This document shows positions 1 through 59,153 of a stretch of 59,153 nucleotides of DNA, one piece after another. The notes below the pieces were generated by a model. The model did no database searches. It worked only from the letters and a program-made list of their open reading frames with translations, and was not told where the DNA came from. This DNA is from a virus. A program made the position numbers and the translations under genes. Positions within the stretch are counted from its first letter, which is position 1; every line of letters starts with the position of its first letter. The stretch covers positions 1 to 59,153 of IMG/VR virus record IMGVR_UViG_3300031521_000072; one strand, written 5' to 3'.

Positions 1-82
1 TCTGAAAATATTTTAAATCCTGCTCCGATTTCCAAAGCTGCGAATCTATACCCAATGTTGCCATTAAACCACCTATATTCAT
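1..82 (-). CDS. Tape measure protein, N-terminal fragment
   Basis: The ATG at 82..80 overlaps the stop of the tail-chaperone extension as ATGA, so translation is probably coupled. Only 27 residues are visible before the window ends. They include GGLMATLGIDSQLWKSEQ, which resembles the usual start of tape measure proteins (a short beta segment followed by a helix). Its place directly after the two tail chaperone frames is the conserved siphovirus order. In the family this protein sets tail length and is held by the chaperones. The call rests on synteny and this short N-terminus; the rest of the gene lies outside the window. Confidence 0.72.
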   Translation of the reverse strand, partial: MNIGGLMATLGIDSQLWKSEQDLKYFQ

Positions 83-450
83 ATTTTTTGTTTTTTAGCT
101 TCTTTTCGATTATGAGATTTTGTAAAAGCAAGGAGTATTGTTTTCATATCCTCTGCGGATTGTTGCGTTTTATCCTCAACTTTTACGTTCCATGGAAATT
201 CAAAATCTTTTACTGAAGTCAATTTTGCCCCTTGCTTACCTACAGCCCGAATAACCAAATTAGTCATCAATGAAAACATATAACTGAACCTGTAATCATT
301 TCGCAATTCCCCAATTGGATCCATCCGGTCATATTCTACCCATTCAGATAATTGGGATGAGGTTAATTGTTCCAGCAATATATCCGGGTGTGCAAATTTA
401 AGTTCCCGGCAAAGCCTGAAATAAAATTGCCGTTCAGGGCGGCTTTTTAG
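79..450 (-). CDS. Tail assembly chaperone, -1 frameshift extension (gpT-like)
   Basis: This frame has no convincing start codon (the first candidate is a TTG at 378) but is open, in the -1 frame, back to the slippery site at 456..450. Slippage there joins it to the upstream chaperone as a fusion of about 246 residues, as in the lambda gpG/gpGT pair. The extension reads LKSRPERQFYFRLCRELKF after the shift, then a helical, charged segment. In the family the fused form recruits tail tube subunits to the tape measure. It ends at 79 with TGA overlapping the tape measure ATG. Seen: open frame, slippery heptamer, hairpin. Inferred: function. Confidence 0.85.
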   Translation of the reverse strand, partial: LKSRPERQFYFRLCRELKFAHPDILLEQLTSSQLSEWVEYDRMDPIGELRNDYRFSYMFSLMTNLVIRAVGKQGAKLTSVKDFEFPWNVKVEDKTQQSAEDMKTILLAFTKSHNRKEAKKQKI

Positions 451-456
451 TTTTTT
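429..456 (-). promoter_or_regulatory. Programmed -1 ribosomal frameshift site
   Basis: On the minus strand the heptamer A AAA AAC (456..450) lies in the zero frame of the upstream chaperone (codons aca aaa aac), one codon before its stop at 449..447. A 6-nt spacer follows, then a hairpin with stem GCCG/CGGC and loop CCCTGAA (443..429). This is the textbook X XXY YYZ slippery sequence with downstream structure used by tail chaperone genes. The -1 frame stays open for 123 codons. Confidence 0.88.
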
Positions 457-818
457 GTCAACTCCTCTTTATCCTTTTCTGAAACCTTATTAAGACGGGA
501 AGCCACTTCAACAATTTTATCCAATGTTTTTGCGGTCATGTTTTTGGATAATGTTTCCACGTCAGCAATAGTCAACAGGGGATTTCCTTCTTCATCGCAT
601 AAAGTAGCAACAGCAAGTTTTGCCCTGAAATTTTCGAGTGTTTGACGCTGTTCCATTTTATCCCCAACCTTAACTTGCTTCACAATACTGTTTTCAAACT
701 CATCCCTTTCCTTACCGGACATTTCACGTACGTGCACCACGGTTTCTTCATCCAATTGTACTTGTTCAATTTTACATACTTCTTTTTTCAATAAGCCTTT
801 GCGATCCAATGTTTTCAT
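447..818 (-). CDS. Tail assembly chaperone (gpG-like)
   Basis: A 123-residue protein, charged and helical, starting at an ATG in MKTLDRKGLLKKEVC. Size, position between tail tube and tape measure, and the frameshift signal at its end fit the lambda gpG role: a cytoplasmic chaperone that coats the tape measure before the tube polymerises. The tail chaperone family is weakly conserved in sequence, so the assignment depends on context and the slippery site. It lies 61 bp downstream of the tail tube gene. Confidence 0.8.
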   Translation of the reverse strand: MKTLDRKGLLKKEVCKIEQVQLDEETVVHVREMSGKERDEFENSIVKQVKVGDKMEQRQTLENFRAKLAVATLCDEEGNPLLTIADVETLSKNMTAKTLDKIVEVASRLNKVSEKDKEELTKN

Positions 819-879
819 TTTGATTAAATTAAGTGTAAATGATTATTTTATTAGCCCGTGATTAGAGCAGAAATAAATA

Positions 880-1320
880 TTATCCATGAAGACTGCTATT
901 TGCCCCGCTGTTTATTACGATAATCCCTGAAACTTTTAAAGTCACCGGAGCTTTGATCACGTCATCAACCGTAATTGATAATCCAATTTCAGTAACCAAC
1001 GCAGCAAATTCAAAACTGGTTTCTGCTAAATCAGGTAAAATGATTTCATAATTCTGCAAATCATCATCCTCAAAATCTGCATTCATCAAGTCATACCCTT
1101 CCCGGGTAAAAATCATATCCAAAGTTACAGTACCCCCATCCCTTAAACCTCCAATAAAGGTCTTGTACCCTACCACAGCATTAAGCACTGTGGTATCAAT
1201 TGTTGAGCGGGATTTCGATGGGCCATCAATCCCTTTAATTTCTGATATTTCATCCCACTTAGTTCCGGCAGTGTCCCACCGTTGAAATATCGTGCCTTTT
1301 CCGGCAACTGGTTCATCCAT
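880..1320 (-). CDS. Major tail tube protein
   Basis: A 146-residue protein beginning MDEPVAGKGTIFQRWDTAG. The N-terminal strand pattern, the central GGLRDGGTVTLDMIF segment and the C-terminal APVTLKVSGI strand match lambda gpV-type tail tube subunits, where the phrase KVSGI near the end is common. It polymerises as hexameric rings around the tape measure. It sits between the tail terminator-like gene and the chaperones, the canonical place. No extra Ig-like C-terminal domain is present. Confidence 0.82.
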   Translation of the reverse strand: MDEPVAGKGTIFQRWDTAGTKWDEISEIKGIDGPSKSRSTIDTTVLNAVVGYKTFIGGLRDGGTVTLDMIFTREGYDLMNADFEDDDLQNYEIILPDLAETSFEFAALVTEIGLSITVDDVIKAPVTLKVSGIIVINSGANSSLHG

Positions 1321-1325
1321 AATTT

Positions 1326-1742
1326 TTACCTCCGTTGTAAATTTAAGTTAATAATAAATCTTGGTCTGCTGTTTTCATCCCAGTCCAAAAAGGTTGGGCC
1401 ATTGATGACAACCACCAAAGTATAAAACGAATCATTCCATGTCTCATTTGCCCGGCCATGTAGTGAATCCGCTATAAATTGCGCCATATCCCATCCATCC
1501 TCATAATTGTCTGATCTAACTCTTATTTGAACAGCTGGATATTCATATTTGCTGATTTTAGTTCCTATATTCAGTGCAGGGGATATGCTTGAGGTATCAA
1601 ATACCGTTACACATATGTTTGGTTTTGCTGGTTCCTTTCCTACAAACAAATTTTCCCCAAAAGTAAGTCCTAAAGATTCTGAACTTGTTGTGGATGAATT
1701 ATCAGCCAACATATCACATATATCAATTGAACTTGCTTTCAT
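1326..1742 (-). CDS. Tail terminator / minor capsid-like protein
   Basis: A 138-residue protein of alternating strands and helices (IQFADSL-like helix in DMAQFIADSLHG, final strand RFIINLNLQRR). Length, fold pattern and position directly before the tail tube gene fit the tail terminator family, which caps the tube and joins it to the head. A minor capsid protein annotation for the same fold is the alternative. There is a 5-bp gap to the tail tube gene and a 3-bp gap to the gp10-like gene. Confidence 0.62.
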   Translation of the reverse strand: MKASSIDICDMLADNSSTTSSESLGLTFGENLFVGKEPAKPNICVTVFDTSSISPALNIGTKISKYEYPAVQIRVRSDNYEDGWDMAQFIADSLHGRANETWNDSFYTLVVVINGPTFLDWDENSRPRFIINLNLQRR

Positions 1743-1745
1743 AAT

Positions 1746-2249
1746 TTAGTTTTTAATCGTTGCTGATTTCCTTATCTCCTGTAAAACTTTTGCTGCATTT
1801 CGATTTATACTGTACTCAAAAAACTTTGGCCCACTCCCCGGTCTGCTCCATGTACCATTTGAATTGCCCATCATTTCATGAACCCACATAGCATATACTG
1901 CACTAAACCCCATCACTACAATTAATTTATCCCCGGCAATACTTTTTGCCCCGCTTAAATCTTTTGCATGATTGGTGCTCATTTCTGCTTTTCCCTTTCC
2001 TCTAAAATTGGGATTCTTGGATTCAGCTATATCTGACAAAAAGTTTCTTCCTGTAACAGTATAAAAGCTTGCCCTCAAATTTCCTTTATCCAAAGGGATC
2101 AATGGGGAAGTCTTATCCATATCCCTTCTAATAATTATGGCAGCCCTGATCAAACCTTTCATGCTTAAACCTTCAATGTTTTTTATTTCCCTTTGAAGAT
2201 TTCTCATCACCTTTTCAATACCTACCAATTTAACTTTTCCCCGTTTCAT
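1746..2249 (-). CDS. HK97 gp10-like neck protein
   Basis: A 167-residue protein with the hallmarks of the gp10-like head-tail family: an N-terminal helix (GIEKVMRNLQREI), then KTSPLIPLDKGNLRASF, where the D/G-N-L-R-x-S motif is typical, and YAMWVHEMMG before a conserved P/F-rich end (GPKFFEYSI). It acts at the neck between head and tail. It is placed between the stopper and terminator genes, with spacings of 2-3 bp, suggesting one transcript. Confidence 0.78.
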   Translation of the reverse strand: MKRGKVKLVGIEKVMRNLQREIKNIEGLSMKGLIRAAIIIRRDMDKTSPLIPLDKGNLRASFYTVTGRNFLSDIAESKNPNFRGKGKAEMSTNHAKDLSGAKSIAGDKLIVVMGFSAVYAMWVHEMMGNSNGTWSRPGSGPKFFEYSINRNAAKVLQEIRKSATIKN

Positions 2250-2251
2250 TA

Positions 2252-2650
2252 TTATTTTCCTAAATAAGCAGTTCTGATAAATTTGTCAGTGGATTTGACT
2301 TCAGGTATTTTATCAAAAGCAATAATTTCATAAGCCCCATTTACTTTTTTTGGATTCAAATAATCCCCAGAACTACTTTCTTCAGAATCATGAATTGAAT
2401 CCAAATCTCCTAAATACAACCACCCTTCAATTTGTAAATCTATGGTGACTAATATTGAAGCATTGCTTATTTGCTCAACACCCTGATTGTTTTTAACAAT
2501 GCGTTGCTTGTCTTCCCATCGTACCCCGTTTGGGGATTTCAACTCAATTGGTGCATCAAAAGTCTTACCCCCAAATCCATCATTAACCGGATTGCCCCAA
2601 TAAACGGCTGTCTGAACGCATACTTTTTTTATGAAATTTTGAATGCTCAT
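2252..2650 (-). CDS. Head closure (stopper) protein
   Basis: A 132-residue beta-rich protein. The segment TAVYWGNPVNDGFGGKTFD resembles stopper proteins of siphoviruses, which bind the adaptor ring and close the head channel. It follows the adaptor gene after a 221-bp gap that holds the duplicated 114-bp element. Sequence similarity to named families is weak by eye; order of genes carries most of the call. Confidence 0.6.
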   Translation of the reverse strand: MSIQNFIKKVCVQTAVYWGNPVNDGFGGKTFDAPIELKSPNGVRWEDKQRIVKNNQGVEQISNASILVTIDLQIEGWLYLGDLDSIHDSEESSSGDYLNPKKVNGAYEIIAFDKIPEVKSTDKFIRTAYLGK

Positions 2651-2701
2651 TGAATGATATTTAATGATAAATTAATTTTATATTAAATGTTGATGCTTTG
2701 C

Positions 2702-2815
2702 TAACTACTTGATTTATACCCAATAACATTATCTTTTTCAATTGATATACTTATGCCACTTTCAACATAAATGCTTTAAATCGAATAAAAACAACATTAA
2801 ATACAATGATGGTTA
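2702..2815 (-). repeat. 114-bp dispersed non-coding element, copy 1
   Basis: Read on the minus strand this stretch begins TAACCATCATTG and ends CAAGTAGTTA. It matches 45603..45716 (plus strand) over 114 bp with a single difference (C here, T at 45663). In both copies it is non-coding, follows the stop codon of one gene and points towards the start of the next (here the stopper gene, 52 bp further on). I do not recognise it as a known riboswitch or IS end; a promoter, leader RNA or recombination site are all possible. Confidence 0.9.
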
Positions 2816-2871
2816 AAATTAATTAATGTTGATAAGACATAAATTTTATTTATTAGCTATAATATTTCAGG

Positions 2872-3231
2872 TTAATAAGGGATGGCAAAAGTGTAGGCTG
2901 CGTTGCCTCCTAAAGCCGCAAAAGAACCTGATGAATCCAAATTTAAAACCATCTGACCGTATGAAGTTTGTTTCAAACCTTCTCCATAATTTCCGGTGTA
3001 CTCAATAGAAGCCCCTCCAGCACCTTCTTTTTTTGCCTGACGTTCCCGGGTGATCGTGATCATATGGGCAGTCAACCATCGTTCAATTTCTTTCAAAATA
3101 TCGGTCACCTCAGTTCCCAAAACTTTATTCACCATCACGTTGGCACTACTTATATAAACATCAACTTGCGGGTCAGTCAGTGAACTTTCATCCAATATTG
3201 CTTTTACTTCTGTTGCGGTAACTCTTACCAT
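2872..3231 (-). CDS. Head-tail adaptor protein
   Basis: A 119-residue helical protein: VTATEVKAILDESSLTDPQV then two further helices (DVYISSANVMVNKVLG; EIERWLTAHMITI). This pattern is characteristic of gp6/gp15-type head completion adaptors that dock beneath the portal. The C-terminal segment SYGQMVLNLDSSGSFA is also common in that family. It lies between the sulfotransferase and the stopper gene. Confidence 0.75.
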   Translation of the reverse strand: MVRVTATEVKAILDESSLTDPQVDVYISSANVMVNKVLGTEVTDILKEIERWLTAHMITITRERQAKKEGAGGASIEYTGNYGEGLKQTSYGQMVLNLDSSGSFAALGGNAAYTFAIPY

Positions 3232-3235
3232 GATA

Positions 3236-3898
3236 TTATTTTTTATGAATTAATTCAGTTAATGTTTGTTCAATTTTCGGATTCCATGATAAACCTAAAT
3301 CAGTACATAAAGATTGCAGCTGAGAAAAATCATTTTCCAATACCCGGTCAGGCCAGACAAAAATCATATTCAGTCCGTGGGATTTCATTTTTACCCATTC
3401 AGCTTCATATTTGTGAATTAACCACATCCACCCTTCCTCCTCCGTAGTCACCCCCACTAATTTTCGTATCTCTGGATTTTTGAATGTACACATCCAATTT
3501 GTTTTCACACAAGAATTTACAATTTCAGTGGGCTTTCTTCGTACCACAATCCATACCGCATCAGGATACAGATCCGTATATAATTTCCAAAGAGGGGTTA
3601 ATAATGAACTTTTAAACATCCAAGGATTTTCATCAAATTCATTTCTCCCCTGAACCAACAAATTATATTCCACTGAAGCTTTCAAATCCATGTTAACCTT
3701 ATCCACTTCAGGAAATAAATTTTCACTATACGTGGATACAAGGTCTTCACATAAATGTTTTAATCGAAAATTTTCATACATCCCCGTCATGCTACCTGTC
3801 CACACCCCTCCGGTCATACTCAATGCCCGGGCTATAAGGGATGCCCCGCTTCTTTCCACTCCTGTTACAAATATTGGATTATTTTTATGGAGGTTCAT
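3236..3898 (-). CDS. Sulfotransferase family protein
   Basis: Start taken as the ATG at 3898 (TGATG overlap with the fusion gene upstream). Near the N-terminus, NPIFVTGVERSGASLIARAL fits the 5'-phosphosulfate binding loop of PAPS-dependent sulfotransferases (GxxRSGTTLL type), and VWIVVRRKPTEIVNS fits the 3'-phosphate binding strand. Helical segments follow, including WMWLIHKYEAEW. About 220 residues, short for the family but complete in both PAPS motifs. It is co-directional and overlapping with a glycosyltransferase fusion, suggesting sulfation of a glycan made by its neighbours. The substrate is not evident. Confidence 0.7.
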   Translation of the reverse strand: MNLHKNNPIFVTGVERSGASLIARALSMTGGVWTGSMTGMYENFRLKHLCEDLVSTYSENLFPEVDKVNMDLKASVEYNLLVQGRNEFDENPWMFKSSLLTPLWKLYTDLYPDAVWIVVRRKPTEIVNSCVKTNWMCTFKNPEIRKLVGVTTEEEGWMWLIHKYEAEWVKMKSHGLNMIFVWPDRVLENDFSQLQSLCTDLGLSWNPKIEQTLTELIHKK

Positions 3899-5916
3899 CA
3901 AATATAATTTAGATAGTCTTTGCCAATCATTTTTTTCAAAATTTGCAATCTTTCAAATACCGTGGTTTCAGGCTTTTTAAACGATCTTATGTTATGCCCT
4001 GAACCTATACCAGCACGACCGGGCAACCCCTTTATTCCCACAGCCAAATCCCCTCCCTCAAACAAATTTACAACCCCAGAAGGAAGGGAACGAAAGAAAT
4101 CCAAATCAATAAACTTTTGGTTTTGAATAGCCCTTTCAAATGCGGGTAAAGCTGAGGTTTTAAAAGCTGTTTGGAATAAGCTGGAATGTTTATGATTTTG
4201 ATTTCGATAACCATCCTTTATTTCCACATTAAAATAATAGGTTAAAGCTTCCCCGGCAACTTGAAATCCCTTTAACTTTTCCCGCATCACATTCAGGTAT
4301 TCAGGGCTGTACCAATCATCATCCTCAATTATAAATATTTCGGATACTTCATGCTTTTTAACTTCGTTAATAGCAGCTTTCAAATTTCGGCTTTGGGTGT
4401 TCTGCCCCGCCCTCCATACCGGGGCTGGGTTCACATGAATGATATCCCAATTGTCTTTAAAACCCTGTTTAATACTTTCTGTTGTTTTTGGTACACAGTC
4501 ATCCACTATCACCCAAAGTACTTTACCCGGATATGTTTGGGCCTTCATGTATTTAGCACAAAGTTCAATTTGTTTTTCCCTTCCCCCGGTTGGAGTGATT
4601 AAAGCAATAGTGTCTTTTGGGATTTCCTTTTTTGGTAAAACTTTCAGCCAACTATGATCTTGAAAAGTAAAATCAGGAGCAGTAAAAACTTCATCCACAG
4701 CTTGGATAACCCCCAGATGAGGAGCTTCCACATAATCATGACCCCCAATAAAACAACGGGATTTAGGGATATAATTTTCAATGTCTTTTTTTACTTGTTC
4801 ATAAGTATGGTTGCCATCAATATACACAAAATCAACTTCCGATATAAACTTCAAGGCATTGTCTGAAAAATCTCTTATCACTTCAATGTTTTCAAATTCT
4901 TTTATCCTGTTTTTAAAAGCTTGATATACAAGAGTCATGGAAGCTTCGTGGCAAGTAGGGTCTTTGGGATCGTACATATCAATAAAGGGATCCACGGCAA
5001 TAACTTTTTTGAAATGTTTTGCAAACAATACCGTACTTTCCCCTTGGTAACTTCCAATTTCGACCATCGTCATTTCAGAAGTATCCTGAGTTTCATTAAT
5101 TTTAGCAATCAAGGCTTTTATACCCCTGATTCCATTGGTATCTCTCATCTGTACGACTTGTTTTGCTTTTAATCCCATTTGAATGTTTATTATTTTTGTG
5201 TTAACCTCCACAGCTTCCTTAACCATGGAATGATATTGACTCATATTGTAATGGATAGGGCTGTCACACCTACCTTTCTTGACTTTCAATTCAAAATCTT
5301 CAACTGACTTACAATAATAATGATTGATCCAAGCCCTTTGTTGAACAGGGGTTTCCACGAAAGCCCCCAAAACAGTATTTCCAAATACATCAATAATTTT
5401 CCCGGTTTTAAACTTACAAAAATGAGGATGGTGCCACCCTCTTACCTTTTCAGGCCTGACAATACTCTTGATATGCTTATTTACTTCTGCCTTTACCGTA
5501 AGACAAGATGTAATACCAGAAACAAGCCCCTTTTCACGTGGATTCCCTGCGCCAAAGTTAATCCAGTTTAATCCTATTCCAGATTCTGTTATAGTGGCTA
5601 AAAAGGGCTTGATTTCACCTTCCTCAATAACTATAAATTCATCATCATCAATAAAAGCGATCCAATCACACTTTGGAGTTTGTTTTTTGTTTTGTTTTTC
5701 AATACAATTGTTGTAAACCGGAAGTTGTTGGATAAGCCCTTTCCATTGGTATATGATCACCCCTGTTTTATCCTTTACCGTGTCGACAATAGGAATTTCA
5801 GAATCATTATCATACAAAAAGAAATAATTAACACCAATCAAACGGTGCCAAACTAACCACTCATTTAAGTAAGCTGCTGGAGTATCTTTCATAATGGAAC
5901 ATATCCCTACAACCAT
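3898..5916 (-). CDS. Glycosyltransferase-methyltransferase-glycosyltransferase fusion
   Basis: A 672-residue protein with three segments. Residues 1-230 look like a GT92/DUF23-type glycosyltransferase: NEWLVWHRLIGV, FLYDNDS and the metal-binding WIAFIDDDEF. Residues 280-410 look like a class I SAM methyltransferase of the Methyltransf_24 type: VEIGSYQGESTVLFA, VIAVDPF, DFVYIDGNHTYEQV. Residues 435-620 look like a GT-A glycosyltransferase: ALITPTGGREKQIELC, WVIVDDC and IFIIEDDDWYSPEYL. It overlaps the DUF115-like gene by 10 bp and the sulfotransferase by 1 bp. Likely role: building a modified glycan on the virion or host surface (inference). Such a triple fusion in one phage protein is unusual. 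Confidence 0.78.
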   Translation of the reverse strand: MVVGICSIMKDTPAAYLNEWLVWHRLIGVNYFFLYDNDSEIPIVDTVKDKTGVIIYQWKGLIQQLPVYNNCIEKQNKKQTPKCDWIAFIDDDEFIVIEEGEIKPFLATITESGIGLNWINFGAGNPREKGLVSGITSCLTVKAEVNKHIKSIVRPEKVRGWHHPHFCKFKTGKIIDVFGNTVLGAFVETPVQQRAWINHYYCKSVEDFELKVKKGRCDSPIHYNMSQYHSMVKEAVEVNTKIINIQMGLKAKQVVQMRDTNGIRGIKALIAKINETQDTSEMTMVEIGSYQGESTVLFAKHFKKVIAVDPFIDMYDPKDPTCHEASMTLVYQAFKNRIKEFENIEVIRDFSDNALKFISEVDFVYIDGNHTYEQVKKDIENYIPKSRCFIGGHDYVEAPHLGVIQAVDEVFTAPDFTFQDHSWLKVLPKKEIPKDTIALITPTGGREKQIELCAKYMKAQTYPGKVLWVIVDDCVPKTTESIKQGFKDNWDIIHVNPAPVWRAGQNTQSRNLKAAINEVKKHEVSEIFIIEDDDWYSPEYLNVMREKLKGFQVAGEALTYYFNVEIKDGYRNQNHKHSSLFQTAFKTSALPAFERAIQNQKFIDLDFFRSLPSGVVNLFEGGDLAVGIKGLPGRAGIGSGHNIRSFKKPETTVFERLQILKKMIGKDYLNYI

Positions 5917-6596
5917 GATTTGACTTCCTTTAAAGTGACTTTCTTGAAATCCGGGATAGCTGATTCAGGACAAACATTGAATATTTCCACCCCCAATCTT
6001 TTAGCATCAGCGGCAATAAATGGAAACCCTTGTAAATGGCGATTGAAAGGAAGTGCCCGGGCTTTTACTCCTGCGGTACGATATTCAGAATGCCAATGTT
6101 GGGCATCCGCTTTTAGCTTCATATCAAACCCCAATAAAAATATCCTTTTAGCCCCCGCATGAACAGCCACACTTATTGCTGCTGCCCCACTATTCTGATT
6201 CCAAGCAACCATATCCGGTCTGGTACTTATTCCACGGGGTTTGCTTCTTTCCCTTAACATGTATTTAATCCACTCTATACGATCTGTGACCGGGGCTGAA
6301 CTTACTTTTATGGCAGGATGTACTCTTAACAATTTTGCATGCTCATCCAAAAAACTACCATCACCGAAAAATATCATATCCATCCAATCCCCAATCAAGT
6401 AAGCTATATTGATTCCAATCACGTGCTTATCATGTAGGAATGATAAATGTTCGGAATATGAAGAAGGAGGGGAAAGCTTGGATGTGACACTTTGCACAAC
6501 ATCAGCAGGTATCTCAAACTGTTCAATAACAGATGGCCCCCCACCTAATATCCAAACATCCCCCCCATTCCATATCTTTGGTACGCTCCACTTCAT
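5907..6596 (-). CDS. DUF115/MptE-like protein, probable glycan enzyme
   Basis: A 229-residue protein with a Rossmann-like start (VWILGGGPSVIEQF), then VIGINIAYLIGDWMDMIFFGD and NSGAAAISVAVHAGAKRIFLLGFDM. This succession is typical of the DUF115/MptE-like family, related to sialic acid transferases and motility accessory factors. Together with the downstream fusion and sulfotransferase it forms a three-gene overlapping cluster. The actual reaction cannot be told from sequence. Confidence 0.65.
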   Translation of the reverse strand: MKWSVPKIWNGGDVWILGGGPSVIEQFEIPADVVQSVTSKLSPPSSYSEHLSFLHDKHVIGINIAYLIGDWMDMIFFGDGSFLDEHAKLLRVHPAIKVSSAPVTDRIEWIKYMLRERSKPRGISTRPDMVAWNQNSGAAAISVAVHAGAKRIFLLGFDMKLKADAQHWHSEYRTAGVKARALPFNRHLQGFPFIAADAKRLGVEIFNVCPESAIPDFKKVTLKEVKSWL

Positions 6597-6997
6597 TAAT
6601 TACAAGCTTTTAGCATTTGTTCAGCCTCTTCTTTTTCAAGGCTTTCTTCAGTGATCTGTTTGCCGGTATTGCTCACAATATGAAACATAGGGTTCTTTTG
6701 TGTTGAATTTTCTTCATCTTTTTTCAATGAAAAAACTTCTTTGAACCCTTCTGGCTTCTGAAAATTCACATTTGGTTCTTCCTGCTTCTCAGCCGGGGTA
6801 ACTACAATCAAAGCATTCAAAAAAGCTTTTGGAATGTCTGAAGGTAAAGCAGTGAAAGTTTCATTTGGTTTAATAATCCGGTTCTTCAGATTAAATGAAC
6901 CCCCTCCAATTTTACGATATGTTACCAATTGGGATTCTTCAGCCCCTTTGGATACATTTACAATCGGAGTTACTGATGGTTTTGTTTTTCTTTCCAT
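6596..6997 (-). CDS. Hypothetical head-module protein
   Basis: A 133-residue protein without a family I recognise. The N-terminal half has beta character (GGGSFNLKNRIIKPNETFTA); the C-terminal half is charged and helical, ending SLEKEEAEQMLKACN. It lies directly after the major capsid gene and overlaps the next gene by 1 bp. A small capsid-associated or assembly protein is possible from position alone. Confidence 0.55.
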   Translation of the reverse strand: MERKTKPSVTPIVNVSKGAEESQLVTYRKIGGGSFNLKNRIIKPNETFTALPSDIPKAFLNALIVVTPAEKQEEPNVNFQKPEGFKEVFSLKKDEENSTQKNPMFHIVSNTGKQITEESLEKEEAEQMLKACN

Positions 6998-7040
6998 TTT
7001 TATTAAAGGTATAATTGACTTGATTAGTCAAATGAGTTTA

Positions 7041-8144
7041 TTAAGCTAAATGAGCAATTCCACACTGACCTTCCTGATCACTTCTGATCTGAGGAACCTG
7101 AATTGTCATGATTTTATGCTTGTCAATCAGGTTTCCTTCAGTACCCCATTGGAGATTCTGAATGCCCATACCTTTTACAAGGCGAATGGTGCTTGGGGTC
7201 ATCTGAACCAAAAGGACATTGTCAGCTTCCAAAGTATCATTCACTTTGATAGCCTTAATGTTTTCAATTTTCATGATACGTTCCCGGATGGTGTTGTCGT
7301 TTTTCAACGTACTATAATCATCATCCAATATCATATCATAAGCAGTTGGTACATACAGGTAATATGGCCCATATTGATGTTTAGCAACCAAAGCTGCTTT
7401 CATACGGTTCACATCATCCACGATCTGTTTGCCGGTTTTGGCTGAATCATTCCATTCCAGATTCAAAGATACCAAATTGCGATCAGGATAGTTCACATAA
7501 CTGTAAATGGTGTTTCTGCTGTTACTGTCCTTTTCCCCGAAAGAATAATCAGTATCAGTGAACAGCATATTTTCCAATTGTTCATAAACAGATCGGGTTG
7601 CAAATTCAGCATCAGTGGTGTCCAGAGGATTTCCCATGTTCCGACTTAAAGCCAAATCACGTGCGCTGATTTCATAATCGGCATGAACAATAGGGATAGG
7701 CAGATAGTGATATTTGTAATTTGGGCGATCATTCAATCCCCGGTTCACTCCATCCATAGTCATTACCGCTTTGATGCTTCCGCTCACAGTATGCCATTCC
7801 AATACAGTGGTTCCCATACCGTTGGCAAGGTTATACACCAATCCAAGGCTTTCCAAATCCTGAATACCACCTAAACGATAACGGGCTACAGAAAGCAAAG
7901 CATCATCCAAGGTTTTCCACTCATCCCTTCTCAGAGTTCCATTGGCCACCATCTGGGTATGATAACTTTTAGGGTCTTTAACATCACCCCCCATATATAC
8001 TGAAATATAGGGTCTGCCATCGGTATGAATGAATGGGCGCATTGCCCCAATATTCAAATTTCCGTTTGCTTGGAACTTAGATGCGACTGCACCCTGAACC
8101 ATTCCATTCTGACCAATCAGGTCAACTGTTACATTTGGATCCAT
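7041..8144 (-). CDS. Major capsid protein (HK97-fold)
   Basis: A 367-residue protein without membrane segments, preceded by cement and protease genes, as expected for the major capsid. Features consistent with the encapsulin-like branch of HK97-fold capsids: LSVARYRLGGIQDLES, a long E-loop/spine region, ADYEISARDLALSRN, and the C-terminal block YLYVPTAYDMILDDDYS followed by VLLVQMTPSTIRLVKGMG and a strand rich in Q/W. It probably forms the icosahedral shell. The family assignment is by pattern recognition and order. Confidence 0.85.
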   Translation of the reverse strand: MDPNVTVDLIGQNGMVQGAVASKFQANGNLNIGAMRPFIHTDGRPYISVYMGGDVKDPKSYHTQMVANGTLRRDEWKTLDDALLSVARYRLGGIQDLESLGLVYNLANGMGTTVLEWHTVSGSIKAVMTMDGVNRGLNDRPNYKYHYLPIPIVHADYEISARDLALSRNMGNPLDTTDAEFATRSVYEQLENMLFTDTDYSFGEKDSNSRNTIYSYVNYPDRNLVSLNLEWNDSAKTGKQIVDDVNRMKAALVAKHQYGPYYLYVPTAYDMILDDDYSTLKNDNTIRERIMKIENIKAIKVNDTLEADNVLLVQMTPSTIRLVKGMGIQNLQWGTEGNLIDKHKIMTIQVPQIRSDQEGQCGIAHLA

Positions 8145-8175
8145 TATAGTTGTTTCTCCTTTCTTTTGTTATTAA

Positions 8176-8673
8176 TTAAATTACACGCACGGGAATACGA
8201 CCATCAGGATCAGCGTGAGAAGTACCTGACATATTTACAGCTTTCAAAGCCTGTCCAATGATAGCCAACGGTAAAACTGTCAAATCAATAGTGTTACCTG
8301 TTTGTTTAGAACTGGCAGCCCAAGATTCATCCACTACATCAGCAACATGTTTGCGCACTTTACCGTTGCCGGCAGATTCCAACCAGTCTCCAATAACTAC
8401 GTTTTCACCGTCTTCAAGCAGGGCGTTCCACACATCACCTCTTCCAGTTATCCAGCACTGTACCTGATCTGTGATCACATATTTATCATCAATCCCTTTA
8501 CCCTGAAAACTGTCTTCAGTTGCCACCATTGGATAAACATTACCCCCAGCAACAGAATGGACTTGAATCCCTGTTGGTTTTAATTCCACCAACATCCCCG
8601 GGGTGATAGTCCCAAGGGCTTTATACTCTTCAACAATGTCAGAGTATTTTTTCAATTTAATTGTATTAGCCAT
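8176..8673 (-). CDS. Capsid cement / decoration-type protein
   Basis: A 165-residue beta-rich protein, MANTIKLKKYSDIVEEYKA then GTITPGMLVELKPTGIQVHS, the characteristic start of phage capsid cement proteins (ITPGMLVEL). Later parts (VIGDWLESAGNGKVRK; LPLAIIGQALKAVNM) also suit that family, which stabilises capsids between capsomers. It lies between the protease and major capsid genes. Short leader of A/T-rich sequence, no Shine-Dalgarno. Confidence 0.72.
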   Translation of the reverse strand: MANTIKLKKYSDIVEEYKALGTITPGMLVELKPTGIQVHSVAGGNVYPMVATEDSFQGKGIDDKYVITDQVQCWITGRGDVWNALLEDGENVVIGDWLESAGNGKVRKHVADVVDESWAASSKQTGNTIDLTVLPLAIIGQALKAVNMSGTSHADPDGRIPVRVI

Positions 8674-8704
8674 TTCAAATATCTCCTTTCCTTTTTAAAA
8701 TTTA

Positions 8705-10201
8705 TTACACAATTGGAAGCATTGGTACTACTTCATTGGTATTTACCTGAACTTGTTTCACATGATTCAAACCAAAGAAAGAATATGCACCCATTTCAGG
8801 GGCTTTCTTTACGGTTGCTGCGTGAAGCTTCTGAAGTTCATTGAACCCTTTTACACTAAGCTCTTCAGCAGTGTAGATTGTTCCAGTATTGGCAATGATT
8901 TCAGTCACCATAGTTACTTTTTGGTTTTGGTGCAACTCCAAACCTGTCCTCATTTGTTCCTGAAGATCAGCCGGGGCAAGACTCAAGAATTCATCTGCAT
9001 TTAAGCTACCTTTCAGCGCACTCAAAGCAGTTTCCTTCGTTACTTGGGTATTTACCTGTACAGGGGCTTCAGGTGCCAGAAACTTGTCCAAACGTTCCTG
9101 AGGCAGACATTCCAGATAAGTACGGTCATCTTCACAAAACTTTCCATTGGTGATTAATTGATCAACCCTTTGTTTTACGCAGGGTGTGCATGGTTTATCC
9201 ATCCTTTGTTCCTCCTCTTTTTGATTATTATTAAATTTAGTTCTTACAAACACATTTGCTGTTACAGCTTTGTATTCCACTTTCTTTTCAACCTCCAAAG
9301 GTTCAGATGTAAATTCTGCTTCCCCGGTAGTGACGTTGAATTGATAGTTTCTTTTGAAATATTTACTTTCGTATTTTCCACTGCTTGATTTTTCGGTTTC
9401 ATAGATCAGATATGAATCAAACGCTTCCTTCAAATAACTGTACTCAGTTTGAATTAACTGTATATTGTTGTTAGAAGCTGGATTCAAAGATCGTACCAAT
9501 TCACGCAAATCATCAAGCTTTTCTGACAACCCCATTTCTGAGTTATCTTGAATCACAGGCACGCTGTACCCATTTTCCTTTAGTACTTGAAAAGCCGTTA
9601 TGGCATCCACATTTGTTCCTCCTTTTCTTATTAATTGTTGATTGACTCTAATACCACAGCCATCAGCCACTGAACATGCACCAACTGCTCCGGGCAAGAG
9701 CGCAAGATGATCAGGTCTATGATTTCTGGCCACAGCACTATATGGTTTACCCTCCCAAGTTCCGGGAGTTACTTCTTCATCCGTAAAACTACCAGCACTG
9801 ACTTCCAATATTGTCCCATTGGTAACAGCTGTCAGTGTATCCACTGAAATCTTTTTCAGCTTTTCCTTTTCCAGCCAAGCCTCTGACTTCAATTTCTTTC
9901 CATCCAACATGGTATTAAAAACCATACCCACTGCCCAGTCTGTTAATACTTCCGGGCTGTTAGCTGATATGAAATTTTTAGCAGTATCCTGTGGATGGTA
10001 CAAGGTGACCGGGATACCGTTCCAAGCAGCAGGTACTTTTCCAAACTCCTCAGCCAACTGTAACATTGGGCCACGGCTTCCTGCCATCACACCTTCTTTT
10101 ATCATTACCACTGGGACAACCAGATATTCCTTGTTTTCAAACGTTTCTGTTCTGGTTTCGTATGCTTTCAGCAGCTGACTGTTTATGGATAATGTTTTCA
10201 T
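8705..10201 (-). CDS. DUF2213-type head maturation protease
   Basis: A 498-residue protein. The N-terminal 220 residues match DUF2213: ETFENKEYLVVPVVMI, AWNGIPVTLYHPQ, then the conserved NHRPDHLALLPGAVGACS followed by DGCGIR. This family replaces the usual prohead protease in many phages with DUF1073 portals. The C-terminal half is polar and helical with four Cys near TPCVKQR and CLPQERLDKF, and may act as a scaffold. It sits between MuF and cement genes. Catalytic residues cannot be assigned with certainty by eye. Confidence 0.75.
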   Translation of the reverse strand: MKTLSINSQLLKAYETRTETFENKEYLVVPVVMIKEGVMAGSRGPMLQLAEEFGKVPAAWNGIPVTLYHPQDTAKNFISANSPEVLTDWAVGMVFNTMLDGKKLKSEAWLEKEKLKKISVDTLTAVTNGTILEVSAGSFTDEEVTPGTWEGKPYSAVARNHRPDHLALLPGAVGACSVADGCGIRVNQQLIRKGGTNVDAITAFQVLKENGYSVPVIQDNSEMGLSEKLDDLRELVRSLNPASNNNIQLIQTEYSYLKEAFDSYLIYETEKSSSGKYESKYFKRNYQFNVTTGEAEFTSEPLEVEKKVEYKAVTANVFVRTKFNNNQKEEEQRMDKPCTPCVKQRVDQLITNGKFCEDDRTYLECLPQERLDKFLAPEAPVQVNTQVTKETALSALKGSLNADEFLSLAPADLQEQMRTGLELHQNQKVTMVTEIIANTGTIYTAEELSVKGFNELQKLHAATVKKAPEMGAYSFFGLNHVKQVQVNTNEVVPMLPIV

Positions 10202-10209
10202 TTGGTCTT

Positions 10210-13200
10210 TTATATTTTTGTTAGTATCCCTTGTTTTTCCAATTTGGCTGAAAGAGCTTTACCGGCAGGAGAATAAACCCCAGAACCTTGTATGGAATAG
10301 CCTTCAGGCAATAATGAACGGGCTTTTTTATTCATAAAAGTGGCAATCCCTTTCCCTCTGAATTTATCATCCACATAAATATTTGTCAATGATAAAACTT
10401 TAGTGTCTGAATTATAGCTTCCAGTCAATTTAGCATTTCCTGCTGAAAATATCCGTTCTGTATTATCTTTTTTCCAAACTCCTTGAATATTAAAATCCAA
10501 ATCCATATTAAATCTTGCATTAACAATCTCATTTGGATTTTCATTAATTATTTTTAAAGTAGGTTTAGCCCTTTCAAACTTAACTACATCAGAAACAATA
10601 TCCAATCTATCATCCTCAAATTTTAAATTTTTAATGATATTCCAATCTTCAACTAAAGAAGTTTTGGAAGTTATTTTTTCTTCAACTACCTTTTCAACAG
10701 GAGGAACTTCAACAACTGTAGCATCCGGCAAAGTAGGAAGTGCAATACAACGACAATTATGTACAACCATTCCTTTGGCTATATATGATTCATCCTCTTC
10801 CACACTCAAATTATATAAAGGTCTTTGTCTTTTCAGCTTCCAACGTTTAATACTTTCAATGGATAAAGCTGTTGTTTGGTACTGACCTGTATGATTGTAA
10901 ACTACTCTGATTAATTCTGTTCCTATCTCTTCAATACATGAATTAATCTTTGCCCCGGTATAACGTAAAACAAACCAACCTTCATTTTCAATTTCCTTTT
11001 GACGGGCTTCATCTTTTGCTTTATCTTTATGCCAATATTCTCCATCACATTCAATAGCTATCTTCAAAGCCGGGATAACAAAATCAACCCTGTATTTCAA
11101 TATCGGATATTGACTCATGTATTCTATTCCTAAACGATCTAACAAATCAGCCATCTGTTGCTCAATCCACGTCATTTTACCTTCCCAACGCATGATAGCT
11201 AACTTGTTATTCAATCTATTCTTTGAATCAGCTAAATAGGATATTTGCATTGATGCCTGAGCTTTCTTTACAACCTCTGGATCATTCATTGGATTATTTG
11301 CTTTCATACGTTTTGATGTACGTTCCCTTAATTCAGGAGTATGTGAACGCTCATTATTTTTAGCATGAAAAGCTTCATCCATCCAAGTTCCATATGTACC
11401 GTCTTTTACCATTGCCCGGGTTTTATTATTTGCCGCTTTCGTGGTAGCAAATCTATCCCGTTCACCTGATTTGTATTGACGTATATTTGAAAGGCTGTTC
11501 TTTTTTGATACATTTTCACGATGCTTTGGATCAGCCCATTGTTTATCGGTTATGTCTTTACTCAAACAAGTACGTGAACAATATGTCCTGTAATAGGGTA
11601 CTAATTCATTGCAACGTTTACATTCATTAGCCAAATACATTATTGAATCATTAACAGTACATTTCCCGGCTTCTTTCCATCTTGAAAAAGTATTACCTTT
11701 GGTTGATACTAATACCAAATGATTGGATGTCAATGATACCGTTTGCCCTCCTACAAATTTGAATGTTATTACTTCAGTACCTTCTTGTCCTTTTGATCTT
11801 GGTAAAGCATAAACCTTTTTAAATCTCTTTTTATGCGTCAATACTTTATCCCCAACAACAACATTTCCAATGGGTTTCCAACCTTCAGAAGTATATACAG
11901 GGGTTTGAGGATCAATAAAACATTGCGGGTGAACTGGAATCAAGCCCTCAGCCTCAGTCAAAGTATAAATCTTGCCCTGAAGCCCTGCACAGATACTACA
12001 AACACGCCCATCCCCGGCTGTTGTAAATTCTGCTTCCACGTTTACCCCCTCAGCCCCCCAGTTACTGTATTCCTGTATGGTAGCTGCATGATGGGTTCTT
12101 ATCACTTCCGTGCGGGCCAATATCTCTGCCCTGCGCTTGGCTGGCATAAAGTACTCAACCTGATTGCCCGACTTGTTGGTGTACTTTACTGCCTGACCTA
12201 AAGTACCTGCCCCGCTTCCGTCAATAGCATGTATCATTTTTTTAGCTAGGAAACTTGGCCCATCCCCATCCGCAAGCCCCTGCGCTAATATACGACTGAT
12301 TTGACTGTCCATTGCTGTCGTTATACCCTTTAAATCGGTATAAGTGCGACTATACACCAATCCCAATCGGTCAATGTGAAAAGGGGTTGTCATAGACATT
12401 TCTATGCCTCCTGTTTGTTCCATACCGGGTATGTTTTTGAATCCCGCTTTTTTGAGTTCACTCCGTGCCCGTATGACTCCCCTTTTATAACTATCTTTGA
12501 TATATACGTTTGTCCATGCTTGATTTGCCCCTGCCCCCAATTGATTGATCTTGGTTGTTTCCAATAAACCTTTATCAACCTGACCATTCAGCCATTCCAT
12601 AAATTGTTCAACCTTCTCCTGACTGGTACTGTATTGAAAAGCTTTATGTCCTATTTCCTGATTTACTTGTAATTCATTGCGGATTAAAGCGGTGTTGATT
12701 CTTTTCAAATCCTTTATCTTGATTTTTCCTACCAATATAGGTTCATCTTTTCCCAACCATTTTTCTTTTCCTTGCTTATCTTTGTAATAATAAAAAGGAT
12801 GCCGATAATAGTGATTTGAATTTATAGACCATTCACAAGTTCCTACTTTTCCCCAATGATTTGCTCTACGGTACAAAACCCCGCTTTTAATTTTGTAAGC
12901 AGAACCTGAATCTGATTTGAATATATCTACATCAAGCCCATCCCATTCTGATTTTGGGACTACTGAAAAACTCCCTTTGGTGGAAAGAAAATAATCACGT
13001 TTAGATACCTTTGGCATTGCCGTAGTTATATCCTGAAACCCTGCTTTCTTCAAATCGCCTTCATCCAACTTTTGCTGACTCCAGTATGACCGTTTACTTA
13101 CAAATTCACCTAACCCCTTTTTTTCTGTTTTTTTCTTTGCAGTACGATGACCTTTGATCCCACTTCCCGGGCCACCATTGACTTGAAATATACATACATT

Positions 13201-13431
13201 TTCAATAATATCTTCTGCAAACGTAATTAATGAAGTTGGCTTTACCAATCCAAAACAATCCTCCTCTACCACTGCCGTTTTAATCAACTTAACCAAATCA
13301 TCAAACCTCTTATTTAAGGCTTTCCCAAAAGCATTCCTCAACCCGGTTGTATGAGTGGGATCATATGCTTTTAGATTTTGCTGCTGCTTAGCATTAACGA
13401 TTAAATAACTATGGTTACAGGTTTCACACAT
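10210..13431 (-). CDS. MuF-type head morphogenesis protein with intein and GNAT-like tail
   Basis: Start taken at the ATG at 13431, since a GTG at 13449 would overlap the previous gene. The phage Mu gpF motif is GRVCSICAGLQGKIY ... PVHPQ then CRCIALP. An intein (10756..11922) separates HPQ from CRC, so the spliced protein is about 684 residues. N-terminal to this is a long region with GGPGSGIKGHRTAKKK. After the MuF motif comes a C-terminal GNAT-like segment (IYVDDKFRGKGIATFMNKKA; GSGVYSPAGKALSAKL). MuF proteins join portal and head assembly, and C-terminal enzymatic or toxin extensions are known in the family. The role of this tail is unknown. Confidence 0.85.
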   Translation of the reverse strand: MCETCNHSYLIVNAKQQQNLKAYDPTHTTGLRNAFGKALNKRFDDLVKLIKTAVVEEDCFGLVKPTSLITFAEDIIENVCIFQVNGGPGSGIKGHRTAKKKTEKKGLGEFVSKRSYWSQQKLDEGDLKKAGFQDITTAMPKVSKRDYFLSTKGSFSVVPKSEWDGLDVDIFKSDSGSAYKIKSGVLYRRANHWGKVGTCEWSINSNHYYRHPFYYYKDKQGKEKWLGKDEPILVGKIKIKDLKRINTALIRNELQVNQEIGHKAFQYSTSQEKVEQFMEWLNGQVDKGLLETTKINQLGAGANQAWTNVYIKDSYKRGVIRARSELKKAGFKNIPGMEQTGGIEMSMTTPFHIDRLGLVYSRTYTDLKGITTAMDSQISRILAQGLADGDGPSFLAKKMIHAIDGSGAGTLGQAVKYTNKSGNQVEYFMPAKRRAEILARTEVIRTHHAATIQEYSNWGAEGVNVEAEFTTAGDGRVCSICAGLQGKIYTLTEAEGLIPVHPQCFIDPQTPVYTSEGWKPIGNVVVGDKVLTHKKRFKKVYALPRSKGQEGTEVITFKFVGGQTVSLTSNHLVLVSTKGNTFSRWKEAGKCTVNDSIMYLANECKRCNELVPYYRTYCSRTCLSKDITDKQWADPKHRENVSKKNSLSNIRQYKSGERDRFATTKAANNKTRAMVKDGTYGTWMDEAFHAKNNERSHTPELRERTSKRMKANNPMNDPEVVKKAQASMQISYLADSKNRLNNKLAIMRWEGKMTWIEQQMADLLDRLGIEYMSQYPILKYRVDFVIPALKIAIECDGEYWHKDKAKDEARQKEIENEGWFVLRYTGAKINSCIEEIGTELIRVVYNHTGQYQTTALSIESIKRWKLKRQRPLYNLSVEEDESYIAKGMVVHNCRCIALPTLPDATVVEVPPVEKVVEEKITSKTSLVEDWNIIKNLKFEDDRLDIVSDVVKFERAKPTLKIINENPNEIVNARFNMDLDFNIQGVWKKDNTERIFSAGNAKLTGSYNSDTKVLSLTNIYVDDKFRGKGIATFMNKKARSLLPEGYSIQGSGVYSPAGKALSAKLEKQGILTKI
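10756..11922 (-). mobile_element. Intein with PD-(D/E)xK/Vsr-like homing endonuclease in MuF
   Basis: An in-frame insertion of 389 residues begins with Cys (CFIDPQTPVYTSEGWKPI, block A), has a block B-like SLTSNHLVLVST, and ends SYIAKGMVVHN followed by Cys (block F, HN/C). Excision joins PVHPQ to CRCIALP and restores the MuF motif exactly. Inside are paired cysteines (CKRC and CSRTC), an NUMOD-like RMKANNPMNDPEVVKK and a nuclease core YRVDFVIPALKIAIECDGEY, fitting the Vsr-like homing endonucleases. It is probably both splicing and homing competent. Confidence 0.93.
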
Positions 13432-13435
13432 ATCC

Positions 13436-14179
13436 TTATTTATACACACGCATTGATTTAACGGTAAAATTTGTACGATCTACTTTTTGTGCCCCTCCGG
13501 CATTGTTTATTATCACATGGTTTTCATCCTTGGATACAAACTCAGGATCAGAGGAAGTAAACAAAGCTGTAACAATTCCATCAGTATAAAATCGGTAACC
13601 ATTGGGGAGAAACTCAACTGCAAATTCATGAAACTGGTTATCTGCTTTGAAACCTTTGAACCCTGACTTGAATTTACGATATGACTCATCATCCGTATAT
13701 CCCCAATGAATGTTTACTTCAGTTTTGTGATTAATAACTTCCATTATATCAATCTCTGGGGTGATTGCTTTCTTTGTATGATTTGGTACTTCCCTGTCCT
13801 TTTTTAACAGCCATATTGCAGGCCAACTGTCCGGAGTATTACATACAAATACCCAAACCCCCATTGAATGAGAAAACTTATCCGCACTGTGAATCATGCC
13901 AGATGTCCATAAGGAAAGACCATCCCTGTTGCTTTTTCTATATTGTACATCTCTATAACAAGCAATATTCAATCCTTCTTCTGTTATGTTGACAGTATCT
14001 TTCGATAGATATACAGGATTATCATTATAAAATGAATCATCTACTACAAAAAAGTTATCCAAATTTTTAAAATTATCTGAAAACACAAGATTTCTATTAG
14101 TAAAAGTAATTTTCTTACAATACTCTTTGAAGTATCGAAATCTTACCTTGTAAAATATATTTAATAAATATTGTATCAT
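13436..14179 (-). CDS. Glycoside hydrolase family 16-like enzyme
   Basis: A 247-residue protein. The catalytic signature ExDxxE of GH16 is present as PEIDIMEVINH, with the two glutamates and the aspartate in place. The preceding DSWPAIWLL and following TEVNIHWGY, and later FHEFAVEFLPNGYRFYTDG, are typical for GH16 beta-jelly-roll enzymes acting on beta-1,3/1,4 glucans or galactans. There is no clear signal peptide. It lies between head genes, so it may be a virion-bound depolymerase (inference). It overlaps nothing and is 5 bp from the MuF ATG. Confidence 0.82.
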   Translation of the reverse strand: MIQYLLNIFYKVRFRYFKEYCKKITFTNRNLVFSDNFKNLDNFFVVDDSFYNDNPVYLSKDTVNITEEGLNIACYRDVQYRKSNRDGLSLWTSGMIHSADKFSHSMGVWVFVCNTPDSWPAIWLLKKDREVPNHTKKAITPEIDIMEVINHKTEVNIHWGYTDDESYRKFKSGFKGFKADNQFHEFAVEFLPNGYRFYTDGIVTALFTSSDPEFVSKDENHVIINNAGGAQKVDRTNFTVKSMRVYK

Positions 14180-14212
14180 AATTATTTTGGTTCAAATTGT
14201 TCCCTTGTCGTG

Positions 14213-14473
14213 TTAAAAGTTGGCAGCTTCATCAACCGTTAAAACTTCTATTTTGTCAGTTGTTACGTCCTCCAAATTAGTAATCATACTCGAATTTTCA
14301 TCAAGTAATAAACCGTCATATACCTGGCCTTCTTTTTCCTCTGCCCAAACATTTACCTTTGCCCCATATCCCTGATATTTGAGTTCCCCTGCAGATAATT
14401 GAAAAGCTGTACTGTTCCGGGTAACGGTTAAGCCTCCTGAGCCCCTTGCTACAATTGTTAATGTTATTGCCAT
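14213..14473 (-). CDS. Small hypothetical head-module protein
   Basis: An 86-residue beta-rich protein, ITLTIVARGSGGLTVTRNST then WAEEKEGQVYDGLLLDENSS. I do not recognise a family. Acidic, no cysteines, no membrane segment. It follows the portal gene by 13 bp and precedes the GH16-like gene. A small structural protein is possible. Confidence 0.55.
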   Translation of the reverse strand: MAITLTIVARGSGGLTVTRNSTAFQLSAGELKYQGYGAKVNVWAEEKEGQVYDGLLLDENSSMITNLEDVTTDKIEVLTVDEAANF

Positions 14474-14486
14474 TGTTTCTTAGTTT

Positions 14487-15902
14487 TTATTGATTTATAT
14501 TTTGAGCATCCAATATTGCTTGTTCTTCCGGGGTGATATCCGGTTCATTCCTTACTTGTTCCGCTGACATCTGATTGATCAAGGTTATTTGATCAGGGGT
14601 TAATCCAAGGAAAAATTCCATGAATGCTGCCTCAGGAATAACCATAGCGGCAGTTGGGTTGGTAGTGTATTCCTTCAAAGCTGTTGCCCTCTTTACTCCC
14701 ACATCTGCTTTTTGAGCTTCACTGGGGGCAAATAAATCTTCCCACTGTACTGTATATTCCTTAGTTGGCTTTGGTAATATACCTACCTTGATCATATAAT
14801 CAGCGAAAGGGCAAACAATTCTTGGGGCTGCATATTCATCCCTGCGATCTTGAATAAAACTGGCCCATTCATCAGCATCCTGTCCTGAACTCAGTTCCCC
14901 TCTTTCGCTTCCGGTTAATATTCGTTTAGGGATATTGGTTTCAGCACTGATGATTTGTATTTGAATATCCAGATGCTTGGAGGGGTCAGCTATTTCCTGT
15001 GCCAAAGCTTTGTAATCAATTCCCTTGCTGATCAACATCCTTCTCAGGCCATGTTCATATTCATCAATCTGTTCTTTCAAATCAGCCTTGACGTCCGGGG
15101 TCAGGGTGAAATCTTTGTCCACTGTTCCCTGATATCCGGGTCTGGCACCTTTCCAAAACATTTCTGCGTCACCCCCTTCAATCTTTTCAATATTCAGTAG
15201 GTTATTGAATACAGACTGAAGCCGGGGCATGCCCTCCACTTCACTTTCCAAGATATCATCCACTACGTGAATAACCCTACTGAAATGAACGTTTAATGAT
15301 ACCGTATTCCCATTGGTACTGTCCGTGAAAGAAAGGCTATACATTACCGGCTTGCCATAACGATCTGAGGAGGGTTCTGTATCATAAACGGTTATTTTTG
15401 CACTGTCCTCAGATAATGGTCTAACATACATTAATTTTACAGCCCCGGTAACGGGTGTGGTATAATCCTCTATTTTATTTACTCCACTAAATCCTAACAG
15501 CAAAACACCATATCTGCCCAATCCTGTTAAACGATCCAAACGGCTAAAGGCAGATTTCAATTTAAGCTCCTCTGATAAGGTTTTCCATGCAGCTTCAAAG
15601 GCTGTATCCTTGGCATCATTTACTTCCACCAATGTGACTTTACCTTTCCATGTACGTTTAGCGGGTCTGTCAATAATAGCTTTTGCAATAGCCTGTCTGC
15701 TATATCGTGCAAAATAATCTCTGAACGTCAGTACCAATGGATAGCCCAATACAGCCATGATATTTCGATCACCCCCGAAAGTCTGCAGGCCCATTTGTTG
15801 AGCAAGACCAAAACGGCTTGCTATGGTACTCATTACCATAAAACGGTTTTGAAGTTCGTGAACCTCCTGAGCCAGATTATTTGTTGGTGTTGTTCGTTGC
15901 AT
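14487..15902 (-). CDS. Portal protein (DUF1073 type)
   Basis: A 471-residue protein with features of DUF1073 portals: YARYSRQAIAKAIIDRPAKRTWKG, LDRLTGLGRYGVLLLGFSG, SRVIHVVDDILESEVEGMPRL-type text (core RVIHVVDD), and the conserved ETNIPKRILTGSERGELSSG. Portals form the dodecameric DNA channel. It follows the large terminase by 7 bp and starts with ATG at 15902. The length is normal for the family. Confidence 0.88.
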   Translation of the reverse strand: MQRTTPTNNLAQEVHELQNRFMVMSTIASRFGLAQQMGLQTFGGDRNIMAVLGYPLVLTFRDYFARYSRQAIAKAIIDRPAKRTWKGKVTLVEVNDAKDTAFEAAWKTLSEELKLKSAFSRLDRLTGLGRYGVLLLGFSGVNKIEDYTTPVTGAVKLMYVRPLSEDSAKITVYDTEPSSDRYGKPVMYSLSFTDSTNGNTVSLNVHFSRVIHVVDDILESEVEGMPRLQSVFNNLLNIEKIEGGDAEMFWKGARPGYQGTVDKDFTLTPDVKADLKEQIDEYEHGLRRMLISKGIDYKALAQEIADPSKHLDIQIQIISAETNIPKRILTGSERGELSSGQDADEWASFIQDRRDEYAAPRIVCPFADYMIKVGILPKPTKEYTVQWEDLFAPSEAQKADVGVKRATALKEYTTNPTAAMVIPEAAFMEFFLGLTPDQITLINQMSAEQVRNEPDITPEEQAILDAQNINQ

Positions 15903-15909
15903 AATATTG

Positions 15910-17493
15910 TTATTTTAAAACCTCTACCACATTACCTCTTGTTAATTGATTAAAAGCACCACTGCTTGCATCCACCTGATCTTTGTAAGTACCAAATGGG
16001 AAGTTTTCGTGTTCCTTTATATAATCGTCATTCCAATCCCCTCTTAAAATCAAAACATTTCCACGATTCACCTGTACACTGTAAGGGTCTGCCCTTCTTA
16101 CCTTATCCCCCTTGCCGCTGGTTGTTTCGCTTTGTATGCAGAATCCTGCTAAATTTCGTATTGTTCCCCGGGCTGAGTCTTTTCCCCCACTTCCGGGTTC
16201 TTGTTCAATCCATACTTCAACATTGGTACCATCTGATTGGGCTGTTTCCAATATTATTGCTTCACGTTCATCTGTTCCCCATCGCCCTTTCTTCCTTCCC
16301 CAAACCAACCATTTACCATTAGCCAACAGTGACATTTTAATCCCTGCTGTATAGGCAGCATCTTTTCCTTTCTTCAACTCTGCTTCATCCGTTCCTGCCT
16401 TATCCCAATACCGTACTGTTTTAATCACGCTGACCTCAGGAGGCATGACCGGGATAACTTGAAAATGATCTACACGGAACATCCCACCACCGGGCTTTGT
16501 TGGTTTCTGACCTACTTGGGCAGCATATCCGTACTGACCCAAATCAGCCTCCATTGCTTCCAATTCTACCCACCCCAATCGTTTAGGGTCTAATAAACCA
16601 TTAACATACTTTGATTCCAATTCCTTTGGCTCCAATTGGGGTAAATAATCAATGATCTGCCCCGGTAAGCAGATATGTTTAATTTTAATCTTTTTCTTCA
16701 ATTGATGTTCCGTTGGATCGTTCTCAGCCAAACGTTGCATCATACCAATCATAACACTATTGGCTTTGCTGGTCTTGCGGGTACTTAACCCCTGATCCAG
16801 ATAATCATTGGCATTCTTTAGTTCCACATCACTGAAAGCCCTCTTTGCATCAATCAAGTCATCCCAGATAAGAATATCCCCATGAAATCCCATTATCCTT
16901 GCATCCACGCTGGTGCTTACTCTCCCCCCTCCATTAATCACTCTCGGCTGCTGTCCGGGCTGGCATAAATCCAACACCTTCTTGACCACCCTAAAGTTTG
17001 ACTTGTTGTCTTTATCTGTCTTGATATCAATCTCAGGGAACATTGCTTGGAACTTCTCACTTCGTATTACATCCCTACTATACTCAGCTGACTCCAGACT
17101 TAATGTTGAACTATGACTGCTGGTAATAAATCTCATCCAATACCAATTAACCCAGCACCATACCGGAAAGAAAATAGATACTACAGCTGTCTTCGTTGTA
17201 CCGGGGGGCTGATTAAATATTAGATCATACAGTTTCCTGTTTCTTGCCCCAAGGTTTCTTGCTACCGTTTCCAGTTCCTTACAGTTGTATTCAATGTGCC
17301 AATTCTTTTCAAAAGGAGTTTCTTGATAACAGCTCCAAAAGTATTGTATAAAGAAGTATAAATTATCTTTTACCAAAGCTTTCATGCTATGTAAAGGATT
17401 TTGAACAGCTACTTTCAAAATGGTATCCTCATCCATTTTATTTATAGGTGTTGACCTCTTTAACACTGATGTTCTTTCTGCTATCTCTTGCAC
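15910..17493 (-). CDS. terL: Terminase large subunit
   Basis: A 527-residue packaging ATPase/nuclease. The Walker A-like loop is NQPPGTTKTAV, a variant with TTKT where GKS/T is common. Walker B is ILIWDDLIDA. The nuclease half shows the acidic residues expected of the RNase H-like fold: VRYWDKAGTDE, VWIEQEPGSGGKD and YKDQVDASSGAFNQL. The longest form starts with GTG at 17493; an ATG 19 codons in (17436) is an alternative. It docks on the portal and drives DNA packaging with TerS upstream. Confidence 0.93.
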   Translation of the reverse strand: MQEIAERTSVLKRSTPINKMDEDTILKVAVQNPLHSMKALVKDNLYFFIQYFWSCYQETPFEKNWHIEYNCKELETVARNLGARNRKLYDLIFNQPPGTTKTAVVSIFFPVWCWVNWYWMRFITSSHSSTLSLESAEYSRDVIRSEKFQAMFPEIDIKTDKDNKSNFRVVKKVLDLCQPGQQPRVINGGGRVSTSVDARIMGFHGDILIWDDLIDAKRAFSDVELKNANDYLDQGLSTRKTSKANSVMIGMMQRLAENDPTEHQLKKKIKIKHICLPGQIIDYLPQLEPKELESKYVNGLLDPKRLGWVELEAMEADLGQYGYAAQVGQKPTKPGGGMFRVDHFQVIPVMPPEVSVIKTVRYWDKAGTDEAELKKGKDAAYTAGIKMSLLANGKWLVWGRKKGRWGTDEREAIILETAQSDGTNVEVWIEQEPGSGGKDSARGTIRNLAGFCIQSETTSGKGDKVRRADPYSVQVNRGNVLILRGDWNDDYIKEHENFPFGTYKDQVDASSGAFNQLTRGNVVEVLK

Positions 17494-17498
17494 CTTTT

Positions 17499-17651
17499 TT
17501 ATTTAACGGTTAAAATTTTAGTGATACGGTACGTTGTTATTTTTATATTAGGATTTTGATTGCTGATAAAATTCTTTAATTCCAGATGGGTTTTTATTTT
17601 TTGGGGTTCTTTTTCTGTATGCTTTATATTATACCACCAAAACATTTTCAT
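17499..17651 (-). CDS. Small hypothetical protein between terminase genes
   Basis: A 50-residue frame with an ATG at 17651, one base after the TerS stop, ending 5 bp before the TerL start. It reads MKMFWWYNIKHTEK, then a Lys/Thr-rich basic region ending ILTVK. Basic overall, with two tryptophans. It fills the only gap between the terminase genes, which supports it being real. No function can be proposed. Confidence 0.45.
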   Translation of the reverse strand: MKMFWWYNIKHTEKEPQKIKTHLELKNFISNQNPNIKITTYRITKILTVK

Positions 17652-17652
17652 A

Positions 17653-18210
17653 TTAATTCAATTGATTTGTTGCCAGTTGTTTCATATTGATATCAAACAA
17701 AAGTTCCCTTTGTGCTTGGGTCAGCTCCTCTACTGGTATTTCATCAATCTTTCTATAATTGATGGTGCCCATATGGTTTACATTCACATTTACATTTTCT
17801 GCCCAAGTTTCCCGGGCCAATATTGTCAGTATTTTATTTGCAGCTTGGAAATTAGGAGGGTAATGCTTGATGTACTCCTTAGTTATTATATTGCCCTGAT
17901 GCAAGAAAAATTGAGTATCTTTACATTTATAGCCTACAGCCAGTTGATATAGCTTTTTGCTGACCTTTAATGTTTTTTCAAGCCTTCCTTTTTTGACAGC
18001 CCTTTCAAAATCCTTATATACACGTAACCAATAATCAATTGTTTTTGGGCTGATACCGAAATACAAAGCAAGTTCAGCATTTCCTCCTCCCAGCTTTCCT
18101 ACTATATCACGGGCATCATCTGCCATCCATGGTTGGTATGTTGTTTTGCTTCCTCCCCCCTCTGCTCGGATTCTTTTAACGGGCTTTTTGGTACGTGTTA
18201 AATTTATCAT
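17653..18210 (-). CDS. terS: Terminase small subunit
   Basis: Start taken at the ATG at 18210 (a TTG lies three codons upstream). 185 residues. A helix-turn-helix near residues 40-60, GGGNAELALYFGISPKTIDYW, recognises DNA, followed by a long helical central region and an acidic helix before the basic end. The basic N-terminus contains LTRTKKPVKRIR. It binds pac/cos DNA and hands it to TerL. It is the first gene of the minus-strand virion module. Confidence 0.85.
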   Translation of the reverse strand: MINLTRTKKPVKRIRAEGGGSKTTYQPWMADDARDIVGKLGGGNAELALYFGISPKTIDYWLRVYKDFERAVKKGRLEKTLKVSKKLYQLAVGYKCKDTQFFLHQGNIITKEYIKHYPPNFQAANKILTILARETWAENVNVNVNHMGTINYRKIDEIPVEELTQAQRELLFDINMKQLATNQLN

Positions 18211-18478
18211 GACTGTCAATTTTTAACTAATTTTAGTGAAAAATTATAGTTTATTCCTTATATAAACCTAATTTCAAGCCCCGGATTGATAGGGGGAATT
18301 TTATTATGGTTATGTAAAGTATTTATTATCAATGTTTAATGTTGTTATTTAGATTGATTATTAATTAGCTTTTATTTAAAAAAAGTTTAAAAATTTCTTT
18401 AAAACGGGGTCTTTTATTCAAAAATAATATTTACTTTTAACCCATTGTATTATTAATCATTTAAAACACTACACTATT
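18211..18478. promoter_or_regulatory. Divergent control region between virion and replication modules
   Basis: This 268-bp AT-rich stretch separates the minus-strand virion genes from the plus-strand module and must hold promoters for both. On the minus strand there is a TATTTTTG match to the Bacteroidota minus-7 consensus near 18416. On the plus strand the last 17 bases before the start include AAAACACTACAC, the leader motif also found before 28297, 28568, 28778 and 48758. A short C-run/G-run pair lies near 18278-18294. No open frame of note. Confidence 0.5.
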
Positions 18479-19012
18479 ATGAAAACTGAAAATGGTTATT
18501 ATTTAGATGAAAATAACAATCGTTGGGATTGCGATTTATATACTGCGGAACAGGCTGAAAATAATAGTAAAAGTTTGACAAAGTGTTCCGATTGTTCCGG
18601 TTGTTCCGGTTGTTTCGGTTGTTCCGGTTGTTTTGATTGTTCCGGTTGTTCCGGTTGTTTTGATTGTTCCGATTGTTCCGGTTGTTCCGGTTGTTTCGGT
18701 TGTTCCGGTTGTTTCGGTTGTTCCGGTTGTTTTGATTGTTCCGGTTGTTCCGGTTGTTCCCGTTGTTCCGGTTGTTCCGATTATAAACACAACCCCCAAA
18801 GATACATAAGCCCAAAATTAGGAAATAGAAATTCACAAACTCAAATATATTGGACTTCGTCAATGGATGTTCAAGTGGTTTGTGGCTGCTTTAAAGGGGA
18901 TTTGGGGGATTTTGAAAATGCTATCCAAACTACCCATAAAAATACAGTTCATTTAGCTCCTTACCTAAAATTGATTGAATTAGCACATTACATGATTGAT
19001 TTTCAATTTTAA
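18479..19012 (+). CDS. Cysteine-repeat protein (DUF7666-like C-terminus)
   Basis: A 177-residue protein. Residues 35-101 are a run of CSGC, CFGC, CFDC, CSDC units, with a Cys at every third position; the DNA is a TGTTCCGGT-type repeat. The C-terminal 75 residues are ordinary ([32 protein letters not shown]) and resemble a small family seen in Bacteroidota phages and mobile elements. A metal-binding or beta-solenoid structure of the repeats is possible. It is the first gene of the plus-strand module. Function unknown. Confidence 0.7.
18584..18780 (+). repeat. In-frame TGTTCCGGT-type tandem repeat
   Basis: About 22 units of 9 bp, each TGT TCC GGT or a close variant (TTC or TTT for the middle codon; GAT or CGT for the last). 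It encodes Cys-x-x triplets. Variation is only at the second and third codons and the Cys codon is always TGT. Slipped-strand changes in unit number would stay in frame. Confidence 0.9.
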
Positions 19013-19017
19013 TAACC

Positions 19018-19515
19018 ATGAAAGTAAAAACACTACACCCTGATGAAATTGCCTTCCTTATTATTGAGGAAGGTATCAACAACGGGTATTTAGCCCGGGA
19101 TATTTCTGAACTGATCCAAGAACGTACAGAGTGGGATGAAAAAATAGTAGATATTCAAATCAGAACCCTACTGTCAAGAAAGAAGTTTTACAAGCAATAT
19201 GTAACTGATGAAATGCTTGGTAAACTTCTGTTTTATACCTTTGAGAAACCCGCAAAACCTGTGGTGAAACATGTGGGTTCTATTGTGTATGCTGACAAGT
19301 TTCAGAATGGTTCTGTATTAAGGGAAGCTGGATTCAAAACCTTCAATAAATCTCAAAAAGGTAAAGTTGTTATTGATGTTCCTGCTTACCATTTTCCAAA
19401 GTTGGTTAAAGTAGTTCCTAAACTTACAAGGACTAAATTTTCAACTCCTGCTCCTGTTGCGTGTCGTTTTACCAGAACCAAATTTCCAAAAACTAAATTA
19501 ACCAGAACAAAATAA
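19018..19515 (+). CDS. Hypothetical protein with TRTKF repeats
   Basis: A 165-residue basic protein. The N-terminal half is helical (DEIAFLIIEEGINNGYLARD) and could be a small DNA-binding fold. The C-terminus carries three copies of a TRTK motif: KLTRTKFSTP, RFTRTKFPKT and KLTRTK. Related basic strings occur at the TerS N-terminus and in some other small proteins here. It ends 2 bp before the helicase gene. No family recognised. Confidence 0.55.
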   Translation: MKVKTLHPDEIAFLIIEEGINNGYLARDISELIQERTEWDEKIVDIQIRTLLSRKKFYKQYVTDEMLGKLLFYTFEKPAKPVVKHVGSIVYADKFQNGSVLREAGFKTFNKSQKGKVVIDVPAYHFPKLVKVVPKLTRTKFSTPAPVACRFTRTKFPKTKLTRTK

Positions 19516-19517
19516 TC

Positions 19518-21278
19518 ATGGCAAATAAATCTGCTACAATTATCACGAAACGTTCAGGAAACAAGGCTATCAAAGTTGTTTTCCCTTTTGACTACACTTC
19601 CGTGGCAAAAATCAAAAGCTTTACCGGAAGCACTTGGTCTAAGGTAAACAACTGTTGGTATATTCCTTTATCTTTGATGAATGTCAAGGAATTGGAAAGG
19701 TGGGGTTGTTTCCTTTCCGACCCCCTGAAACTTTGGGTAAATGATGAAATTCAACGTTTGGAAGCCACTGAACAAATTATGTCTATCCCAGGGCTGAAGG
19801 GGGGGGAGCCCTACCGATACCAATGGCAAGGTATCAGCTTTATTGAAAAGCGAAAGGGAAGAGCCTTGATTGCTGATGATATGGGATTGGGCAAAACTTT
19901 ACAGGCTTTGGCTTGGTTACAACTTCATCCTGAGCATAGACCTGCTGTAATATCCGTACCTGCTTCTGTTAAGCTTAATTGGGCAAGAGAATGCCATAAA
20001 TGGATGACCCATAGTAACCTTCAAATCATTTCCGGGGAAAATTCTATTGGGGTTAGATTAGATCATAAAATTATAATCATCAGTCATAATCTATTGAATT
20101 ACCCATTTTGGGAACAAAAAATAATAAAGGCACAACCGAAAGTAGTGATTGTTGATGAGGTGCATTATTTCAAAAACGAAAAGACAAAACGCTCTATTGC
20201 CTTAAAAAACATATGCAAAAAAGCCCCTCATCTTATTTGTTTGTCAGGCACTCCGATATTGAACAAGCCTATTGAGATTTATTTTATTGCTAATTTAATT
20301 GATAAGAATTGTTTGCCCCATTGGCCACATTTTACTAAGTATTTTTGTAATGCTAAAAACAATGGATTTGTGATGGATTATAATGGCGCAGCACATACTG
20401 AGGAACTTTATACGCTTCTATCAGAATCCATCATGATACGCAGGAAAAAGACAGACCCCGGCATTGCAGATGAACTACCTGAAAAAACTTATTCCTTCAT
20501 CCCTCTTGAAATCAGTAACCGGAAACAATATGAAGCTGCTGAACATGATTTCATTTTATATACACTTACAAAAATCAAAAAGGAATTAGAGGAGTTAAAC
20601 ACCGAAGCGGTGAAGATCGTCAAGAAAGCTGCCAAAGATAAAAGTTTTCAATTGGAGTTATTTGATTCTGTAATTTCCAAAACTAAACAGCTGGAAATTC
20701 AAAATGAAGCGATTGAGAAAATAATGGCAGCTAAAAATTTAGTCAAGCCCGGGGAACTAAGAAGAATGGCTGCATTGGGTATAATCGAAGAGGGGATTGA
20801 GTGGATCAAAGAATTTTTGCTGACTGGGGAAAAGCTGGTTGTGTTTGTAAATCATAAAAAAATGTTGGATTTGCTTGTTAAAGCTTTCCCAAAAAATTCA
20901 GTAAAAATTGACGGTGGGGTGACCGGATTAAAACGTCAACAGGCAGTAGATCAATTTCAAACTAATCTAAAGATTCGATTGTTCTTTGGGAATAGTGCCG
21001 CTGAAGAAGGAATAACACTGACCGCTGCTTGTAATGTATGTCACTTGGAGTATCCTTGGAACCCGGGTAAATTCGATCAGAGAAATGACCGTTGTCATAG
21101 AATTGGGGCTAAATTTCCTGTCACTATTCATTGCCTGTTTCCGATTAATACAATTGTTGATAAATTAGACATCCCCCGTATTGATAGCAAAAGGAAAATT
21201 ATTGATAGTGCTTTGGATGGTAAAAAGACTGAAAAAATACAAATGTTAAAAGAGTTAATTAAAATCTATAAAAAGTAA
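19518..21278 (+). CDS. SNF2-family DEAD/DEAH-box helicase
   Basis: A 586-residue superfamily 2 ATPase. An N-terminal HARP-like segment (FPFDYTSVAKIKSFTG ... CWYIPLS) precedes motif I ADDMGLGKTLQALAW, motif II VIVDEVHYFKN, motif III LSGTPILNKP, and the C-terminal lobe with AAEEGITLTAACNVCHLE and DQRNDRCHRIGA (motif VI). This layout is that of SMARCAL1-like annealing helicases, common in phage replication modules. The likely role is fork remodelling or recombination-linked replication. Confidence 0.88.
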   Translation: MANKSATIITKRSGNKAIKVVFPFDYTSVAKIKSFTGSTWSKVNNCWYIPLSLMNVKELERWGCFLSDPLKLWVNDEIQRLEATEQIMSIPGLKGGEPYRYQWQGISFIEKRKGRALIADDMGLGKTLQALAWLQLHPEHRPAVISVPASVKLNWARECHKWMTHSNLQIISGENSIGVRLDHKIIIISHNLLNYPFWEQKIIKAQPKVVIVDEVHYFKNEKTKRSIALKNICKKAPHLICLSGTPILNKPIEIYFIANLIDKNCLPHWPHFTKYFCNAKNNGFVMDYNGAAHTEELYTLLSESIMIRRKKTDPGIADELPEKTYSFIPLEISNRKQYEAAEHDFILYTLTKIKKELEELNTEAVKIVKKAAKDKSFQLELFDSVISKTKQLEIQNEAIEKIMAAKNLVKPGELRRMAALGIIEEGIEWIKEFLLTGEKLVVFVNHKKMLDLLVKAFPKNSVKIDGGVTGLKRQQAVDQFQTNLKIRLFFGNSAAEEGITLTAACNVCHLEYPWNPGKFDQRNDRCHRIGAKFPVTIHCLFPINTIVDKLDIPRIDSKRKIIDSALDGKKTEKIQMLKELIKIYKK

Positions 21279-21283
21279 AAATC

Positions 21284-21472
21284 ATGGAAACAAATGTAAA
21301 ATGGGGTTATGATGAAGAACAGGGAAATCGCAGACCGTACAAATTAGATCAGCGTGTAGTGCTTCACAAATATGTTTTTATTCTGTGTGTATGCTGTATT
21401 GTAGCTATGGTTATTTTGGCAGGGGCTTCCGTTATTGATTCCCTGTTGGAACCTTTAAAACATATGAAATGA
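21284..21472 (+). CDS. Small membrane protein
   Basis: 62 residues with one hydrophobic segment, YVFILCVCCIVAMVILAGA, after a charged N-terminus, giving a single-pass inner membrane protein. It lies between the helicase and a small basic gene and overlaps the latter's start as TGATG. No family recognised. Confidence 0.5.
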   Translation: METNVKWGYDEEQGNRRPYKLDQRVVLHKYVFILCVCCIVAMVILAGASVIDSLLEPLKHMK

Positions 21473-21633
21473 TGTACAGTACTAAACGTGAATATGCAAA
21501 CCGAAAAGAACAAGCCGTAAAAGCTTCAAAAGATCATAAAAAATCAATGGTTGGGATGAAAACTATAATGGTTCCGCATCCTACAGTACCCAAAACATGG
21601 ATTGAAAAAATAGTACCCGATGAAGAGGAATAA
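21472..21633 (+). CDS. Small hypothetical protein
   Basis: A 53-residue frame with ATG at 21472 overlapping the preceding TGA, and running 14 bp into the sigma-like gene. It reads MYSTKREYANRKEQAVKASK, then a Met-rich middle (MVGMKTIMVP) and an acidic end, DEEE. The tight overlap on both sides supports translation. Function unknown. Confidence 0.45.
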   Translation: MYSTKREYANRKEQAVKASKDHKKSMVGMKTIMVPHPTVPKTWIEKIVPDEEE

Positions 21634-22099
21634 ACCAATAAAAACCCAAATCAATATGCATTTGAACCTTATCAGGCAAATTGCTTGGTCTTTCAGTACC
21701 TCTACTGGTTTGGAGTATTCTGACCTATATTCTGAGGGATGTTTATGCTGGTTGGAAAATGAGCACCTGTGGAATAAATCCAAGGGTAAAATAACAACCT
21801 TTATGTGGTGGATCATTCAATCCGGGCTTAAAAACTTTGTTGCTAAACAAAACAAATATAAAGCCCCTTTGAAAGAATTGACCTCAACTTCAGATAAGCC
21901 CATGATGTATATCCCGTATCTGGAAAAGCTTTCATTTGAGGCTGTTTTCATCGCTAAATTAGTGATAAAAAACCCTGAATGTTATCTTTATACTTCTAAA
22001 AAAGAAGCTATTAAAACCATTGAAAAGTGTCTTATTTCCAGAGGTTGGGAAAAGGAACGAATCAATGAAGGATTTAAACAACTTGAAAATTCATTTTAA
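21620..22099 (+). CDS. Sigma-70-like factor, region 2 type
   Basis: 159 residues. The stretch IRQIAWSFSTSTGLEYSDLY, then SEGCLCWLENEHLW and KGKITTFMWWIIQSGLKNF, follows sigma region 2 (a helix, the D-L-x-x-E-G core-binding turn, and the F/T-x-W-I promoter-melting helix). The C-terminal 50 residues could hold a region 4-like helix pair. It could redirect host RNA polymerase to phage promoters; see the TTGTATAATA motif. A related DNA-binding protein without sigma activity is possible. It ends overlapping the GIY-YIG gene by 1 bp. Confidence 0.62.
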   Translation: MKRNKPIKTQINMHLNLIRQIAWSFSTSTGLEYSDLYSEGCLCWLENEHLWNKSKGKITTFMWWIIQSGLKNFVAKQNKYKAPLKELTSTSDKPMMYIPYLEKLSFEAVFIAKLVIKNPECYLYTSKKEAIKTIEKCLISRGWEKERINEGFKQLENSF

Positions 22100-22809
22100 T
22101 GATAAGAACCCACTACAATTTTAAAATTTACTGTATTACAAGTATTTCCGGCAAACAATATATTGGGCAAACAAAAGCTACTATTGATAAACGTTGGAAA
22201 ATGCATAATTGTAATAACAACAATACAGTTATGGGTAAAGCAATCAAAAAGTATGTGGTATCTTATTTTTCAATTATTGTATTAGATAAGGCAAATACCA
22301 AAAAACAAGCAAATATACTTGAGGCTTTTTACATTAAAAAATTTAATACTTTAATTCCAAATGGGTATAATATGTCAGAAGCCGGAGGGGGTTGTGTTCC
22401 CGGTTTTAAGCATACGGAAAAAGTAAAAAAAGAAATATCAGATACAAAAAAGATTTATTACTCTGATCCCATAAAAAGAAAAGAACAAAGTGAAAGAATG
22501 GGTTGTTTTTTCAATACCCCTGAAGGAAAAGAAATTCAACGTTCAAATTCCTTAAAACAAAATATCCCAAAAATAAAGGAAAAAATAAAAAATAAATTAA
22601 AAATAATAAGAAGTACTGATGAATATAGAAAAGCAAAATCAATTGAACAAAAATTAGTTTGGAATAATGTTCAATTGATAAATAAACATTCTGAAATAAT
22701 AAAAAAACAATATGAAAATGGTAGGATAACTTGGAATAAAGGTAAAAGCACAGGCCCACGTTCAGAAGAAACAAAAAGGAAAATATCAGAAACTCTAAAA
22801 AATAAATAA
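22099..22809 (+). CDS. GIY-YIG homing endonuclease with NUMOD3 motifs
   Basis: 236 residues. The GIY-YIG core is IYCITSISGKQYIGQTKATI (I-Y-C in place of G-I-Y), with the catalytic Arg in DKRWKMH and Glu in LEAFYIKKFN, then GYNMSEAGGGC. NUMOD3-type DNA-binding motifs follow: PGFKHTEKVKKEISDTKK and TWNKGKSTGPRSEETKRK. The gene is more AT-rich than its neighbours and sits without gap between the sigma-like and primase genes, as for a free-standing homing element. Confidence 0.9.
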   Translation: MIRTHYNFKIYCITSISGKQYIGQTKATIDKRWKMHNCNNNNTVMGKAIKKYVVSYFSIIVLDKANTKKQANILEAFYIKKFNTLIPNGYNMSEAGGGCVPGFKHTEKVKKEISDTKKIYYSDPIKRKEQSERMGCFFNTPEGKEIQRSNSLKQNIPKIKEKIKNKLKIIRSTDEYRKAKSIEQKLVWNNVQLINKHSEIIKKQYENGRITWNKGKSTGPRSEETKRKISETLKNK

Positions 22810-22810
22810 A

Positions 22811-23710
22811 ATGGATATTATTAGATTTTTTAATGATTTCAGCATACTTTATAGGACAGAAGGTCATAAACACTGCAGACCCGGCTTTGTAAACATAGAA
22901 TGTCCATTTTGTTCAGGCAATCCGGGGCTGCATTTAGGGTATAATTTAGAAAATGATTATTGGTCATGCTGGCGTTGCGGCTGGCACCCGATACTGAAAA
23001 CTGTATCCACTTTACTGAATCAATCGGAAGAAAGAACCCTGCCGATAATAAAGCAATATGGGCAGATTTATTATCACAAGGAGGTAAAGCTGAAGGAGGG
23101 GAAAAAGCCCTTTGAATTTCCTTCCGGGGTAACGGATTTATCAAAAGCCCATAAACACTATTTGAGTGAAAGGGGTTTTGATCCAGATAAATTGGAAAGG
23201 CTGTGGGGATTGAAAAGCTGTGGACCAGTATCCAAGCTTGATGTTCATGATTACAAGCACCGAATCCTGATACCCTATACTTGGAACCTTGAGGTGGTAA
23301 CTTTCGATACTCGCAGCAAGAATAAGTATAAAGCAGGAAGCCGTTACAAAGCTTGTCCAAAGGAAAGGGAAAAGATTGAGCACAAAAGGATACTTTATGG
23401 AAATCAGGAAAAGTGGAAATCAACGGGAGTTATTGTTGAAGGGCCAACTGATGTTTGGAACCTTGGCCCGGAAGCTTGTGCTGTTAGTGGTATCAAATAC
23501 ACCCCTGCTCAGGTTAAAGTAATTTCTGAATGCTTTGAAAGGGTTTTTGTTGTATTTGATGATGACCCCCAAGCCGTGGTACAAGCCAATAAACTTGTAG
23601 CTGATTTACGATTTAGAAATAAAAAAGCTATCCGATATGATATCAAAGGCGACCCCGGGGGATTATCTGAGGATGATGCAAAATATTTAATGAAACAACT
23701 TTTAAAATGA
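22811..23710 (+). CDS. DNA primase (CHC2 zinc finger and TOPRIM)
   Basis: 299 residues. N-terminal zinc ribbon: IECPFCSGNPGLHLGY then YWSCWRCGWHP (C-x2-C ... C-x2-C). The TOPRIM part has TGVIVEGPTDVWNLG (catalytic Glu) and VFVVFDDDPQAV (DxD). Shorter than bacterial DnaG and lacking its helicase-binding C-terminus, so it must meet the helicase differently. It probably makes RNA primers for phage replication. Confidence 0.88.
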   Translation: MDIIRFFNDFSILYRTEGHKHCRPGFVNIECPFCSGNPGLHLGYNLENDYWSCWRCGWHPILKTVSTLLNQSEERTLPIIKQYGQIYYHKEVKLKEGKKPFEFPSGVTDLSKAHKHYLSERGFDPDKLERLWGLKSCGPVSKLDVHDYKHRILIPYTWNLEVVTFDTRSKNKYKAGSRYKACPKEREKIEHKRILYGNQEKWKSTGVIVEGPTDVWNLGPEACAVSGIKYTPAQVKVISECFERVFVVFDDDPQAVVQANKLVADLRFRNKKAIRYDIKGDPGGLSEDDAKYLMKQLLK

Positions 23711-24000
23711 TAACCAAGATTGATAAAACAAAACATATCAGACCGGGATACAAAATCAAGGTATGTCTTCAGCCTTGTACGTATAGATTAAAAGGTGATT
23801 TTTCAATCTATCCCGGAAAGGTGTTCAAAATCAGATGTACCCCGGGTAGCAAACTAAAGCGCAATGGAAGGGGAGGAGTATGGATTGACGGTGTTTATGA
23901 ACCTTTTTTCATTTACTTCTTTGAATACTTTCCAATTAAACCGGAACTTGTAAGAACAAAAAAGATAATTAAGTCTTTTATTTTTACCCGTTCTAAATAA
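23707..24000 (+). CDS. Hypothetical basic protein
   Basis: 97 residues, basic and beta-rich, with Cys pair KVCLQPCTYR and KIRCTPGSKLKRNGRGG. The ATG overlaps the primase stop (ATGA). Ends VRTKKIIKSFIFTRSK. No family recognised; a nucleic-acid-binding role would fit the charge but is not shown. Confidence 0.5.
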   Translation: MITKIDKTKHIRPGYKIKVCLQPCTYRLKGDFSIYPGKVFKIRCTPGSKLKRNGRGGVWIDGVYEPFFIYFFEYFPIKPELVRTKKIIKSFIFTRSK

Positions 24001-24200
24001 TTGATTTATAATAGCTTAAAAAATAAGGGGTATCAAATTAGGATATTATTATAAAATAGTCTATTTTTACCTCCCTTTAATTGAAAAAATTCAATGTGAC
24101 GATTGAAGATAATATTACCTTGAAAGATCATAACTTGTACTGGCGTCACCCGGTATATTGTTTATGATCTTTCTTTTTGTTTAATTAAATTTACTTGATT
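24001..24200 (+). promoter_or_regulatory. Initiator leader with long hairpin and U-tract
   Basis: Upstream of the initiator start lies a perfect 12-bp inverted repeat, GAAAGATCATAA (24122..24133) and TTATGATCTTTC (24162..24173), followed at once by TTTTTG. Within the loop TACTGG and CCGGTA can pair further, with one U-G pair. This has the form of an intrinsic terminator or attenuator. A leader TTTTGTTTAATTAAAT stretch follows, shared with the region before the SSB gene. Transcription of the initiator probably begins after, or must read through, this structure. Confidence 0.6.
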
Positions 24201-25136
24201 ATGGAAAGAGCTAAAAAAGCAACAATTTATGAAGAGAATAATTTCATAAACGTTTCTGAAGATCGTTTGGTTGATTATATGTCCGGGAGAAGTTTCATTT
24301 CAGTAGATACAAAAATGATGAAAGTTTTTACCCCAAACGTTGGTTATTTTTTGATCAATCTATTGAATTTTAGAAGTTATCTGAAAGCAAAACATCTAAC
24401 AGAAAATGGATGGTTTTTCTGTACGCATGAACATCAACAGCTTTATGTAAATTTATCCGAAAAACAAATCAGGGCTGCCAAAAGTACCTTGAAGGAATGT
24501 AATATAATTAAAACAAAAATGAAAGGGATGCCAATAAAAGAATGGTATTTTATTGATGTTCATGTCCTGTATCATTACCTTGATTTCAACGTTTCCAACC
24601 CTACCTATCAAGGAAGGGATGAGCCTACCTTTTTAGATAGGGATGACCCTTCCTTGATAGGTAGGGTATATTTAGATAATAAGTATTTAACTAAGAAAAA
24701 GGAAGAAGAAATTATTACCCTAAAGGGTAACAATTCTTCTCCCCAAAAAGGGGAGGTTTTTTCAAATAAATCAACTAAAAAACAAACAAAAACACCAGAT
24801 GAACTTCTATTAGCCCGGGTTGAAAAAGAAGGTAATGTCATAAACCCCATTCTCAAAGAACCTTTTATGATGTGGCTAAAATATAAAAGGAATAGAGGAG
24901 AATCATACAAAGATTCAGATTCAACTTTTTTAGCTTACAAAAAACTATTGAAATTTTCCAATGAAAATAATAAACAGGCAATTGAAGTTATAGAACAATC
25001 CATGAGCAACAATTGGTCAGGTTTATTTGAAATAAAAGAAGTCCAAAATAATAACAATTATAAAGCTCCCAGTAAAATCACAACTGGTTACAGAAGTTCT
25101 AATGTAGTGTACCGGGAAGCGGAAGAAATAATGTAA
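24201..25136 (+). CDS. Replication initiator (winged-helix, DnaD/lambda O-like)
   Basis: 311 residues from the ATG at 24201 (a TTG lies two codons earlier). The N-terminal half looks like a winged-helix domain: FTPNVGYFLINLLNFRSYLK, YVNLSEKQIRAAKSTLKEC, NIIKTKMKGMPIKEWYFID. A low-complexity linker encoded by iterons follows (about residues 134-200), then a C-terminal helical part with FMMWLKYKRNRGESYKD. The layout, with an origin-like array inside the gene and DnaC- and DnaB-like genes after it, parallels lambda O. It probably binds the iterons and recruits the loader. Confidence 0.72.
   Translation: MERAKKATIYEENNFINVSEDRLVDYMSGRSFISVDTKMMKVFTPNVGYFLINLLNFRSYLKAKHLTENGWFFCTHEHQQLYVNLSEKQIRAAKSTLKECNIIKTKMKGMPIKEWYFIDVHVLYHYLDFNVSNPTYQGRDEPTFLDRDDPSLIGRVYLDNKYLTKKKEEEIITLKGNNSSPQKGEVFSNKSTKKQTKTPDELLLARVEKEGNVINPILKEPFMMWLKYKRNRGESYKDSDSTFLAYKKLLKFSNENNKQAIEVIEQSMSNNWSGLFEIKEVQNNNNYKAPSKITTGYRSSNVVYREAEEIM
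24598..24763 (+). other. Candidate replication origin inside the initiator gene
   Basis: Three tandem 24-bp units start CCTACCT, CCTACCT and CCTTCCT at 24600, 24624 and 24648. A perfect 21-bp inverted repeat lies across them (24598..24618 and 24647..24667). An AT-rich stretch follows (24668 to about 24715), then a TTACCCT/AGGGTAA palindrome (about 24716-24731), and a hairpin CTCCCC-AAAAA-GGGGAG (24739..24755) followed by six T. The encoded protein is a low-complexity linker here, so the DNA rather than the protein seems to be under constraint. Confidence 0.62.
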
Positions 25137-25179
25137 ACAAGGCCATTTACACCACTAAATTCCCCGTTTTTAAACTAAA

Positions 25180-25189
25180 TTGTATAATA
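25180..25189 (+). promoter_or_regulatory. TTGTATAATA promoter-like motif before helicase loader gene
   Basis: One of four exact TTGTATAATA copies on the plus strand (also 27770, 43691 and 51770). This one lies 42 bp before the helicase loader ATG. TATAAT-type boxes are not the Bacteroidota housekeeping signal, so the phage sigma-like factor is a candidate reader. No experimental or consensus support beyond recurrence. Confidence 0.35.
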
Positions 25190-25231
25190 CCTTAACTTTA
25201 TCCCATTAAACACTTTTAAAACAAATGATTT

Positions 25232-25819
25232 ATGGAAAATAGTATGAGAACCATTGAACGTTGGCAAAAGTTTGTAATGCCTATGAAATTGAAAAATCTA
25301 TCAGAAAGGATTCAACAAGATTTACAAACAATACCTTTCCCGGAGGATATTGCAAAAATAAAAGAAATCAAAAGCACCTTCATTTATGGAAAGTCAGAAT
25401 ATGGAAAAACAATTACCTCTATATTTATGCTTTTACAAGAAGAAAAAAACCTATATTTAAATTTGAACGTTGATAAAAAAGATTGTTTATTTCTTTCAGT
25501 TCCTATCTTATTTCATGAACTCAAAAAAACTTTCAAAAAAGATTATGAAGGTATGGATGAATGTGCAATAATTGATAAATATAAAGATTGTCATTTTTTA
25601 GTGCTGGATGATATCGGGGTAAAAAAACCTTCTGATTGGATGCTTGATATTTTATATTTGATTATAAATTCACGTTATGAAGATATGAAAACAACCATAA
25701 TAACTTCCAACCTAACTTTGACAGAACTTTCAAATCAGTTTGAGGATGATAGAATCACAAGCCGTATCCAGCGGATGTGTAAAGTGGTGGAGAAAAAGAA
25801 TTGGAAAACTGGTAATTGA
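25232..25819 (+). CDS. DnaC-like helicase loader (AAA+)
   Basis: 195 residues. Walker A is TFIYGKSEYGKTITSIF, Walker B is HFLVLDDIGVKKPSDW, and the sensor region TTIITSNLTLTELSNQ leads to DDRITSRIQRMC, with the arginine-finger region of DnaC/IstB-type proteins. It would load the DnaB-like helicase encoded directly downstream, whose ATG overlaps its stop as TGATG. A TTGTATAATA motif lies 42 bp upstream. Confidence 0.85.
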   Translation: MENSMRTIERWQKFVMPMKLKNLSERIQQDLQTIPFPEDIAKIKEIKSTFIYGKSEYGKTITSIFMLLQEEKNLYLNLNVDKKDCLFLSVPILFHELKKTFKKDYEGMDECAIIDKYKDCHFLVLDDIGVKKPSDWMLDILYLIINSRYEDMKTTIITSNLTLTELSNQFEDDRITSRIQRMCKVVEKKNWKTGN

Positions 25820-27378
25820 TGGAACGTAAAATCATTATTGGGCTGATAACCTCTTCAGAATACCTGAGAAGGATCAAGCCTGTTTGGGATAGTTCCCTGA
25901 TTGAAAGTGCGGCAGCTAAACGTATGGCAGCATGGTGCTGGTCTTATTTTGACCGATATGGAAAAGCTCCGGGAAAGAACATTGAAGGCATATTGTTTGA
26001 TAAACTTAAAAATGGATTGGATGAGGATACCGCTGAAGAAATTGAAACCACGATATTGCCCGGGCTAAGTGAACAATTCATAAACTCCAATGATGATATT
26101 TCTTATCTACTTCAAATCACCGTTGATCATTTAAATAAACGAAAGCTACAACTACAAAGTGAAACTGTTCAGGTATTATTGGACAAAGGTAGAGATGATG
26201 AAGCTATCCAATTATCCAAGAATTATAAACAACTATCATTAGAGGAGGAAAGAAAACCTGATCTGGATTTAGCCACTCATGAGGCTTTAATACGGTTGGA
26301 AAAAGCTTTTGAGGATTCTGCTGAGCCTGTTGTAAGGTTTCCAAAACAACTGGGAGCTTTCTGGAATGATCAGATGGTAAGGGGAGCTTTCGTGGCTTTC
26401 CTTGCACCCTCCAAGAGGGGTAAAACTTTTCTATTATTGGAATTTGCTATGAGGGCTGTGAGGCAGGGAAAGAAAGTTGCCATGTTTCAAGCCGGGGACA
26501 TGACAGAAGCCCAACAAATGAAACGTATAGCCATACACCTTACCAAGAAATCAGATAAAGCCAAATACTGTGGTAGAATGTGGGAACCTGTCCGGGATTG
26601 TGTTAAGCATCAAACCGGAACTTGTGACAAGGATATCCGTGAATGTGCTTATGGGGTGTTTGAGGGATGGACTGAAAAAGCTGTCCGGGAGGATATCACC
26701 CAACAGGAATTGATTGAAGCCTATGAAGCCAATAAAGATTATACCCCATGTACCAATTGCTTGGAATACGCAGAAAGCCCGTGGGGCACTCCTTGGATAA
26801 AATTTGTGGATGTAGGAGAAGAACCTCTTGGAGTTCATGAAGCAAAAAGGGTCTGGCGCAAATTCTTTATGCGACATCGCAAAGACTTCCGGTTGGCCTC
26901 TTATGCCAATGGAACGCTGACGATAAAGGAAATGGACAGGGTGCTGGATGAATGGGATAAAGACGGTTTCAACCCTGATGAAATATTAGTGGATTATGCT
27001 GAGTTGCTTGAAGATGATAATAAAGACTACAGGCATAAACAAAACAATATTTGGAGGGGATTGAGAAAAATGAGTCAGCAAAGGGATTGTTTGTTGATCA
27101 GCCCCACTCAATCTGATGCCGATGGCTATGAACGGAATACATTAAGCCTGAAAAACTTCTCTGAAGATAAACGCAAGTATGATCATGTAACAGGGTTCTA
27201 TGCCTTGAATCAGGATACCAAAGGAAGGGAAAAGAAAATAGGCTTGATGAGGATCAATGAATTGATGTTAAGGGAAGGGGAATGGGATACCAACCGTTGC
27301 ATAACGATTTTACAGAACCTGAGGAGGGGCAGACCATTCTTGGGAAGTTATTGGAGCTATACGAAAAACAATGAATAA
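25819..27378 (+). CDS. DnaB-like replicative helicase
   Basis: 519 residues from the ATG at 25819. The RecA-like core has Walker A FLAPSKRGKTFLLLEF and Walker B DEILVDYAELLED, with FQAGDMTEAQQMKRIA and LLISPTQSDAD corresponding to later motifs. An insertion between these carries several Cys (CGRMWEPVRDC, TGTCDKDIREC, CTNC), suggesting a zinc-binding insert unusual for DnaB. The N-terminal 180 residues are helical as in DnaB. It unwinds the fork with the loader upstream and primase nearby. Confidence 0.8.
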   Translation: MERKIIIGLITSSEYLRRIKPVWDSSLIESAAAKRMAAWCWSYFDRYGKAPGKNIEGILFDKLKNGLDEDTAEEIETTILPGLSEQFINSNDDISYLLQITVDHLNKRKLQLQSETVQVLLDKGRDDEAIQLSKNYKQLSLEEERKPDLDLATHEALIRLEKAFEDSAEPVVRFPKQLGAFWNDQMVRGAFVAFLAPSKRGKTFLLLEFAMRAVRQGKKVAMFQAGDMTEAQQMKRIAIHLTKKSDKAKYCGRMWEPVRDCVKHQTGTCDKDIRECAYGVFEGWTEKAVREDITQQELIEAYEANKDYTPCTNCLEYAESPWGTPWIKFVDVGEEPLGVHEAKRVWRKFFMRHRKDFRLASYANGTLTIKEMDRVLDEWDKDGFNPDEILVDYAELLEDDNKDYRHKQNNIWRGLRKMSQQRDCLLISPTQSDADGYERNTLSLKNFSEDKRKYDHVTGFYALNQDTKGREKKIGLMRINELMLREGEWDTNRCITILQNLRRGRPFLGSYWSYTKNNE

Positions 27379-27757
27379 GAACACCAGAATAAAAGTTTGG
27401 AATAAATACCATCAACGTTGTGCGTATTGTGGAAAGCCTTTGGCCTATAAAGATATGCAGGTTGATCATTTTATTCCTAAACGATTGGAATGGTGGTGTA
27501 TAAATCCGGGGAGAAAGGAAAAGTACAATCTACCGGAAACGTTGGATCATATCAGCAATTTAAAGCCCTCCTGTGGAAGCTGTAATCATTATAAACGGGC
27601 TGAACTTCCTGAATCCTTCCGACATACAATGAAGACTATCCATAAAAGGATCAAAAAAATTTATATTGTTAAAGTGGCTGAAGATTATGGACTTATCCAA
27701 ATAAAGGAATGGGATGGGGTGTTTTATTTTGAAAAATGCTTGAAAAGAACCAAATAA
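27371..27757 (+). CDS. HNH endonuclease
   Basis: 128 residues. It has CAYCGKPLAYKDMQVDHFIP, then ISNLKPSCGSCNHYKRA, which is an HNH nuclease with a CxxC/CxxC zinc site: the His of VDH and the Asn/His of CNHYK are the catalytic and metal ligands. It overlaps the helicase gene by 8 bp. Probably a free-standing homing-type nuclease, though a role in DNA processing or packaging is possible. Confidence 0.87.
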   Translation: MNKNTRIKVWNKYHQRCAYCGKPLAYKDMQVDHFIPKRLEWWCINPGRKEKYNLPETLDHISNLKPSCGSCNHYKRAELPESFRHTMKTIHKRIKKIYIVKVAEDYGLIQIKEWDGVFYFEKCLKRTK

Positions 27758-27782
27758 TTGAAAAAGTTTTTGTATAATAGAT

Positions 27783-27864
27783 AAAACTTAATTTTGATAT
27801 TCAATAAACGATGGTTGTAAAAACTGGTAGGAATTGAAGGAGCAAAAACACAAAATTAAGTTTT
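27783..27864 (+). repeat. 14-bp perfect inverted repeat in intergenic region
   Basis: AAAACTTAATTTTG (27783..27796) and CAAAATTAAGTTTT (27851..27864) are exact inverted copies 54 bp apart. The left arm includes TAATTTTG, a match to the minus-7 consensus, and a TTTTTG lies 16 bp further upstream, so the arm may be a promoter overlapped by an operator. The transcript could also fold. It follows the HNH gene in a 220-bp stretch without a clear gene. Confidence 0.6.
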
Positions 27865-27976
27865 CAAAAAATATTTAAGATGTTGAAAGAGGATTAATAA
27901 AAATCTCAGTGGTTGCAAAACCTAATAGTATAATGCCAGTACACTTTCTAATTTTGAAAATAATTAAATCAATAAT

Positions 27977-28168
27977 ATGTTACATTATCCTTTGACCGCT
28001 GATGTTCATGTGATCAAAGACGTGTTTGAATTTTTACTTCCAATCACTGTTCCGGGGCTATTGGTTCCCCGTTTAATGAAAGGAAGGTTATTCACTTTGG
28101 TCTTGATAGCAATGAACTTTAAATTATACCGCTTTAGGGACATACAATTTAAGCCCCTAGATGCCTGA
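27977..28168 (+). CDS. Possible small hypothetical protein
   Basis: A 63-residue frame, MLHYPLTADVHVIKDVFEFL then LVPRLMKGRLFTLVLIAMNF, moderately hydrophobic. It is isolated between two intergenic stretches, its end lies in a terminator-like stem, and no partner genes overlap it. It may be real, but composition alone does not prove it. Confidence 0.25.
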   Translation: MLHYPLTADVHVIKDVFEFLLPITVPGLLVPRLMKGRLFTLVLIAMNFKLYRFRDIQFKPLDA

Positions 28169-28194
28169 AATGTTTTGTTCTTCTGGGGGCTTTA
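28151..28194 (+). terminator. Terminator-like stem-loop
   Basis: AAGCCCCTAGA (28151..28161) pairs with TCTGGGGGCTT (28182..28192), eleven pairs with one G-U, around a 20-nt loop. Only a short T run (TTT) follows before an A tract, so it is a weak intrinsic terminator at best. It separates the region after the HNH gene from the promoter at 28258. Confidence 0.5.
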
Positions 28195-28241
28195 AAAAAA
28201 GATTAAAAAAATTAAAAATATTTTCAACATAATAGTAGGAT

Positions 28242-28296
28242 ATCAAAAAACATTTCCTATCTTTGTAGTGTTGTTAAACTTATAAACACTACTACA
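28242..28296 (+). promoter_or_regulatory. Host-type promoter with leader hairpin, copy 1
   Basis: TATCTTTG (28258..28265) matches the Bacteroidota minus-7 box. The surrounding CATTTCCTATCTTTGTAG, and the GTGTTGTTAAA that follows it, recur identically at 48703. GTAGTGTT (28265..28272) can pair with AACACTAC (28285..28292), leaving the hairpin four bases from the ATG at 28297. It drives the small-gene operon 28297-29098. Confidence 0.72.
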
Positions 28297-28545
28297 ATGA
28301 AAACTTTTACATGTATTTCCGACAATTCAAATTGGATGCGCTCTCATGAAAGTTCTTATTTGAATATTACAAGACTTTCAGGAAAATGTATTTCAATCAG
28401 TAAAACAAAAATGAGTTTATTTTCAAAAGAAGAAAGGGATTTAATATGGAAATGTATTGATGATGAAATGATACGAAATACCTCTTTGAAAATTGAATTA
28501 ACCATAGATGAAATGCAAAAATTACTTGAACTTTCAAAACGATAA
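28297..28545 (+). CDS. Small hypothetical protein
   Basis: 82 residues, MKTFTCISDNSNWMRSHES then a charged helical end (LTIDEMQKLLELSKR). First gene after a strong host-type promoter, so probably early expressed. No family recognised. It may be an accessory host-interaction protein (inference from position only). Confidence 0.55.
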   Translation: MKTFTCISDNSNWMRSHESSYLNITRLSGKCISISKTKMSLFSKEERDLIWKCIDDEMIRNTSLKIELTIDEMQKLLELSKR

Positions 28546-28567
28546 TCTATCAATAAAACACTACAAA

Positions 28568-28762
28568 ATGAAAACAAAATTTAAATTGCTTGAAATTAGC
28601 GTTCAGGATGCCTTAAAAGCTTACCGTGTAATTGAAGATAATCCCAACCTAAAAGTAGAATGGACATCAACTAATACTATTCTCATAAAAGGTAAAAGTA
28701 TGACAGAGGAAGTTCATTCTGTTCTTATTGAAAATAATATCGAATTTGAACAAATATCATAA
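28568..28762 (+). CDS. Small hypothetical protein
   Basis: 64 residues from the ATG at 28568, which is preceded by AAACACTACAAA, the recurring leader motif. It reads MKTKFKLLEISVQDALKAYR, then a strand-rich end. A compact alpha/beta protein. Part of the small-gene operon starting at 28258. No function proposed. Confidence 0.55.
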   Translation: MKTKFKLLEISVQDALKAYRVIEDNPNLKVEWTSTNTILIKGKSMTEEVHSVLIENNIEFEQIS

Positions 28763-28777
28763 AACACTATACAAATC

Positions 28778-29098
28778 ATGGAAAAATTAATACCAGTCAA
28801 AGTATCCGATGAACTCAACGTGGAGTTCCTTAAAAACAGTAACGGGAAACCAACCTGCCGCATCAATGGCAAAATAGCCTTTATAGATCGTACATACACC
28901 CATTTTGTTGCCCCAGGCAGCTCTTGGATGGTTCGTATAGTAACGATCAACCCCCGCTTCATTTTCGTGTATCCGATCATTGAAACCCATACTGCAAAAG
29001 AAAATATTGAAAATTTTAGAACCCGGCTTGCTGAAATGAAATCCGTTAAAGGAGCCACAAAAGGCAACAAGCAGTTCAAAACTAAAATGCTGTTATGA
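28778..29098 (+). CDS. Small hypothetical protein
   Basis: 106 residues, beta-rich (EFLKNSNGKPTCRINGKIAF; SSWMVRIVTINPRFIFVYP) with a basic end. The ATG is preceded by AAAACACTATACAAATC, a variant of the leader motif. The stop codon lies in the first arm of the hairpin at 29090. No family recognised. Confidence 0.55.
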   Translation: MEKLIPVKVSDELNVEFLKNSNGKPTCRINGKIAFIDRTYTHFVAPGSSWMVRIVTINPRFIFVYPIIETHTAKENIENFRTRLAEMKSVKGATKGNKQFKTKMLL

Positions 29099-29168
29099 TT
29101 TTTAGTAGTGTTTAGTCATAACAGACACCCGGAAACAGGAGCTTCTCAGGCTTGGCTGTCCGGGTTTT
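29090..29168 (+). ncRNA. Structured 3' region: two stem-loops
   Basis: The first stem, CTGTTATGA (29090..29098) with TCATAACAG (29116..29124), is perfect and spans the stop codon. Its 17-nt loop contains GTAGTGTTT, the exact complement of the AAACACTAC leader motif found before several genes. The second stem pairs ACCCGG and ACAG (29127..29138) with CTGT and CCGGGT (29156..29165) and is followed by TTTT. Together they could be a terminator, an attenuator or a small regulatory RNA; none is shown. Confidence 0.5.
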
Positions 29169-29240
29169 GCCGGTGAAAAGAAGTTGATAAAACAACAATA
29201 ATTATTATTCATTTATTCAAAAATTTAAAAATTCATTATC

Positions 29241-30005
29241 ATGGCTAAAAAAGCAAGTGCCCAGAAAGTAGTAAAAACAGCTTATCAGAAAGCTGCTGAA
29301 GAATTGAACGAAGTTCTTGGATTGACTGATCCCAGTATTGATACCACATTGAGTGACGAAGAGTTGAAACCGTTGTTGGTGGAAGCTATCACCCTGATTG
29401 CTGATGGTGACGAAATCAGTGAAGAAACTCAGGAAGTTGTTGATGAACTGTCCGCTGAAGCCCCGGCTGAAGAAGAGGAGGAAGAAGATGGTGCAGATTT
29501 GGCTGATGAAATCACTGCCTGTAAAAAGGTATCTGAACTTCAGGTTATCATCAAAGCAAACGATGCTTTCAAAAAAGCTGCAAAGAAACTGAACGCAATG
29601 ACAAAAGTTTCTGAATTGAAAGCTACCATGTTGGCTATCGTTGCCCCTGAGGAAGAAGAGGAAGAACAAGCCCCTGCAAAAACTCCTGAAAAACCAAAAC
29701 CAGCACCTAAAGCCAATGCAAAGAAAGATGCCAAGCCAGAAGGGGAAAAGAAAGCCAAAGGATTTCCAGCACGTGAAGGCAAATCAAGAATTGTTTGTAT
29801 TTGTGATGCTGTAAAAACAATCGGTGCAAAAGGGATGACAATAAAAGCTGTTGCTGAAGCATCCAACAAATTGTACATCAAAGAAGGTGGTGCTGGAAAG
29901 GATAACGTAAAACAATCACTACATACCTTCAAAGTGATTATGCCAGTACTGGTTGAATTCAACCTGATTAAAGTTGATGGTGAGAACGTTTTTATGGCCA
30001 AGTAA
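29241..30005 (+). CDS. Acidic protein with the module shared with the SSB
   Basis: 254 residues. Residues about 83-138 (LADEITACKKVSELQVII ... KVSELKATMLAIVAPEEEEE) match the module that occurs twice in the SSB at 45773. Acidic and Pro/Lys-rich linkers flank it. The C-terminal 70 residues (IVCICDAVKTIGAKGMTIKA; LVEFNLIKVDGENVFMA) look like a small winged-helix domain. It probably acts with the SSB on DNA, but its role is unknown. Confidence 0.65.
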   Translation: MAKKASAQKVVKTAYQKAAEELNEVLGLTDPSIDTTLSDEELKPLLVEAITLIADGDEISEETQEVVDELSAEAPAEEEEEEDGADLADEITACKKVSELQVIIKANDAFKKAAKKLNAMTKVSELKATMLAIVAPEEEEEEQAPAKTPEKPKPAPKANAKKDAKPEGEKKAKGFPAREGKSRIVCICDAVKTIGAKGMTIKAVAEASNKLYIKEGGAGKDNVKQSLHTFKVIMPVLVEFNLIKVDGENVFMAK

Positions 30006-31057
30006 TGGGGGAATACAAAAATCCAATAAAGATAAGGGGCACGCATATGACGTGCCCTTTGCCTTTAACATTAGAATCTTACTGGACATGTGAGGCAGAT
30101 TGCCTTCATTGTATGGGTAGGAGGTTGAATCAGATATGGGGGAATGAACAAAAATTTACAAACCCTGACAATGTTCATAGAATCCTTACCAATGCATTAA
30201 AGAAAGAAAATACAACACCAACAGCCAAAGCTTTATTTAAAAAGAAAGCTTTTTTTATTGGTAGGAAGGCAGATTCATATCAGCCTATTGAAAAGGAAAA
30301 GCATATAACACACCAATTGGTTGAGATTTTAAATGAACTTGATTGGCCTTATGTGATCTGTTCTAAATATCAGGAAAACATGGTTGTGGATACTCCCCTG
30401 TTTTTGAATAATAAGAATGCAAATATTTTAGTTGAGATTACAGCAGGAGGAGAATCTGACAGGGAATTGTTTGAATTCAATAGAACAACACCGGTTGAAG
30501 ATAGGTTAAGAATTGCAAGAAAATGGAAACATAGTGGTATGAATGTGGGTGTCCGTGGTGAGCCTTTTATACCCGGTTATCATACCACAGAACAATTTCG
30601 GGACACCTTAAAGCTGATTAAAAGCTATGGTTTGTTGTCCTACAATATATACAACCTGCACATCAATGAATACACCATGAAACGTATGCATGCTGCAGGT
30701 TTTGATATTGAACGGATATGGGAAATGAATCAGGATGATAGGTGGAAACCTATCCAGAAAAGACTTTGTATGATAGCTGAACAGGAAGGTATAGAGCTTG
30801 GCTGTCCAGATTTCGTAAATGTCCCAAAATGCCACACAAGTACCACAAATACATGTTGTGGTATATCCGTTCCGAATGCCTTTACTTTTAACACACATGC
30901 TTGGCGCAATGAGCTTATAAAAGGGGAAGCCCCGGAAGATGTTTTGAAAAATACTTGGGAGGGGGTAGGAACTGATATAGATTTTAAAATGGCTGAAACA
31001 ATAGTCTATAAAAAAGAGTCAAAAGATTTTTACACCTTTAAAAATGCAGATATATGA
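30005..31057 (+). CDS. Radical SAM protein (SPL/COG1533-like), intein-free paralog
   Basis: 350 residues. The iron-sulfur motif is CEADCLHC (C29, C33, C36; CX3CX2C), followed by segments typical of spore-photoproduct-lyase-like proteins: ILVEITAGGESDRE, TPVEDRLRIARKWKHSG and NVGVRGEPFIPGYH. A C-terminal Cys group (GCPDFVNVPKCHTS ... CCG) resembles that of the split paralog at 33788. Start ATG overlaps the previous stop. It would cleave SAM to make a radical on DNA, RNA or a small molecule; substrate unknown. Confidence 0.75.
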   Translation: MGEYKNPIKIRGTHMTCPLPLTLESYWTCEADCLHCMGRRLNQIWGNEQKFTNPDNVHRILTNALKKENTTPTAKALFKKKAFFIGRKADSYQPIEKEKHITHQLVEILNELDWPYVICSKYQENMVVDTPLFLNNKNANILVEITAGGESDRELFEFNRTTPVEDRLRIARKWKHSGMNVGVRGEPFIPGYHTTEQFRDTLKLIKSYGLLSYNIYNLHINEYTMKRMHAAGFDIERIWEMNQDDRWKPIQKRLCMIAEQEGIELGCPDFVNVPKCHTSTTNTCCGISVPNAFTFNTHAWRNELIKGEAPEDVLKNTWEGVGTDIDFKMAETIVYKKESKDFYTFKNADI

Positions 31058-31770
31058 TTTACACAATAGGAACCACAGAACTGCATACCACCAGTGAAGA
31101 AGAAAGTGTTGATAAAGGTTCACCAAATCAGGTTGTAGGCTGGAGGGATATGGTGGAAACTTGTTACACATTATTTGCTGTATGTCAAAATATTACTTTT
31201 AAAAAACCCCCATTTATAGTTGATGGTATTTCAAGAGCAGGATGGTGGGGAGCTTGTTTCAGAAATATTTGGCCTGATTGTAAAATCCATTTGAATGAAG
31301 CCGAAAAACATTGTCTGGATACACTCAAAAGAAACTTCCCAAAGGACAAAATAACAAGCAATAGCATTAAGGAGTGGTCACCACCAACGTGTGATTTAGC
31401 TATGATTGATTTTGACTTTTTTACTTTAAAGAAAGCCGAAAAAGAATGGGTGGATGTGTTACAAAGATGGGCTGCTGCTGCAAAGTATTTAATAATAGTT
31501 GATGGTGCCTGTTTTGGCTTTAAGTTTGGAAATCTTAAAAGTTACAACTGCAGTAATGAAATTGAATATTATGATTTGCTTAACGAATTTATCAAACACA
31601 ATATCCCCGGAAAAAGAATCACCCAAATAAGCAAATTTACCAATGCTGCCACTGTTGTTATTGAAGATGTGACCAAAGAAAACAAAAAAGATAAAATCAA
31701 GCATATTCCCGCTTTTAGAAACATCCAAATAACAAAGAACAAATTCAAACAACCAAAACCTTTATTTTAA
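31054..31770 (+). CDS. Methyltransferase-like Rossmann protein
   Basis: 238 residues. FIVDGISRAGWWGACFRNIW, then CKIHLNEAEKHCLDTLKRNF and CDLAMIDFDFF, follow the order of class I SAM-binding motifs (I, II and IV), though the Gly-rich loop is degenerate. ATG overlaps the radical SAM stop (ATGA), and the stop overlaps the next ATG. It may methylate or only bind SAM or a nucleotide; assignment is tentative. Confidence 0.5.
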   Translation: MIYTIGTTELHTTSEEESVDKGSPNQVVGWRDMVETCYTLFAVCQNITFKKPPFIVDGISRAGWWGACFRNIWPDCKIHLNEAEKHCLDTLKRNFPKDKITSNSIKEWSPPTCDLAMIDFDFFTLKKAEKEWVDVLQRWAAAAKYLIIVDGACFGFKFGNLKSYNCSNEIEYYDLLNEFIKHNIPGKRITQISKFTNAATVVIEDVTKENKKDKIKHIPAFRNIQITKNKFKQPKPLF

Positions 31771-32786
31771 TGAATATAAATCCTGAGTGGGAAGAGGTAC
31801 TTGATCAACTGAATTTTTTAGAGCTTGGTGGTGATTTAGGTTCAGTTGATCAAATATGTATTGATACTTTACATGGATCCATGTTCGGTTTGAATTATCG
31901 TTATACAACACTTGAAGAGGTATTTAAAACACATAAACAGGATTTGTTAAAATACTCTATTCAAAGAATAAAAGAACTTACAAAAGAAAACAATTTTCAA
32001 TTCAAAAAAAGAGCCATATCACGCTGTCAGGTTGGATTTGGTACATTTGGGTGGAAGTATGACAGTAAGTTAATTGAAACAGCTATAACATGTGGTGTTT
32101 CCCTTATAGATACTGCTGAGGGATATGGATATGGAAAGGTGGAAACTATATTGGGGGGTATTTTATCCGGGCAAGAAAATCCACCATCAATTTATACCAA
32201 AGTCAGAAGGGATCATATGAGCCCAAAAGCTTTACCTGAGGCTGTAAAAAGAAGTGTGCAAAAACTTCATGCAATCCCATTTGAACAGCTTCATTTCCCA
32301 CATGACAAGTTTAGTGACTCAGCTATAAAAATATTGTCAAATTTACAATGCTTAGGTAAAATAAAAGGGCTTGGCCTTGGTAACTGTTCAATTGATATGA
32401 TTGAACAATCCCAAAGGATTTTAACTGAATATAATGGAACACCATTAACATCAATTCAGATTTCCTTTAGTTTATTAAATCAAAGAGCTACAAACACTAT
32501 AATTCCATATTGTCAAGAACGTGGGATATTAATTTTAGCATACAGCCCATTGGGGCAGGATTTTAAAAAGCTTCAGACACCATTTTTGAAAAAGATAGCT
32601 AAAAAATATTCAGCAACAGAATCCCAAATTGCACTCAGCTGGATATTATCTTTCCACGGGGTGGTTCCTATTCCGGCAACAAATAATATTGAACATTTAA
32701 AGCAAAATATTAAAAGTAATGATTTAAAGTTAGATGCTGATGATGTACTGAAACTTTCTAATTATTATAAAAATTTGTATATATAA
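31770..32786 (+). CDS. Aldo/keto reductase family protein
   Basis: 338 residues, with an N-terminal extension of about 85 residues. From there: VGFGTFGWKYDSKLIETAI, SLIDTAEGYGYGKVE (Asp and Tyr of the catalytic tetrad), IYTKVRRD (Lys), QLHFPHDKF (His), then ISFSLLNQ, LAYSPLGQ and PIPATNNIEHL, the NADPH-binding end. All tetrad residues can be placed. Aldo/keto reductases are rare in phages; it lies between the two radical SAM genes, suggesting one pathway. Confidence 0.85.
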   Translation: MNINPEWEEVLDQLNFLELGGDLGSVDQICIDTLHGSMFGLNYRYTTLEEVFKTHKQDLLKYSIQRIKELTKENNFQFKKRAISRCQVGFGTFGWKYDSKLIETAITCGVSLIDTAEGYGYGKVETILGGILSGQENPPSIYTKVRRDHMSPKALPEAVKRSVQKLHAIPFEQLHFPHDKFSDSAIKILSNLQCLGKIKGLGLGNCSIDMIEQSQRILTEYNGTPLTSIQISFSLLNQRATNTIIPYCQERGILILAYSPLGQDFKKLQTPFLKKIAKKYSATESQIALSWILSFHGVVPIPATNNIEHLKQNIKSNDLKLDADDVLKLSNYYKNLYI

Positions 32787-32798
32787 ACTTTTAGGATT

Positions 32799-33794
32799 AT
32801 GGATTTGAAATATGAAGATTTAGATTATTGGGCACTAAGGAAGCTGATTGCCCGGGTTGTACCCCGCATCACTCAACTGGTATCCTCCAGACGTAAAGCA
32901 CATGCTGTGCAGGAAAAGGGCAGGAAAAAGAATTATAGTCAATTCAATCTCCGTCACAATGAATGGCGTAAACAGGAAAGGTTATTGAATACAGAGGAAA
33001 TTAACAGCTTCCTTGAAATATCCATCCGGGCTGCTGCCTGTCCTATGCCTTTTAACATGGATGTGTGGGATGGGCTTGTTTGTATTGCTAAAGGGCAACG
33101 AATAACAACAAATAAAGGAAAAATTCCAATTGAAGAAGTTATTGTTGGAGATATTGTTTTGTCGTATAATGAAGCTACAAAAGAAACGGAATGGAAGGAG
33201 GTTTTAAAAACAACCAAATCAATAAAAGAAGATATTATTGAAATGGGGACTTCTTTGGGTTTATTGAGATTGACCCCTGATCACAATATTTTTACCCAAC
33301 GGGGATGGATTGAAGCTGCTTATGTGGATATTTATGATACCATTTATACATATGAAGAAGGGATAAAAGGAATTATTGGCGTTCCTGTGGATACTTATTA
33401 TTATTTGGATGAGGAGCCAACAGAGGTGTACGATGTAACCGTACAAGATAATCCAAACTTCTTTGCTGAAGGGATGCTGGTTCATAATTGTCCTTTTGCC
33501 TGCATTTATTGCTTTCCTTCCGATACTAAAATCATGATGGTTGACGGTACGGAGAAAGTGATTGAAAGAATATTGGTTGGGGATAGGGTAATATCTTTTA
33601 ATGAGACAACAAAACAACTTGAACCCGCTGTTGTAACTCAGCCAATGAAACGACATTATAATAAAGAATTGATCTGTATAGAAACAGAGGATGGGAAAGT
33701 GCTAAAAATGACACCAGAACATCCGATATATACACAAAGAGGGTGGATTGAAGCAAAAGGGTTAACAGAGAAAGATGAGGTGTTGATATGGTAA
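32799..33794 (+). CDS. Split radical SAM protein, N-part with mini-intein and N-half of split intein
   Basis: 331 residues: N-extein 1-94 (ending FNMDVWDGLV), mini-intein 95-230, extein CPFACIY (231-237), then the N-half of a second intein, 238-331, which ends with DEVLIW at the usual endonuclease insertion site. The frame stops at TAA inside ATGGTAA, which starts the next gene. The two inteins abut the first and third Cys of the radical SAM CX3CX2C motif. The intact enzyme would be 476 residues after both splicing events. See the partner at 33788. Confidence 0.9.
   Translation: MDLKYEDLDYWALRKLIARVVPRITQLVSSRRKAHAVQEKGRKKNYSQFNLRHNEWRKQERLLNTEEINSFLEISIRAAACPMPFNMDVWDGLVCIAKGQRITTNKGKIPIEEVIVGDIVLSYNEATKETEWKEVLKTTKSIKEDIIEMGTSLGLLRLTPDHNIFTQRGWIEAAYVDIYDTIYTYEEGIKGIIGVPVDTYYYLDEEPTEVYDVTVQDNPNFFAEGMLVHNCPFACIYCFPSDTKIMMVDGTEKVIERILVGDRVISFNETTKQLEPAVVTQPMKRHYNKELICIETEDGKVLKMTPEHPIYTQRGWIEAKGLTEKDEVLIW
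33081..33488 (+). mobile_element. Mini-intein at first Cys of the radical SAM motif
   Basis: 136 residues, Cys95 to Asn230. Block A is CIAKGQRITTNKGKIPIEEV, block B LRLTPDHNIFTQRGW, block F EVYDVTVQDNPNFFAEGML then VHN followed by Cys. There is no endonuclease domain. Cys at position +1 is the first Cys of CPFACIYC, so excision regenerates the [4Fe-4S] ligand set. Confidence 0.92.
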
Positions 33795-34507
33795 CTTGTA
33801 ACTATTGTGGTAAAAAGTTTGTCTGTATAACTAATACTCATTTGAAACGGCATAATCTTAACCGGGAAGTGTATTTGAAACTTTACCCTGATTCAGAATT
33901 AACAAGTAAAGAACACAGAGAACACCAACACGATGCTTTAATGGGTAAGAACGTTGGAAATGTACGAAAGGATGCCCGAAAGAGAATGAATTCAAATAAT
34001 CCAATGAAAGATCAAAAAATTGCTACTAAAATGGGTAATGTAAGGAAAGTTAAAATAGCAACAGGAGAAATTGACGTCATGAGTAATTTCAATCATTTAC
34101 CTACCAATCATGAAAAACATTTAATTTATTGGTTTGCTGAATGGGGTATTCCTTTACAGTACGTGGGGGATGGAAAAGTAATGATTGGGGGGCTTTGTCC
34201 TGATTTTATTAATGAGGATTTGAAAATCATTCTTGAATTGAATCTCAATTTTACTTCCCAGCCAAGGAATGAAATGAATGAAAAAGAAAGGATTTACAAT
34301 TCATTAGGCTACAAAGTAATTTGGGTTACTAAAATGTTAAAATCTTATGTGAAATCATGGGTGTGTCCTTTTTTCAACGGAGGCTTAAAATCAAAACGTA
34401 TTATCAAGATTTGGAAAGAGAATAACAATAAAGGCAGGAAACAGGTTTACAACATGGAAGTAACTCCAAACAACACCTATGTAGCGAATGGAATTGTTGT
34501 CCATAAT
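33510..34507 (+). mobile_element. Split intein with Vsr-like endonuclease at third Cys of the motif
   Basis: N-half: Cys238 onward, CFPSDTKIMMVDGTEKVIER with block B LKMTPEHPIYTQRGW, in the upstream gene. C-half: in the next gene, ending NMEVTPNNTYVANGIVVHN then Cys. Between them, in the second frame, lie a C2H2-like finger (CNYCGKK ... HLKRH), an NUMOD-like RMNSNNPMKDQK and a Vsr-like core (LCPDFINEDLKIILELN; YKVIWVTK). The reading frame changes by -1 at 33788..33794 (ATGGTAA), exactly where the endonuclease begins. Confidence 0.88.
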
Positions 34508-35635
34508 TGCTTTGCAAATGCTTTCCGGGCTTCTCTATACACCGCATTCTTCGATAATAGTAAAACGATGGGATTTCGCCACTGCAATCCAACCTACTAC
34601 AAACAGGAAATGGATAAAATGGATAAGTACCGGGGAATGGGTGAAGCTGAAAAGAAAAAACTATCTGGAATCAATAAAGCTTATGCATATGATATGCCTT
34701 TGCGTTTGGGTATCCGGTTTGAGGATTTCCTGAAAGATGAGGGCAAAGAAAAGGTATCACTGGAAATGTTACAATACTTGAAAAAAATAGAGTACCCGGT
34801 GATGATTAATAGCAAATCAGGATTGCCCAGTGAAGGAAAGTACTTGGAAGCATTGGCTGGAAATAAAGCCAAAGCAGCTATTCATATCACCCTGATCAGT
34901 AACAATGATGAAATATTAAGTAAGCTTGAGCCCGGTGCTCCTCCTTATGCTGAAAGATTGAAAGCTTTAAAAGTTCTGAGTAAAGCCGGGATCAGGGTTG
35001 TTGCCCGCATTGAACCTTATCTTTTCCTGCTGAATGATGAGAAGGAGGATACAGAACGATATATTGAAGAAGTTTGGGATGCAGGTGTAAGAAATATCAC
35101 TTTTGATACTTATTCCTATACTGCCCAAAATCAGGGTATCCGTCAAAGTTTCATAAACAAAGGATTTGATTATGACCGTTTGTTTACAGCCGGGTGTGAT
35201 AGTCAACCACTGGGAAGCCTATTGTTGGGTAAATTCATGGAATTGTTCCGGGCTAAAGGATTCAGTTGTAGTACCTTTGATATGGGTAATGTACACACCA
35301 ATGATGATGCTATTTGTTGTGAGGTTGGGGATTGGTTTGAGGGAGGCTTCAATTATGGCAGTACTGTTATGGCAGCCCGTTTCATTAAAGACCGGGGAAA
35401 GCTTTTCACCACTTGGAGTGATTATGAAAGCTGGGTTGAAGATCATGGGGGCTTCCTGACTGAAGAGATACGAATGGATGTAAAACACTTGTGGAACTTG
35501 GAAGGGAATTTTGCATACAGCCATAAATGGGCTGTGGGCTTGGTTCCAGTAGGAAGGAATGAAGATGGCCTTGTGTGGGCTATTGATACAACAGTGGGGG
35601 ATTATCGTATGGACTTATTAAATTCAATTATATGA
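33788..35635 (+). CDS. Split radical SAM protein, C-part with endonuclease and intein C-half
   Basis: 615 residues: endonuclease and intein C-half 1-240, C-extein 241-615 beginning CFANAFRASLYTAFF. The C-extein is SPL/COG1533-like: YPVMINSKSGLP, AIHITLISNNDEILSKLEPG, AERLKALKVLSKAGIRV, then a Cys group SCSTFDMGNVHTN ... ICCEVG paralogous to the protein at 30005. The ATG overlaps the previous stop by 7 bp, so the two parts are probably coupled in translation and joined by protein trans-splicing. A programmed frameshift is the alternative, but no slippery heptamer is visible. Confidence 0.88.
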   Translation: MVTCNYCGKKFVCITNTHLKRHNLNREVYLKLYPDSELTSKEHREHQHDALMGKNVGNVRKDARKRMNSNNPMKDQKIATKMGNVRKVKIATGEIDVMSNFNHLPTNHEKHLIYWFAEWGIPLQYVGDGKVMIGGLCPDFINEDLKIILELNLNFTSQPRNEMNEKERIYNSLGYKVIWVTKMLKSYVKSWVCPFFNGGLKSKRIIKIWKENNNKGRKQVYNMEVTPNNTYVANGIVVHNCFANAFRASLYTAFFDNSKTMGFRHCNPTYYKQEMDKMDKYRGMGEAEKKKLSGINKAYAYDMPLRLGIRFEDFLKDEGKEKVSLEMLQYLKKIEYPVMINSKSGLPSEGKYLEALAGNKAKAAIHITLISNNDEILSKLEPGAPPYAERLKALKVLSKAGIRVVARIEPYLFLLNDEKEDTERYIEEVWDAGVRNITFDTYSYTAQNQGIRQSFINKGFDYDRLFTAGCDSQPLGSLLLGKFMELFRAKGFSCSTFDMGNVHTNDDAICCEVGDWFEGGFNYGSTVMAARFIKDRGKLFTTWSDYESWVEDHGGFLTEEIRMDVKHLWNLEGNFAYSHKWAVGLVPVGRNEDGLVWAIDTTVGDYRMDLLNSII

Positions 35636-36411
35636 CAACAAAAATTTCAGATTTAGTTGAAGGCATATTTGCGAATGCAGTAGCCTTGGACCAAAATGGA
35701 GGTCTTAAAAATACCATTTACGCAATCGGCAGTGAAGTGTTCATAATGAATTATGATCATACTGTTTTGCTGCGCTTTCGGTTAAGAAGGTCAGAAGCAA
35801 GTTTTGATAGCCCTATCAGCTTCAAGGCAAATGATTATGACAGTAATGAGTTTGAGCAGAAAGATGGCAGGGTGATCTTTTATTCTGGTAACAAGGGATA
35901 CATCAAGAAAAAGACCTGCGGAACAACAGACCTGACCCCGGAAGAGGTAAAAGATTTGTTTGAAGGTTATATGGAGTTATCTGAGGAAACCCTTACAGCC
36001 ACTTTATCCAAAGACATATTGGAATTAATGGATGATAGCCTGTCTCACATAGAATTTACAGGTATAACTGGAAAAGGTGTTAAATTGACCCAAAGGAACA
36101 TTTACAGTGGGGGAGTGATTGAGGTGGAAAAGAAGTCAGACGGCTTTTTCAAAGATGAACTTGAATCTGACTTTGGCCCAATCGGTATCAAGACCAGTGA
36201 CTTCCAAGCCCTGTTTACTTTTCAGAACCAATTGAAATTCTCTTTCCCCGGTTCTATGGATGAAAACAACTTTATTGTTGTGAAGTCTATTGAAAGTAAA
36301 AGGGATATGGTAGGCATAATTGCTTCCTGTTTGTATGATGAGATCATTAAAATCAAGGAAGTAAAACGTTCAGAATCAAAGAAAGCTAAACCAATGTTAA
36401 AACGTAAATAA
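35632..36411 (+). CDS. Hypothetical protein next to radical SAM gene
   Basis: 259 residues, beta-rich with a basic tail (KKAKPMLKRK). Segments such as EVFIMNYDHTVLLRFRLRR, then KVEIKFSF-like strands (NQLKFSFPGSMDENN) do not match a family I know. ATG overlaps the radical SAM stop (ATGA), so it is probably co-translated and could be a partner or substrate carrier. Confidence 0.55.
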   Translation: MTTKISDLVEGIFANAVALDQNGGLKNTIYAIGSEVFIMNYDHTVLLRFRLRRSEASFDSPISFKANDYDSNEFEQKDGRVIFYSGNKGYIKKKTCGTTDLTPEEVKDLFEGYMELSEETLTATLSKDILELMDDSLSHIEFTGITGKGVKLTQRNIYSGGVIEVEKKSDGFFKDELESDFGPIGIKTSDFQALFTFQNQLKFSFPGSMDENNFIVVKSIESKRDMVGIIASCLYDEIIKIKEVKRSESKKAKPMLKRK

Positions 36412-36413
36412 TC

Positions 36414-36548
36414 ATGGGTGGAAAAAGCAGGAAAAGTGGTGGAATTTCAAGGAAATTGATTGCCCAAATTAAAGCCGGGAATGGTACCAAATGTAATGGA
36501 ACGAAAAAACCCGTTAAAGATGAAACAGCAAAACCTTTGTTTGATTAG
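36414..36548 (+). CDS. Small basic hypothetical protein
   Basis: 44 residues, MGGKSRKSGGISRKLIAQIK then KPVKDETAKPLFD. Basic start and acidic end. It begins two bases after the preceding stop and overlaps the acyltransferase-like gene in another frame. The composition resembles small phage proteins of the form SRKSG-x-S-x-KLI. Function unknown. Confidence 0.5.
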   Translation: MGGKSRKSGGISRKLIAQIKAGNGTKCNGTKKPVKDETAKPLFD

Positions 36549-37320
36549 GGAGTATCTGAAAAGGGCTGAACAATTAAGAATACAACCCAACTTCTTCATG
36601 TCTGAAGCTTATCTGATATTAATGGATGTGGAAGGAGTTAAAAATGATTTTTGGATTTGGATTGCCACTGAGGATGGTTGTTTACTTCCTCCGTTACCCC
36701 TATACGGCAAAGAATCCCTTTGGTTTCCAAATATTACGGATATATGGGCTTGTTTTCCAGTAAATAATGAAGGTTATAAATTAATGGCAGGAAAACAAGA
36801 GTTTCTGGATTATCAATATATCTTTGATCCAAAAGCTTTCCAATCTATGGTTGGAGGTAAATGGGAAACCTTTAGAAAGAATTGCCGGAAGGTATTGAAA
36901 AATGATCCTGAGGTTCAATATTTATCTGAACCTTTAGATGAATCAGAAGTCCCTATGTTTATAGGAAACTGGTTGGAAAGAAAGGAAGAAACTGTTGAAG
37001 ATGGTTTGTTTTTAGCTGATTTCGCTTTCTTATCTAACAATGAACATATAGGCAGGAAATTCCTGTATTTGGATGGTAAATTAGCTGCGATAAATGCTTG
37101 GGATAGTAATTACATGTACATCAATTATCGTGTCTGTATGTGTGATGAAACTGTGCCATATATCAGTGAATTTGCCCGGTTTAAATTCTACCAGCAATGG
37201 TGGTATTCAAATGTATTAGTGAATGATGGGGGTTGCTTGGGTTTAGCCTCCTTGGAAAAATTCAAAGATAAAATGAACCCAATTGAAAAAATTCCAATTT
37301 ACACTTTAAACCTAAAATAA
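36481..37320 (+). CDS. GNAT/DUF2156-like acyltransferase
   Basis: About 279 residues from the ATG at 36481 (ATGs at 36496 and 36520 are alternatives, and the frame is open back to a TTG at 36460). FQSMVGGKWETFRKNCRKVL resembles the DUF2156/GNAT domain (the K-x-x-x-R-K-x-x-R-K pattern), and GRKFLYLDGKLAAINAWDS resembles the central acyl-CoA binding strand. FKFYQQWWYSNVL follows. It may transfer an acyl or aminoacyl group; substrate unknown. It overlaps the small basic gene. Confidence 0.5.
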   Translation: MVPNVMERKNPLKMKQQNLCLIREYLKRAEQLRIQPNFFMSEAYLILMDVEGVKNDFWIWIATEDGCLLPPLPLYGKESLWFPNITDIWACFPVNNEGYKLMAGKQEFLDYQYIFDPKAFQSMVGGKWETFRKNCRKVLKNDPEVQYLSEPLDESEVPMFIGNWLERKEETVEDGLFLADFAFLSNNEHIGRKFLYLDGKLAAINAWDSNYMYINYRVCMCDETVPYISEFARFKFYQQWWYSNVLVNDGGCLGLASLEKFKDKMNPIEKIPIYTLNLK

Positions 37321-37321
37321 T

Positions 37322-37585
37322 ATGGAAACAATTTACAAGTATCCTTTATACATTCAGGATGTACAAACATTACAGCTTCCTAAAGGGGCTGAAATACTTT
37401 GCGTACAAACTCAAATGCAGATGCCTTATTTATGGGCAATAGTTGATCCAGAGGTTAAAGAAAAGGAAGATGTTGTTGTAAGAACAATTGGAACCAGTCA
37501 CGAATTTAGAGACGGGGCTGAACTGTTGTATGTAGGAACATATCAACTACCTTCTTTAGTTTTTCACGTATTTATAAAACAATAA
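37322..37585 (+). CDS. DUF7352-like small protein
   Basis: 87 residues, beta-rich. YKYPLYIQDVQTLQLPKGAEI, then VQTQMQMPYLWAIVDP and GTSHEFRDGAELLYVGTYQL, a pattern common in small phage proteins of unknown function (often annotated DUF7352). It precedes the sliding clamp by 5 bp. Confidence 0.6.
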   Translation: METIYKYPLYIQDVQTLQLPKGAEILCVQTQMQMPYLWAIVDPEVKEKEDVVVRTIGTSHEFRDGAELLYVGTYQLPSLVFHVFIKQ

Positions 37586-37590
37586 TAATC

Positions 37591-38589
37591 ATGAAAAAAG
37601 CAGATTTACAAAAAGCTCTTGAGATAGCCAAACCGGGGCTGAGTAACAAAGAACAGCAGATTGAACAAACCAATCATTTTGCTTTCATTGCAGGTCGTGT
37701 CGTAACGTATAACGATGAAATCAGTGTATCCCATCCGGTTGAAGGATTGGAGATTGAAGGGGCTGTAAAAGCCGATGTATTGTATTCAATCATCAGTAAG
37801 ATCAAGGCTGAAGATATTGATTTATCAGTTAACGAAAGTGAAGTGGTGATTAAGTCAGGTAAAATGACAGCCAGTATTGCCCTTCAACATGAAGTATCCC
37901 TGCCTTTGGAGGAGGTTTCTGATATGGGTAAATTCAAAAAGATACCAGACAATCTCATAACCTTATTACATCTGGCTGCCGGGGCTTGCCCCAGTGGTAT
38001 GGATAGACCTGTATTGACCTGTGTAAATGTTATGGATAACGTTGTACAGGCTTCTGATGGATTTAAGATCATTGAAGGTACTTTGAGTTCAAAACTTCCG
38101 GTTGAAAGCTTTCTTATCCCTGCACCTGCAGCTATGAAAGTTTGTACCATGAATCCCAATCGGATCAGTGTGACTGAAAGTTGGGTTCATTTCAAGAATA
38201 GTGAAGGAACTACAATCAGTTGCCGTACATTTGAAGACACTTATCCTGCGATTTCCCACATTCTTTCGGTTAAAGGGGATAAAGTTACATTACCAACCGT
38301 GATGCCTGAGATATTGGAACGTGCGTGGGTATTTGCTGTCCGGGAAAGTGCTTCATTAGAGGTACTGAATGTTATTTTGACTAAAAAGAAAATCACTGTA
38401 AAAAGTCAAAGTGATTATGGTAAATTTGAAGAATCTGCTATTATTAAGTTTGATGGGGCAGAATCAGAATTTTCCATTAGCCCTTACCTCCTAAAAGGTA
38501 TCCTGAAACAAACGCTGGAATGTATTATCGGTTCAGATCGTTTGAAATTTGAAGGTTCTGATTGGGTTTGTATAACAGCTTTGAAATAA
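37591..38589 (+). CDS. DNA sliding clamp (DnaN-like)
   Basis: 332 residues with the three-domain repeat of beta clamps in short form. Recognisable parts: ADVLYSIISKIKAEDIDLSV in domain 1, HLAAGACPSGMDRPVLTCVN then VVQASDGFKIIEGTLSS (the conserved A-T/S-D-G-x-x motif) in domain 2, and ISPYLLKGILKQTLEC near the end. It encircles DNA and tethers the polymerase at 41227; the loader is at 43716. Stop overlaps the next ATG as TAATG. Confidence 0.85.
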   Translation: MKKADLQKALEIAKPGLSNKEQQIEQTNHFAFIAGRVVTYNDEISVSHPVEGLEIEGAVKADVLYSIISKIKAEDIDLSVNESEVVIKSGKMTASIALQHEVSLPLEEVSDMGKFKKIPDNLITLLHLAAGACPSGMDRPVLTCVNVMDNVVQASDGFKIIEGTLSSKLPVESFLIPAPAAMKVCTMNPNRISVTESWVHFKNSEGTTISCRTFEDTYPAISHILSVKGDKVTLPTVMPEILERAWVFAVRESASLEVLNVILTKKKITVKSQSDYGKFEESAIIKFDGAESEFSISPYLLKGILKQTLECIIGSDRLKFEGSDWVCITALK

Positions 38590-39338
38590 TGTTACGAAGA
38601 CAAGGAACAAAGGATGGGATTAATGCTAAAATCAGGGTTTATTTCCCATCTCATACTTCTTATGTTGAGCCCTTCTTTGGAGCTGGGGGTATGTTTTTTA
38701 ATAAACCTTTAGTCAAGTATAATTGCGTTAATGATAACGATTCAGAAGTCTTTAACCTGTTTCAAGTTATTCAAAATCATTTAGAGGAATTTAAACAACA
38801 ATTTGAAGATACCCCTATTAATGAAGATTTGCTGAGGCATTGGAAGGAAAACAAAGAAATAGAACCAATAATGAAAGCTGTACGTTTTGTTTTCTTGTCA
38901 AATTATACTTTATTTGGGAAAATGGGAACGTTGAACAGTTCTGTAAATAGTAATCACAAAAGCTTATATTTAGTTGATTTAAAACATATTCAATCCCATA
39001 TTAAAAATACCCATTTCTTTAATCATGATTTTCGTGACTTTTTGAGAATAATTGCGATTGAAGAATGTTCAACCTTCATTTATGCTGACCCTCCTTATAT
39101 TACAACGAATGCTAATTACACTGGATTCACTGAACAAGACAGCTTGGATTTATTTGATAGCCTTGAAGCTAAAAAATGTAAATGGGCTATGAGTGAATTT
39201 GATAATCCTTTTATATTGAATCAAGCCAAAGACCGGGGGCTGAATGTTATCATTATCGGTGAACGTAGAAACATCAACAATCGCAGAACTGAAATTTTAG
39301 TTACCAATTACAAAACACCAAACAAGAGCTTAATATGA
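38589..39338 (+). CDS. N6-adenine DNA methyltransferase (D12 class, Dam-like)
   Basis: 249 residues from the ATG at 38589. The SAM loop is YVEPFFGAGGMFFNKP, and the catalytic motif IV is IYADPPYITTNANYTGF (DPPY). KCKWAMSEFDNPFI and the C-terminal segment fit the D12 class. It probably methylates adenine in a short site such as GATC to protect phage DNA; the target is not shown. It overlaps the clamp stop and ends overlapping the next gene (ATGA). Confidence 0.9.
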   Translation: MLRRQGTKDGINAKIRVYFPSHTSYVEPFFGAGGMFFNKPLVKYNCVNDNDSEVFNLFQVIQNHLEEFKQQFEDTPINEDLLRHWKENKEIEPIMKAVRFVFLSNYTLFGKMGTLNSSVNSNHKSLYLVDLKHIQSHIKNTHFFNHDFRDFLRIIAIEECSTFIYADPPYITTNANYTGFTEQDSLDLFDSLEAKKCKWAMSEFDNPFILNQAKDRGLNVIIIGERRNINNRRTEILVTNYKTPNKSLI

Positions 39339-40558
39339 ACGAAGGTTTTTTCACAAAGAAGGAAACTGAAAGTGTCAGCAGACCGGATGGTAGACCCCGC
39401 ACATGTATAAGCTGTGGAATTTACCGGACAAGCAAAAACCCCAAGATGAAACCTTTCGGAAATTTCAAAAAAGGAATCATGAATATTGGGGCTTGTCCTG
39501 AGGAGGTGGATGACTCCTGCGGAAAACCTTTCCATGGTAGGGATGGAAAAACAATAAAGACAGCTTACCACAGGATGGGTATAGACTTATTTGAGGACTG
39601 CATCAACCTGAATGCTGTAAATTGTTTTTGCTCTACCCAAGAAGGGGAACGCAGGGAACCAACCCCAAATGAGGTAGAAACCTGCCGCAAATCTATTTTA
39701 GCCTATATTAAGCAATACAAGCCACGAATCATCGTACTATTTGGTGAATCTGCTTTACTTAGTGTTATAGGTCATAGATGGAAGGAAGGGGCAGAATCCA
39801 TGGAAAAGTGGCGTGGTTTCTGTATCCCTGATCAAGAGTACAAAGCATGGTTGATCCCGGTCTTTGATCCCAACTTCCTGAATCCCAAAAAACCTGAAAT
39901 TGAAACTATCTGGATTCAGGATTTATCACAGGTAAAAGAAAAGTTGAATGAAGAGTTCCCTAACCACGTTGACCCGGTTATTGATATTGTTGACGATTTT
40001 AGCATGTTTGATGATATCGTTCATGGTACTATTGCTTTTGATTATGAAACTACAGGATTGAAACCTCACGCTGAAGGGCATCGTATTATTTGTGTTTCAG
40101 TGGCTGATAGTGAAGATCATGTTTGGGTAGGTAGAATGCCGGAAAGCAGATCAGGAAAACAACCGTTCAAAAGGCTTCTACAATCCAATGCCATATTGAA
40201 GATGGCCCACAATATGAAATTTGAGGATACTTGGACAAATGTAGCTTTAAAGTTTCCTATAAATCATTGGTGGTGGGATAGTATGCAAGCTGCCCATGTG
40301 TTAGATAACAGGGAGGGGATAACAGGATTGAAATTTCAGACTTATGTGAATTTTGGGGTATCTGATTACAGCACTGAGGTCAGCCCCTACCTGAAAGCCA
40401 AAGATGATAAAAATGCAAATTCAATTAATCGGATTGAGGAGCTTTTGAAGTTTCCGGGAGGGGAACATAAATTGCTAACTTATTGCGGTCTGGATAGTAT
40501 CTATGAATTCAGGCTGGCTATGAAACAACAATCTATTATGAATTATTTACCTTTTTAA
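39335..40558 (+). CDS. UDG-like domain fused to polymerase 3'-5' exonuclease
   Basis: 407 residues. The N-terminal half follows family 4/5-type uracil-DNA glycosylases: CISCGIYRTSKNP (Cys pair), FHGRDGKTIKTAYHRMG, and PRIIVLFGESALLSVIG, with Cys residues suited to an iron-sulfur cluster. The C-terminal half is a Pol I-type 3'-5' exonuclease: IAFDYETTGLKPH (DxE), LKMAHNMKFEDTW and YCGLDSIYEFRL (Y-x3-D). The polymerase domain is a separate gene downstream. It probably proofreads and may remove uracil from phage DNA. Confidence 0.82.
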   Translation: MNEGFFTKKETESVSRPDGRPRTCISCGIYRTSKNPKMKPFGNFKKGIMNIGACPEEVDDSCGKPFHGRDGKTIKTAYHRMGIDLFEDCINLNAVNCFCSTQEGERREPTPNEVETCRKSILAYIKQYKPRIIVLFGESALLSVIGHRWKEGAESMEKWRGFCIPDQEYKAWLIPVFDPNFLNPKKPEIETIWIQDLSQVKEKLNEEFPNHVDPVIDIVDDFSMFDDIVHGTIAFDYETTGLKPHAEGHRIICVSVADSEDHVWVGRMPESRSGKQPFKRLLQSNAILKMAHNMKFEDTWTNVALKFPINHWWWDSMQAAHVLDNREGITGLKFQTYVNFGVSDYSTEVSPYLKAKDDKNANSINRIEELLKFPGGEHKLLTYCGLDSIYEFRLAMKQQSIMNYLPF

Positions 40559-40561
40559 ATT

Positions 40562-41236
40562 ATGAAAATAGGAACTAAATCAGTGTTATACGGAGCTCAT
40601 TGCTTTTTTATCCATCCAATCTTTGTAATGGTAGCTTGGTGGAAGTTGTACGGTTTTCCAAATAATATTCAATATTGGATTGCATTTTTTGTACACGATC
40701 TTGGATATTGGGGAAAACCTAATATGGACGGCCCCGAAGGAGAAACACATGTTGAACTTGGAGCGAATATTATGGGTTGGTTATTTGATTTCCATATTGG
40801 AACGTTACGTGGAGAATTCTATAAATTAACTCACGGCCAAATATGGATGGCTTGTTATGAATGGGTATATGTAGAAAAATACTCATGGAAATGGGCTGAA
40901 TTTTCAAAATACCATTCAAGATTTTATGCCAAAAAAGATAAAGCACAATATTCAAAACTTTGCGTGGCTGATAAATTAGCTATCTGTATTGAACCAATGT
41001 GGTTGTATTTATTTAGAGTTAATTTGACAGGGGAAGTGAATGAATACATGGCTAAAGCTGCCGACAAAGAAGGTAAAAATGCTTCAATGAAATTAACAAC
41101 GGTAAATCAAAAAGAATGGTTTAAAAGCATGGGGGCTTATCTGCGTGAATGGGTTGAAACTCATAAAGATTTGAAACCAGATACGTGGACACCAGAGTAC
41201 AAAGAATCTATTAATGATCAAGGGGTATGGAAATAA
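40562..41236 (+). CDS. HD-domain-like hydrolase
   Basis: 224 residues. AHCFFIHPIFVM, then WIAFFVHDLGYWGKPNMDG (the HD pair), KYHSRFYAKKDKAQYS and LCVADKLAICIEP (distal Asp) suit an HD-type metal phosphohydrolase, possibly on nucleotides. It lies between the exonuclease and polymerase genes and overlaps the latter by 10 bp, so a link to nucleotide pools or DNA synthesis is likely. Confidence 0.6.
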   Translation: MKIGTKSVLYGAHCFFIHPIFVMVAWWKLYGFPNNIQYWIAFFVHDLGYWGKPNMDGPEGETHVELGANIMGWLFDFHIGTLRGEFYKLTHGQIWMACYEWVYVEKYSWKWAEFSKYHSRFYAKKDKAQYSKLCVADKLAICIEPMWLYLFRVNLTGEVNEYMAKAADKEGKNASMKLTTVNQKEWFKSMGAYLREWVETHKDLKPDTWTPEYKESINDQGVWK

Positions 41237-43683
41237 ACCCAAAGACAAGTGAAGCTTATGACCTTATGCATCAAGGTATATTAGCACTGGCAAAGGCGGA
41301 AAGGCAGGGATTTCGGATTGATGTTGAATATTTGGAAAACAAAAAATCCCACCTAACACGCAAAATATCCCGGCTGGAAAGTCAATTTGAAAATAGTACT
41401 TTTTACAAGAAATGGCAGCGTCAGAGTACCACTAAAATCAACCCCGGGTCAGGGGATCAGCTTGGAAAGTATCTTTACACCACTTTGGGACTAAAGCCAC
41501 AGAAACTAACAAAAACTGGTAAAGGTTCAACGGATGAAGAAGCCTTGGGACTTTTGAATTTACCGGAACTGAATGCCATATTAGAAGTAAAGAAACTGAA
41601 GAAAATCCGGGATACTTATTTGGATGGTTTTCTGAGGGAGCAAATCAATGGACAGATTCATCCTTTCTATAACCTGAATACAACGGTAACATACCGTTCA
41701 TGTATTGCTAAAGGAACGAAAATATTGGCTGTTAGAGATTTTTACAGGTATCCGAATGGAGTTCCTATTGAAAAGATCAAGGAAGGGGATTTTGTTTATT
41801 GTTTTGATGATAATTTAAACCCTGCTATTCAAAAAGTACTTTGGTCTGGAAAAACCGGACATAAAGAAGTTATCAGGATTCATTATTCAGCGAAAGGTGG
41901 GGGAGGAAAAGGATTTTTGGACGTTACCCCTGAGCATCTTATACGCGTAATTAATGGGGAATACGTTGAAGCCCAGAATTTAGTTGGGGATTTTAGAAAG
42001 CCTGAAGAAAGTAAAAGACTTGGAAAAATAAGAACTTTGTCTTGTAAACGGGTTGATGTTAATTTAAATTTTACCGGTCATGTAAAAGGGGGTAAAGGTG
42101 TTCTTGAACATCGTTTGGTCTATTCCCAGTTAATTGGGGATTTAAAGCCTGCGGAAGTTGTTCATCATAAGGATGAGGATCATTTCAATCATACACCATC
42201 TAATTTAAGAAAAATGACTTTAAAACGTCATTCATATCTCCATTCTTTAAAAGTATCTGATGAAATAAAACAAAATAGGATTAAGACGTTGAAAGAAAAT
42301 CGACATTTGATTACCTATACTTCAGGAGCTGAAAATCCTTTGAGTATGAACTTGACAAAATTTCAATGTTACCGATTATTGGCACAAAATTCAGGAAAGT
42401 TAAAAGGGATTAATTTTGATTTTGGTACAATTAAAAAGTATTTAGAAATAAATGGAATAGACCCTTTTAAAGTTCGATTGCGTTTTGATAAACATGGGGA
42501 ATATATTTGGAAATCTAATTTAGAAAAAATATCTATTTTAGGTCGTTCTGAGGTTTCTAAATTATTAGGGCATAATCATTATCGTTTGTTAGAATTATAT
42601 TCGATTTATGGGATTGATGAAAAGCGTAAATGGGGAAATCAATTTGGTGCATTTAAACCCGGAAATCACCAAATCACAAAGATTGAATGGGTAAACAAAA
42701 AGGTAGATGTTTATGATATTGAAGTAGAAAAATACCATAATTTCTTTGCTAATGAAATTTGTGTACACAATTCATCAAATAACCCGAATTTCCAAAACCT
42801 TCCTGCCCGAGATGAGGAGTCAATGAGGATGGTTAAAGATGCTATCTTTCCACGTTTAGGGCATCAATTGTTGGAAGTGGATTTCAAGGGTATAGAGGTT
42901 GCTGTGAATGCCTGTATAAATAAAGACCCGGTATTGATACATGACATCCTTCACGGAGATATGCACGGGGATATGGCTAAACAGATTTTCAAAGTACCTA
43001 ATTTTGATAAAAATACACCAACTCATAATACCCTACGTTCAGCAGCAAAGAATGGGTTTGTATTTCCTGAGTTTTATGGGGATTATTTCAAAAGCTGTTC
43101 TGAAAACCTTGCTACACGCTGGGGAAAGCTCCCCCAAACTAAATGGTCAATGGGGCAGGGGATAGCTTTTGAGAAAACATTTTTATCAAACCATTTAATC
43201 AGCCAAGGAATAACATCATTTTCCTCCTTCACAAAGCATATTGAAAATATTGAAAATGAGTTCTGGCATGAACGTTTTATGGTGTATGGTAAATGGAAGG
43301 ATACTTGGTTCAGGAAGTACCAAAAGAACGGATTCATTGACCTACCCACAGGCTTCCGGTGTAGTGGGGTTATGAACAAGAAACAGGTTTGTAACTACCC
43401 GGGGCAGAATGGGGGTTTTATGTGCCTGTTGTGGTCTTTGATTGAGGTGACTGATATTCTTGAACAAGAACAAAGGGATACCAAAGTGGTGGGGCAAATC
43501 CATGATAGTTTGATACTTGATGTACATCCTGATGAATTATCTCATATCCTTGAAGTAGTGAAATACGTTACCTGTACAGCCCTTCAAAAACACTTTGATT
43601 GGATAATTTTACCCATGGAAGTGGATGCTTCCATCTCAGGTATAGACCAATCTTGGGCAACCAAGGAAAAGTGTAAAATATAA
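41227..43683 (+). CDS. Family A DNA polymerase (polymerase domain) with intein
   Basis: 818 residues as encoded, 461 after excision of the intein at 41701..42771. The N-extein ends TTVTYRS and the C-extein begins SSNNPNFQNLPAR, the conserved Pol A segment. Motif A is LLEVDFKGIEVAVN (D552, E557), motif B TLRSAAKNGFVFPEFYG (R604, K608, Y617), and motif C VVGQIHDSLILDV (D760). There is no exonuclease domain in this gene; it is encoded at 39335. This is the phage replicative polymerase, used with the clamp and loader here. Confidence 0.92.
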   Translation: MEINPKTSEAYDLMHQGILALAKAERQGFRIDVEYLENKKSHLTRKISRLESQFENSTFYKKWQRQSTTKINPGSGDQLGKYLYTTLGLKPQKLTKTGKGSTDEEALGLLNLPELNAILEVKKLKKIRDTYLDGFLREQINGQIHPFYNLNTTVTYRSCIAKGTKILAVRDFYRYPNGVPIEKIKEGDFVYCFDDNLNPAIQKVLWSGKTGHKEVIRIHYSAKGGGGKGFLDVTPEHLIRVINGEYVEAQNLVGDFRKPEESKRLGKIRTLSCKRVDVNLNFTGHVKGGKGVLEHRLVYSQLIGDLKPAEVVHHKDEDHFNHTPSNLRKMTLKRHSYLHSLKVSDEIKQNRIKTLKENRHLITYTSGAENPLSMNLTKFQCYRLLAQNSGKLKGINFDFGTIKKYLEINGIDPFKVRLRFDKHGEYIWKSNLEKISILGRSEVSKLLGHNHYRLLELYSIYGIDEKRKWGNQFGAFKPGNHQITKIEWVNKKVDVYDIEVEKYHNFFANEICVHNSSNNPNFQNLPARDEESMRMVKDAIFPRLGHQLLEVDFKGIEVAVNACINKDPVLIHDILHGDMHGDMAKQIFKVPNFDKNTPTHNTLRSAAKNGFVFPEFYGDYFKSCSENLATRWGKLPQTKWSMGQGIAFEKTFLSNHLISQGITSFSSFTKHIENIENEFWHERFMVYGKWKDTWFRKYQKNGFIDLPTGFRCSGVMNKKQVCNYPGQNGGFMCLLWSLIEVTDILEQEQRDTKVVGQIHDSLILDVHPDELSHILEVVKYVTCTALQKHFDWIILPMEVDASISGIDQSWATKEKCKI
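41701..42771 (+). mobile_element. Intein with HNH endonuclease in DNA polymerase
   Basis: 357 residues, Cys159 to Asn515. Block A is CIAKGTKILAVRDFYR, block B FLDVTPEHLIRVING, block F VDVYDIEVEKYHNFFANEI then CVHN, followed by Ser. The endonuclease is HNH type, VVHHKDEDHFNHTPSNLRKM, with a helical DNA-binding stretch after it. Excision restores TYRSSSNNPNFQNLP exactly. The insertion point lies between the thumb and motif A, in a conserved segment. Confidence 0.93.
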
Positions 43684-43690
43684 AAATTTA

Positions 43691-43700
43691 TTGTATAATA
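43691..43700 (+). promoter_or_regulatory. TTGTATAATA promoter-like motif before clamp loader gene
   Basis: An exact copy of TTGTATAATA starting 25 bp before the clamp loader ATG in the 32-bp gap after the polymerase gene. Followed by TATAAAACAG. With only 15 bp between motif and start codon a leaderless or very short leader would result if it is a minus-10 box. Confidence 0.35.
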
Positions 43701-43715
43701 TATAAAACAGATAAA

Positions 43716-44630
43716 ATGACACTATACATCAAACATCGCCCCACCGATTTAATTGGGGTGAAAGGTAATGAGGATGTTGTGGAAGCTTTGAAAAACATGC
43801 TTCTAAATAAAGAATCCTGCCCCCACTCCTTCCTCCTTTCTGGGCCAACAGGCTGCGGCAAGACAACCCTTGCCCGCATTATTGCCGCTGAATTAGGTTG
43901 TTTTGGTTCAGATTATAAGGAAATTGATTCAGCTGATTTTAGGGGTATAGATACCATTCGTGAAATTGGTAAACAATGTATGTATAAGCCGTTGGAAAGC
44001 TCCTGCCGGGTATTTGTTATTGATGAGTGTCATAAGATGACTAATGATGCTCAAAATGCCTTTTTAAAGAGGTTGGAGGATACCCCCAAACACGTTTATT
44101 TTATCCTTTGTACAACTGACCCAAGTAAGTTGATTCCAACTATCCGGGGAAGGTGTTCTCAGTTCCAAGTTAAGCCTTTGTCTGAAAAAGTATTGTTAAG
44201 GCTTTTGAAACAGATCGTAACGGAGGAAAAAGAAACGCTGGAACAAGAGGTTTATGCCATCATTATTCAAGACAGTTTGGGACACCCACGCAACGCTCTG
44301 ACTATATTAGATCAGGTTTTACAAGTTCCTGCCGTAAAACGATTGAAAATGGCTAAACAGGGGTTGCTAGAACAATCCCAAAGTATTGATCTTTGTAGAG
44401 CCTTGATGAAAAAGGGAACGGGTTGGAAAGAAATTGCCTCAATATTATCCGGTATAAAAGACCAAGACCCGGAAGGAATAAGAAGGCAAGTGATGGGATA
44501 TGCTGTATCAGTACTCCTGAAAGCAGATGATCCAAAAGCTGGTCTGATATTAGAATCATTCATGGAACCTACTTACAACAGCGGGTTTCCTCAAATTGTT
44601 TTGGCTGCATACACAGTAATTAAATCATAA
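43716..44630 (+). CDS. Clamp loader subunit (AAA+, DnaX/RFC-like)
   Basis: 304 residues. Walker A SFLLSGPTGCGKTTLARII, Walker B RVFVIDECHKMTNDAQ, sensor 1 CTTDPSKL and the arginine-finger motif IRGRCSQF are all present, with a C-terminal collar-like helical part. It opens and loads the sliding clamp at 37591. No tau-like tail. It probably forms a homo-oligomer or one with host subunits. Confidence 0.9.
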   Translation: MTLYIKHRPTDLIGVKGNEDVVEALKNMLLNKESCPHSFLLSGPTGCGKTTLARIIAAELGCFGSDYKEIDSADFRGIDTIREIGKQCMYKPLESSCRVFVIDECHKMTNDAQNAFLKRLEDTPKHVYFILCTTDPSKLIPTIRGRCSQFQVKPLSEKVLLRLLKQIVTEEKETLEQEVYAIIIQDSLGHPRNALTILDQVLQVPAVKRLKMAKQGLLEQSQSIDLCRALMKKGTGWKEIASILSGIKDQDPEGIRRQVMGYAVSVLLKADDPKAGLILESFMEPTYNSGFPQIVLAAYTVIKS

Positions 44631-44634
44631 TATC

Positions 44635-45087
44635 ATGAAAAAAGAAACATTGGAACTTGGAATAAAGATTTTCAAGTTAAGTGAAAAACTAAAATGTAGA
44701 ATTGATAAATTTCAATTCACCCGCAATTCAGTAGGCCCAATTTATGAATACCGATTTATTCCTGCTATTTATTTAAACCACCAGAAAATAGCAAATAAAG
44801 CTATCCAAATTCAATTAATTGGCGTGGTTAATTCCCTTGATGTACTTTTGGAAAATTTGTCTGATACCAGTTATGAAATTTCATTGAAAACTTTTGAAAA
44901 CATTACGGAAGAACCTGAGGAAGTTGAAAACATTATCCCTGATCCTTTCAATGTAAAGAAAGTAAAAGAAGAAACCCCATTACCTGCTAAAAAAGATAAA
45001 TGCCCACATGGACATGTATTTGGAAAAGATTGTGATGAATATAAAGAATGTGGTAAATGTCCTTTATGGGAAGACTGCAGCGATTAA
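44635..45087 (+). CDS. Hypothetical protein with C-terminal zinc-type tag
   Basis: 150 residues. The N-terminal 95 are alpha/beta (GPIYEYRFIPAIYLNHQ), then an acidic linker, then DKCPHGHVFGKDCDEYKECG with KCPLWEDC. The last 30 residues follow CPx2Hx2Gx7ECx2Cx2Wx2C, with the same spacing as the C-terminus of the SSB at 45773. It may bind zinc and share a partner with the SSB. Otherwise no family recognised. Confidence 0.6.
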   Translation: MKKETLELGIKIFKLSEKLKCRIDKFQFTRNSVGPIYEYRFIPAIYLNHQKIANKAIQIQLIGVVNSLDVLLENLSDTSYEISLKTFENITEEPEEVENIIPDPFNVKKVKEETPLPAKKDKCPHGHVFGKDCDEYKECGKCPLWEDCSD

Positions 45088-45125
45088 AAAGATGAGATTT
45101 TAAAAAAGGTAAAAAATAAAAAACA

Positions 45126-45605
45126 ATGAATTACGAAAAAGACATACAAATTAATGATCAGGCCTTGGATATAGAGTGGCTTGAACAACCGTCAAAAATG
45201 ATGCGTTATACCCGGCATTCGACTGACATGAATAGAGCTTTAGATCAGGCAAAACAGGATTTGGATATTGCCAATGCAGAGGTTGATCACAAAATAAGAA
45301 AAAACCCTGATAAGTTTCTTGTGGAGGGAAAGATAACAGTCGACTCAGTAAAAGCTGCTATATTAGTTCATCCAGACTATCAGAAAGCATATACCAAATT
45401 TCTTGAAGCCAAGTATGAATATGATATGGCTCAGGGAGCTGTACGTGCTTTTGAACAAAGAAAATCAGCTCTTGAAAACTTGGTTAAATTATATCAATCC
45501 AACTATTTTGCTGGCCCTTCTATCCCCCGGGATTTGAAATGGGAAAGGGAGGAAAAGCAAAAAATGATGGATGATCGTATAGCAAAACGATTAACAAGGA
45601 AATAA
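45126..45605 (+). CDS. Helical protein, possible UvsY-like recombination mediator
   Basis: 159 residues, largely helical and heptad-like (RALDQAKQDLDIANAEVDHK; KFLEAKYEYDMAQGAVRAF), ending LVKLYQSNYFAGPSIPRDL then a charged tail. The end segment is similar to small proteins that some phages place beside SSB and RecA genes, and a UvsY-type mediator role is therefore plausible. It precedes the SSB with the 114-bp element in between. Confidence 0.45.
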   Translation: MNYEKDIQINDQALDIEWLEQPSKMMRYTRHSTDMNRALDQAKQDLDIANAEVDHKIRKNPDKFLVEGKITVDSVKAAILVHPDYQKAYTKFLEAKYEYDMAQGAVRAFEQRKSALENLVKLYQSNYFAGPSIPRDLKWEREEKQKMMDDRIAKRLTRK

Positions 45606-45716
45606 CCATCATTGTATTTAATGTTGTTTTTATTCGATTTAAAGCATTTATGTTGAAAGTGGTATAAGTATATCAATTGAAAAAGATAATGTTATTGGGT
45701 ATAAATCAAGTAGTTA
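45603..45716 (+). repeat. 114-bp dispersed non-coding element, copy 2
   Basis: Begins with the TAA stop codon of the preceding gene and ends 57 bp before the SSB start. 113 of 114 positions equal the copy at 2702..2815 (opposite strand). Contents include ATTGTATTTAATG, AAGTATATCAATTG and GTTATTGGGTATAAAT. Non-coding in all frames by the stops seen. Orientation relative to the flanking genes is the same in both copies. Confidence 0.9.
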
Positions 45717-45743
45717 TAAATCAATAAATTTTTACAATAAAAT

Positions 45744-45751
45744 TACTTTTG
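45744..45751 (+). promoter_or_regulatory. Host-type minus-7 box before SSB gene
   Basis: TACTTTTG matches the Bacteroidota TAnnTTTG consensus, 21 bp before the SSB ATG. The following TTTAATTAAAT is shared with the leader of the initiator gene (24178-24190). It lies 27 bp after the end of the 114-bp element. A clear minus-33 box was not found. Confidence 0.5.
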
Positions 45752-45772
45752 TTTAATTAAATACTCATTATT

Positions 45773-47239
45773 ATGGCAAAGAAAGAAAAGAAAAAAAGCA
45801 TTTTTGCAGGTCAGGTTGTGGACAACGTAAGGGATAACAAACGCTCAAATGAACGTTCCTATGGATACCTGAAACTGCCCAAAGGAGTAAAAATTTGGAG
45901 CCCAGAAGTGGCTTCTGAAGTTGGAAAAGGTATCACTGCAACCTTTGATATCATCCCCTACAAAGTCGCTACTGCTAAACATCCTGACTTGAAAAAGGAA
46001 ACCGGAAGAGCCGAAAAAGGTTCACTGTGGTACAAAAGACCTTTCAAAGTTCACCGCAATGTTGGCCCAGATAACGACACCGTGGTATGTCTTACCTCCT
46101 TTGGGGAAAAGTGTCCCATCTGCGAATATGCTACCAAACGCTGGAAAGAAGGAGCTGAAAAAGAGGAAACAAAAGACCTATGGGCAAAAGACCGGGAAAT
46201 GTTCGCCATTGTTCCCAAGGGGGATAAAAAGCATGAAGAAGAGGTTCATGTGTTTGATATCAGTCACTACAACTTCCAAGAATCCTTAATGGAGGAAATT
46301 GATGAGCATGAAGAGTTTGAAATCTTTCCTGACTTGGAAGAAGGGCTGACCCTGAAAGTACGTTTTGCCGCTGCCTCTATGGGAGGTAAAAGCAAGCCGT
46401 ATGCTAAAGCCAGTAGGATTGATTTTGTGGAACGGGATGAAGCTTATGATGAATCAATACTGGAAAGTGTACCAGATTTGGATTCACTTCTTGTCAAAAT
46501 GTCTTACGATGAAATGAGTGCTAAATTCTTTGATGTAGCCACTGAAGAGGAGGAAGAAGAGGAAGAAGCCCCGAAAGGAAAGAAAGAGGAAAAACCAGCC
46601 TTGAATCGTCAAAAAAAGATAGCTGAACCTGATCCAGAACCTGAGGAGGAAGAAGAGGATGAAGAAACATTGGCAGATCAGATTGATGCTTGTAAAAGTC
46701 TTGGGGCACTTCTCACTATTGCTACCAATAACAAGGAGTTCAAAAAATCCCTGAAAAGTTTTGCTACAATTAAAAAGGTATCTGAATTGAAAGCTGCTAT
46801 GATGGAAATCATTGAGCCTGAAGAGGAGGAAGAAGAAGAACCGGAAGAGGAAGAAGAAAGCTTGGTGGATCAAATCAATGCTGCCAAGAAGGTTTCTGAA
46901 TTGATGGAGATTGCTGAAAATAATGAGCCGTTGAATGATAAAAAGACCTTGAAAAAATTAGGGGCTTTTGTTAAGGTATCAGGATTAAAAGCAGCCATGT
47001 TGGAATTGTTGGAACCTGAGGAGGAAGAAGAGGAAGAAGAGGATGAACCTGAACCCCCAAAGAAAACCCCTGCTAAAAAACCAGAAGCCCCGAAAACAAC
47101 CGGAAAAGATAAATGCCCTTTCAAACATGGTTGGGGTATAGGAACTGAGGATCATAAAGAATGCGACAAATGTGATATTTGGGACAGCTGTATTGACGAA
47201 AAGGAAAGACTTGCAAAATTAAACAAAGGTAAAAAGTAA
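45773..47239 (+). CDS. Single-stranded DNA-binding protein (gp32-like) with repeated modules
   Basis: 488 residues. The first 235 resemble T4 gp32-type SSBs: basic N-terminus, core with H94 and Cys group CLTSFGEKCPICEYATKRW (C106, C114, C117; CxxC), and ASMGGKSKPYAKASRIDF. The C-terminal half carries two copies of a module (about residues 298-348 and 362-415: LADQIDACKS; LVDQINAAKK; KVSELKAAMMEIIEP), each followed by a run of Glu. The end is the zinc-type tag DKCPFKHGWGIGTEDHKECD. Longer than gp32 (301 residues). It coats ssDNA during replication and recombination. Confidence 0.8.
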   Translation: MAKKEKKKSIFAGQVVDNVRDNKRSNERSYGYLKLPKGVKIWSPEVASEVGKGITATFDIIPYKVATAKHPDLKKETGRAEKGSLWYKRPFKVHRNVGPDNDTVVCLTSFGEKCPICEYATKRWKEGAEKEETKDLWAKDREMFAIVPKGDKKHEEEVHVFDISHYNFQESLMEEIDEHEEFEIFPDLEEGLTLKVRFAAASMGGKSKPYAKASRIDFVERDEAYDESILESVPDLDSLLVKMSYDEMSAKFFDVATEEEEEEEEAPKGKKEEKPALNRQKKIAEPDPEPEEEEEDEETLADQIDACKSLGALLTIATNNKEFKKSLKSFATIKKVSELKAAMMEIIEPEEEEEEEPEEEEESLVDQINAAKKVSELMEIAENNEPLNDKKTLKKLGAFVKVSGLKAAMLELLEPEEEEEEEEDEPEPPKKTPAKKPEAPKTTGKDKCPFKHGWGIGTEDHKECDKCDIWDSCIDEKERLAKLNKGKK

Positions 47240-47245
47240 ACATTT

Positions 47246-47617
47246 ATGGCTGATCTTATCCTCAAAACAAGGAATAAGCCCGGGCTGAAAAATCAGAGTT
47301 TCATTGGGGCGAATATCCCCAATGAGCTCTATTTTAAAGTCCTGTTGTATATTACAGCAAATGGGACAACAAAAAATACTTTCATTAAAGAAGTTCTTCA
47401 ATCAACTTTCAATTCTGAATCTACCGGGTTATCAACCAAAGTTTTAATGGATAAATTGATTTGCCGTATACACAATTCATATAAGAGTAAAAAGCAAATA
47501 AATCCTGAACTAACCAAGGAACGGTTTGTTGAACTTTTATCATTAGAATTGAACCTTAAAGGCTTTGAACAGGATTCAATCAAACTAATAATAGACAGAT
47601 TTTATGGAAAGGAATAA
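47246..47617 (+). CDS. Small protein, possible ribbon-helix-helix type
   Basis: 123 residues. FIGANIPNELYFKVLLYITA then TTKNTFIKEVLQSTF resembles a ribbon-helix-helix segment; the rest is basic and helical (KERFVELLSLELNLKGF). It overlaps the RecA-like start by 14 bp. It may bind DNA or the recombinase. Family not recognised with certainty. Confidence 0.45.
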   Translation: MADLILKTRNKPGLKNQSFIGANIPNELYFKVLLYITANGTTKNTFIKEVLQSTFNSESTGLSTKVLMDKLICRIHNSYKSKKQINPELTKERFVELLSLELNLKGFEQDSIKLIIDRFYGKE

Positions 47618-48656
47618 ACCACAAGCCCTAAGCACCCAAATGAAAAGAAACTCCACCAAAAGTAAAGAGGAAAAAGGAAAAGCTGAATATGAAGGTAATA
47701 CTGAGGTGATGATAAGTTCCGGTTCAACCCTCTTGAATTTAGCTATAAGTGGAGGAAGGAAAAGGGGTGGGGGTTTTATTGGAGGTACTATGGTAGTGGC
47801 TTATGGCCCATCAGGAAGTGGTAAAACTGTGCTTGCCTGTGAGGTTGCGGGATATGTGCAAAGACAAGGGGGTGCTGTTAATTATAAAGACTCAGAAGCC
47901 AGATTGGATCGTAAATTCAGTGAACTGTTTGATCTGGATTATGATAAGATTAACTATGAAAAACCTAATACCATCCCAGAAGCTTTTCAACCATTATACA
48001 AATGGAAAGTCGACCCGAAAAAAATCAATGGTTATATTATTGACTCCTTGGCTGCTTTATCTACTGACATTGAAATGGATAATGATGATGGAGATAAGAT
48101 GGGGATGCGAAGGGCTAAAGAATTTTCAGAACATTTACGCAAAGGTGCCCGAATAGTTACCAATAACAATATCCTTCTGTTTTGTACCAATCAAATCCGG
48201 GAAAAAGCCGATGCTCAAAAGTTTGAACGCAAGGATATCAACCCCGGGGGAAAAGCCATTGAATTTTATTCCAGCCTGATACTTCGTTTTTCAAATTACA
48301 AAAAAATTACAAAAATTGTTAAGGTATCCGGCAAAGAAGTTAAAAGGGTTGTGGGTATAGAGGTTGAAATTGAAGTGGTAAAAAGCTCTATATGGAAGCC
48401 CCACCATACTGCCCCTGTTATTATTTATTATGATTATGGAATTGATGATGTGAGGGCAAATCTTCAGTATATAAAGGATTTCAGCAACAGTTCTGTCTAC
48501 ACCATAGGAGGACAGCCATTGAATATTAGCCTTGATAAATCGGTACGGTTAATTGAAGTATCCGAAAGGGAGCAGGAATTGAGGGACGAAGTGATTGATT
48601 TGTGGGAAACGATTGAAAGTAAATTTGAGCAGCAAAGAAAACAAAAACAACGGTAA
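47604..48656 (+). CDS. RecA/UvsX-like recombinase
   Basis: 350 residues. Walker A is VVAYGPSGSGKTVLACEVA, preceded by GSTLLNLAISGG as in UvsX/RecA. Walker B is GYIIDSLAALSTDI. FCTNQIREKADA and INPGGKAIEFYSSLILRF fit loop L2 and the conserved GG-x-A-x-x-F/Y-x-S/A segment. Long polar tail. It forms filaments on ssDNA; SSB and a possible mediator are encoded just upstream. Confidence 0.88.
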   Translation: MERNKPQALSTQMKRNSTKSKEEKGKAEYEGNTEVMISSGSTLLNLAISGGRKRGGGFIGGTMVVAYGPSGSGKTVLACEVAGYVQRQGGAVNYKDSEARLDRKFSELFDLDYDKINYEKPNTIPEAFQPLYKWKVDPKKINGYIIDSLAALSTDIEMDNDDGDKMGMRRAKEFSEHLRKGARIVTNNNILLFCTNQIREKADAQKFERKDINPGGKAIEFYSSLILRFSNYKKITKIVKVSGKEVKRVVGIEVEIEVVKSSIWKPHHTAPVIIYYDYGIDDVRANLQYIKDFSNSSVYTIGGQPLNISLDKSVRLIEVSEREQELRDEVIDLWETIESKFEQQRKQKQR

Positions 48657-48696
48657 AAAATATTTTTAAAGTTTTTTTAAAAAAGCATAGAAGTTA

Positions 48697-48757
48697 TCAA
48701 AACATTTCCTATCTTTGTAGTGTTGTTAAAGTTTACAACATTAAAACACTACAAATC
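48697..48757 (+). promoter_or_regulatory. Host-type promoter with leader hairpin, copy 2
   Basis: TATCTTTG (48710..48717) in the context ATCAAAACATTTCCTATC, with TTTGTAGTGTTGTTAAA after it, the same as at 28242-28277. TTGTAGTGTT (48715..48724) and AACACTACAA (48745..48754) form a perfect 10-bp stem ending three bases before the ATG at 48758. It starts the operon of small genes and recombination genes from 48758. Confidence 0.75.
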
Positions 48758-48961
48758 ATGGAACCAAAAATTCAAAAAGTAATTAATACCGTGGCTTTAC
48801 AAGCTTCTTACCTTTACAAAACAAGGGAAAACTTATTGAGATTCAATAAAAGCCTGACCGAAAGCAGAACCTACCAGCACGAAAGATCAAAAATGATTGG
48901 CATGCTGGATATATTGGACGCCCTTGAAATTGACCGTACCGAATACAACTGGATATTCTAA
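48758..48961 (+). CDS. Small hypothetical protein
   Basis: 67 residues, helical and basic: MEPKIQKVINTVALQASYLY then LLRFNKSLTESRTYQHERSK. First gene behind the strong host-type promoter at 48710. Stop overlaps the next ATG. No family recognised. Confidence 0.55.
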   Translation: MEPKIQKVINTVALQASYLYKTRENLLRFNKSLTESRTYQHERSKMIGMLDILDALEIDRTEYNWIF

Positions 48962-49305
48962 TGAAACATTTATTTTTTCTCATCTTCATAGCCTTGTTTA
49001 TAAGCCCTGCTTTTTCAAGTGGGGCTTCTAACTATAACAAGCCATACTGGAAAGAAAAACATTCTTTCAGACCTGCCGCAAGTTTTGGGGAAAATACTAC
49101 CAGAATTGGATTTGTGCTGCTTGCCGCAGCAGCTTCCGGGATAATAACCCATGATGATAAATTTAACACCACTTTAGCTTATATTAGTGGGGGATTTATT
49201 GTTGGGGGTGTAGTTATCCACTTAACACCTGAAAATACCAAGAAAAGGATCAAAACAGCTATTTTCGGTAACAGAAATCATTTTGGAATACGTTTTAAAT
49301 TTTGA
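48961..49305 (+). CDS. Small exported or membrane protein
   Basis: 114 residues with a signal peptide (MKHLFFLIFIALFISPAFSS, cleavage possible after AFSS or SGA) and two further hydrophobic stretches, IGFVLLAAAASGII and LAYISGGFIVGGVVI. It is probably in the envelope. Located among recombination genes but no link shown; might act in superinfection control (speculative). Confidence 0.5.
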   Translation: MKHLFFLIFIALFISPAFSSGASNYNKPYWKEKHSFRPAASFGENTTRIGFVLLAAAASGIITHDDKFNTTLAYISGGFIVGGVVIHLTPENTKKRIKTAIFGNRNHFGIRFKF

Positions 49306-49309
49306 TGAT

Positions 49310-49546
49310 ATGGAACGTTCCAAGCCCCAAAAAGGTTTATGGTGGGTAGGCTACAAGCAAGCCCATAACCTTCCTCAAATGCGATATGGCCCATGGGAAA
49401 CAGCTGAGGAGATTTTGAAAGATCATTTTTTAAGGTTTTACCCCGGTGATTTTATTTATCTCAAATTAAAAAACACTATCACAATCATGTACCGCTTCCG
49501 GGATAACAACCGATGGCAAAAACTTTTTAATCCTATTACCTTATGA
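49310..49546 (+). CDS. Small hypothetical protein
   Basis: 78 residues from the ATG at 49310, 5 bp after the preceding stop (an in-frame TTG at 49283 is upstream). GLWWVGYKQAHNLPQMRYG and FYPGDFIYLKLKNTITIMYR: a compact aromatic alpha/beta protein. No family recognised. Stop overlaps the next ATG (ATGA). Confidence 0.5.
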   Translation: MERSKPQKGLWWVGYKQAHNLPQMRYGPWETAEEILKDHFLRFYPGDFIYLKLKNTITIMYRFRDNNRWQKLFNPITL

Positions 49547-49920
49547 TACGCACAATTAAACCAAAAACAACACTGTCTTTGATTGAACAAGTCAAGGAAA
49601 GTATAGAAACCCAAATGACACTAAACCCTCCAGTTATTCCAAACAAAACATTGTTAAAATGGGTAGAGGTTTATGCCAATAACTGCTTCGTAAAGATTGA
49701 GGAGGCTATGAGAAAAAGCCCTGAGTACAATAGCTGTGTTGATATTTATCATCAGAACTTTTCCCTGATTCTTTCCACAGTGAATCAATTTTTAGCCTTT
49801 CATAATTGCTCAACCTCGCATACTTGGATGGATCGTGGGATGCAGGATGATTTATCAAGTATTGATTTACAACTTATCCCAAAACCATTATCTATTTTTA
49901 ACAGAAACAGAAAGAAATAA
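49543..49920 (+). CDS. Hypothetical protein
   Basis: 125 residues, helical, with IPNKTLLKWVEVYANNCFVK and VDIYHQNFSLILSTVNQFLA. Three Cys spread through the sequence. Between small genes and RuvC. No family recognised. Confidence 0.5.
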   Translation: MIRTIKPKTTLSLIEQVKESIETQMTLNPPVIPNKTLLKWVEVYANNCFVKIEEAMRKSPEYNSCVDIYHQNFSLILSTVNQFLAFHNCSTSHTWMDRGMQDDLSSIDLQLIPKPLSIFNRNRKK

Positions 49921-49923
49921 CCA

Positions 49924-50469
49924 ATGGAAAGAACCACGAAACATCGTACAAGTGTTATTACCGGATATGGTAAAAGCCCATCCAATATCTGGGAAATGGA
50001 ATATGCCGCAGAACAAAGACATAAAACAACAAAAATACTGGCTATTGACCCGGCTTCCCATTGTGGATGGGCTGTAAGCAGGACTGTTTATGGGGTATGG
50101 AACCTGACTGCTAAAAGGGATGAAAGTGCTGGTATGCGATTAATCCGTATGCGATCTAAAATGATTGAATTGATAAAGGCTGAGGGAATAAACTTGGTAG
50201 TATTTGAAAGACCGGGAGGACAATTCAAAGGGGCTATCATTGTTCAGTCTGAATTACAAGGACAAATCAAAGTAGTTTGTGAAGACCTTGGAATCAACTA
50301 CAGGGCATACTCTTCTATGGAAATGAAAAAACATGCCACCGGGAAAGGAAATGCCGGGAAACCTGCCATGATATCCGCTGCTAAATTGAGATTGGGGTAT
50401 CCCGGAAATGACGACAATGAGGCAGATGCTTTGTGGCTTTTGGAACTTGCTAAATCAGAATATAAATAA
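49924..50469 (+). CDS. RuvC-like Holliday junction resolvase
   Basis: 181 residues. The RNase H-like acidic tetrad is visible: ILAIDPASHCGWAVS (D), LVVFERPGGQFKG (E) and GNDDNEADALWLL (two D). Residues 1-35 are a polar extension. It would cut branched DNA from recombination-dependent replication before packaging; the Rad50/Mre11-like genes follow. Confidence 0.85.
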   Translation: MERTTKHRTSVITGYGKSPSNIWEMEYAAEQRHKTTKILAIDPASHCGWAVSRTVYGVWNLTAKRDESAGMRLIRMRSKMIELIKAEGINLVVFERPGGQFKGAIIVQSELQGQIKVVCEDLGINYRAYSSMEMKKHATGKGNAGKPAMISAAKLRLGYPGNDDNEADALWLLELAKSEYK

Positions 50470-50471
50470 CA

Positions 50472-50666
50472 ATGGATAGCCGTTACATTTGCAATCATTT
50501 ACGCAAGCTTATCCGGGTTATGTATATAACTACAGGTAAAGGCTTTTATGCCCGGGAAATCCAGCCAAACCACTTTGAATTTGGTTGTGTTGAACCCCCT
50601 GTTAAGAATGTAGTTCATAGAAGTGTTGCTATTTATTTAATATGTGGAAATTATGAAAACAACTGA
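50472..50666 (+). CDS. Small hypothetical protein
   Basis: 64 residues, MDSRYICNHLRKLIRVMYIT then FEFGCVEPPVKNVVHRSV. Two Cys. Overlaps the next start. No family recognised. Confidence 0.45.
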   Translation: MDSRYICNHLRKLIRVMYITTGKGFYAREIQPNHFEFGCVEPPVKNVVHRSVAIYLICGNYENN

Positions 50667-50841
50667 AATTAAAAATAAAGTCAAAATTTTAGTAGCTAAA
50701 GAAAAAGCCCTAAATGATTTGGAATCTTTACTGAAGTATATTTTGAAAAATACCCCGGAAATACCCCCACCAGCTTATGTTCAGAATATTGAAAAAAGAA
50801 TACTTTCTTTACAAACCCAATTTGACGATTTGTTAAAATAA
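50653..50841 (+). CDS. Small helical hypothetical protein
   Basis: 62 residues from the ATG at 50653: two helices, VKILVAKEKALNDLESLLKY and VQNIEKRILSLQTQFDDLLK, linked by a Pro-rich turn (PEIPPPAY). It might pair with the coiled-coil parts of the Rad50-like protein encoded directly downstream (inference). Confidence 0.45.
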   Translation: MKTTEIKNKVKILVAKEKALNDLESLLKYILKNTPEIPPPAYVQNIEKRILSLQTQFDDLLK

Positions 50842-50848
50842 ACATACC

Positions 50849-51904
50849 ATGATCAAAAGTCTTGATATCAAAAATCTTCATAGTCACAAAGAAAGTCACC
50901 TTGAATTTAGGGAAGGAGTGAATGTGATTATAGGGGCTTCCGATGCCGGTAAATCAGCAATAATCCGGGCTTTCAATTGGGCTGCTGAAAACAGGCCTCT
51001 TGGAGACAGTATCCATTCCACATGGGGAGGGGAGACGGTTGTTAATATTGTTACAGATACTGCTGAAATTGAAAGGGCTAAATACAAAAGGGATCAATAC
51101 ACCTTATCTGGTATTGAAACCCCTTTTAAAGCTTTCGGCACCAAAGTACCTGAGGAAATACGCCAAGCCCTGAATCTTGATCCAATAAACACTCAATTCC
51201 AAGCTGACCCCCATTTCCTGTTTAGTAAAAGCCCGGGGGAGGCTGCCGTGTTCTTTAATCGGATAGCTAACTTGGAGATACTGGATAAAGCCAGAAACAA
51301 CATCGAAAAAACCATTAATTCTATTGAGGCTGATATAAAGTACAATAAGAAACAATTGGATGTAAAAACACAGGAATTAAATGAATTTGAGTACTTGGAA
51401 AAGCTTGAGATTGAACTTGAGGTGATTGAGGGTTTAGAGGAGGAAAGAAACACCAATTCATCAAAAATCAGTAAGCTGGAAACCTCAATAAATACCTTAC
51501 GTGAAATTGAAAGTAAACTGGAGTTATTGAAAGAAAAGATAACAGCTGAGGAAGAAGTTGATATTGTTTTACAATGGATAACTACTTTTGAGGGTAGGAA
51601 AAAGGAAATTGAAAGCTTTACCGATTTATTGTTTGAGATTAATGCTTGTGAATCCGATATCCGGTTAAAAAGCAAAATACTGTTGGCTGAAGCTTCGGTA
51701 AATAAAGTGATTGAATTGATAGAGGAAGAACAGAAAAACAAAACAATAATTGAGGAATTTGAAAAGTTTTTGTATAATATAAAAAACACTATCAAAAAAC
51801 TCATTATGCTTGAAAAAGAACTTGCGGATATGGAAAAGACTTTTGAAAAAGAAATGCCAGAACGTTGCCCATTATGTGAAACCCTTTTAAAACCAAAATC
51901 ATGA
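50849..51904 (+). CDS. Rad50/SbcC-like ATPase, N-terminal half
   Basis: 351 residues. Walker A is VIIGASDAGKSAIIRAFNWA after the typical IKSLDIKNLHSHKESHLEF. After the head come coiled-coil stretches, then the end with RCPLCETLLKP, a CxxC zinc-hook motif. The protein stops there, so the C-terminal coiled coil and ATPase half are absent and appear at 54328. Half of a two-gene Rad50. It pairs with the Mre11-like nuclease at 52273. Confidence 0.85.
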   Translation: MIKSLDIKNLHSHKESHLEFREGVNVIIGASDAGKSAIIRAFNWAAENRPLGDSIHSTWGGETVVNIVTDTAEIERAKYKRDQYTLSGIETPFKAFGTKVPEEIRQALNLDPINTQFQADPHFLFSKSPGEAAVFFNRIANLEILDKARNNIEKTINSIEADIKYNKKQLDVKTQELNEFEYLEKLEIELEVIEGLEEERNTNSSKISKLETSINTLREIESKLELLKEKITAEEEVDIVLQWITTFEGRKKEIESFTDLLFEINACESDIRLKSKILLAEASVNKVIELIEEEQKNKTIIEEFEKFLYNIKNTIKKLIMLEKELADMEKTFEKEMPERCPLCETLLKPKS

Positions 51905-52005
51905 ATCAAGATTTAAAAATTTTGTTTATTTTCATAGCTTTTATAATGGCTTTTGTTTTGTTAGTAGCGATTTTTGTATGGATCCTTAGTTTTTTACTTT
52001 CCTGA
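51901..52005 (+). CDS. Small membrane peptide
   Basis: A 34-residue frame with ATG overlapping the previous TGA as ATGA. It is almost entirely one hydrophobic helix, FIFIAFIMAFVLLVAIFVW. The stop is 2 bp before the next ATG. Such a peptide in a tightly packed operon is probably real, but function cannot be told. Confidence 0.45.
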   Translation: MNQDLKILFIFIAFIMAFVLLVAIFVWILSFLLS

Positions 52006-52007
52006 AA

Positions 52008-52295
52008 ATGAAAAGGACTAAATTTCCAATAAACCCCAATATTTCAGAAGTAATGAAAAAAGGGGAAAGTACTTTGCAGGATACTGATATCATGCCGTTT
52101 GGGATATATCATGATAAACAAGTCATGATGGCTAATGTTCCCGCTTGGTATCTCCTAAAGCTTTTTGATTCTGGAAAGTGTTTTGGAGCTATTAAAAACT
52201 ACATTGCTGATAATGAAACTATATTAAGAACTGAGAATCAAAAAGAAAATGATGCTTGGCGTAAAACCGTAAATGTTAATCGAAATGATTCGTAA
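52008..52295 (+). CDS. DUF3820-like protein
   Basis: 95 residues. DTDIMPFGIYHDKQVMMANV then PAWYLLKLFDSGKCFGAI and KNYIADN match the DUF3820 pattern (MPFGKYKGKK-x-x-x-x-P-x-YL). The family often occurs beside exonuclease or recombination genes in phages. The C-terminus overlaps the Mre11-like gene by 23 bp. Confidence 0.6.
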   Translation: MKRTKFPINPNISEVMKKGESTLQDTDIMPFGIYHDKQVMMANVPAWYLLKLFDSGKCFGAIKNYIADNETILRTENQKENDAWRKTVNVNRNDS

Positions 52296-53166
52296 ATACC
52301 CCACTCCTGATCTTATCCTTTCCGCTGATTGGCATCTGCGTGAAGATACCCCAATATGTCATACCGGGGATTTTCAAAAAGAACAATGGGATGCCATGAG
52401 GTTTATTTCCAATTTGCAGAAGGAATACGGATGCCCTGTAATATGTAGTGGGGATTTATTCCATCACTGGAAGCCAAGCCCAGAACTATTATCAAAAGCC
52501 TCTATATACATGCCTAAAGAGGTTTATGCAGTATATGGAAACCATGATTTGCCTCAACATAATATGGATTTATCTGAAAAATCAGGATTCTATAATTTGG
52601 CAATAAATGGTAAAATATCAAGGTTGGATGAAGGTTCTGAAATTGAAGGTTGTTCATGGAATGAAACCCCTTTAAGGGATACCCAATTCAATAGGCTGGA
52701 AGTGGTAGTTTGGCATATTATGGTATATCAGGGCAAGTTACCTTGGCCGGGATGTACTGATCCAATGGCAGCTAAATTGTTAATGAAATACCCTGAATAC
52801 AAGCTTATTGTTACAGGGGATAATCATAAAACGTTTGTGGAGGAGTATAAAGGAAGGTTGTTGGTGAACCCTGGTTCTTTAACCCGTCAAACCTCCGCTC
52901 AGGTAAATCATAAGCCTTGCGTGTTCCTTTATTATGCTGCAACTAATACCGTCAAGCCTGTATATTTGCCGATTGAGCAGGGAGTGATAAACCGGGAACA
53001 TATGGAAAAGGCTGAAAACAAAGATGAACGCATTGCTTCTTTTATTTCCAAATTGAATACCGGGTGGAAAGCTGCCAGAAACTTTGAAGAAACATTGAAA
53101 GCCTTTAAACAGGAGAATGAAGTGAGTGATTCAGTGATGTCTATAATTTACAAAGCAATAGAATGA
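52273..53166 (+). CDS. Mre11/SbcD-like nuclease
   Basis: 297 residues (ATG at 52273; an ATG at 52285 is also possible). Phosphoesterase motifs: LILSADWHLRED (DxH), VICSGDLFHHWK (GD), VYAVYGNHDLPQ (GNHD), LIVTGDNHKTF (GDxH-like) and LVNPGSLTRQ. C-terminal helices, as for Rad50 contacts. It processes DNA ends with the split Rad50 encoded around it; equivalent to T4 gp47. Confidence 0.87.
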   Translation: MLIEMIRKYPTPDLILSADWHLREDTPICHTGDFQKEQWDAMRFISNLQKEYGCPVICSGDLFHHWKPSPELLSKASIYMPKEVYAVYGNHDLPQHNMDLSEKSGFYNLAINGKISRLDEGSEIEGCSWNETPLRDTQFNRLEVVVWHIMVYQGKLPWPGCTDPMAAKLLMKYPEYKLIVTGDNHKTFVEEYKGRLLVNPGSLTRQTSAQVNHKPCVFLYYAATNTVKPVYLPIEQGVINREHMEKAENKDERIASFISKLNTGWKAARNFEETLKAFKQENEVSDSVMSIIYKAIE

Positions 53167-53360
53167 ACTTTAATCCTTACCCAACCACTATTGAGATTTT
53201 AAGCCAGTTACTTATTGACTTAAATAGAAATCTGAATAAATCTATATCTTGTTATGAAAATGGCTTAATATCAAAAGAAACCCATGAACTTCATAAAGCT
53301 AACATCAATAAACATAAAACAAAATACCAAAACGATTTAAACAAATTACTTGAGCAATGA
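53163..53360 (+). CDS. Small helical protein
   Basis: 65 residues, helical and charged: TIEILSQLLIDLNRNLNKSI then HKANINKHKTKYQNDLNKLL. Overlaps both neighbours (ATGA both sides). In the middle of the Rad50/Mre11 cluster, hence a possible structural helper, not shown. Confidence 0.45.
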   Translation: MNFNPYPTTIEILSQLLIDLNRNLNKSISCYENGLISKETHELHKANINKHKTKYQNDLNKLLEQ

Positions 53361-53737
53361 AAAAAGAAGAACCTGTTGCCGTTGTAGGGGCTAAACGAAA
53401 AGTGGGCAGACCCCGGAAAGTTATTGTTGTTGAACCAGCTCCTGAAAAGAAATTAGGATGGGGTGATAAAATTAGTGAGTTTTTAGCTTGCCCCCGCTTC
53501 ACTTCTACCTTGTTTTATAAAATCAATCTTTATCTTAAAACTGCACCCCCGGAAGGTAAAGTATTTAATAAAGACTTGATGAAAACCTGTCAAACTTTTT
53601 CTATTGAAGAAATGAAAAAAGAATACCCTTTGATTTTGGAAAAGAAGTCTGCATTGCCTTCTGTTACACGCAAATGGATTAACTTTTTAATGAGTGAATC
53701 AATCCGAAAAGTTATTGAATACTATGAAAAAAACTAA
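53357..53737 (+). CDS. Basic protein with AT-hook-like motif
   Basis: 126 residues. The N-terminus has GAKRKVGRPRKVIVVEPAPE, with GRPRK as in AT-hooks, suggesting minor-groove binding. The remainder is helical (CPRFTSTLFYKINLYLKTAP). Its end overlaps the next gene by 14 bp. No family recognised; DNA binding is inferred from the motif. Confidence 0.5.
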   Translation: MKKEEPVAVVGAKRKVGRPRKVIVVEPAPEKKLGWGDKISEFLACPRFTSTLFYKINLYLKTAPPEGKVFNKDLMKTCQTFSIEEMKKEYPLILEKKSALPSVTRKWINFLMSESIRKVIEYYEKN

Positions 53738-53918
53738 AGCCGAAAAAGCCCTTTCAGGGGTAAAGAAAAAAATGAAAGTCATAAAGTATCTATTACAAGA
53801 TAAAGTGATTTTTATTTACTCTACCACTGAAAAAAATGAAGAAGGGTTGGTTCAAATAAACATAACAGTATCTGAAAAACCAAAACTAAAAACAGTACAA
53901 TGGATAAAAGAGGCTTAA
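53724..53918 (+). CDS. Small basic protein
   Basis: 64 residues from the ATG at 53724: MKKTKAEKALSGVKKKMKV, then strands YLLQDKVIFIYSTTEKN and INITVSEKPKLKTVQW. It overlaps both neighbours. Unknown. Confidence 0.45.
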   Translation: MKKTKAEKALSGVKKKMKVIKYLLQDKVIFIYSTTEKNEEGLVQINITVSEKPKLKTVQWIKEA

Positions 53919-54136
53919 TGAAATTAAAGGGCGATATTGATACAGCAAAAACTCAAATATCCATGCTGAAAGGAAGCCAACAAACCTTGCTGTCCCAATT
54001 GGAAAAGACTTGGGGCTGCGGTGCGGTAAAAGAAGCTGATGAAAAGTTAGAACTAATGAAAAAGAAAAATGAAAGGCTTTCCGGTAAAATCACGGAAGGT
54101 TTGCAGGAAATTGAAGATAAATACATAAATAAATAA
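53900..54136 (+). CDS. Coiled-coil protein of the split Rad50 cluster
   Basis: 78 residues, nearly all helical heptads: DIDTAKTQISMLKGSQQTLL and DEKLELMKKKNERLSGKITE, with one Cys (WGCGAV) in the middle. It could supply part of the coiled coil missing from the two Rad50 halves, which flank it (50849 and 54328). This is an inference from location and form. Confidence 0.5.
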   Translation: MDKRGLMKLKGDIDTAKTQISMLKGSQQTLLSQLEKTWGCGAVKEADEKLELMKKKNERLSGKITEGLQEIEDKYINK

Positions 54137-54146
54137 AACTAATATC

Positions 54147-54326
54147 ATGAAAAAGTCAGAAGTTAAAAAACAGTTGATCAATCACGTTCATTCGATGAAC
54201 AAGCAACTTACTTATGCGTATTTAGAAAGTTTATCAAATCAGTTATTAATCAATATGAGTCATCCAATGGATCGTCATGTATGGGCTAAAGAATTGACTG
54301 GTATTACTGTGGCTAAAACATGGTAA
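54147..54326 (+). CDS. Small hypothetical protein
   Basis: 59 residues with ATG at 54147: MKKSEVKKQLINHVHSMNKQ, ending HPMDRHVWAKELTGITV. Helical. One base before the next ATG. The frame is full-length in a tightly packed operon, so probably real. No family recognised. Confidence 0.42.
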   Translation: MKKSEVKKQLINHVHSMNKQLTYAYLESLSNQLLINMSHPMDRHVWAKELTGITVAKTW

Positions 54327-54327
54327 A

Positions 54328-54951
54328 ATGAACTCAAAAGACCTCCGTTCATACTTTGATAAACAATCCGGAAAGAGGGATCAATTGACCGGGGATTGCG
54401 GCCAGCTTTCACGTAAAATAAAGCACTCAGGAAGGGAATTTAGACAGAACGAAAAAGCAAAGCTGATAGTGCAGGAAATTGGCTTGAAAATGCAAGAACA
54501 ACTACAATATCACATCTCAGCCATAACCAGCCTTGCTTTAGAAGCCGTTTTTGATAATCCTTACCAGTTGGAATTGGATTTTGTTCAACGTCGCAATAAA
54601 ACTGAGTGTGATCTATACTTTGCCCGGGGGGATATCAAAGTTGACCCCTTATCTGCCTCAGGGTTGGGGGCTGTTGATGTAGCCTCTTTTGCTTTACGTG
54701 TAGCAGCTTGGGATATGATGGAACCAAAGTCTGATAATGTTTTGATATTGGATGAGCCTTTCAAGCACTTAAAAGGGGAGGAAGCTAATATCAGAGTGTT
54801 GCAGATCGTAAAAGAAATCAGCAAACGGTTGAATCTTCAAATCATTATGGTGAGTGATGAGCGGATAAGCCGGGAGGATATTATTGAAAATGCTGATCGT
54901 ACTTTTGAAGTCACTATTAAAAAAGGGGTATCCAAAATAAAACAATTATGA
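54328..54951 (+). CDS. Rad50/SbcC-like ATPase, C-terminal half
   Basis: 207 residues. A short helical start precedes LSASGLGAVDVASFALRVA (ABC signature region), NVLILDEPFKHLKGEEANI (Walker B with Glu) and IIMVSDERI (D-loop/H-loop place). It lacks Walker A; that is in the gene at 50849. Together the two would build the full Rad50 ATPase head. Start ATG one base after the preceding stop. Confidence 0.85.
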   Translation: MNSKDLRSYFDKQSGKRDQLTGDCGQLSRKIKHSGREFRQNEKAKLIVQEIGLKMQEQLQYHISAITSLALEAVFDNPYQLELDFVQRRNKTECDLYFARGDIKVDPLSASGLGAVDVASFALRVAAWDMMEPKSDNVLILDEPFKHLKGEEANIRVLQIVKEISKRLNLQIIMVSDERISREDIIENADRTFEVTIKKGVSKIKQL

Positions 54952-55094
54952 AAAAGCCTTATTTGGATGAAAATCAACGATGGATTTTAAATCAACACCG
55001 TACCGGACAACCCAATGTTATAGGTTCTAATATTGAATTTTGTTTAATGTTTTTGAAAACTATCCGATTAATAACTAAATTCTTTAAATCATGA
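54948..55094 (+). CDS. Small hypothetical protein
   Basis: 48 residues, ATG overlapping the previous stop (ATGA): MKKPYLDENQRWILNQHRTG then CLMFLKTIRLITKFFKS, basic with an amphipathic end. Overlaps the next start. No family recognised. Confidence 0.4.
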   Translation: MKKPYLDENQRWILNQHRTGQPNVIGSNIEFCLMFLKTIRLITKFFKS

Positions 55095-55153
55095 AACGAA
55101 AGAAACTAAAACATAATCCATTGCAAAGTACCCTGTATTTTTATTTGCTTTGA
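55091..55153 (+). CDS. Possible basic peptide
   Basis: 20 residues, MKRKKLKHNPLQ then STLYFYLL. Overlaps the stop of the preceding frame and the ATG of the following one (TGATG), a chain of overlaps typical of this operon. Too short for confidence. Confidence 0.2.
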   Translation: MKRKKLKHNPLQSTLYFYLL

Positions 55154-55230
55154 TGATTATTTGTATGGCTTTCATGTCCTGCCGGATACTGCAAAATCAA
55201 AACTATACGAAAAACACCAGTTGGAAATAA
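55153..55230 (+). CDS. Possible small lipoprotein-like peptide
   Basis: 25 residues, MIICMAFMSCRILQNQ. The N-terminus ends in a lipobox-like FMSC. The overlapping starts at both ends favour translation, but the length is minimal and the lipobox may be chance. Confidence 0.2.
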   Translation: MIICMAFMSCRILQNQNYTKNTSWK

Positions 55231-55457
55231 TGGAAAGATTTGAATTGTTTGATTTGACGGCTGTGGATATAGGATATGCCTTTTGCCTCCAAAGAGAAAG
55301 AAAGCATTTGACCATCCGTCAAGTAGCCCTGGGCACAAAATTATCACAGGGAGCTATTTCCAAATTTGAATCCGGTGTACAGGATTTGTCAATTGGTAAA
55401 ATGAGAACATTGGCTGATTTTTTGAACTTTAAAATCAAGCTGTGTATAATACATTAA
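55230..55457 (+). CDS. Helix-turn-helix (XRE-type) regulator
   Basis: 75 residues from the ATG at 55230 (TAATG overlap). LTIRQVALGTKLSQGAISKF then ESGVQDLSIGKMRTLADFL is a full Cro/C1-type HTH. Last gene of the plus-strand module, just before the terminator. It could control late transcription or lysis timing; not shown. A TTG at 55161 gives a longer form, less likely because it overlaps the frame at 55153. Confidence 0.75.
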   Translation: MERFELFDLTAVDIGYAFCLQRERKHLTIRQVALGTKLSQGAISKFESGVQDLSIGKMRTLADFLNFKIKLCIIH

Positions 55458-55560
55458 CCTTTTAAAACCTAAAAATATACCAAACCAATAGAAAGGGGGA
55501 CAAGATTATGAAAAAGTAAAATGCTATTGAGATTGGATCGTTTAATACCCTAAGCAAAAA

Positions 55561-55607
55561 AAGAAACCCGGAGGAGCTTGTTGAAGCCTTCCGGGTTTCT
55601 TTTTTAA
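55561..55607. terminator. Bidirectional intrinsic terminator
   Basis: GAAACCCGGA and TCCGGGTTTC pair around the middle GGAGCTTGTTGAAGCCT, with AGCTT/AAGCC-type extra pairing in the loop. A T-run follows on the plus strand and an A-run precedes it, giving a T-run on the minus strand. It lies between convergent genes at 55457 and 55629, where both transcripts must stop. Confidence 0.92.
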
Positions 55608-55628
55608 CAACAATAACTAAACATCGAA

Positions 55629-56327
55629 TCACTTAAACAAAAAGTAACCCAAAACTAAACCACCCCCAAATTCTATATATTTCCACCCCCACCACGGAGG
55701 CTTATCCACAAATGAAAGGCTGTTTGCTGACGTTATACTGGCGTTTGGATTGCCTTTGGACTTATCTACAGGATCAGTCAAGTAAACACTAACAATCGTG
55801 GCTTTTTTTGATCTTGTTGTTATGAAATCTATACCTGTTTGATAACCATAAGTAAATTGCATTTCATTACCGGATATCTTTGGGTGAAGTGTTAAAAATC
55901 GGTCACTCCAATCCCCCACTTTAAAAGTTTCTTTTGACCCGGCATAAATGGTATCATGAAGGGTTATTGTACCAGAGCCGAAAGCGTCAATTTTAGCTTG
56001 TAAAGCATCCACAGTTTTTTTCCATTCAATATTCCTTTGCTTCAATTGATTGACGTTCCACCCGGCTTCTTCCAATGAATTTTTTAAATATGCGGAAGTT
56101 AAAGTGATGGAAGCCAACTGAACATTTACCGCTGATAGTTGAAAAGTTAAATCCCCGTTACGTGATCGAAACACTGAAACAGTATCCTGTAAAACAGACA
56201 GTTTGATGTCTTTTAATGTACTTTCTTTTTTTAATGTACGAAAGGACACGGATAACCAAATGATTCCAACCGATAAGATCAAAACCAGTAATAATACCCA
56301 CCAATACTTTATGATTAAAGTTTTCAT
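55629..56327 (-). CDS. Spanin-like protein (DUF6549-type)
   Basis: 232 residues. An N-terminal membrane helix (WWVLLLVLILSVGIIWLSV), a helical periplasmic part (VQLASITLTSAYLKNSLEEA; QLKQRNIEWKKTVDALQAKI), then strands and a C-terminal hydrophobic stretch, YIEFGGGLVLGYFLF. Such proteins stand beside endolysins in Bacteroidota phages and probably disrupt the outer membrane. It overlaps the endolysin by 4 bp. Confidence 0.6.
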   Translation of the reverse strand: MKTLIIKYWWVLLLVLILSVGIIWLSVSFRTLKKESTLKDIKLSVLQDTVSVFRSRNGDLTFQLSAVNVQLASITLTSAYLKNSLEEAGWNVNQLKQRNIEWKKTVDALQAKIDAFGSGTITLHDTIYAGSKETFKVGDWSDRFLTLHPKISGNEMQFTYGYQTGIDFITTRSKKATIVSVYLTDPVDKSKGNPNASITSANSLSFVDKPPWWGWKYIEFGGGLVLGYFLFK

Positions 56328-56860
56328 TTTATATAGTCTGAAATTATGTAAATTGATTTTTTACTTCTTATTTTACGGTACACCCCATCACCCTCCCGGC
56401 TTCCTGCTTCATTAGTATTTCCTTCAATGGTAGTATAATTGAACCGGGTTTCCCCTGTGATTAATCCCACGTGGGCCACCCTGTGTTTTGATTCAAAATA
56501 CAAACCAAATACCTGCCCAGGCTTGCTTACAAATGGTTCAGGGGTTTTCTGATTTTGTCTGAATACTACATTTCTGTTAAACCAGTCAGGACAATAAGCT
56601 GAAAGGGGTGTTGTAACGTTTGCATGTACATGAACCCAAGCCACAAAAGCCGCACACCATGCATACCCTTTATTCAACCCGGTGACATGGAGATATTGTT
56701 CCACTGCATCCCCGTCATTGTTTCCACTTCGTTCCCGGATGCCTACTTGTGAGGAGGCTATTCTCATAACCTCCTGACGTTTTAATACAGTGCTGCCAGC
56801 AATACAGTTCCCCCACCAAAGAAGGCAAACCAAAATAATCCAACTTTTATCTTTTCCCAT
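56324..56860 (-). CDS. Endolysin, CHAP-type amidase/peptidase
   Basis: 178 residues. An N-terminal hydrophobic segment (WIILVCLLWWGNCIAG) suggests export. The CHAP core has the catalytic Cys in YAWCAAFVAWVHVH, His in HRVAHVGLITGE and the IEGNTN turn with Asn. It cuts peptidoglycan at the end of infection. It overlaps the membrane protein upstream by 79 bp and the spanin-like gene by 4 bp. Confidence 0.85.
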   Translation of the reverse strand: MGKDKSWIILVCLLWWGNCIAGSTVLKRQEVMRIASSQVGIRERSGNNDGDAVEQYLHVTGLNKGYAWCAAFVAWVHVHANVTTPLSAYCPDWFNRNVVFRQNQKTPEPFVSKPGQVFGLYFESKHRVAHVGLITGETRFNYTTIEGNTNEAGSREGDGVYRKIRSKKSIYIISDYIK

Positions 56861-57180
56861 TCTGTTAAATTTTCAATTCCATCAGGTTTATCAGGATCAA
56901 GTAAATCAAAAAAGAAACGATTGGTTTCTTTTAACCAAAAGAACGTCACTGCAGAAATAACGGACATTGCCATCAAGCCAAACGCTATTTTCTGGAAGTA
57001 CCCCACTGGATAGGTTTCTGTTCCTATTAATCGACTCATTAACCAAAACAGGAACCAAGCCCCGGCAGCCAATATCCCTATGAAAAATTCAGGTTTGTTT
57101 TTAACCCACAAAAAAGGAACAGTCAGAAATTTTATCAAACTAACTAATAAAGCTTTGATTTTGATTAAATACTTTTTCAT
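56782..57180 (-). CDS. Three-helix membrane protein, holin candidate
   Basis: 132 residues with hydrophobic segments FFIGILAAGAWFLFWLMS, IAFGLMAMSVISAVTFFWL and VGLFWFAFFGGGTVLLAALY. Basic N-terminus. It lies directly before and overlapping the endolysin, which is where holins are found. Sequence family not recognised. Confidence 0.6.
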   Translation of the reverse strand: MKKYLIKIKALLVSLIKFLTVPFLWVKNKPEFFIGILAAGAWFLFWLMSRLIGTETYPVGYFQKIAFGLMAMSVISAVTFFWLKETNRFFFDLLDPDKPDGIENLTEWEKIKVGLFWFAFFGGGTVLLAALY

Positions 57181-57185
57181 TGTTT

Positions 57186-57470
57186 TTAATTTTTAGAAAT
57201 GATTTGTAATATTTGTTGTATTCCATTACGAATTTCAAGGATACATTGTTCATGTTCTTTTTGTAACACTTCAATATTTTCCTTCAATTCAGCATCTTTC
57301 GTGTCGACATGAGTGGTTAAATCTTTAATGGCTTTTTCTGTTTCTGCTTTTGTTTTTAAGGATAAATTTTTTGATTTGTTGGAAATGTATCCTGCCGACA
57401 ATGCTGTTAAGAAAACTAAAAATTCTATGACCAACCTCATATTTTCTGTTAATATAACGACTAATTTCAT
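57186..57470 (-). CDS. Membrane-anchored coiled-coil protein, overlapping
   Basis: 94 residues (ATG at 57470; an ATG at 57440 is an alternative). One membrane segment, LVIEFLVFLTALSAGYI, then a coiled coil (AEKTI-like AEKAIKDLTTHVDTKDAEL; ENIEVLQKEHEQCILEI). It overlaps the next gene (57325) by up to 146 bp in another frame. In lysis cassettes such proteins may be spanin subunits, uncertain. Confidence 0.5.
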   Translation of the reverse strand: MKLVVILTENMRLVIEFLVFLTALSAGYISNKSKNLSLKTKAETEKAIKDLTTHVDTKDAELKENIEVLQKEHEQCILEIRNGIQQILQIISKN

Positions 57471-57816
57471 AAAGTAGAGTTAAGGGGATGGACAATAACA
57501 GGCATAATTTATGTGAGAAATAATCTTTGTCCATCCATAATCCTACAACCAGCCAAGCCCCGGTAGATATCAGGAAAAACAAAAAAGTGTAAGCTGCTAA
57601 AATATTTAACCATCTATTGGTGGAATATATTCTGAATGTGAGGGCTGTTATAATTATCGCAAGGTGTCCTGATAAGGCATACATGATATCTAATTTTTCC
57701 CCAGTCAATTGCCGAAATACGGAAAAAATAATGTAGTATATCAAAAACATTCCTAAAGCAATTGCAGCCCCCACATTGAAAAGTTTCTGGTTCATTTTAT
57801 GGAATTGGTTTTCCAT
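57325..57816 (-). CDS. Multi-pass membrane protein of lysis cassette
   Basis: 163 residues with four hydrophobic segments (LFNVGAAIALGMFLIYYIIF; LSGHLAIIITALTF; ILAAYTFLFFLISTGAWLVV; KLCLLLSIPLTLLYEI) and a basic tail. Its 3' end is overlapped by the gene at 57186. A holin-related or antiholin-like role is possible from location only. Confidence 0.5.
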   Translation of the reverse strand: MENQFHKMNQKLFNVGAAIALGMFLIYYIIFSVFRQLTGEKLDIMYALSGHLAIIITALTFRIYSTNRWLNILAAYTFLFFLISTGAWLVVGLWMDKDYFSHKLCLLLSIPLTLLYEISRYINRKYEVGHRIFSFLNSIVGRIHFQQIKKFILKNKSRNRKSH

Positions 57817-57901
57817 CTGGGGAAGTAGGGGTCACTGGTTCCGGGTCTTCTGGTGGATGTCCGGGTTCATCATTTTTCTGTACTGTTTTTAATTTCAGCA
57901 T
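57797..57901 (-). CDS. Small proline-rich peptide
   Basis: 34 residues: MLKLKTVQKNDEPGHPPED then PEPVTPTSPDGKPIP. ATG at 57901, stop overlapping the start of the membrane protein by 20 bp. Proline-rich and acidic in the second half. It fits the gap between two genes, but evidence is weak. Confidence 0.35.
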   Translation of the reverse strand: MLKLKTVQKNDEPGHPPEDPEPVTPTSPDGKPIP

Positions 57902-57937
57902 GATCTTTGTTTTTTAAAGTTTGTACTAATAACAAAA

Positions 57938-58408
57938 CTATTTTGTGATATGCATAAATAACAATAAAAAAGCTCCTCCGATAGCACTCATTAAAAGGAT
58001 GGTGGTGGTTATGTAACGATTTTGGTTTATTTCGATTTTCCGCACCCGGGGTTCCACGTCTGTTTCCACCAATGTTTTTAATGCGGTAAAATCTTTCACC
58101 CCCACTTTTGTATGCTCCAAGTTTGCCATATTGGTAGTCATGCCTGTCCCTAATTCACGAACACTTTTATCCAATATCTCCATCAAAGTATTTAACCGGA
58201 TTAACAAGTCATGATCATCCTGATTCTTTTCATGTAATACCTTTACCGATACACTGGCAGCTTGGGCAACCACTTCCGCAGCTTTCGCAGCAGCATCAGA
58301 TATTAATGTAACAGCATCTTTTGCCGCTTCTTTAATATCATCTTTATGTTGACGGTACTGTTCCAACTCTTCCTCTTTTCTTAATACTACTTCTGATTTT
58401 GGTGGCAT
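57938..58408 (-). CDS. Coiled-coil protein with C-terminal membrane anchor
   Basis: 156 residues. Long amphipathic helices (LEQYRQHKDDIKEAAKDAV; AKAAEVVAQAASVSVKVLHE) and a C-terminal hydrophobic segment, TTTILLMSAIGGAFLLLFM. A tail-anchored protein. It lies between the tail fibre and the lysis genes, and could be part of either. No family recognised. Confidence 0.5.
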   Translation of the reverse strand: MPPKSEVVLRKEEELEQYRQHKDDIKEAAKDAVTLISDAAAKAAEVVAQAASVSVKVLHEKNQDDHDLLIRLNTLMEILDKSVRELGTGMTTNMANLEHTKVGVKDFTALKTLVETDVEPRVRKIEINQNRYITTTILLMSAIGGAFLLLFMHITK

Positions 58409-58450
58409 ACAATATTATTTTTAAGTTAAACATTCAACCAATCTCCATTT

Positions 58451-58468
58451 GGCGGGCAACACCCTGCC
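58451..58468 (-). terminator. Possible weak terminator hairpin
   Basis: On the minus strand GGCAGGGTGTTGCCCGCC can form a short GC-rich hairpin in the 92-bp gap downstream of the fibre gene. There is no T-run on the minus strand after it, so it is a weak call. Confidence 0.25.
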
Positions 58469-58499
58469 ATTATTAATTTAGTTCAGTTCTTCAATCAAA

Positions 58500-59153
58500 T
58501 CAAATCTGTATTGTAATTTGATTAGTATATGCGACCATTCCGCCTCCTGCAAATCCGAAACTAGTCCCAGTTTTCGGAAGCCATTTTATCCGATATTCTC
58601 CAGATTCATCGACAAACTCTATTTTGCAATTGTCAACGAACGGAACAGATTGACTATAAAATAATTTGACCCCCCCCGCAAAATTCATGTAAGTCGCCTG
58701 AATAGTTCCTGATATGAGTGTCTCCAGCGTACGATTCCATTGCGTGAAAAATAAATTAATTGTTCGACCCGGGGACAATTTTGATAACCCTGAAAGAATC
58801 AACGATGATGAAGTTCCTGTATTCCATACATTTACTTGTGTTGTTAGATTATCAACTACTGATCCGGAAGAACATGCTGTCACTCTTCCTTTTGCATCAA
58901 CTGTAATTGAAGCAAGTGTAACCGATTTTGCGGTTCCAACATTGTCAAGCCCGTGCGTGTGATTTGTTCCGTTGTCGCTGTTAGTTGATGAACTTGAAAC
59001 GGTAGTAGGTGCTGACGCTCCTCCTCCTGATCCGGAAGAACATGCTGTCACTCTTCCTTTTGCATCAACTGTAATTGAAGCAAGTGTAACCGATTTTGCG
59101 GTTCCAACATTGTCAAGCCCGTGCGTGTGATTTGTTCCGTTGTCGCTGTTAGT
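58500..59153 (-). CDS. Tail fibre-like repeat protein, C-terminal part
   Basis: The frame is open to the end of the window (at least 217 residues), so the start lies outside. It has repeats of HTHGLDNVGTAKSVTLASIT, then VDAKGRVTACSSGS, a motif typical of phage tail fibres (the SITVDAKGRVTAC phrase). The C-terminal 110 residues are beta-rich and probably form the receptor-binding tip (VNVWNTGTSSSLILSGLSKL; LFFTQWNRTLETLISG). It is in the minus-strand late module. Confidence 0.75.
   Translation of the reverse strand, partial: TNSDNGTNHTHGLDNVGTAKSVTLASITVDAKGRVTACSSGSGGGASAPTTVSSSSTNSDNGTNHTHGLDNVGTAKSVTLASITVDAKGRVTACSSGSVVDNLTTQVNVWNTGTSSSLILSGLSKLSPGRTINLFFTQWNRTLETLISGTIQATYMNFAGGVKLFYSQSVPFVDNCKIEFVDESGEYRIKWLPKTGTSFGFAGGGMVAYTNQITIQI
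58861..59153 (-). repeat. 168-bp tandem repeat in fibre gene
   Basis: The block 58861..58985 (125 bp) recurs identically at 59029..59153, which is the window end, with a period of 168 bp (56 residues). The rest of the unit (58986..59028) encodes a Ser/Thr/Gly-rich stretch. Whether more copies follow cannot be seen. Identity at DNA level suggests recent duplication or ongoing recombination. Confidence 0.9.

What the first reader, a model, noticed from the sequence alone, without database searches (positions are those of the whole stretch)
32799..35635. Two inteins flank the catalytic Fe-S motif of one radical SAM enzyme, and one is split between two genes
Seen: block A and block F motifs of two inteins. 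The first ends VHN/C at the first Cys of CPFACIYC, the second begins at the third Cys and ends VHN/C before FANAFRAS. Only the extein CPFACIY lies between them. The second intein is interrupted at its endonuclease position by a -1 frame change (ATGGTAA, 33788..33794), so the gene is in two parts. Known: inteins favour conserved active-site residues, and fractured genes with split inteins plus Vsr-like endonucleases have been described in phage metagenomes. Inference: the [4Fe-4S] cluster can form only after one cis- and one trans-splicing event, making the enzyme dependent on protein splicing. I know of no described case with two inteins on both sides of a radical SAM motif, one of them split.
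Basis: partly seen in the sequence, partly recalled or inferred. Interest (0 to 1): 0.93.

Follow-up and report, generated by a model that had tools for sequence, protein, structure and literature searches.

The report
Two inteins interrupt phage iron-sulfur motif
A phage enzyme gene carries two self-removing protein inserts on either side of seven residues of its iron-binding site, one of them divided between two genes, so a working enzyme should form only after two splicing reactions; related phages show this spot is hit repeatedly, including a second, mirror-image double case.

Summary
ORF1 (32799-33794) reads N-extein, a 136-aa mini-intein, CPFACIY, then the N-half of a second intein. ORF2 (33788-35635) reads an endonuclease-like region, the C-half and the C-extein. 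Both inteins keep Cys1, TxxH and HN/Cys+1. Joined, the exteins give a 476-aa radical SAM protein with all 82 residues that are invariant in 38 intein-free relatives. The split is not an error: three other assemblies carry it, and two diverged phages (L013, L032) keep the same GAGGTG-N5-ATGGTAA gene overlap, with no shared slippery site. About 65 distinct relatives were surveyed: 54 lack inteins, 3 have only site a (before motif Cys1), 6 only site b (before Cys3), 2 have both. The second double (L065) is the mirror image: site a split around a free endonuclease gene, site b contiguous. All seven endonuclease-bearing inteins examined are split; all five endonuclease-free ones examined are contiguous. 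Best reading: one cis- and one trans-splicing event are needed before the [4Fe-4S] site exists. Each component has precedents (fractured genes, double inteins, redox-gated MoaA intein). The arrangement is a new variant, not a new kind. Splicing itself is untested.

The parts
32799..33794 (+). ORF1: N-extein, intein a, CPFACIY, N-half of intein b (331 aa)
32799..33080 (+). N-extein (94 aa) of the radical SAM protein
   Evidence: tblastn to intein-free relatives; alignment A5
33081..33488 (+). Intein a: contiguous mini-intein without endonuclease, 136 aa, inserted before the first motif Cys
   Evidence: Cys1, TPDH, HN/C+1; PDB relatives Spl DnaX mini-intein and NrdJ-1; clade with site-a inteins of other phages
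33489..33509 (+). CPFACIY, the only extein between the two inteins; holds motif Cys 1 and 2
   Evidence: the same 21-nt spacing in intein-free relatives
33510..33791 (+). N-half of split intein b (94 aa), inserted before the third motif Cys
   Evidence: Cys1 and TPEH intact
33777..33782 (+). GAGGTG, Shine-Dalgarno-like, 5 nt before the ORF2 ATG
   Evidence: conserved in L013 and L032
33788..33794 (+). ATGGTAA: ORF2 start overlapping ORF1 stop, -1 frame
   Evidence: conserved in three diverged phages; no X XXY YYZ slippery heptamer in the open window here or in L013
33788..35635 (+). ORF2: endonuclease-like region, C-half of intein b, C-extein (615 aa)
33788..34357 (+). Endonuclease-like region: N-terminal MucR-like zinc finger, NNPM motif, PD-(D/E)XK-like core (boundary approximate)
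   Evidence: weak DUF559 and ROS_MUCR hits; hhalign 93% to the DUF559-type site-a endonucleases; low-confidence model
34358..34507 (+). C-half of split intein b (blocks F and G; N-terminal boundary approximate)
   Evidence: TIGR01443 25.8 bits above cut-off
34508..35632 (+). C-extein (375 aa); begins with the third motif Cys
   Evidence: Radical_SAM after joining 30.1 bits against cut-off 29.5; radical SAM fold of an intein-free relative

Best explanation
A conserved phage radical SAM gene carries two inteins at two separate insertion sites within its CX3CX2C motif. Intein a, a mini-intein, removes itself in cis from ORF1. Intein b is a natural split intein: its N-half ends ORF1, while its C-half, still fused to the endonuclease region, begins ORF2, which is translated from its own overlapping start by coupled initiation. 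The halves associate and trans-splice. Only after both reactions do the three cysteines (CPFACIY plus the Cys that starts the C-extein) lie in one chain and bind the [4Fe-4S] cluster. Shown here: the layout, intact splicing residues, conservation of the split in diverged phages, purifying selection on all pieces, precise empty sites, scattered occupancy. Inferred: that splicing occurs, that the nuclease is or was a homing endonuclease, and that the inteins spread by homing.
For: Layout and exact junctions. Cys1, TxxH, HN and Cys+1 intact in both inteins and in all ten relatives' inteins compared. Precise empty alleles in 54 of 65 distinct relatives. The reconstituted extein keeps 82 of 82 residues invariant in 38 intein-free relatives. 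L013 and L032 carry the same split with GAGGTG-N5-ATGGTAA although synonymous sites are near saturation. pN/pS is 0.17-0.44 for every segment. The same sequence is in three other assemblies. Intein-b relatives in the PDB include NrdJ-1, a natural split intein by my recollection. The gene sits in a conserved cluster, with neighbours in 61-66 of 71 loci. Site-a inteins form one clade (87/88 support) while carriers are scattered on the extein tree with 5 changes per site. Mirror-image double in L065.
Against: No direct evidence of splicing. The endonuclease region is only weakly similar to known nucleases and lacks the EDxHD His, so its activity is doubtful. Block F of intein b has VYN where site-a inteins have VYD. 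A second radical SAM gene (30005-31057) could cover some function. The exact chemistry of the enzyme is unknown.
Confidence: 0.85

Rival explanations
1. The frame change is a sequencing or assembly error in an ordinary contiguous intein with an inserted endonuclease.
For: A single -1 shift separates the halves.
Against: Three other assemblies have the same sequence. L013 and L032, 54-74% identical in the intein pieces, have the same ATGGTAA overlap with a GAGGTG element. No endonuclease-bearing intein in this gene was found as one frame.
Confidence: 0.02
2. Programmed -1 ribosomal frameshifting yields one long precursor, so both inteins splice in cis.
For: The halves are in a -1 relation and overlap by 7 nt.
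Against: In the window and L013 the ORF2 frame has a TGA 12 nt upstream of the ATG, leaving a 16-nt open window without an X XXY YYZ heptamer; only L032 has one (AAAAAAT), not shared. A ribosome-binding-like element and ATG are conserved instead. Site-a splits in other phages use other frame relations.
Confidence: 0.06
3. The gene is a decaying, non-functional host of selfish elements; the second radical SAM gene supplies the activity.
For: Two insertions plus a split in one gene; a paralogous radical SAM gene at 30005-31057.
Against: 82 of 82 invariant residues kept, purifying selection, open reading frames in the carriers read; the paralog is also present in 61 of 71 relatives, so both are normally kept.
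Confidence: 0.05
4. Trans-splicing works but is regulated, for example redox-gated as proposed for the P. abyssi MoaA intein, so the split and the Fe-S position are a switch and not just a tolerated parasite.
For: Site b has the motif Cys at position -3 before intein Cys1 (CIY/C), the kind of N-extein Cys that can pair with Cys1; the MoaA redox trap is described in PMC10663303.
Against: The -3 Cys is forced by the Fe-S motif; most relatives have no intein, so regulation is not needed by the enzyme.
Confidence: 0.15

Closest known systems
Fractured genes with split inteins and EDxHD/Vsr endonucleases (Dassa et al. 2009, NAR 37:2560; cited in PMC12350094)
   Same: Phage gene split at the endonuclease position of an intein, halves predicted to trans-splice, nuclease of a PD-(D/E)XK-like kind; L014, L044 and L065 show the three-part layout with a free-standing nuclease gene.
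   Different: In the window, L013 and L032 the nuclease is fused to the C-half, giving two genes; it lacks the EDxHD His; a second intein lies 21 bp away. The 2009 paper itself could not be read here.
Intein-containing Rv2578c family radical SAM proteins (NCBIfam NF038136)
   Same: SPL-like radical SAM host; the model's intein starts at the position of the third motif Cys, the same site b (profile 69 = first Cys, 76 = intein start; extein resumes at 335).
   Different: Contiguous single intein; the window protein is far below the family cut-off.
Pyrococcus abyssi MoaA intein (Callahan et al. 2011, described in PMC10663303)
   Same: Intein in a radical SAM enzyme, with a disulfide between an N-extein Cys and Cys1 blocking splicing under oxidising conditions; from memory the Cys is at -3 in the Fe-S motif, as at site b here.
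   Different: Single contiguous intein, cellular archaeal enzyme.
Neighbouring inteins in haloarchaeal MCM and two inteins in mycobacterial DnaB (PMC10643990; PMC6195587)
   Same: Two inteins in one protein; in some pairs one is a mini-intein without endonuclease, as here.
   Different: Not described as split; the seven-residue spacing around a metal motif is, as far as I know, particular to this case.
Trichodesmium DnaE (split intein plus contiguous inteins in one protein; from memory, not checked)
   Same: One host protein needing both cis- and trans-splicing.
   Different: Cyanobacterial DNA polymerase; inteins not around a metal motif.

Membership tests
Inteins (class 1) | Cys1, block B TxxH, C-terminal His-Asn and Cys/Ser/Thr at +1 | tested here: met
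   Both window inteins and ten relatives' inteins; intein_Nterm and intein_Cterm above cut-off
Inteins (class 1) | Precise in-frame insertion relative to intein-free homologs | tested here: met
   54 distinct empty alleles with C...C..C and a 21-nt spacer
Inteins (class 1) | Catalyses splicing | not testable with these tools
   needs expression
Natural split inteins | N- and C-halves on separate ORFs, broken at the endonuclease position | tested here: met
   ORF1/ORF2 and conserved in L013, L032
Fractured-gene layout with free-standing endonuclease | Separate endonuclease gene between the halves | tested here: not met
   In the window the nuclease is in frame with the C-half; met in L014, L044, L065 at site a
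EDxHD/Vsr-like homing endonucleases | E, D, then His and Asp of the EDxHD signature (as recalled) | tested here: not met
   Window, L013 and L032 keep E109, D139, E150 but no aligned His; site-a nucleases keep E...D...E-x-D-G...H...D
PD-(D/E)XK superfamily (DUF559/Vsr fold) | Core fold and D...E-x-K-like motif | tested here: inconclusive
   DUF559 E = 0.013-0.06 below cut-off; hhalign 93% to DUF559-type nucleases; low-confidence model matches nuclease folds weakly
Radical SAM superfamily | CX3CX2C and radical SAM fold after splicing | tested here: met
   PF04055 30.1 bits against 29.5; an intein-free relative models at pLDDT 86 and matches spore photoproduct lyase, E 4.5e-6
NCBIfam Rv2578c / PA0069 radical SAM families | Curated score cut-off | tested here: not met
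   48.7 against 430 bits and 43.6 against 360: relative, not member

The most novel reading that the evidence does not exclude
The radical SAM motif of this phage family is a two-site intein hot spot in which two of the three Fe-S cysteines double as the +1 splicing nucleophile. Inteins here are split whenever they carry an endonuclease gene and contiguous once they have lost it. An endonuclease-free intein 21 bp from a split, endonuclease-bearing one spreads by hitch-hiking: repair of the cut at one site copies both. The two opposite double alleles (window, L065) would be two independent outcomes of this.
Probability: 0.35. Interest if true: 0.75.

Novelty: new variant of a known kind. Interest (0 to 1): 0.62.

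Why it matters
If confirmed, an enzyme's metal site exists only after one cis- and one trans-splicing reaction seven residues apart, the tightest such pair I know of. The family offers a natural series (empty, a only, b only, both; contiguous, two-part, three-part) in one conserved gene, which makes it possible to test how fractured genes arise, why endonuclease-bearing inteins are split, whether neighbouring inteins help or block each other's homing, and whether splicing at Fe-S cysteines senses redox state. Two adjacent inteins only about 35% identical could also be useful for three-piece protein ligation.

Tried and rejected
Sequencing error: rejected by three other assemblies and two diverged relatives. 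Programmed frameshift: no shared slippery heptamer, upstream stop 12 nt before the ATG in two of three. Pseudogene: rejected by invariant residues and selection. Naming the nuclease Vsr/EDxHD: the His is missing. Structure of the endonuclease/C-half from three sequences: low confidence (pLDDT 61) and no significant match, so used only weakly. Annotated phage collection: almost nothing similar to the radical SAM protein (one 35% match). Genome collection: three MAG contigs, all intein-free. Literature: no report of Rv2578c with intein; 19 papers mention both radical SAM and intein, and judged by title and abstract (one read further) none describes this layout. Dassa 2009 is not in the library.

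Full report
What is there. The window is a whole 59,153-base IMG/VR virus record of a tailed phage with terminase, portal, head and replication genes. ORF1 (32799-33794) and ORF2 (33788-35635) overlap in ATGGTAA with a -1 shift. ORF1 reads N-extein (94 aa), a 136-aa intein ending LVHN, CPFACIY, and the N-half of a second intein (94 aa). ORF2 reads an endonuclease-like region (about 190 aa), the C-half ending IVVHN, and a 375-aa C-extein starting CFANAFRAS. Intein a sits before the first Cys and intein b before the third Cys of CX3CX2C. Splicing residues are intact in both. The joined extein is 476 aa and scores just above the Pfam Radical_SAM cut-off.

Is it real. The same DNA is in three other IMG/VR contigs with 0-2 mismatches over 6.2-13 kb. 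Two diverged phages, L013 and L032 (extein identity about 65%), have the same split of intein b with the same overlap: GAGGTG, five bases, ATGGTAA. Synonymous sites between the three are near saturation, so this is kept by selection or function, not by recent ancestry. In the window and in L013 the ORF2 frame is closed by TGA 12 nt before the ATG and there is no slippery heptamer in the 16-nt open window; L032 has one that the others lack. Separate initiation of ORF2 is therefore much likelier than frameshifting.

Is the host protein kept. Among 38 intein-free relatives 82 columns are invariant; the window's joined extein keeps all 82, as do six of seven other carriers (the seventh keeps 81). 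pN/pS is 0.17-0.44 in every segment. An intein-free relative models as a radical SAM protein (pLDDT 86), nearest to spore photoproduct lyase. Its gene lies in a conserved cluster: a second radical SAM gene (61 of 71 loci), a 259-aa unknown (66), a 286-aa unknown (61), a 332-aa unknown (55), a uracil-DNA-glycosylase-superfamily/exonuclease gene (49) and DNA polymerase A (39), all on the same strand; these are lower bounds because loci are short.

What relatives show. Scans of IMG/VR with the C-extein, its alignment and the N-extein give about 65 distinct loci: 54 empty with an exact C...C..C, 3 with site a only (L014, L042, L044), 6 with site b only (L013, L032, L060, L072, L075, L080), 2 with both (window, L065); L189 is a further, truncated site-b carrier. 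The layouts differ. Site a: contiguous mini-intein (window); three parts with a free nuclease gene (L014, L044, L065); nuclease fused to the N-half (L042). Site b: nuclease fused to the C-half (window, L013, L032); contiguous mini-intein (L060, L065, L072/L075, L080). L065 is the mirror image of the window: split at a, contiguous at b. All seven endonuclease-bearing inteins examined are split and all five distinct endonuclease-free ones examined are contiguous (1/792 if the pattern were random), though related inteins are not independent.

Evolution. Site-a inteins form one clade (87/88 support) and the split site-b inteins another (98/98), while the carriers are scattered over the extein tree with five changes per site; L032 (occupied) and L034 (empty) are sisters. 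This fits homing or precise loss, not descent alone. L072 has only b and is sister to L065, which has both, so in that lineage the second insertion probably came into, or left, an already occupied gene. That agrees with the report that close double inteins mostly invade single-intein alleles and that in some pairs one partner is endonuclease-free (PMC10643990). With only 21 bp between the sites, repair of a cut at one would be expected to copy both; this hitch-hiking is inference.

The endonuclease. The window's nuclease region has a MucR-like zinc finger, an NNPM motif, and a core with E109, D139 and E150 but no His where the EDxHD type has one. The site-a nucleases of L014 and L042 match DUF559 well, with NUMOD3 in L014, and the four site-a nucleases keep E, D, ExDG, H, D. 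Profile comparison links the two groups (93%). The fold model is poor. I therefore call it a probable, possibly inactive, PD-(D/E)XK homing endonuclease.

Known and new. Intein-bearing radical SAM proteins are known: the NCBIfam Rv2578c intein model aligns so that its intein starts at the same third Cys, and the P. abyssi MoaA intein is held by a disulfide to an extein Cys when oxidised (PMC10663303). Two inteins per gene and fractured genes are known, the latter from Dassa et al. 2009, which I could not open. I found no description of two inteins around one Fe-S motif with one split. It is a new variant built of known kinds, and it occurs twice independently in opposite orientation.

Limits. 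Splicing, cluster assembly, nuclease activity and the enzyme's reaction are untested. The IMG/VR survey is limited to contigs matching a few conserved peptides.

Noticed in passing
L092:2410-3480 (Vibrio phage K391, OZ196571.1) and L093:601-1671 (Vibrio phage 1.027.O): Helicase gene with an intein that is open in its own frame (0 stops in 1071 nt) while a 256-aa zinc-finger endonuclease ORF lies inside it in another frame: an apparently overprinted homing endonuclease. 11 differences in 768 overlapping nt against 17 in 303 outside; 7 of 11 silent in the endonuclease frame, 2 of 11 in the helicase frame. A possible intermediate between contiguous and fractured inteins.
   Followed up: partly
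L065 (and L067, L068, L077), 3760-7122: Second double-intein radical SAM gene with the opposite arrangement: site a split in three parts (IntN, a 381-aa nuclease gene, IntC), site b a contiguous mini-intein.
   Followed up: yes
10210..13449 (-): Head morphogenesis gene with a contiguous 389-aa intein holding a DUF559/Vsr-like nuclease.
   Followed up: no
41227..43683 (+): DNA polymerase A gene with an Intein_splicing and HNH_3 match, so the phage has at least four inteins.
   Followed up: no
22099..22809 (+): Free-standing homing endonuclease gene (PHROG 314 match).
   Followed up: no
30005..31057 (+): Second, intein-free radical SAM gene (CEADCLHC) of related family, kept in 61 of 71 relatives next to the split one; with a UDG-superfamily/exonuclease gene and a conserved 286-aa gene nearby it may belong to a DNA-modification module.
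   Followed up: partly
L042:4902-5979: Site-a intein with the nuclease fused to the N-half and the C-half as a separate ORF, the reverse of the window's site-b layout.
   Followed up: partly
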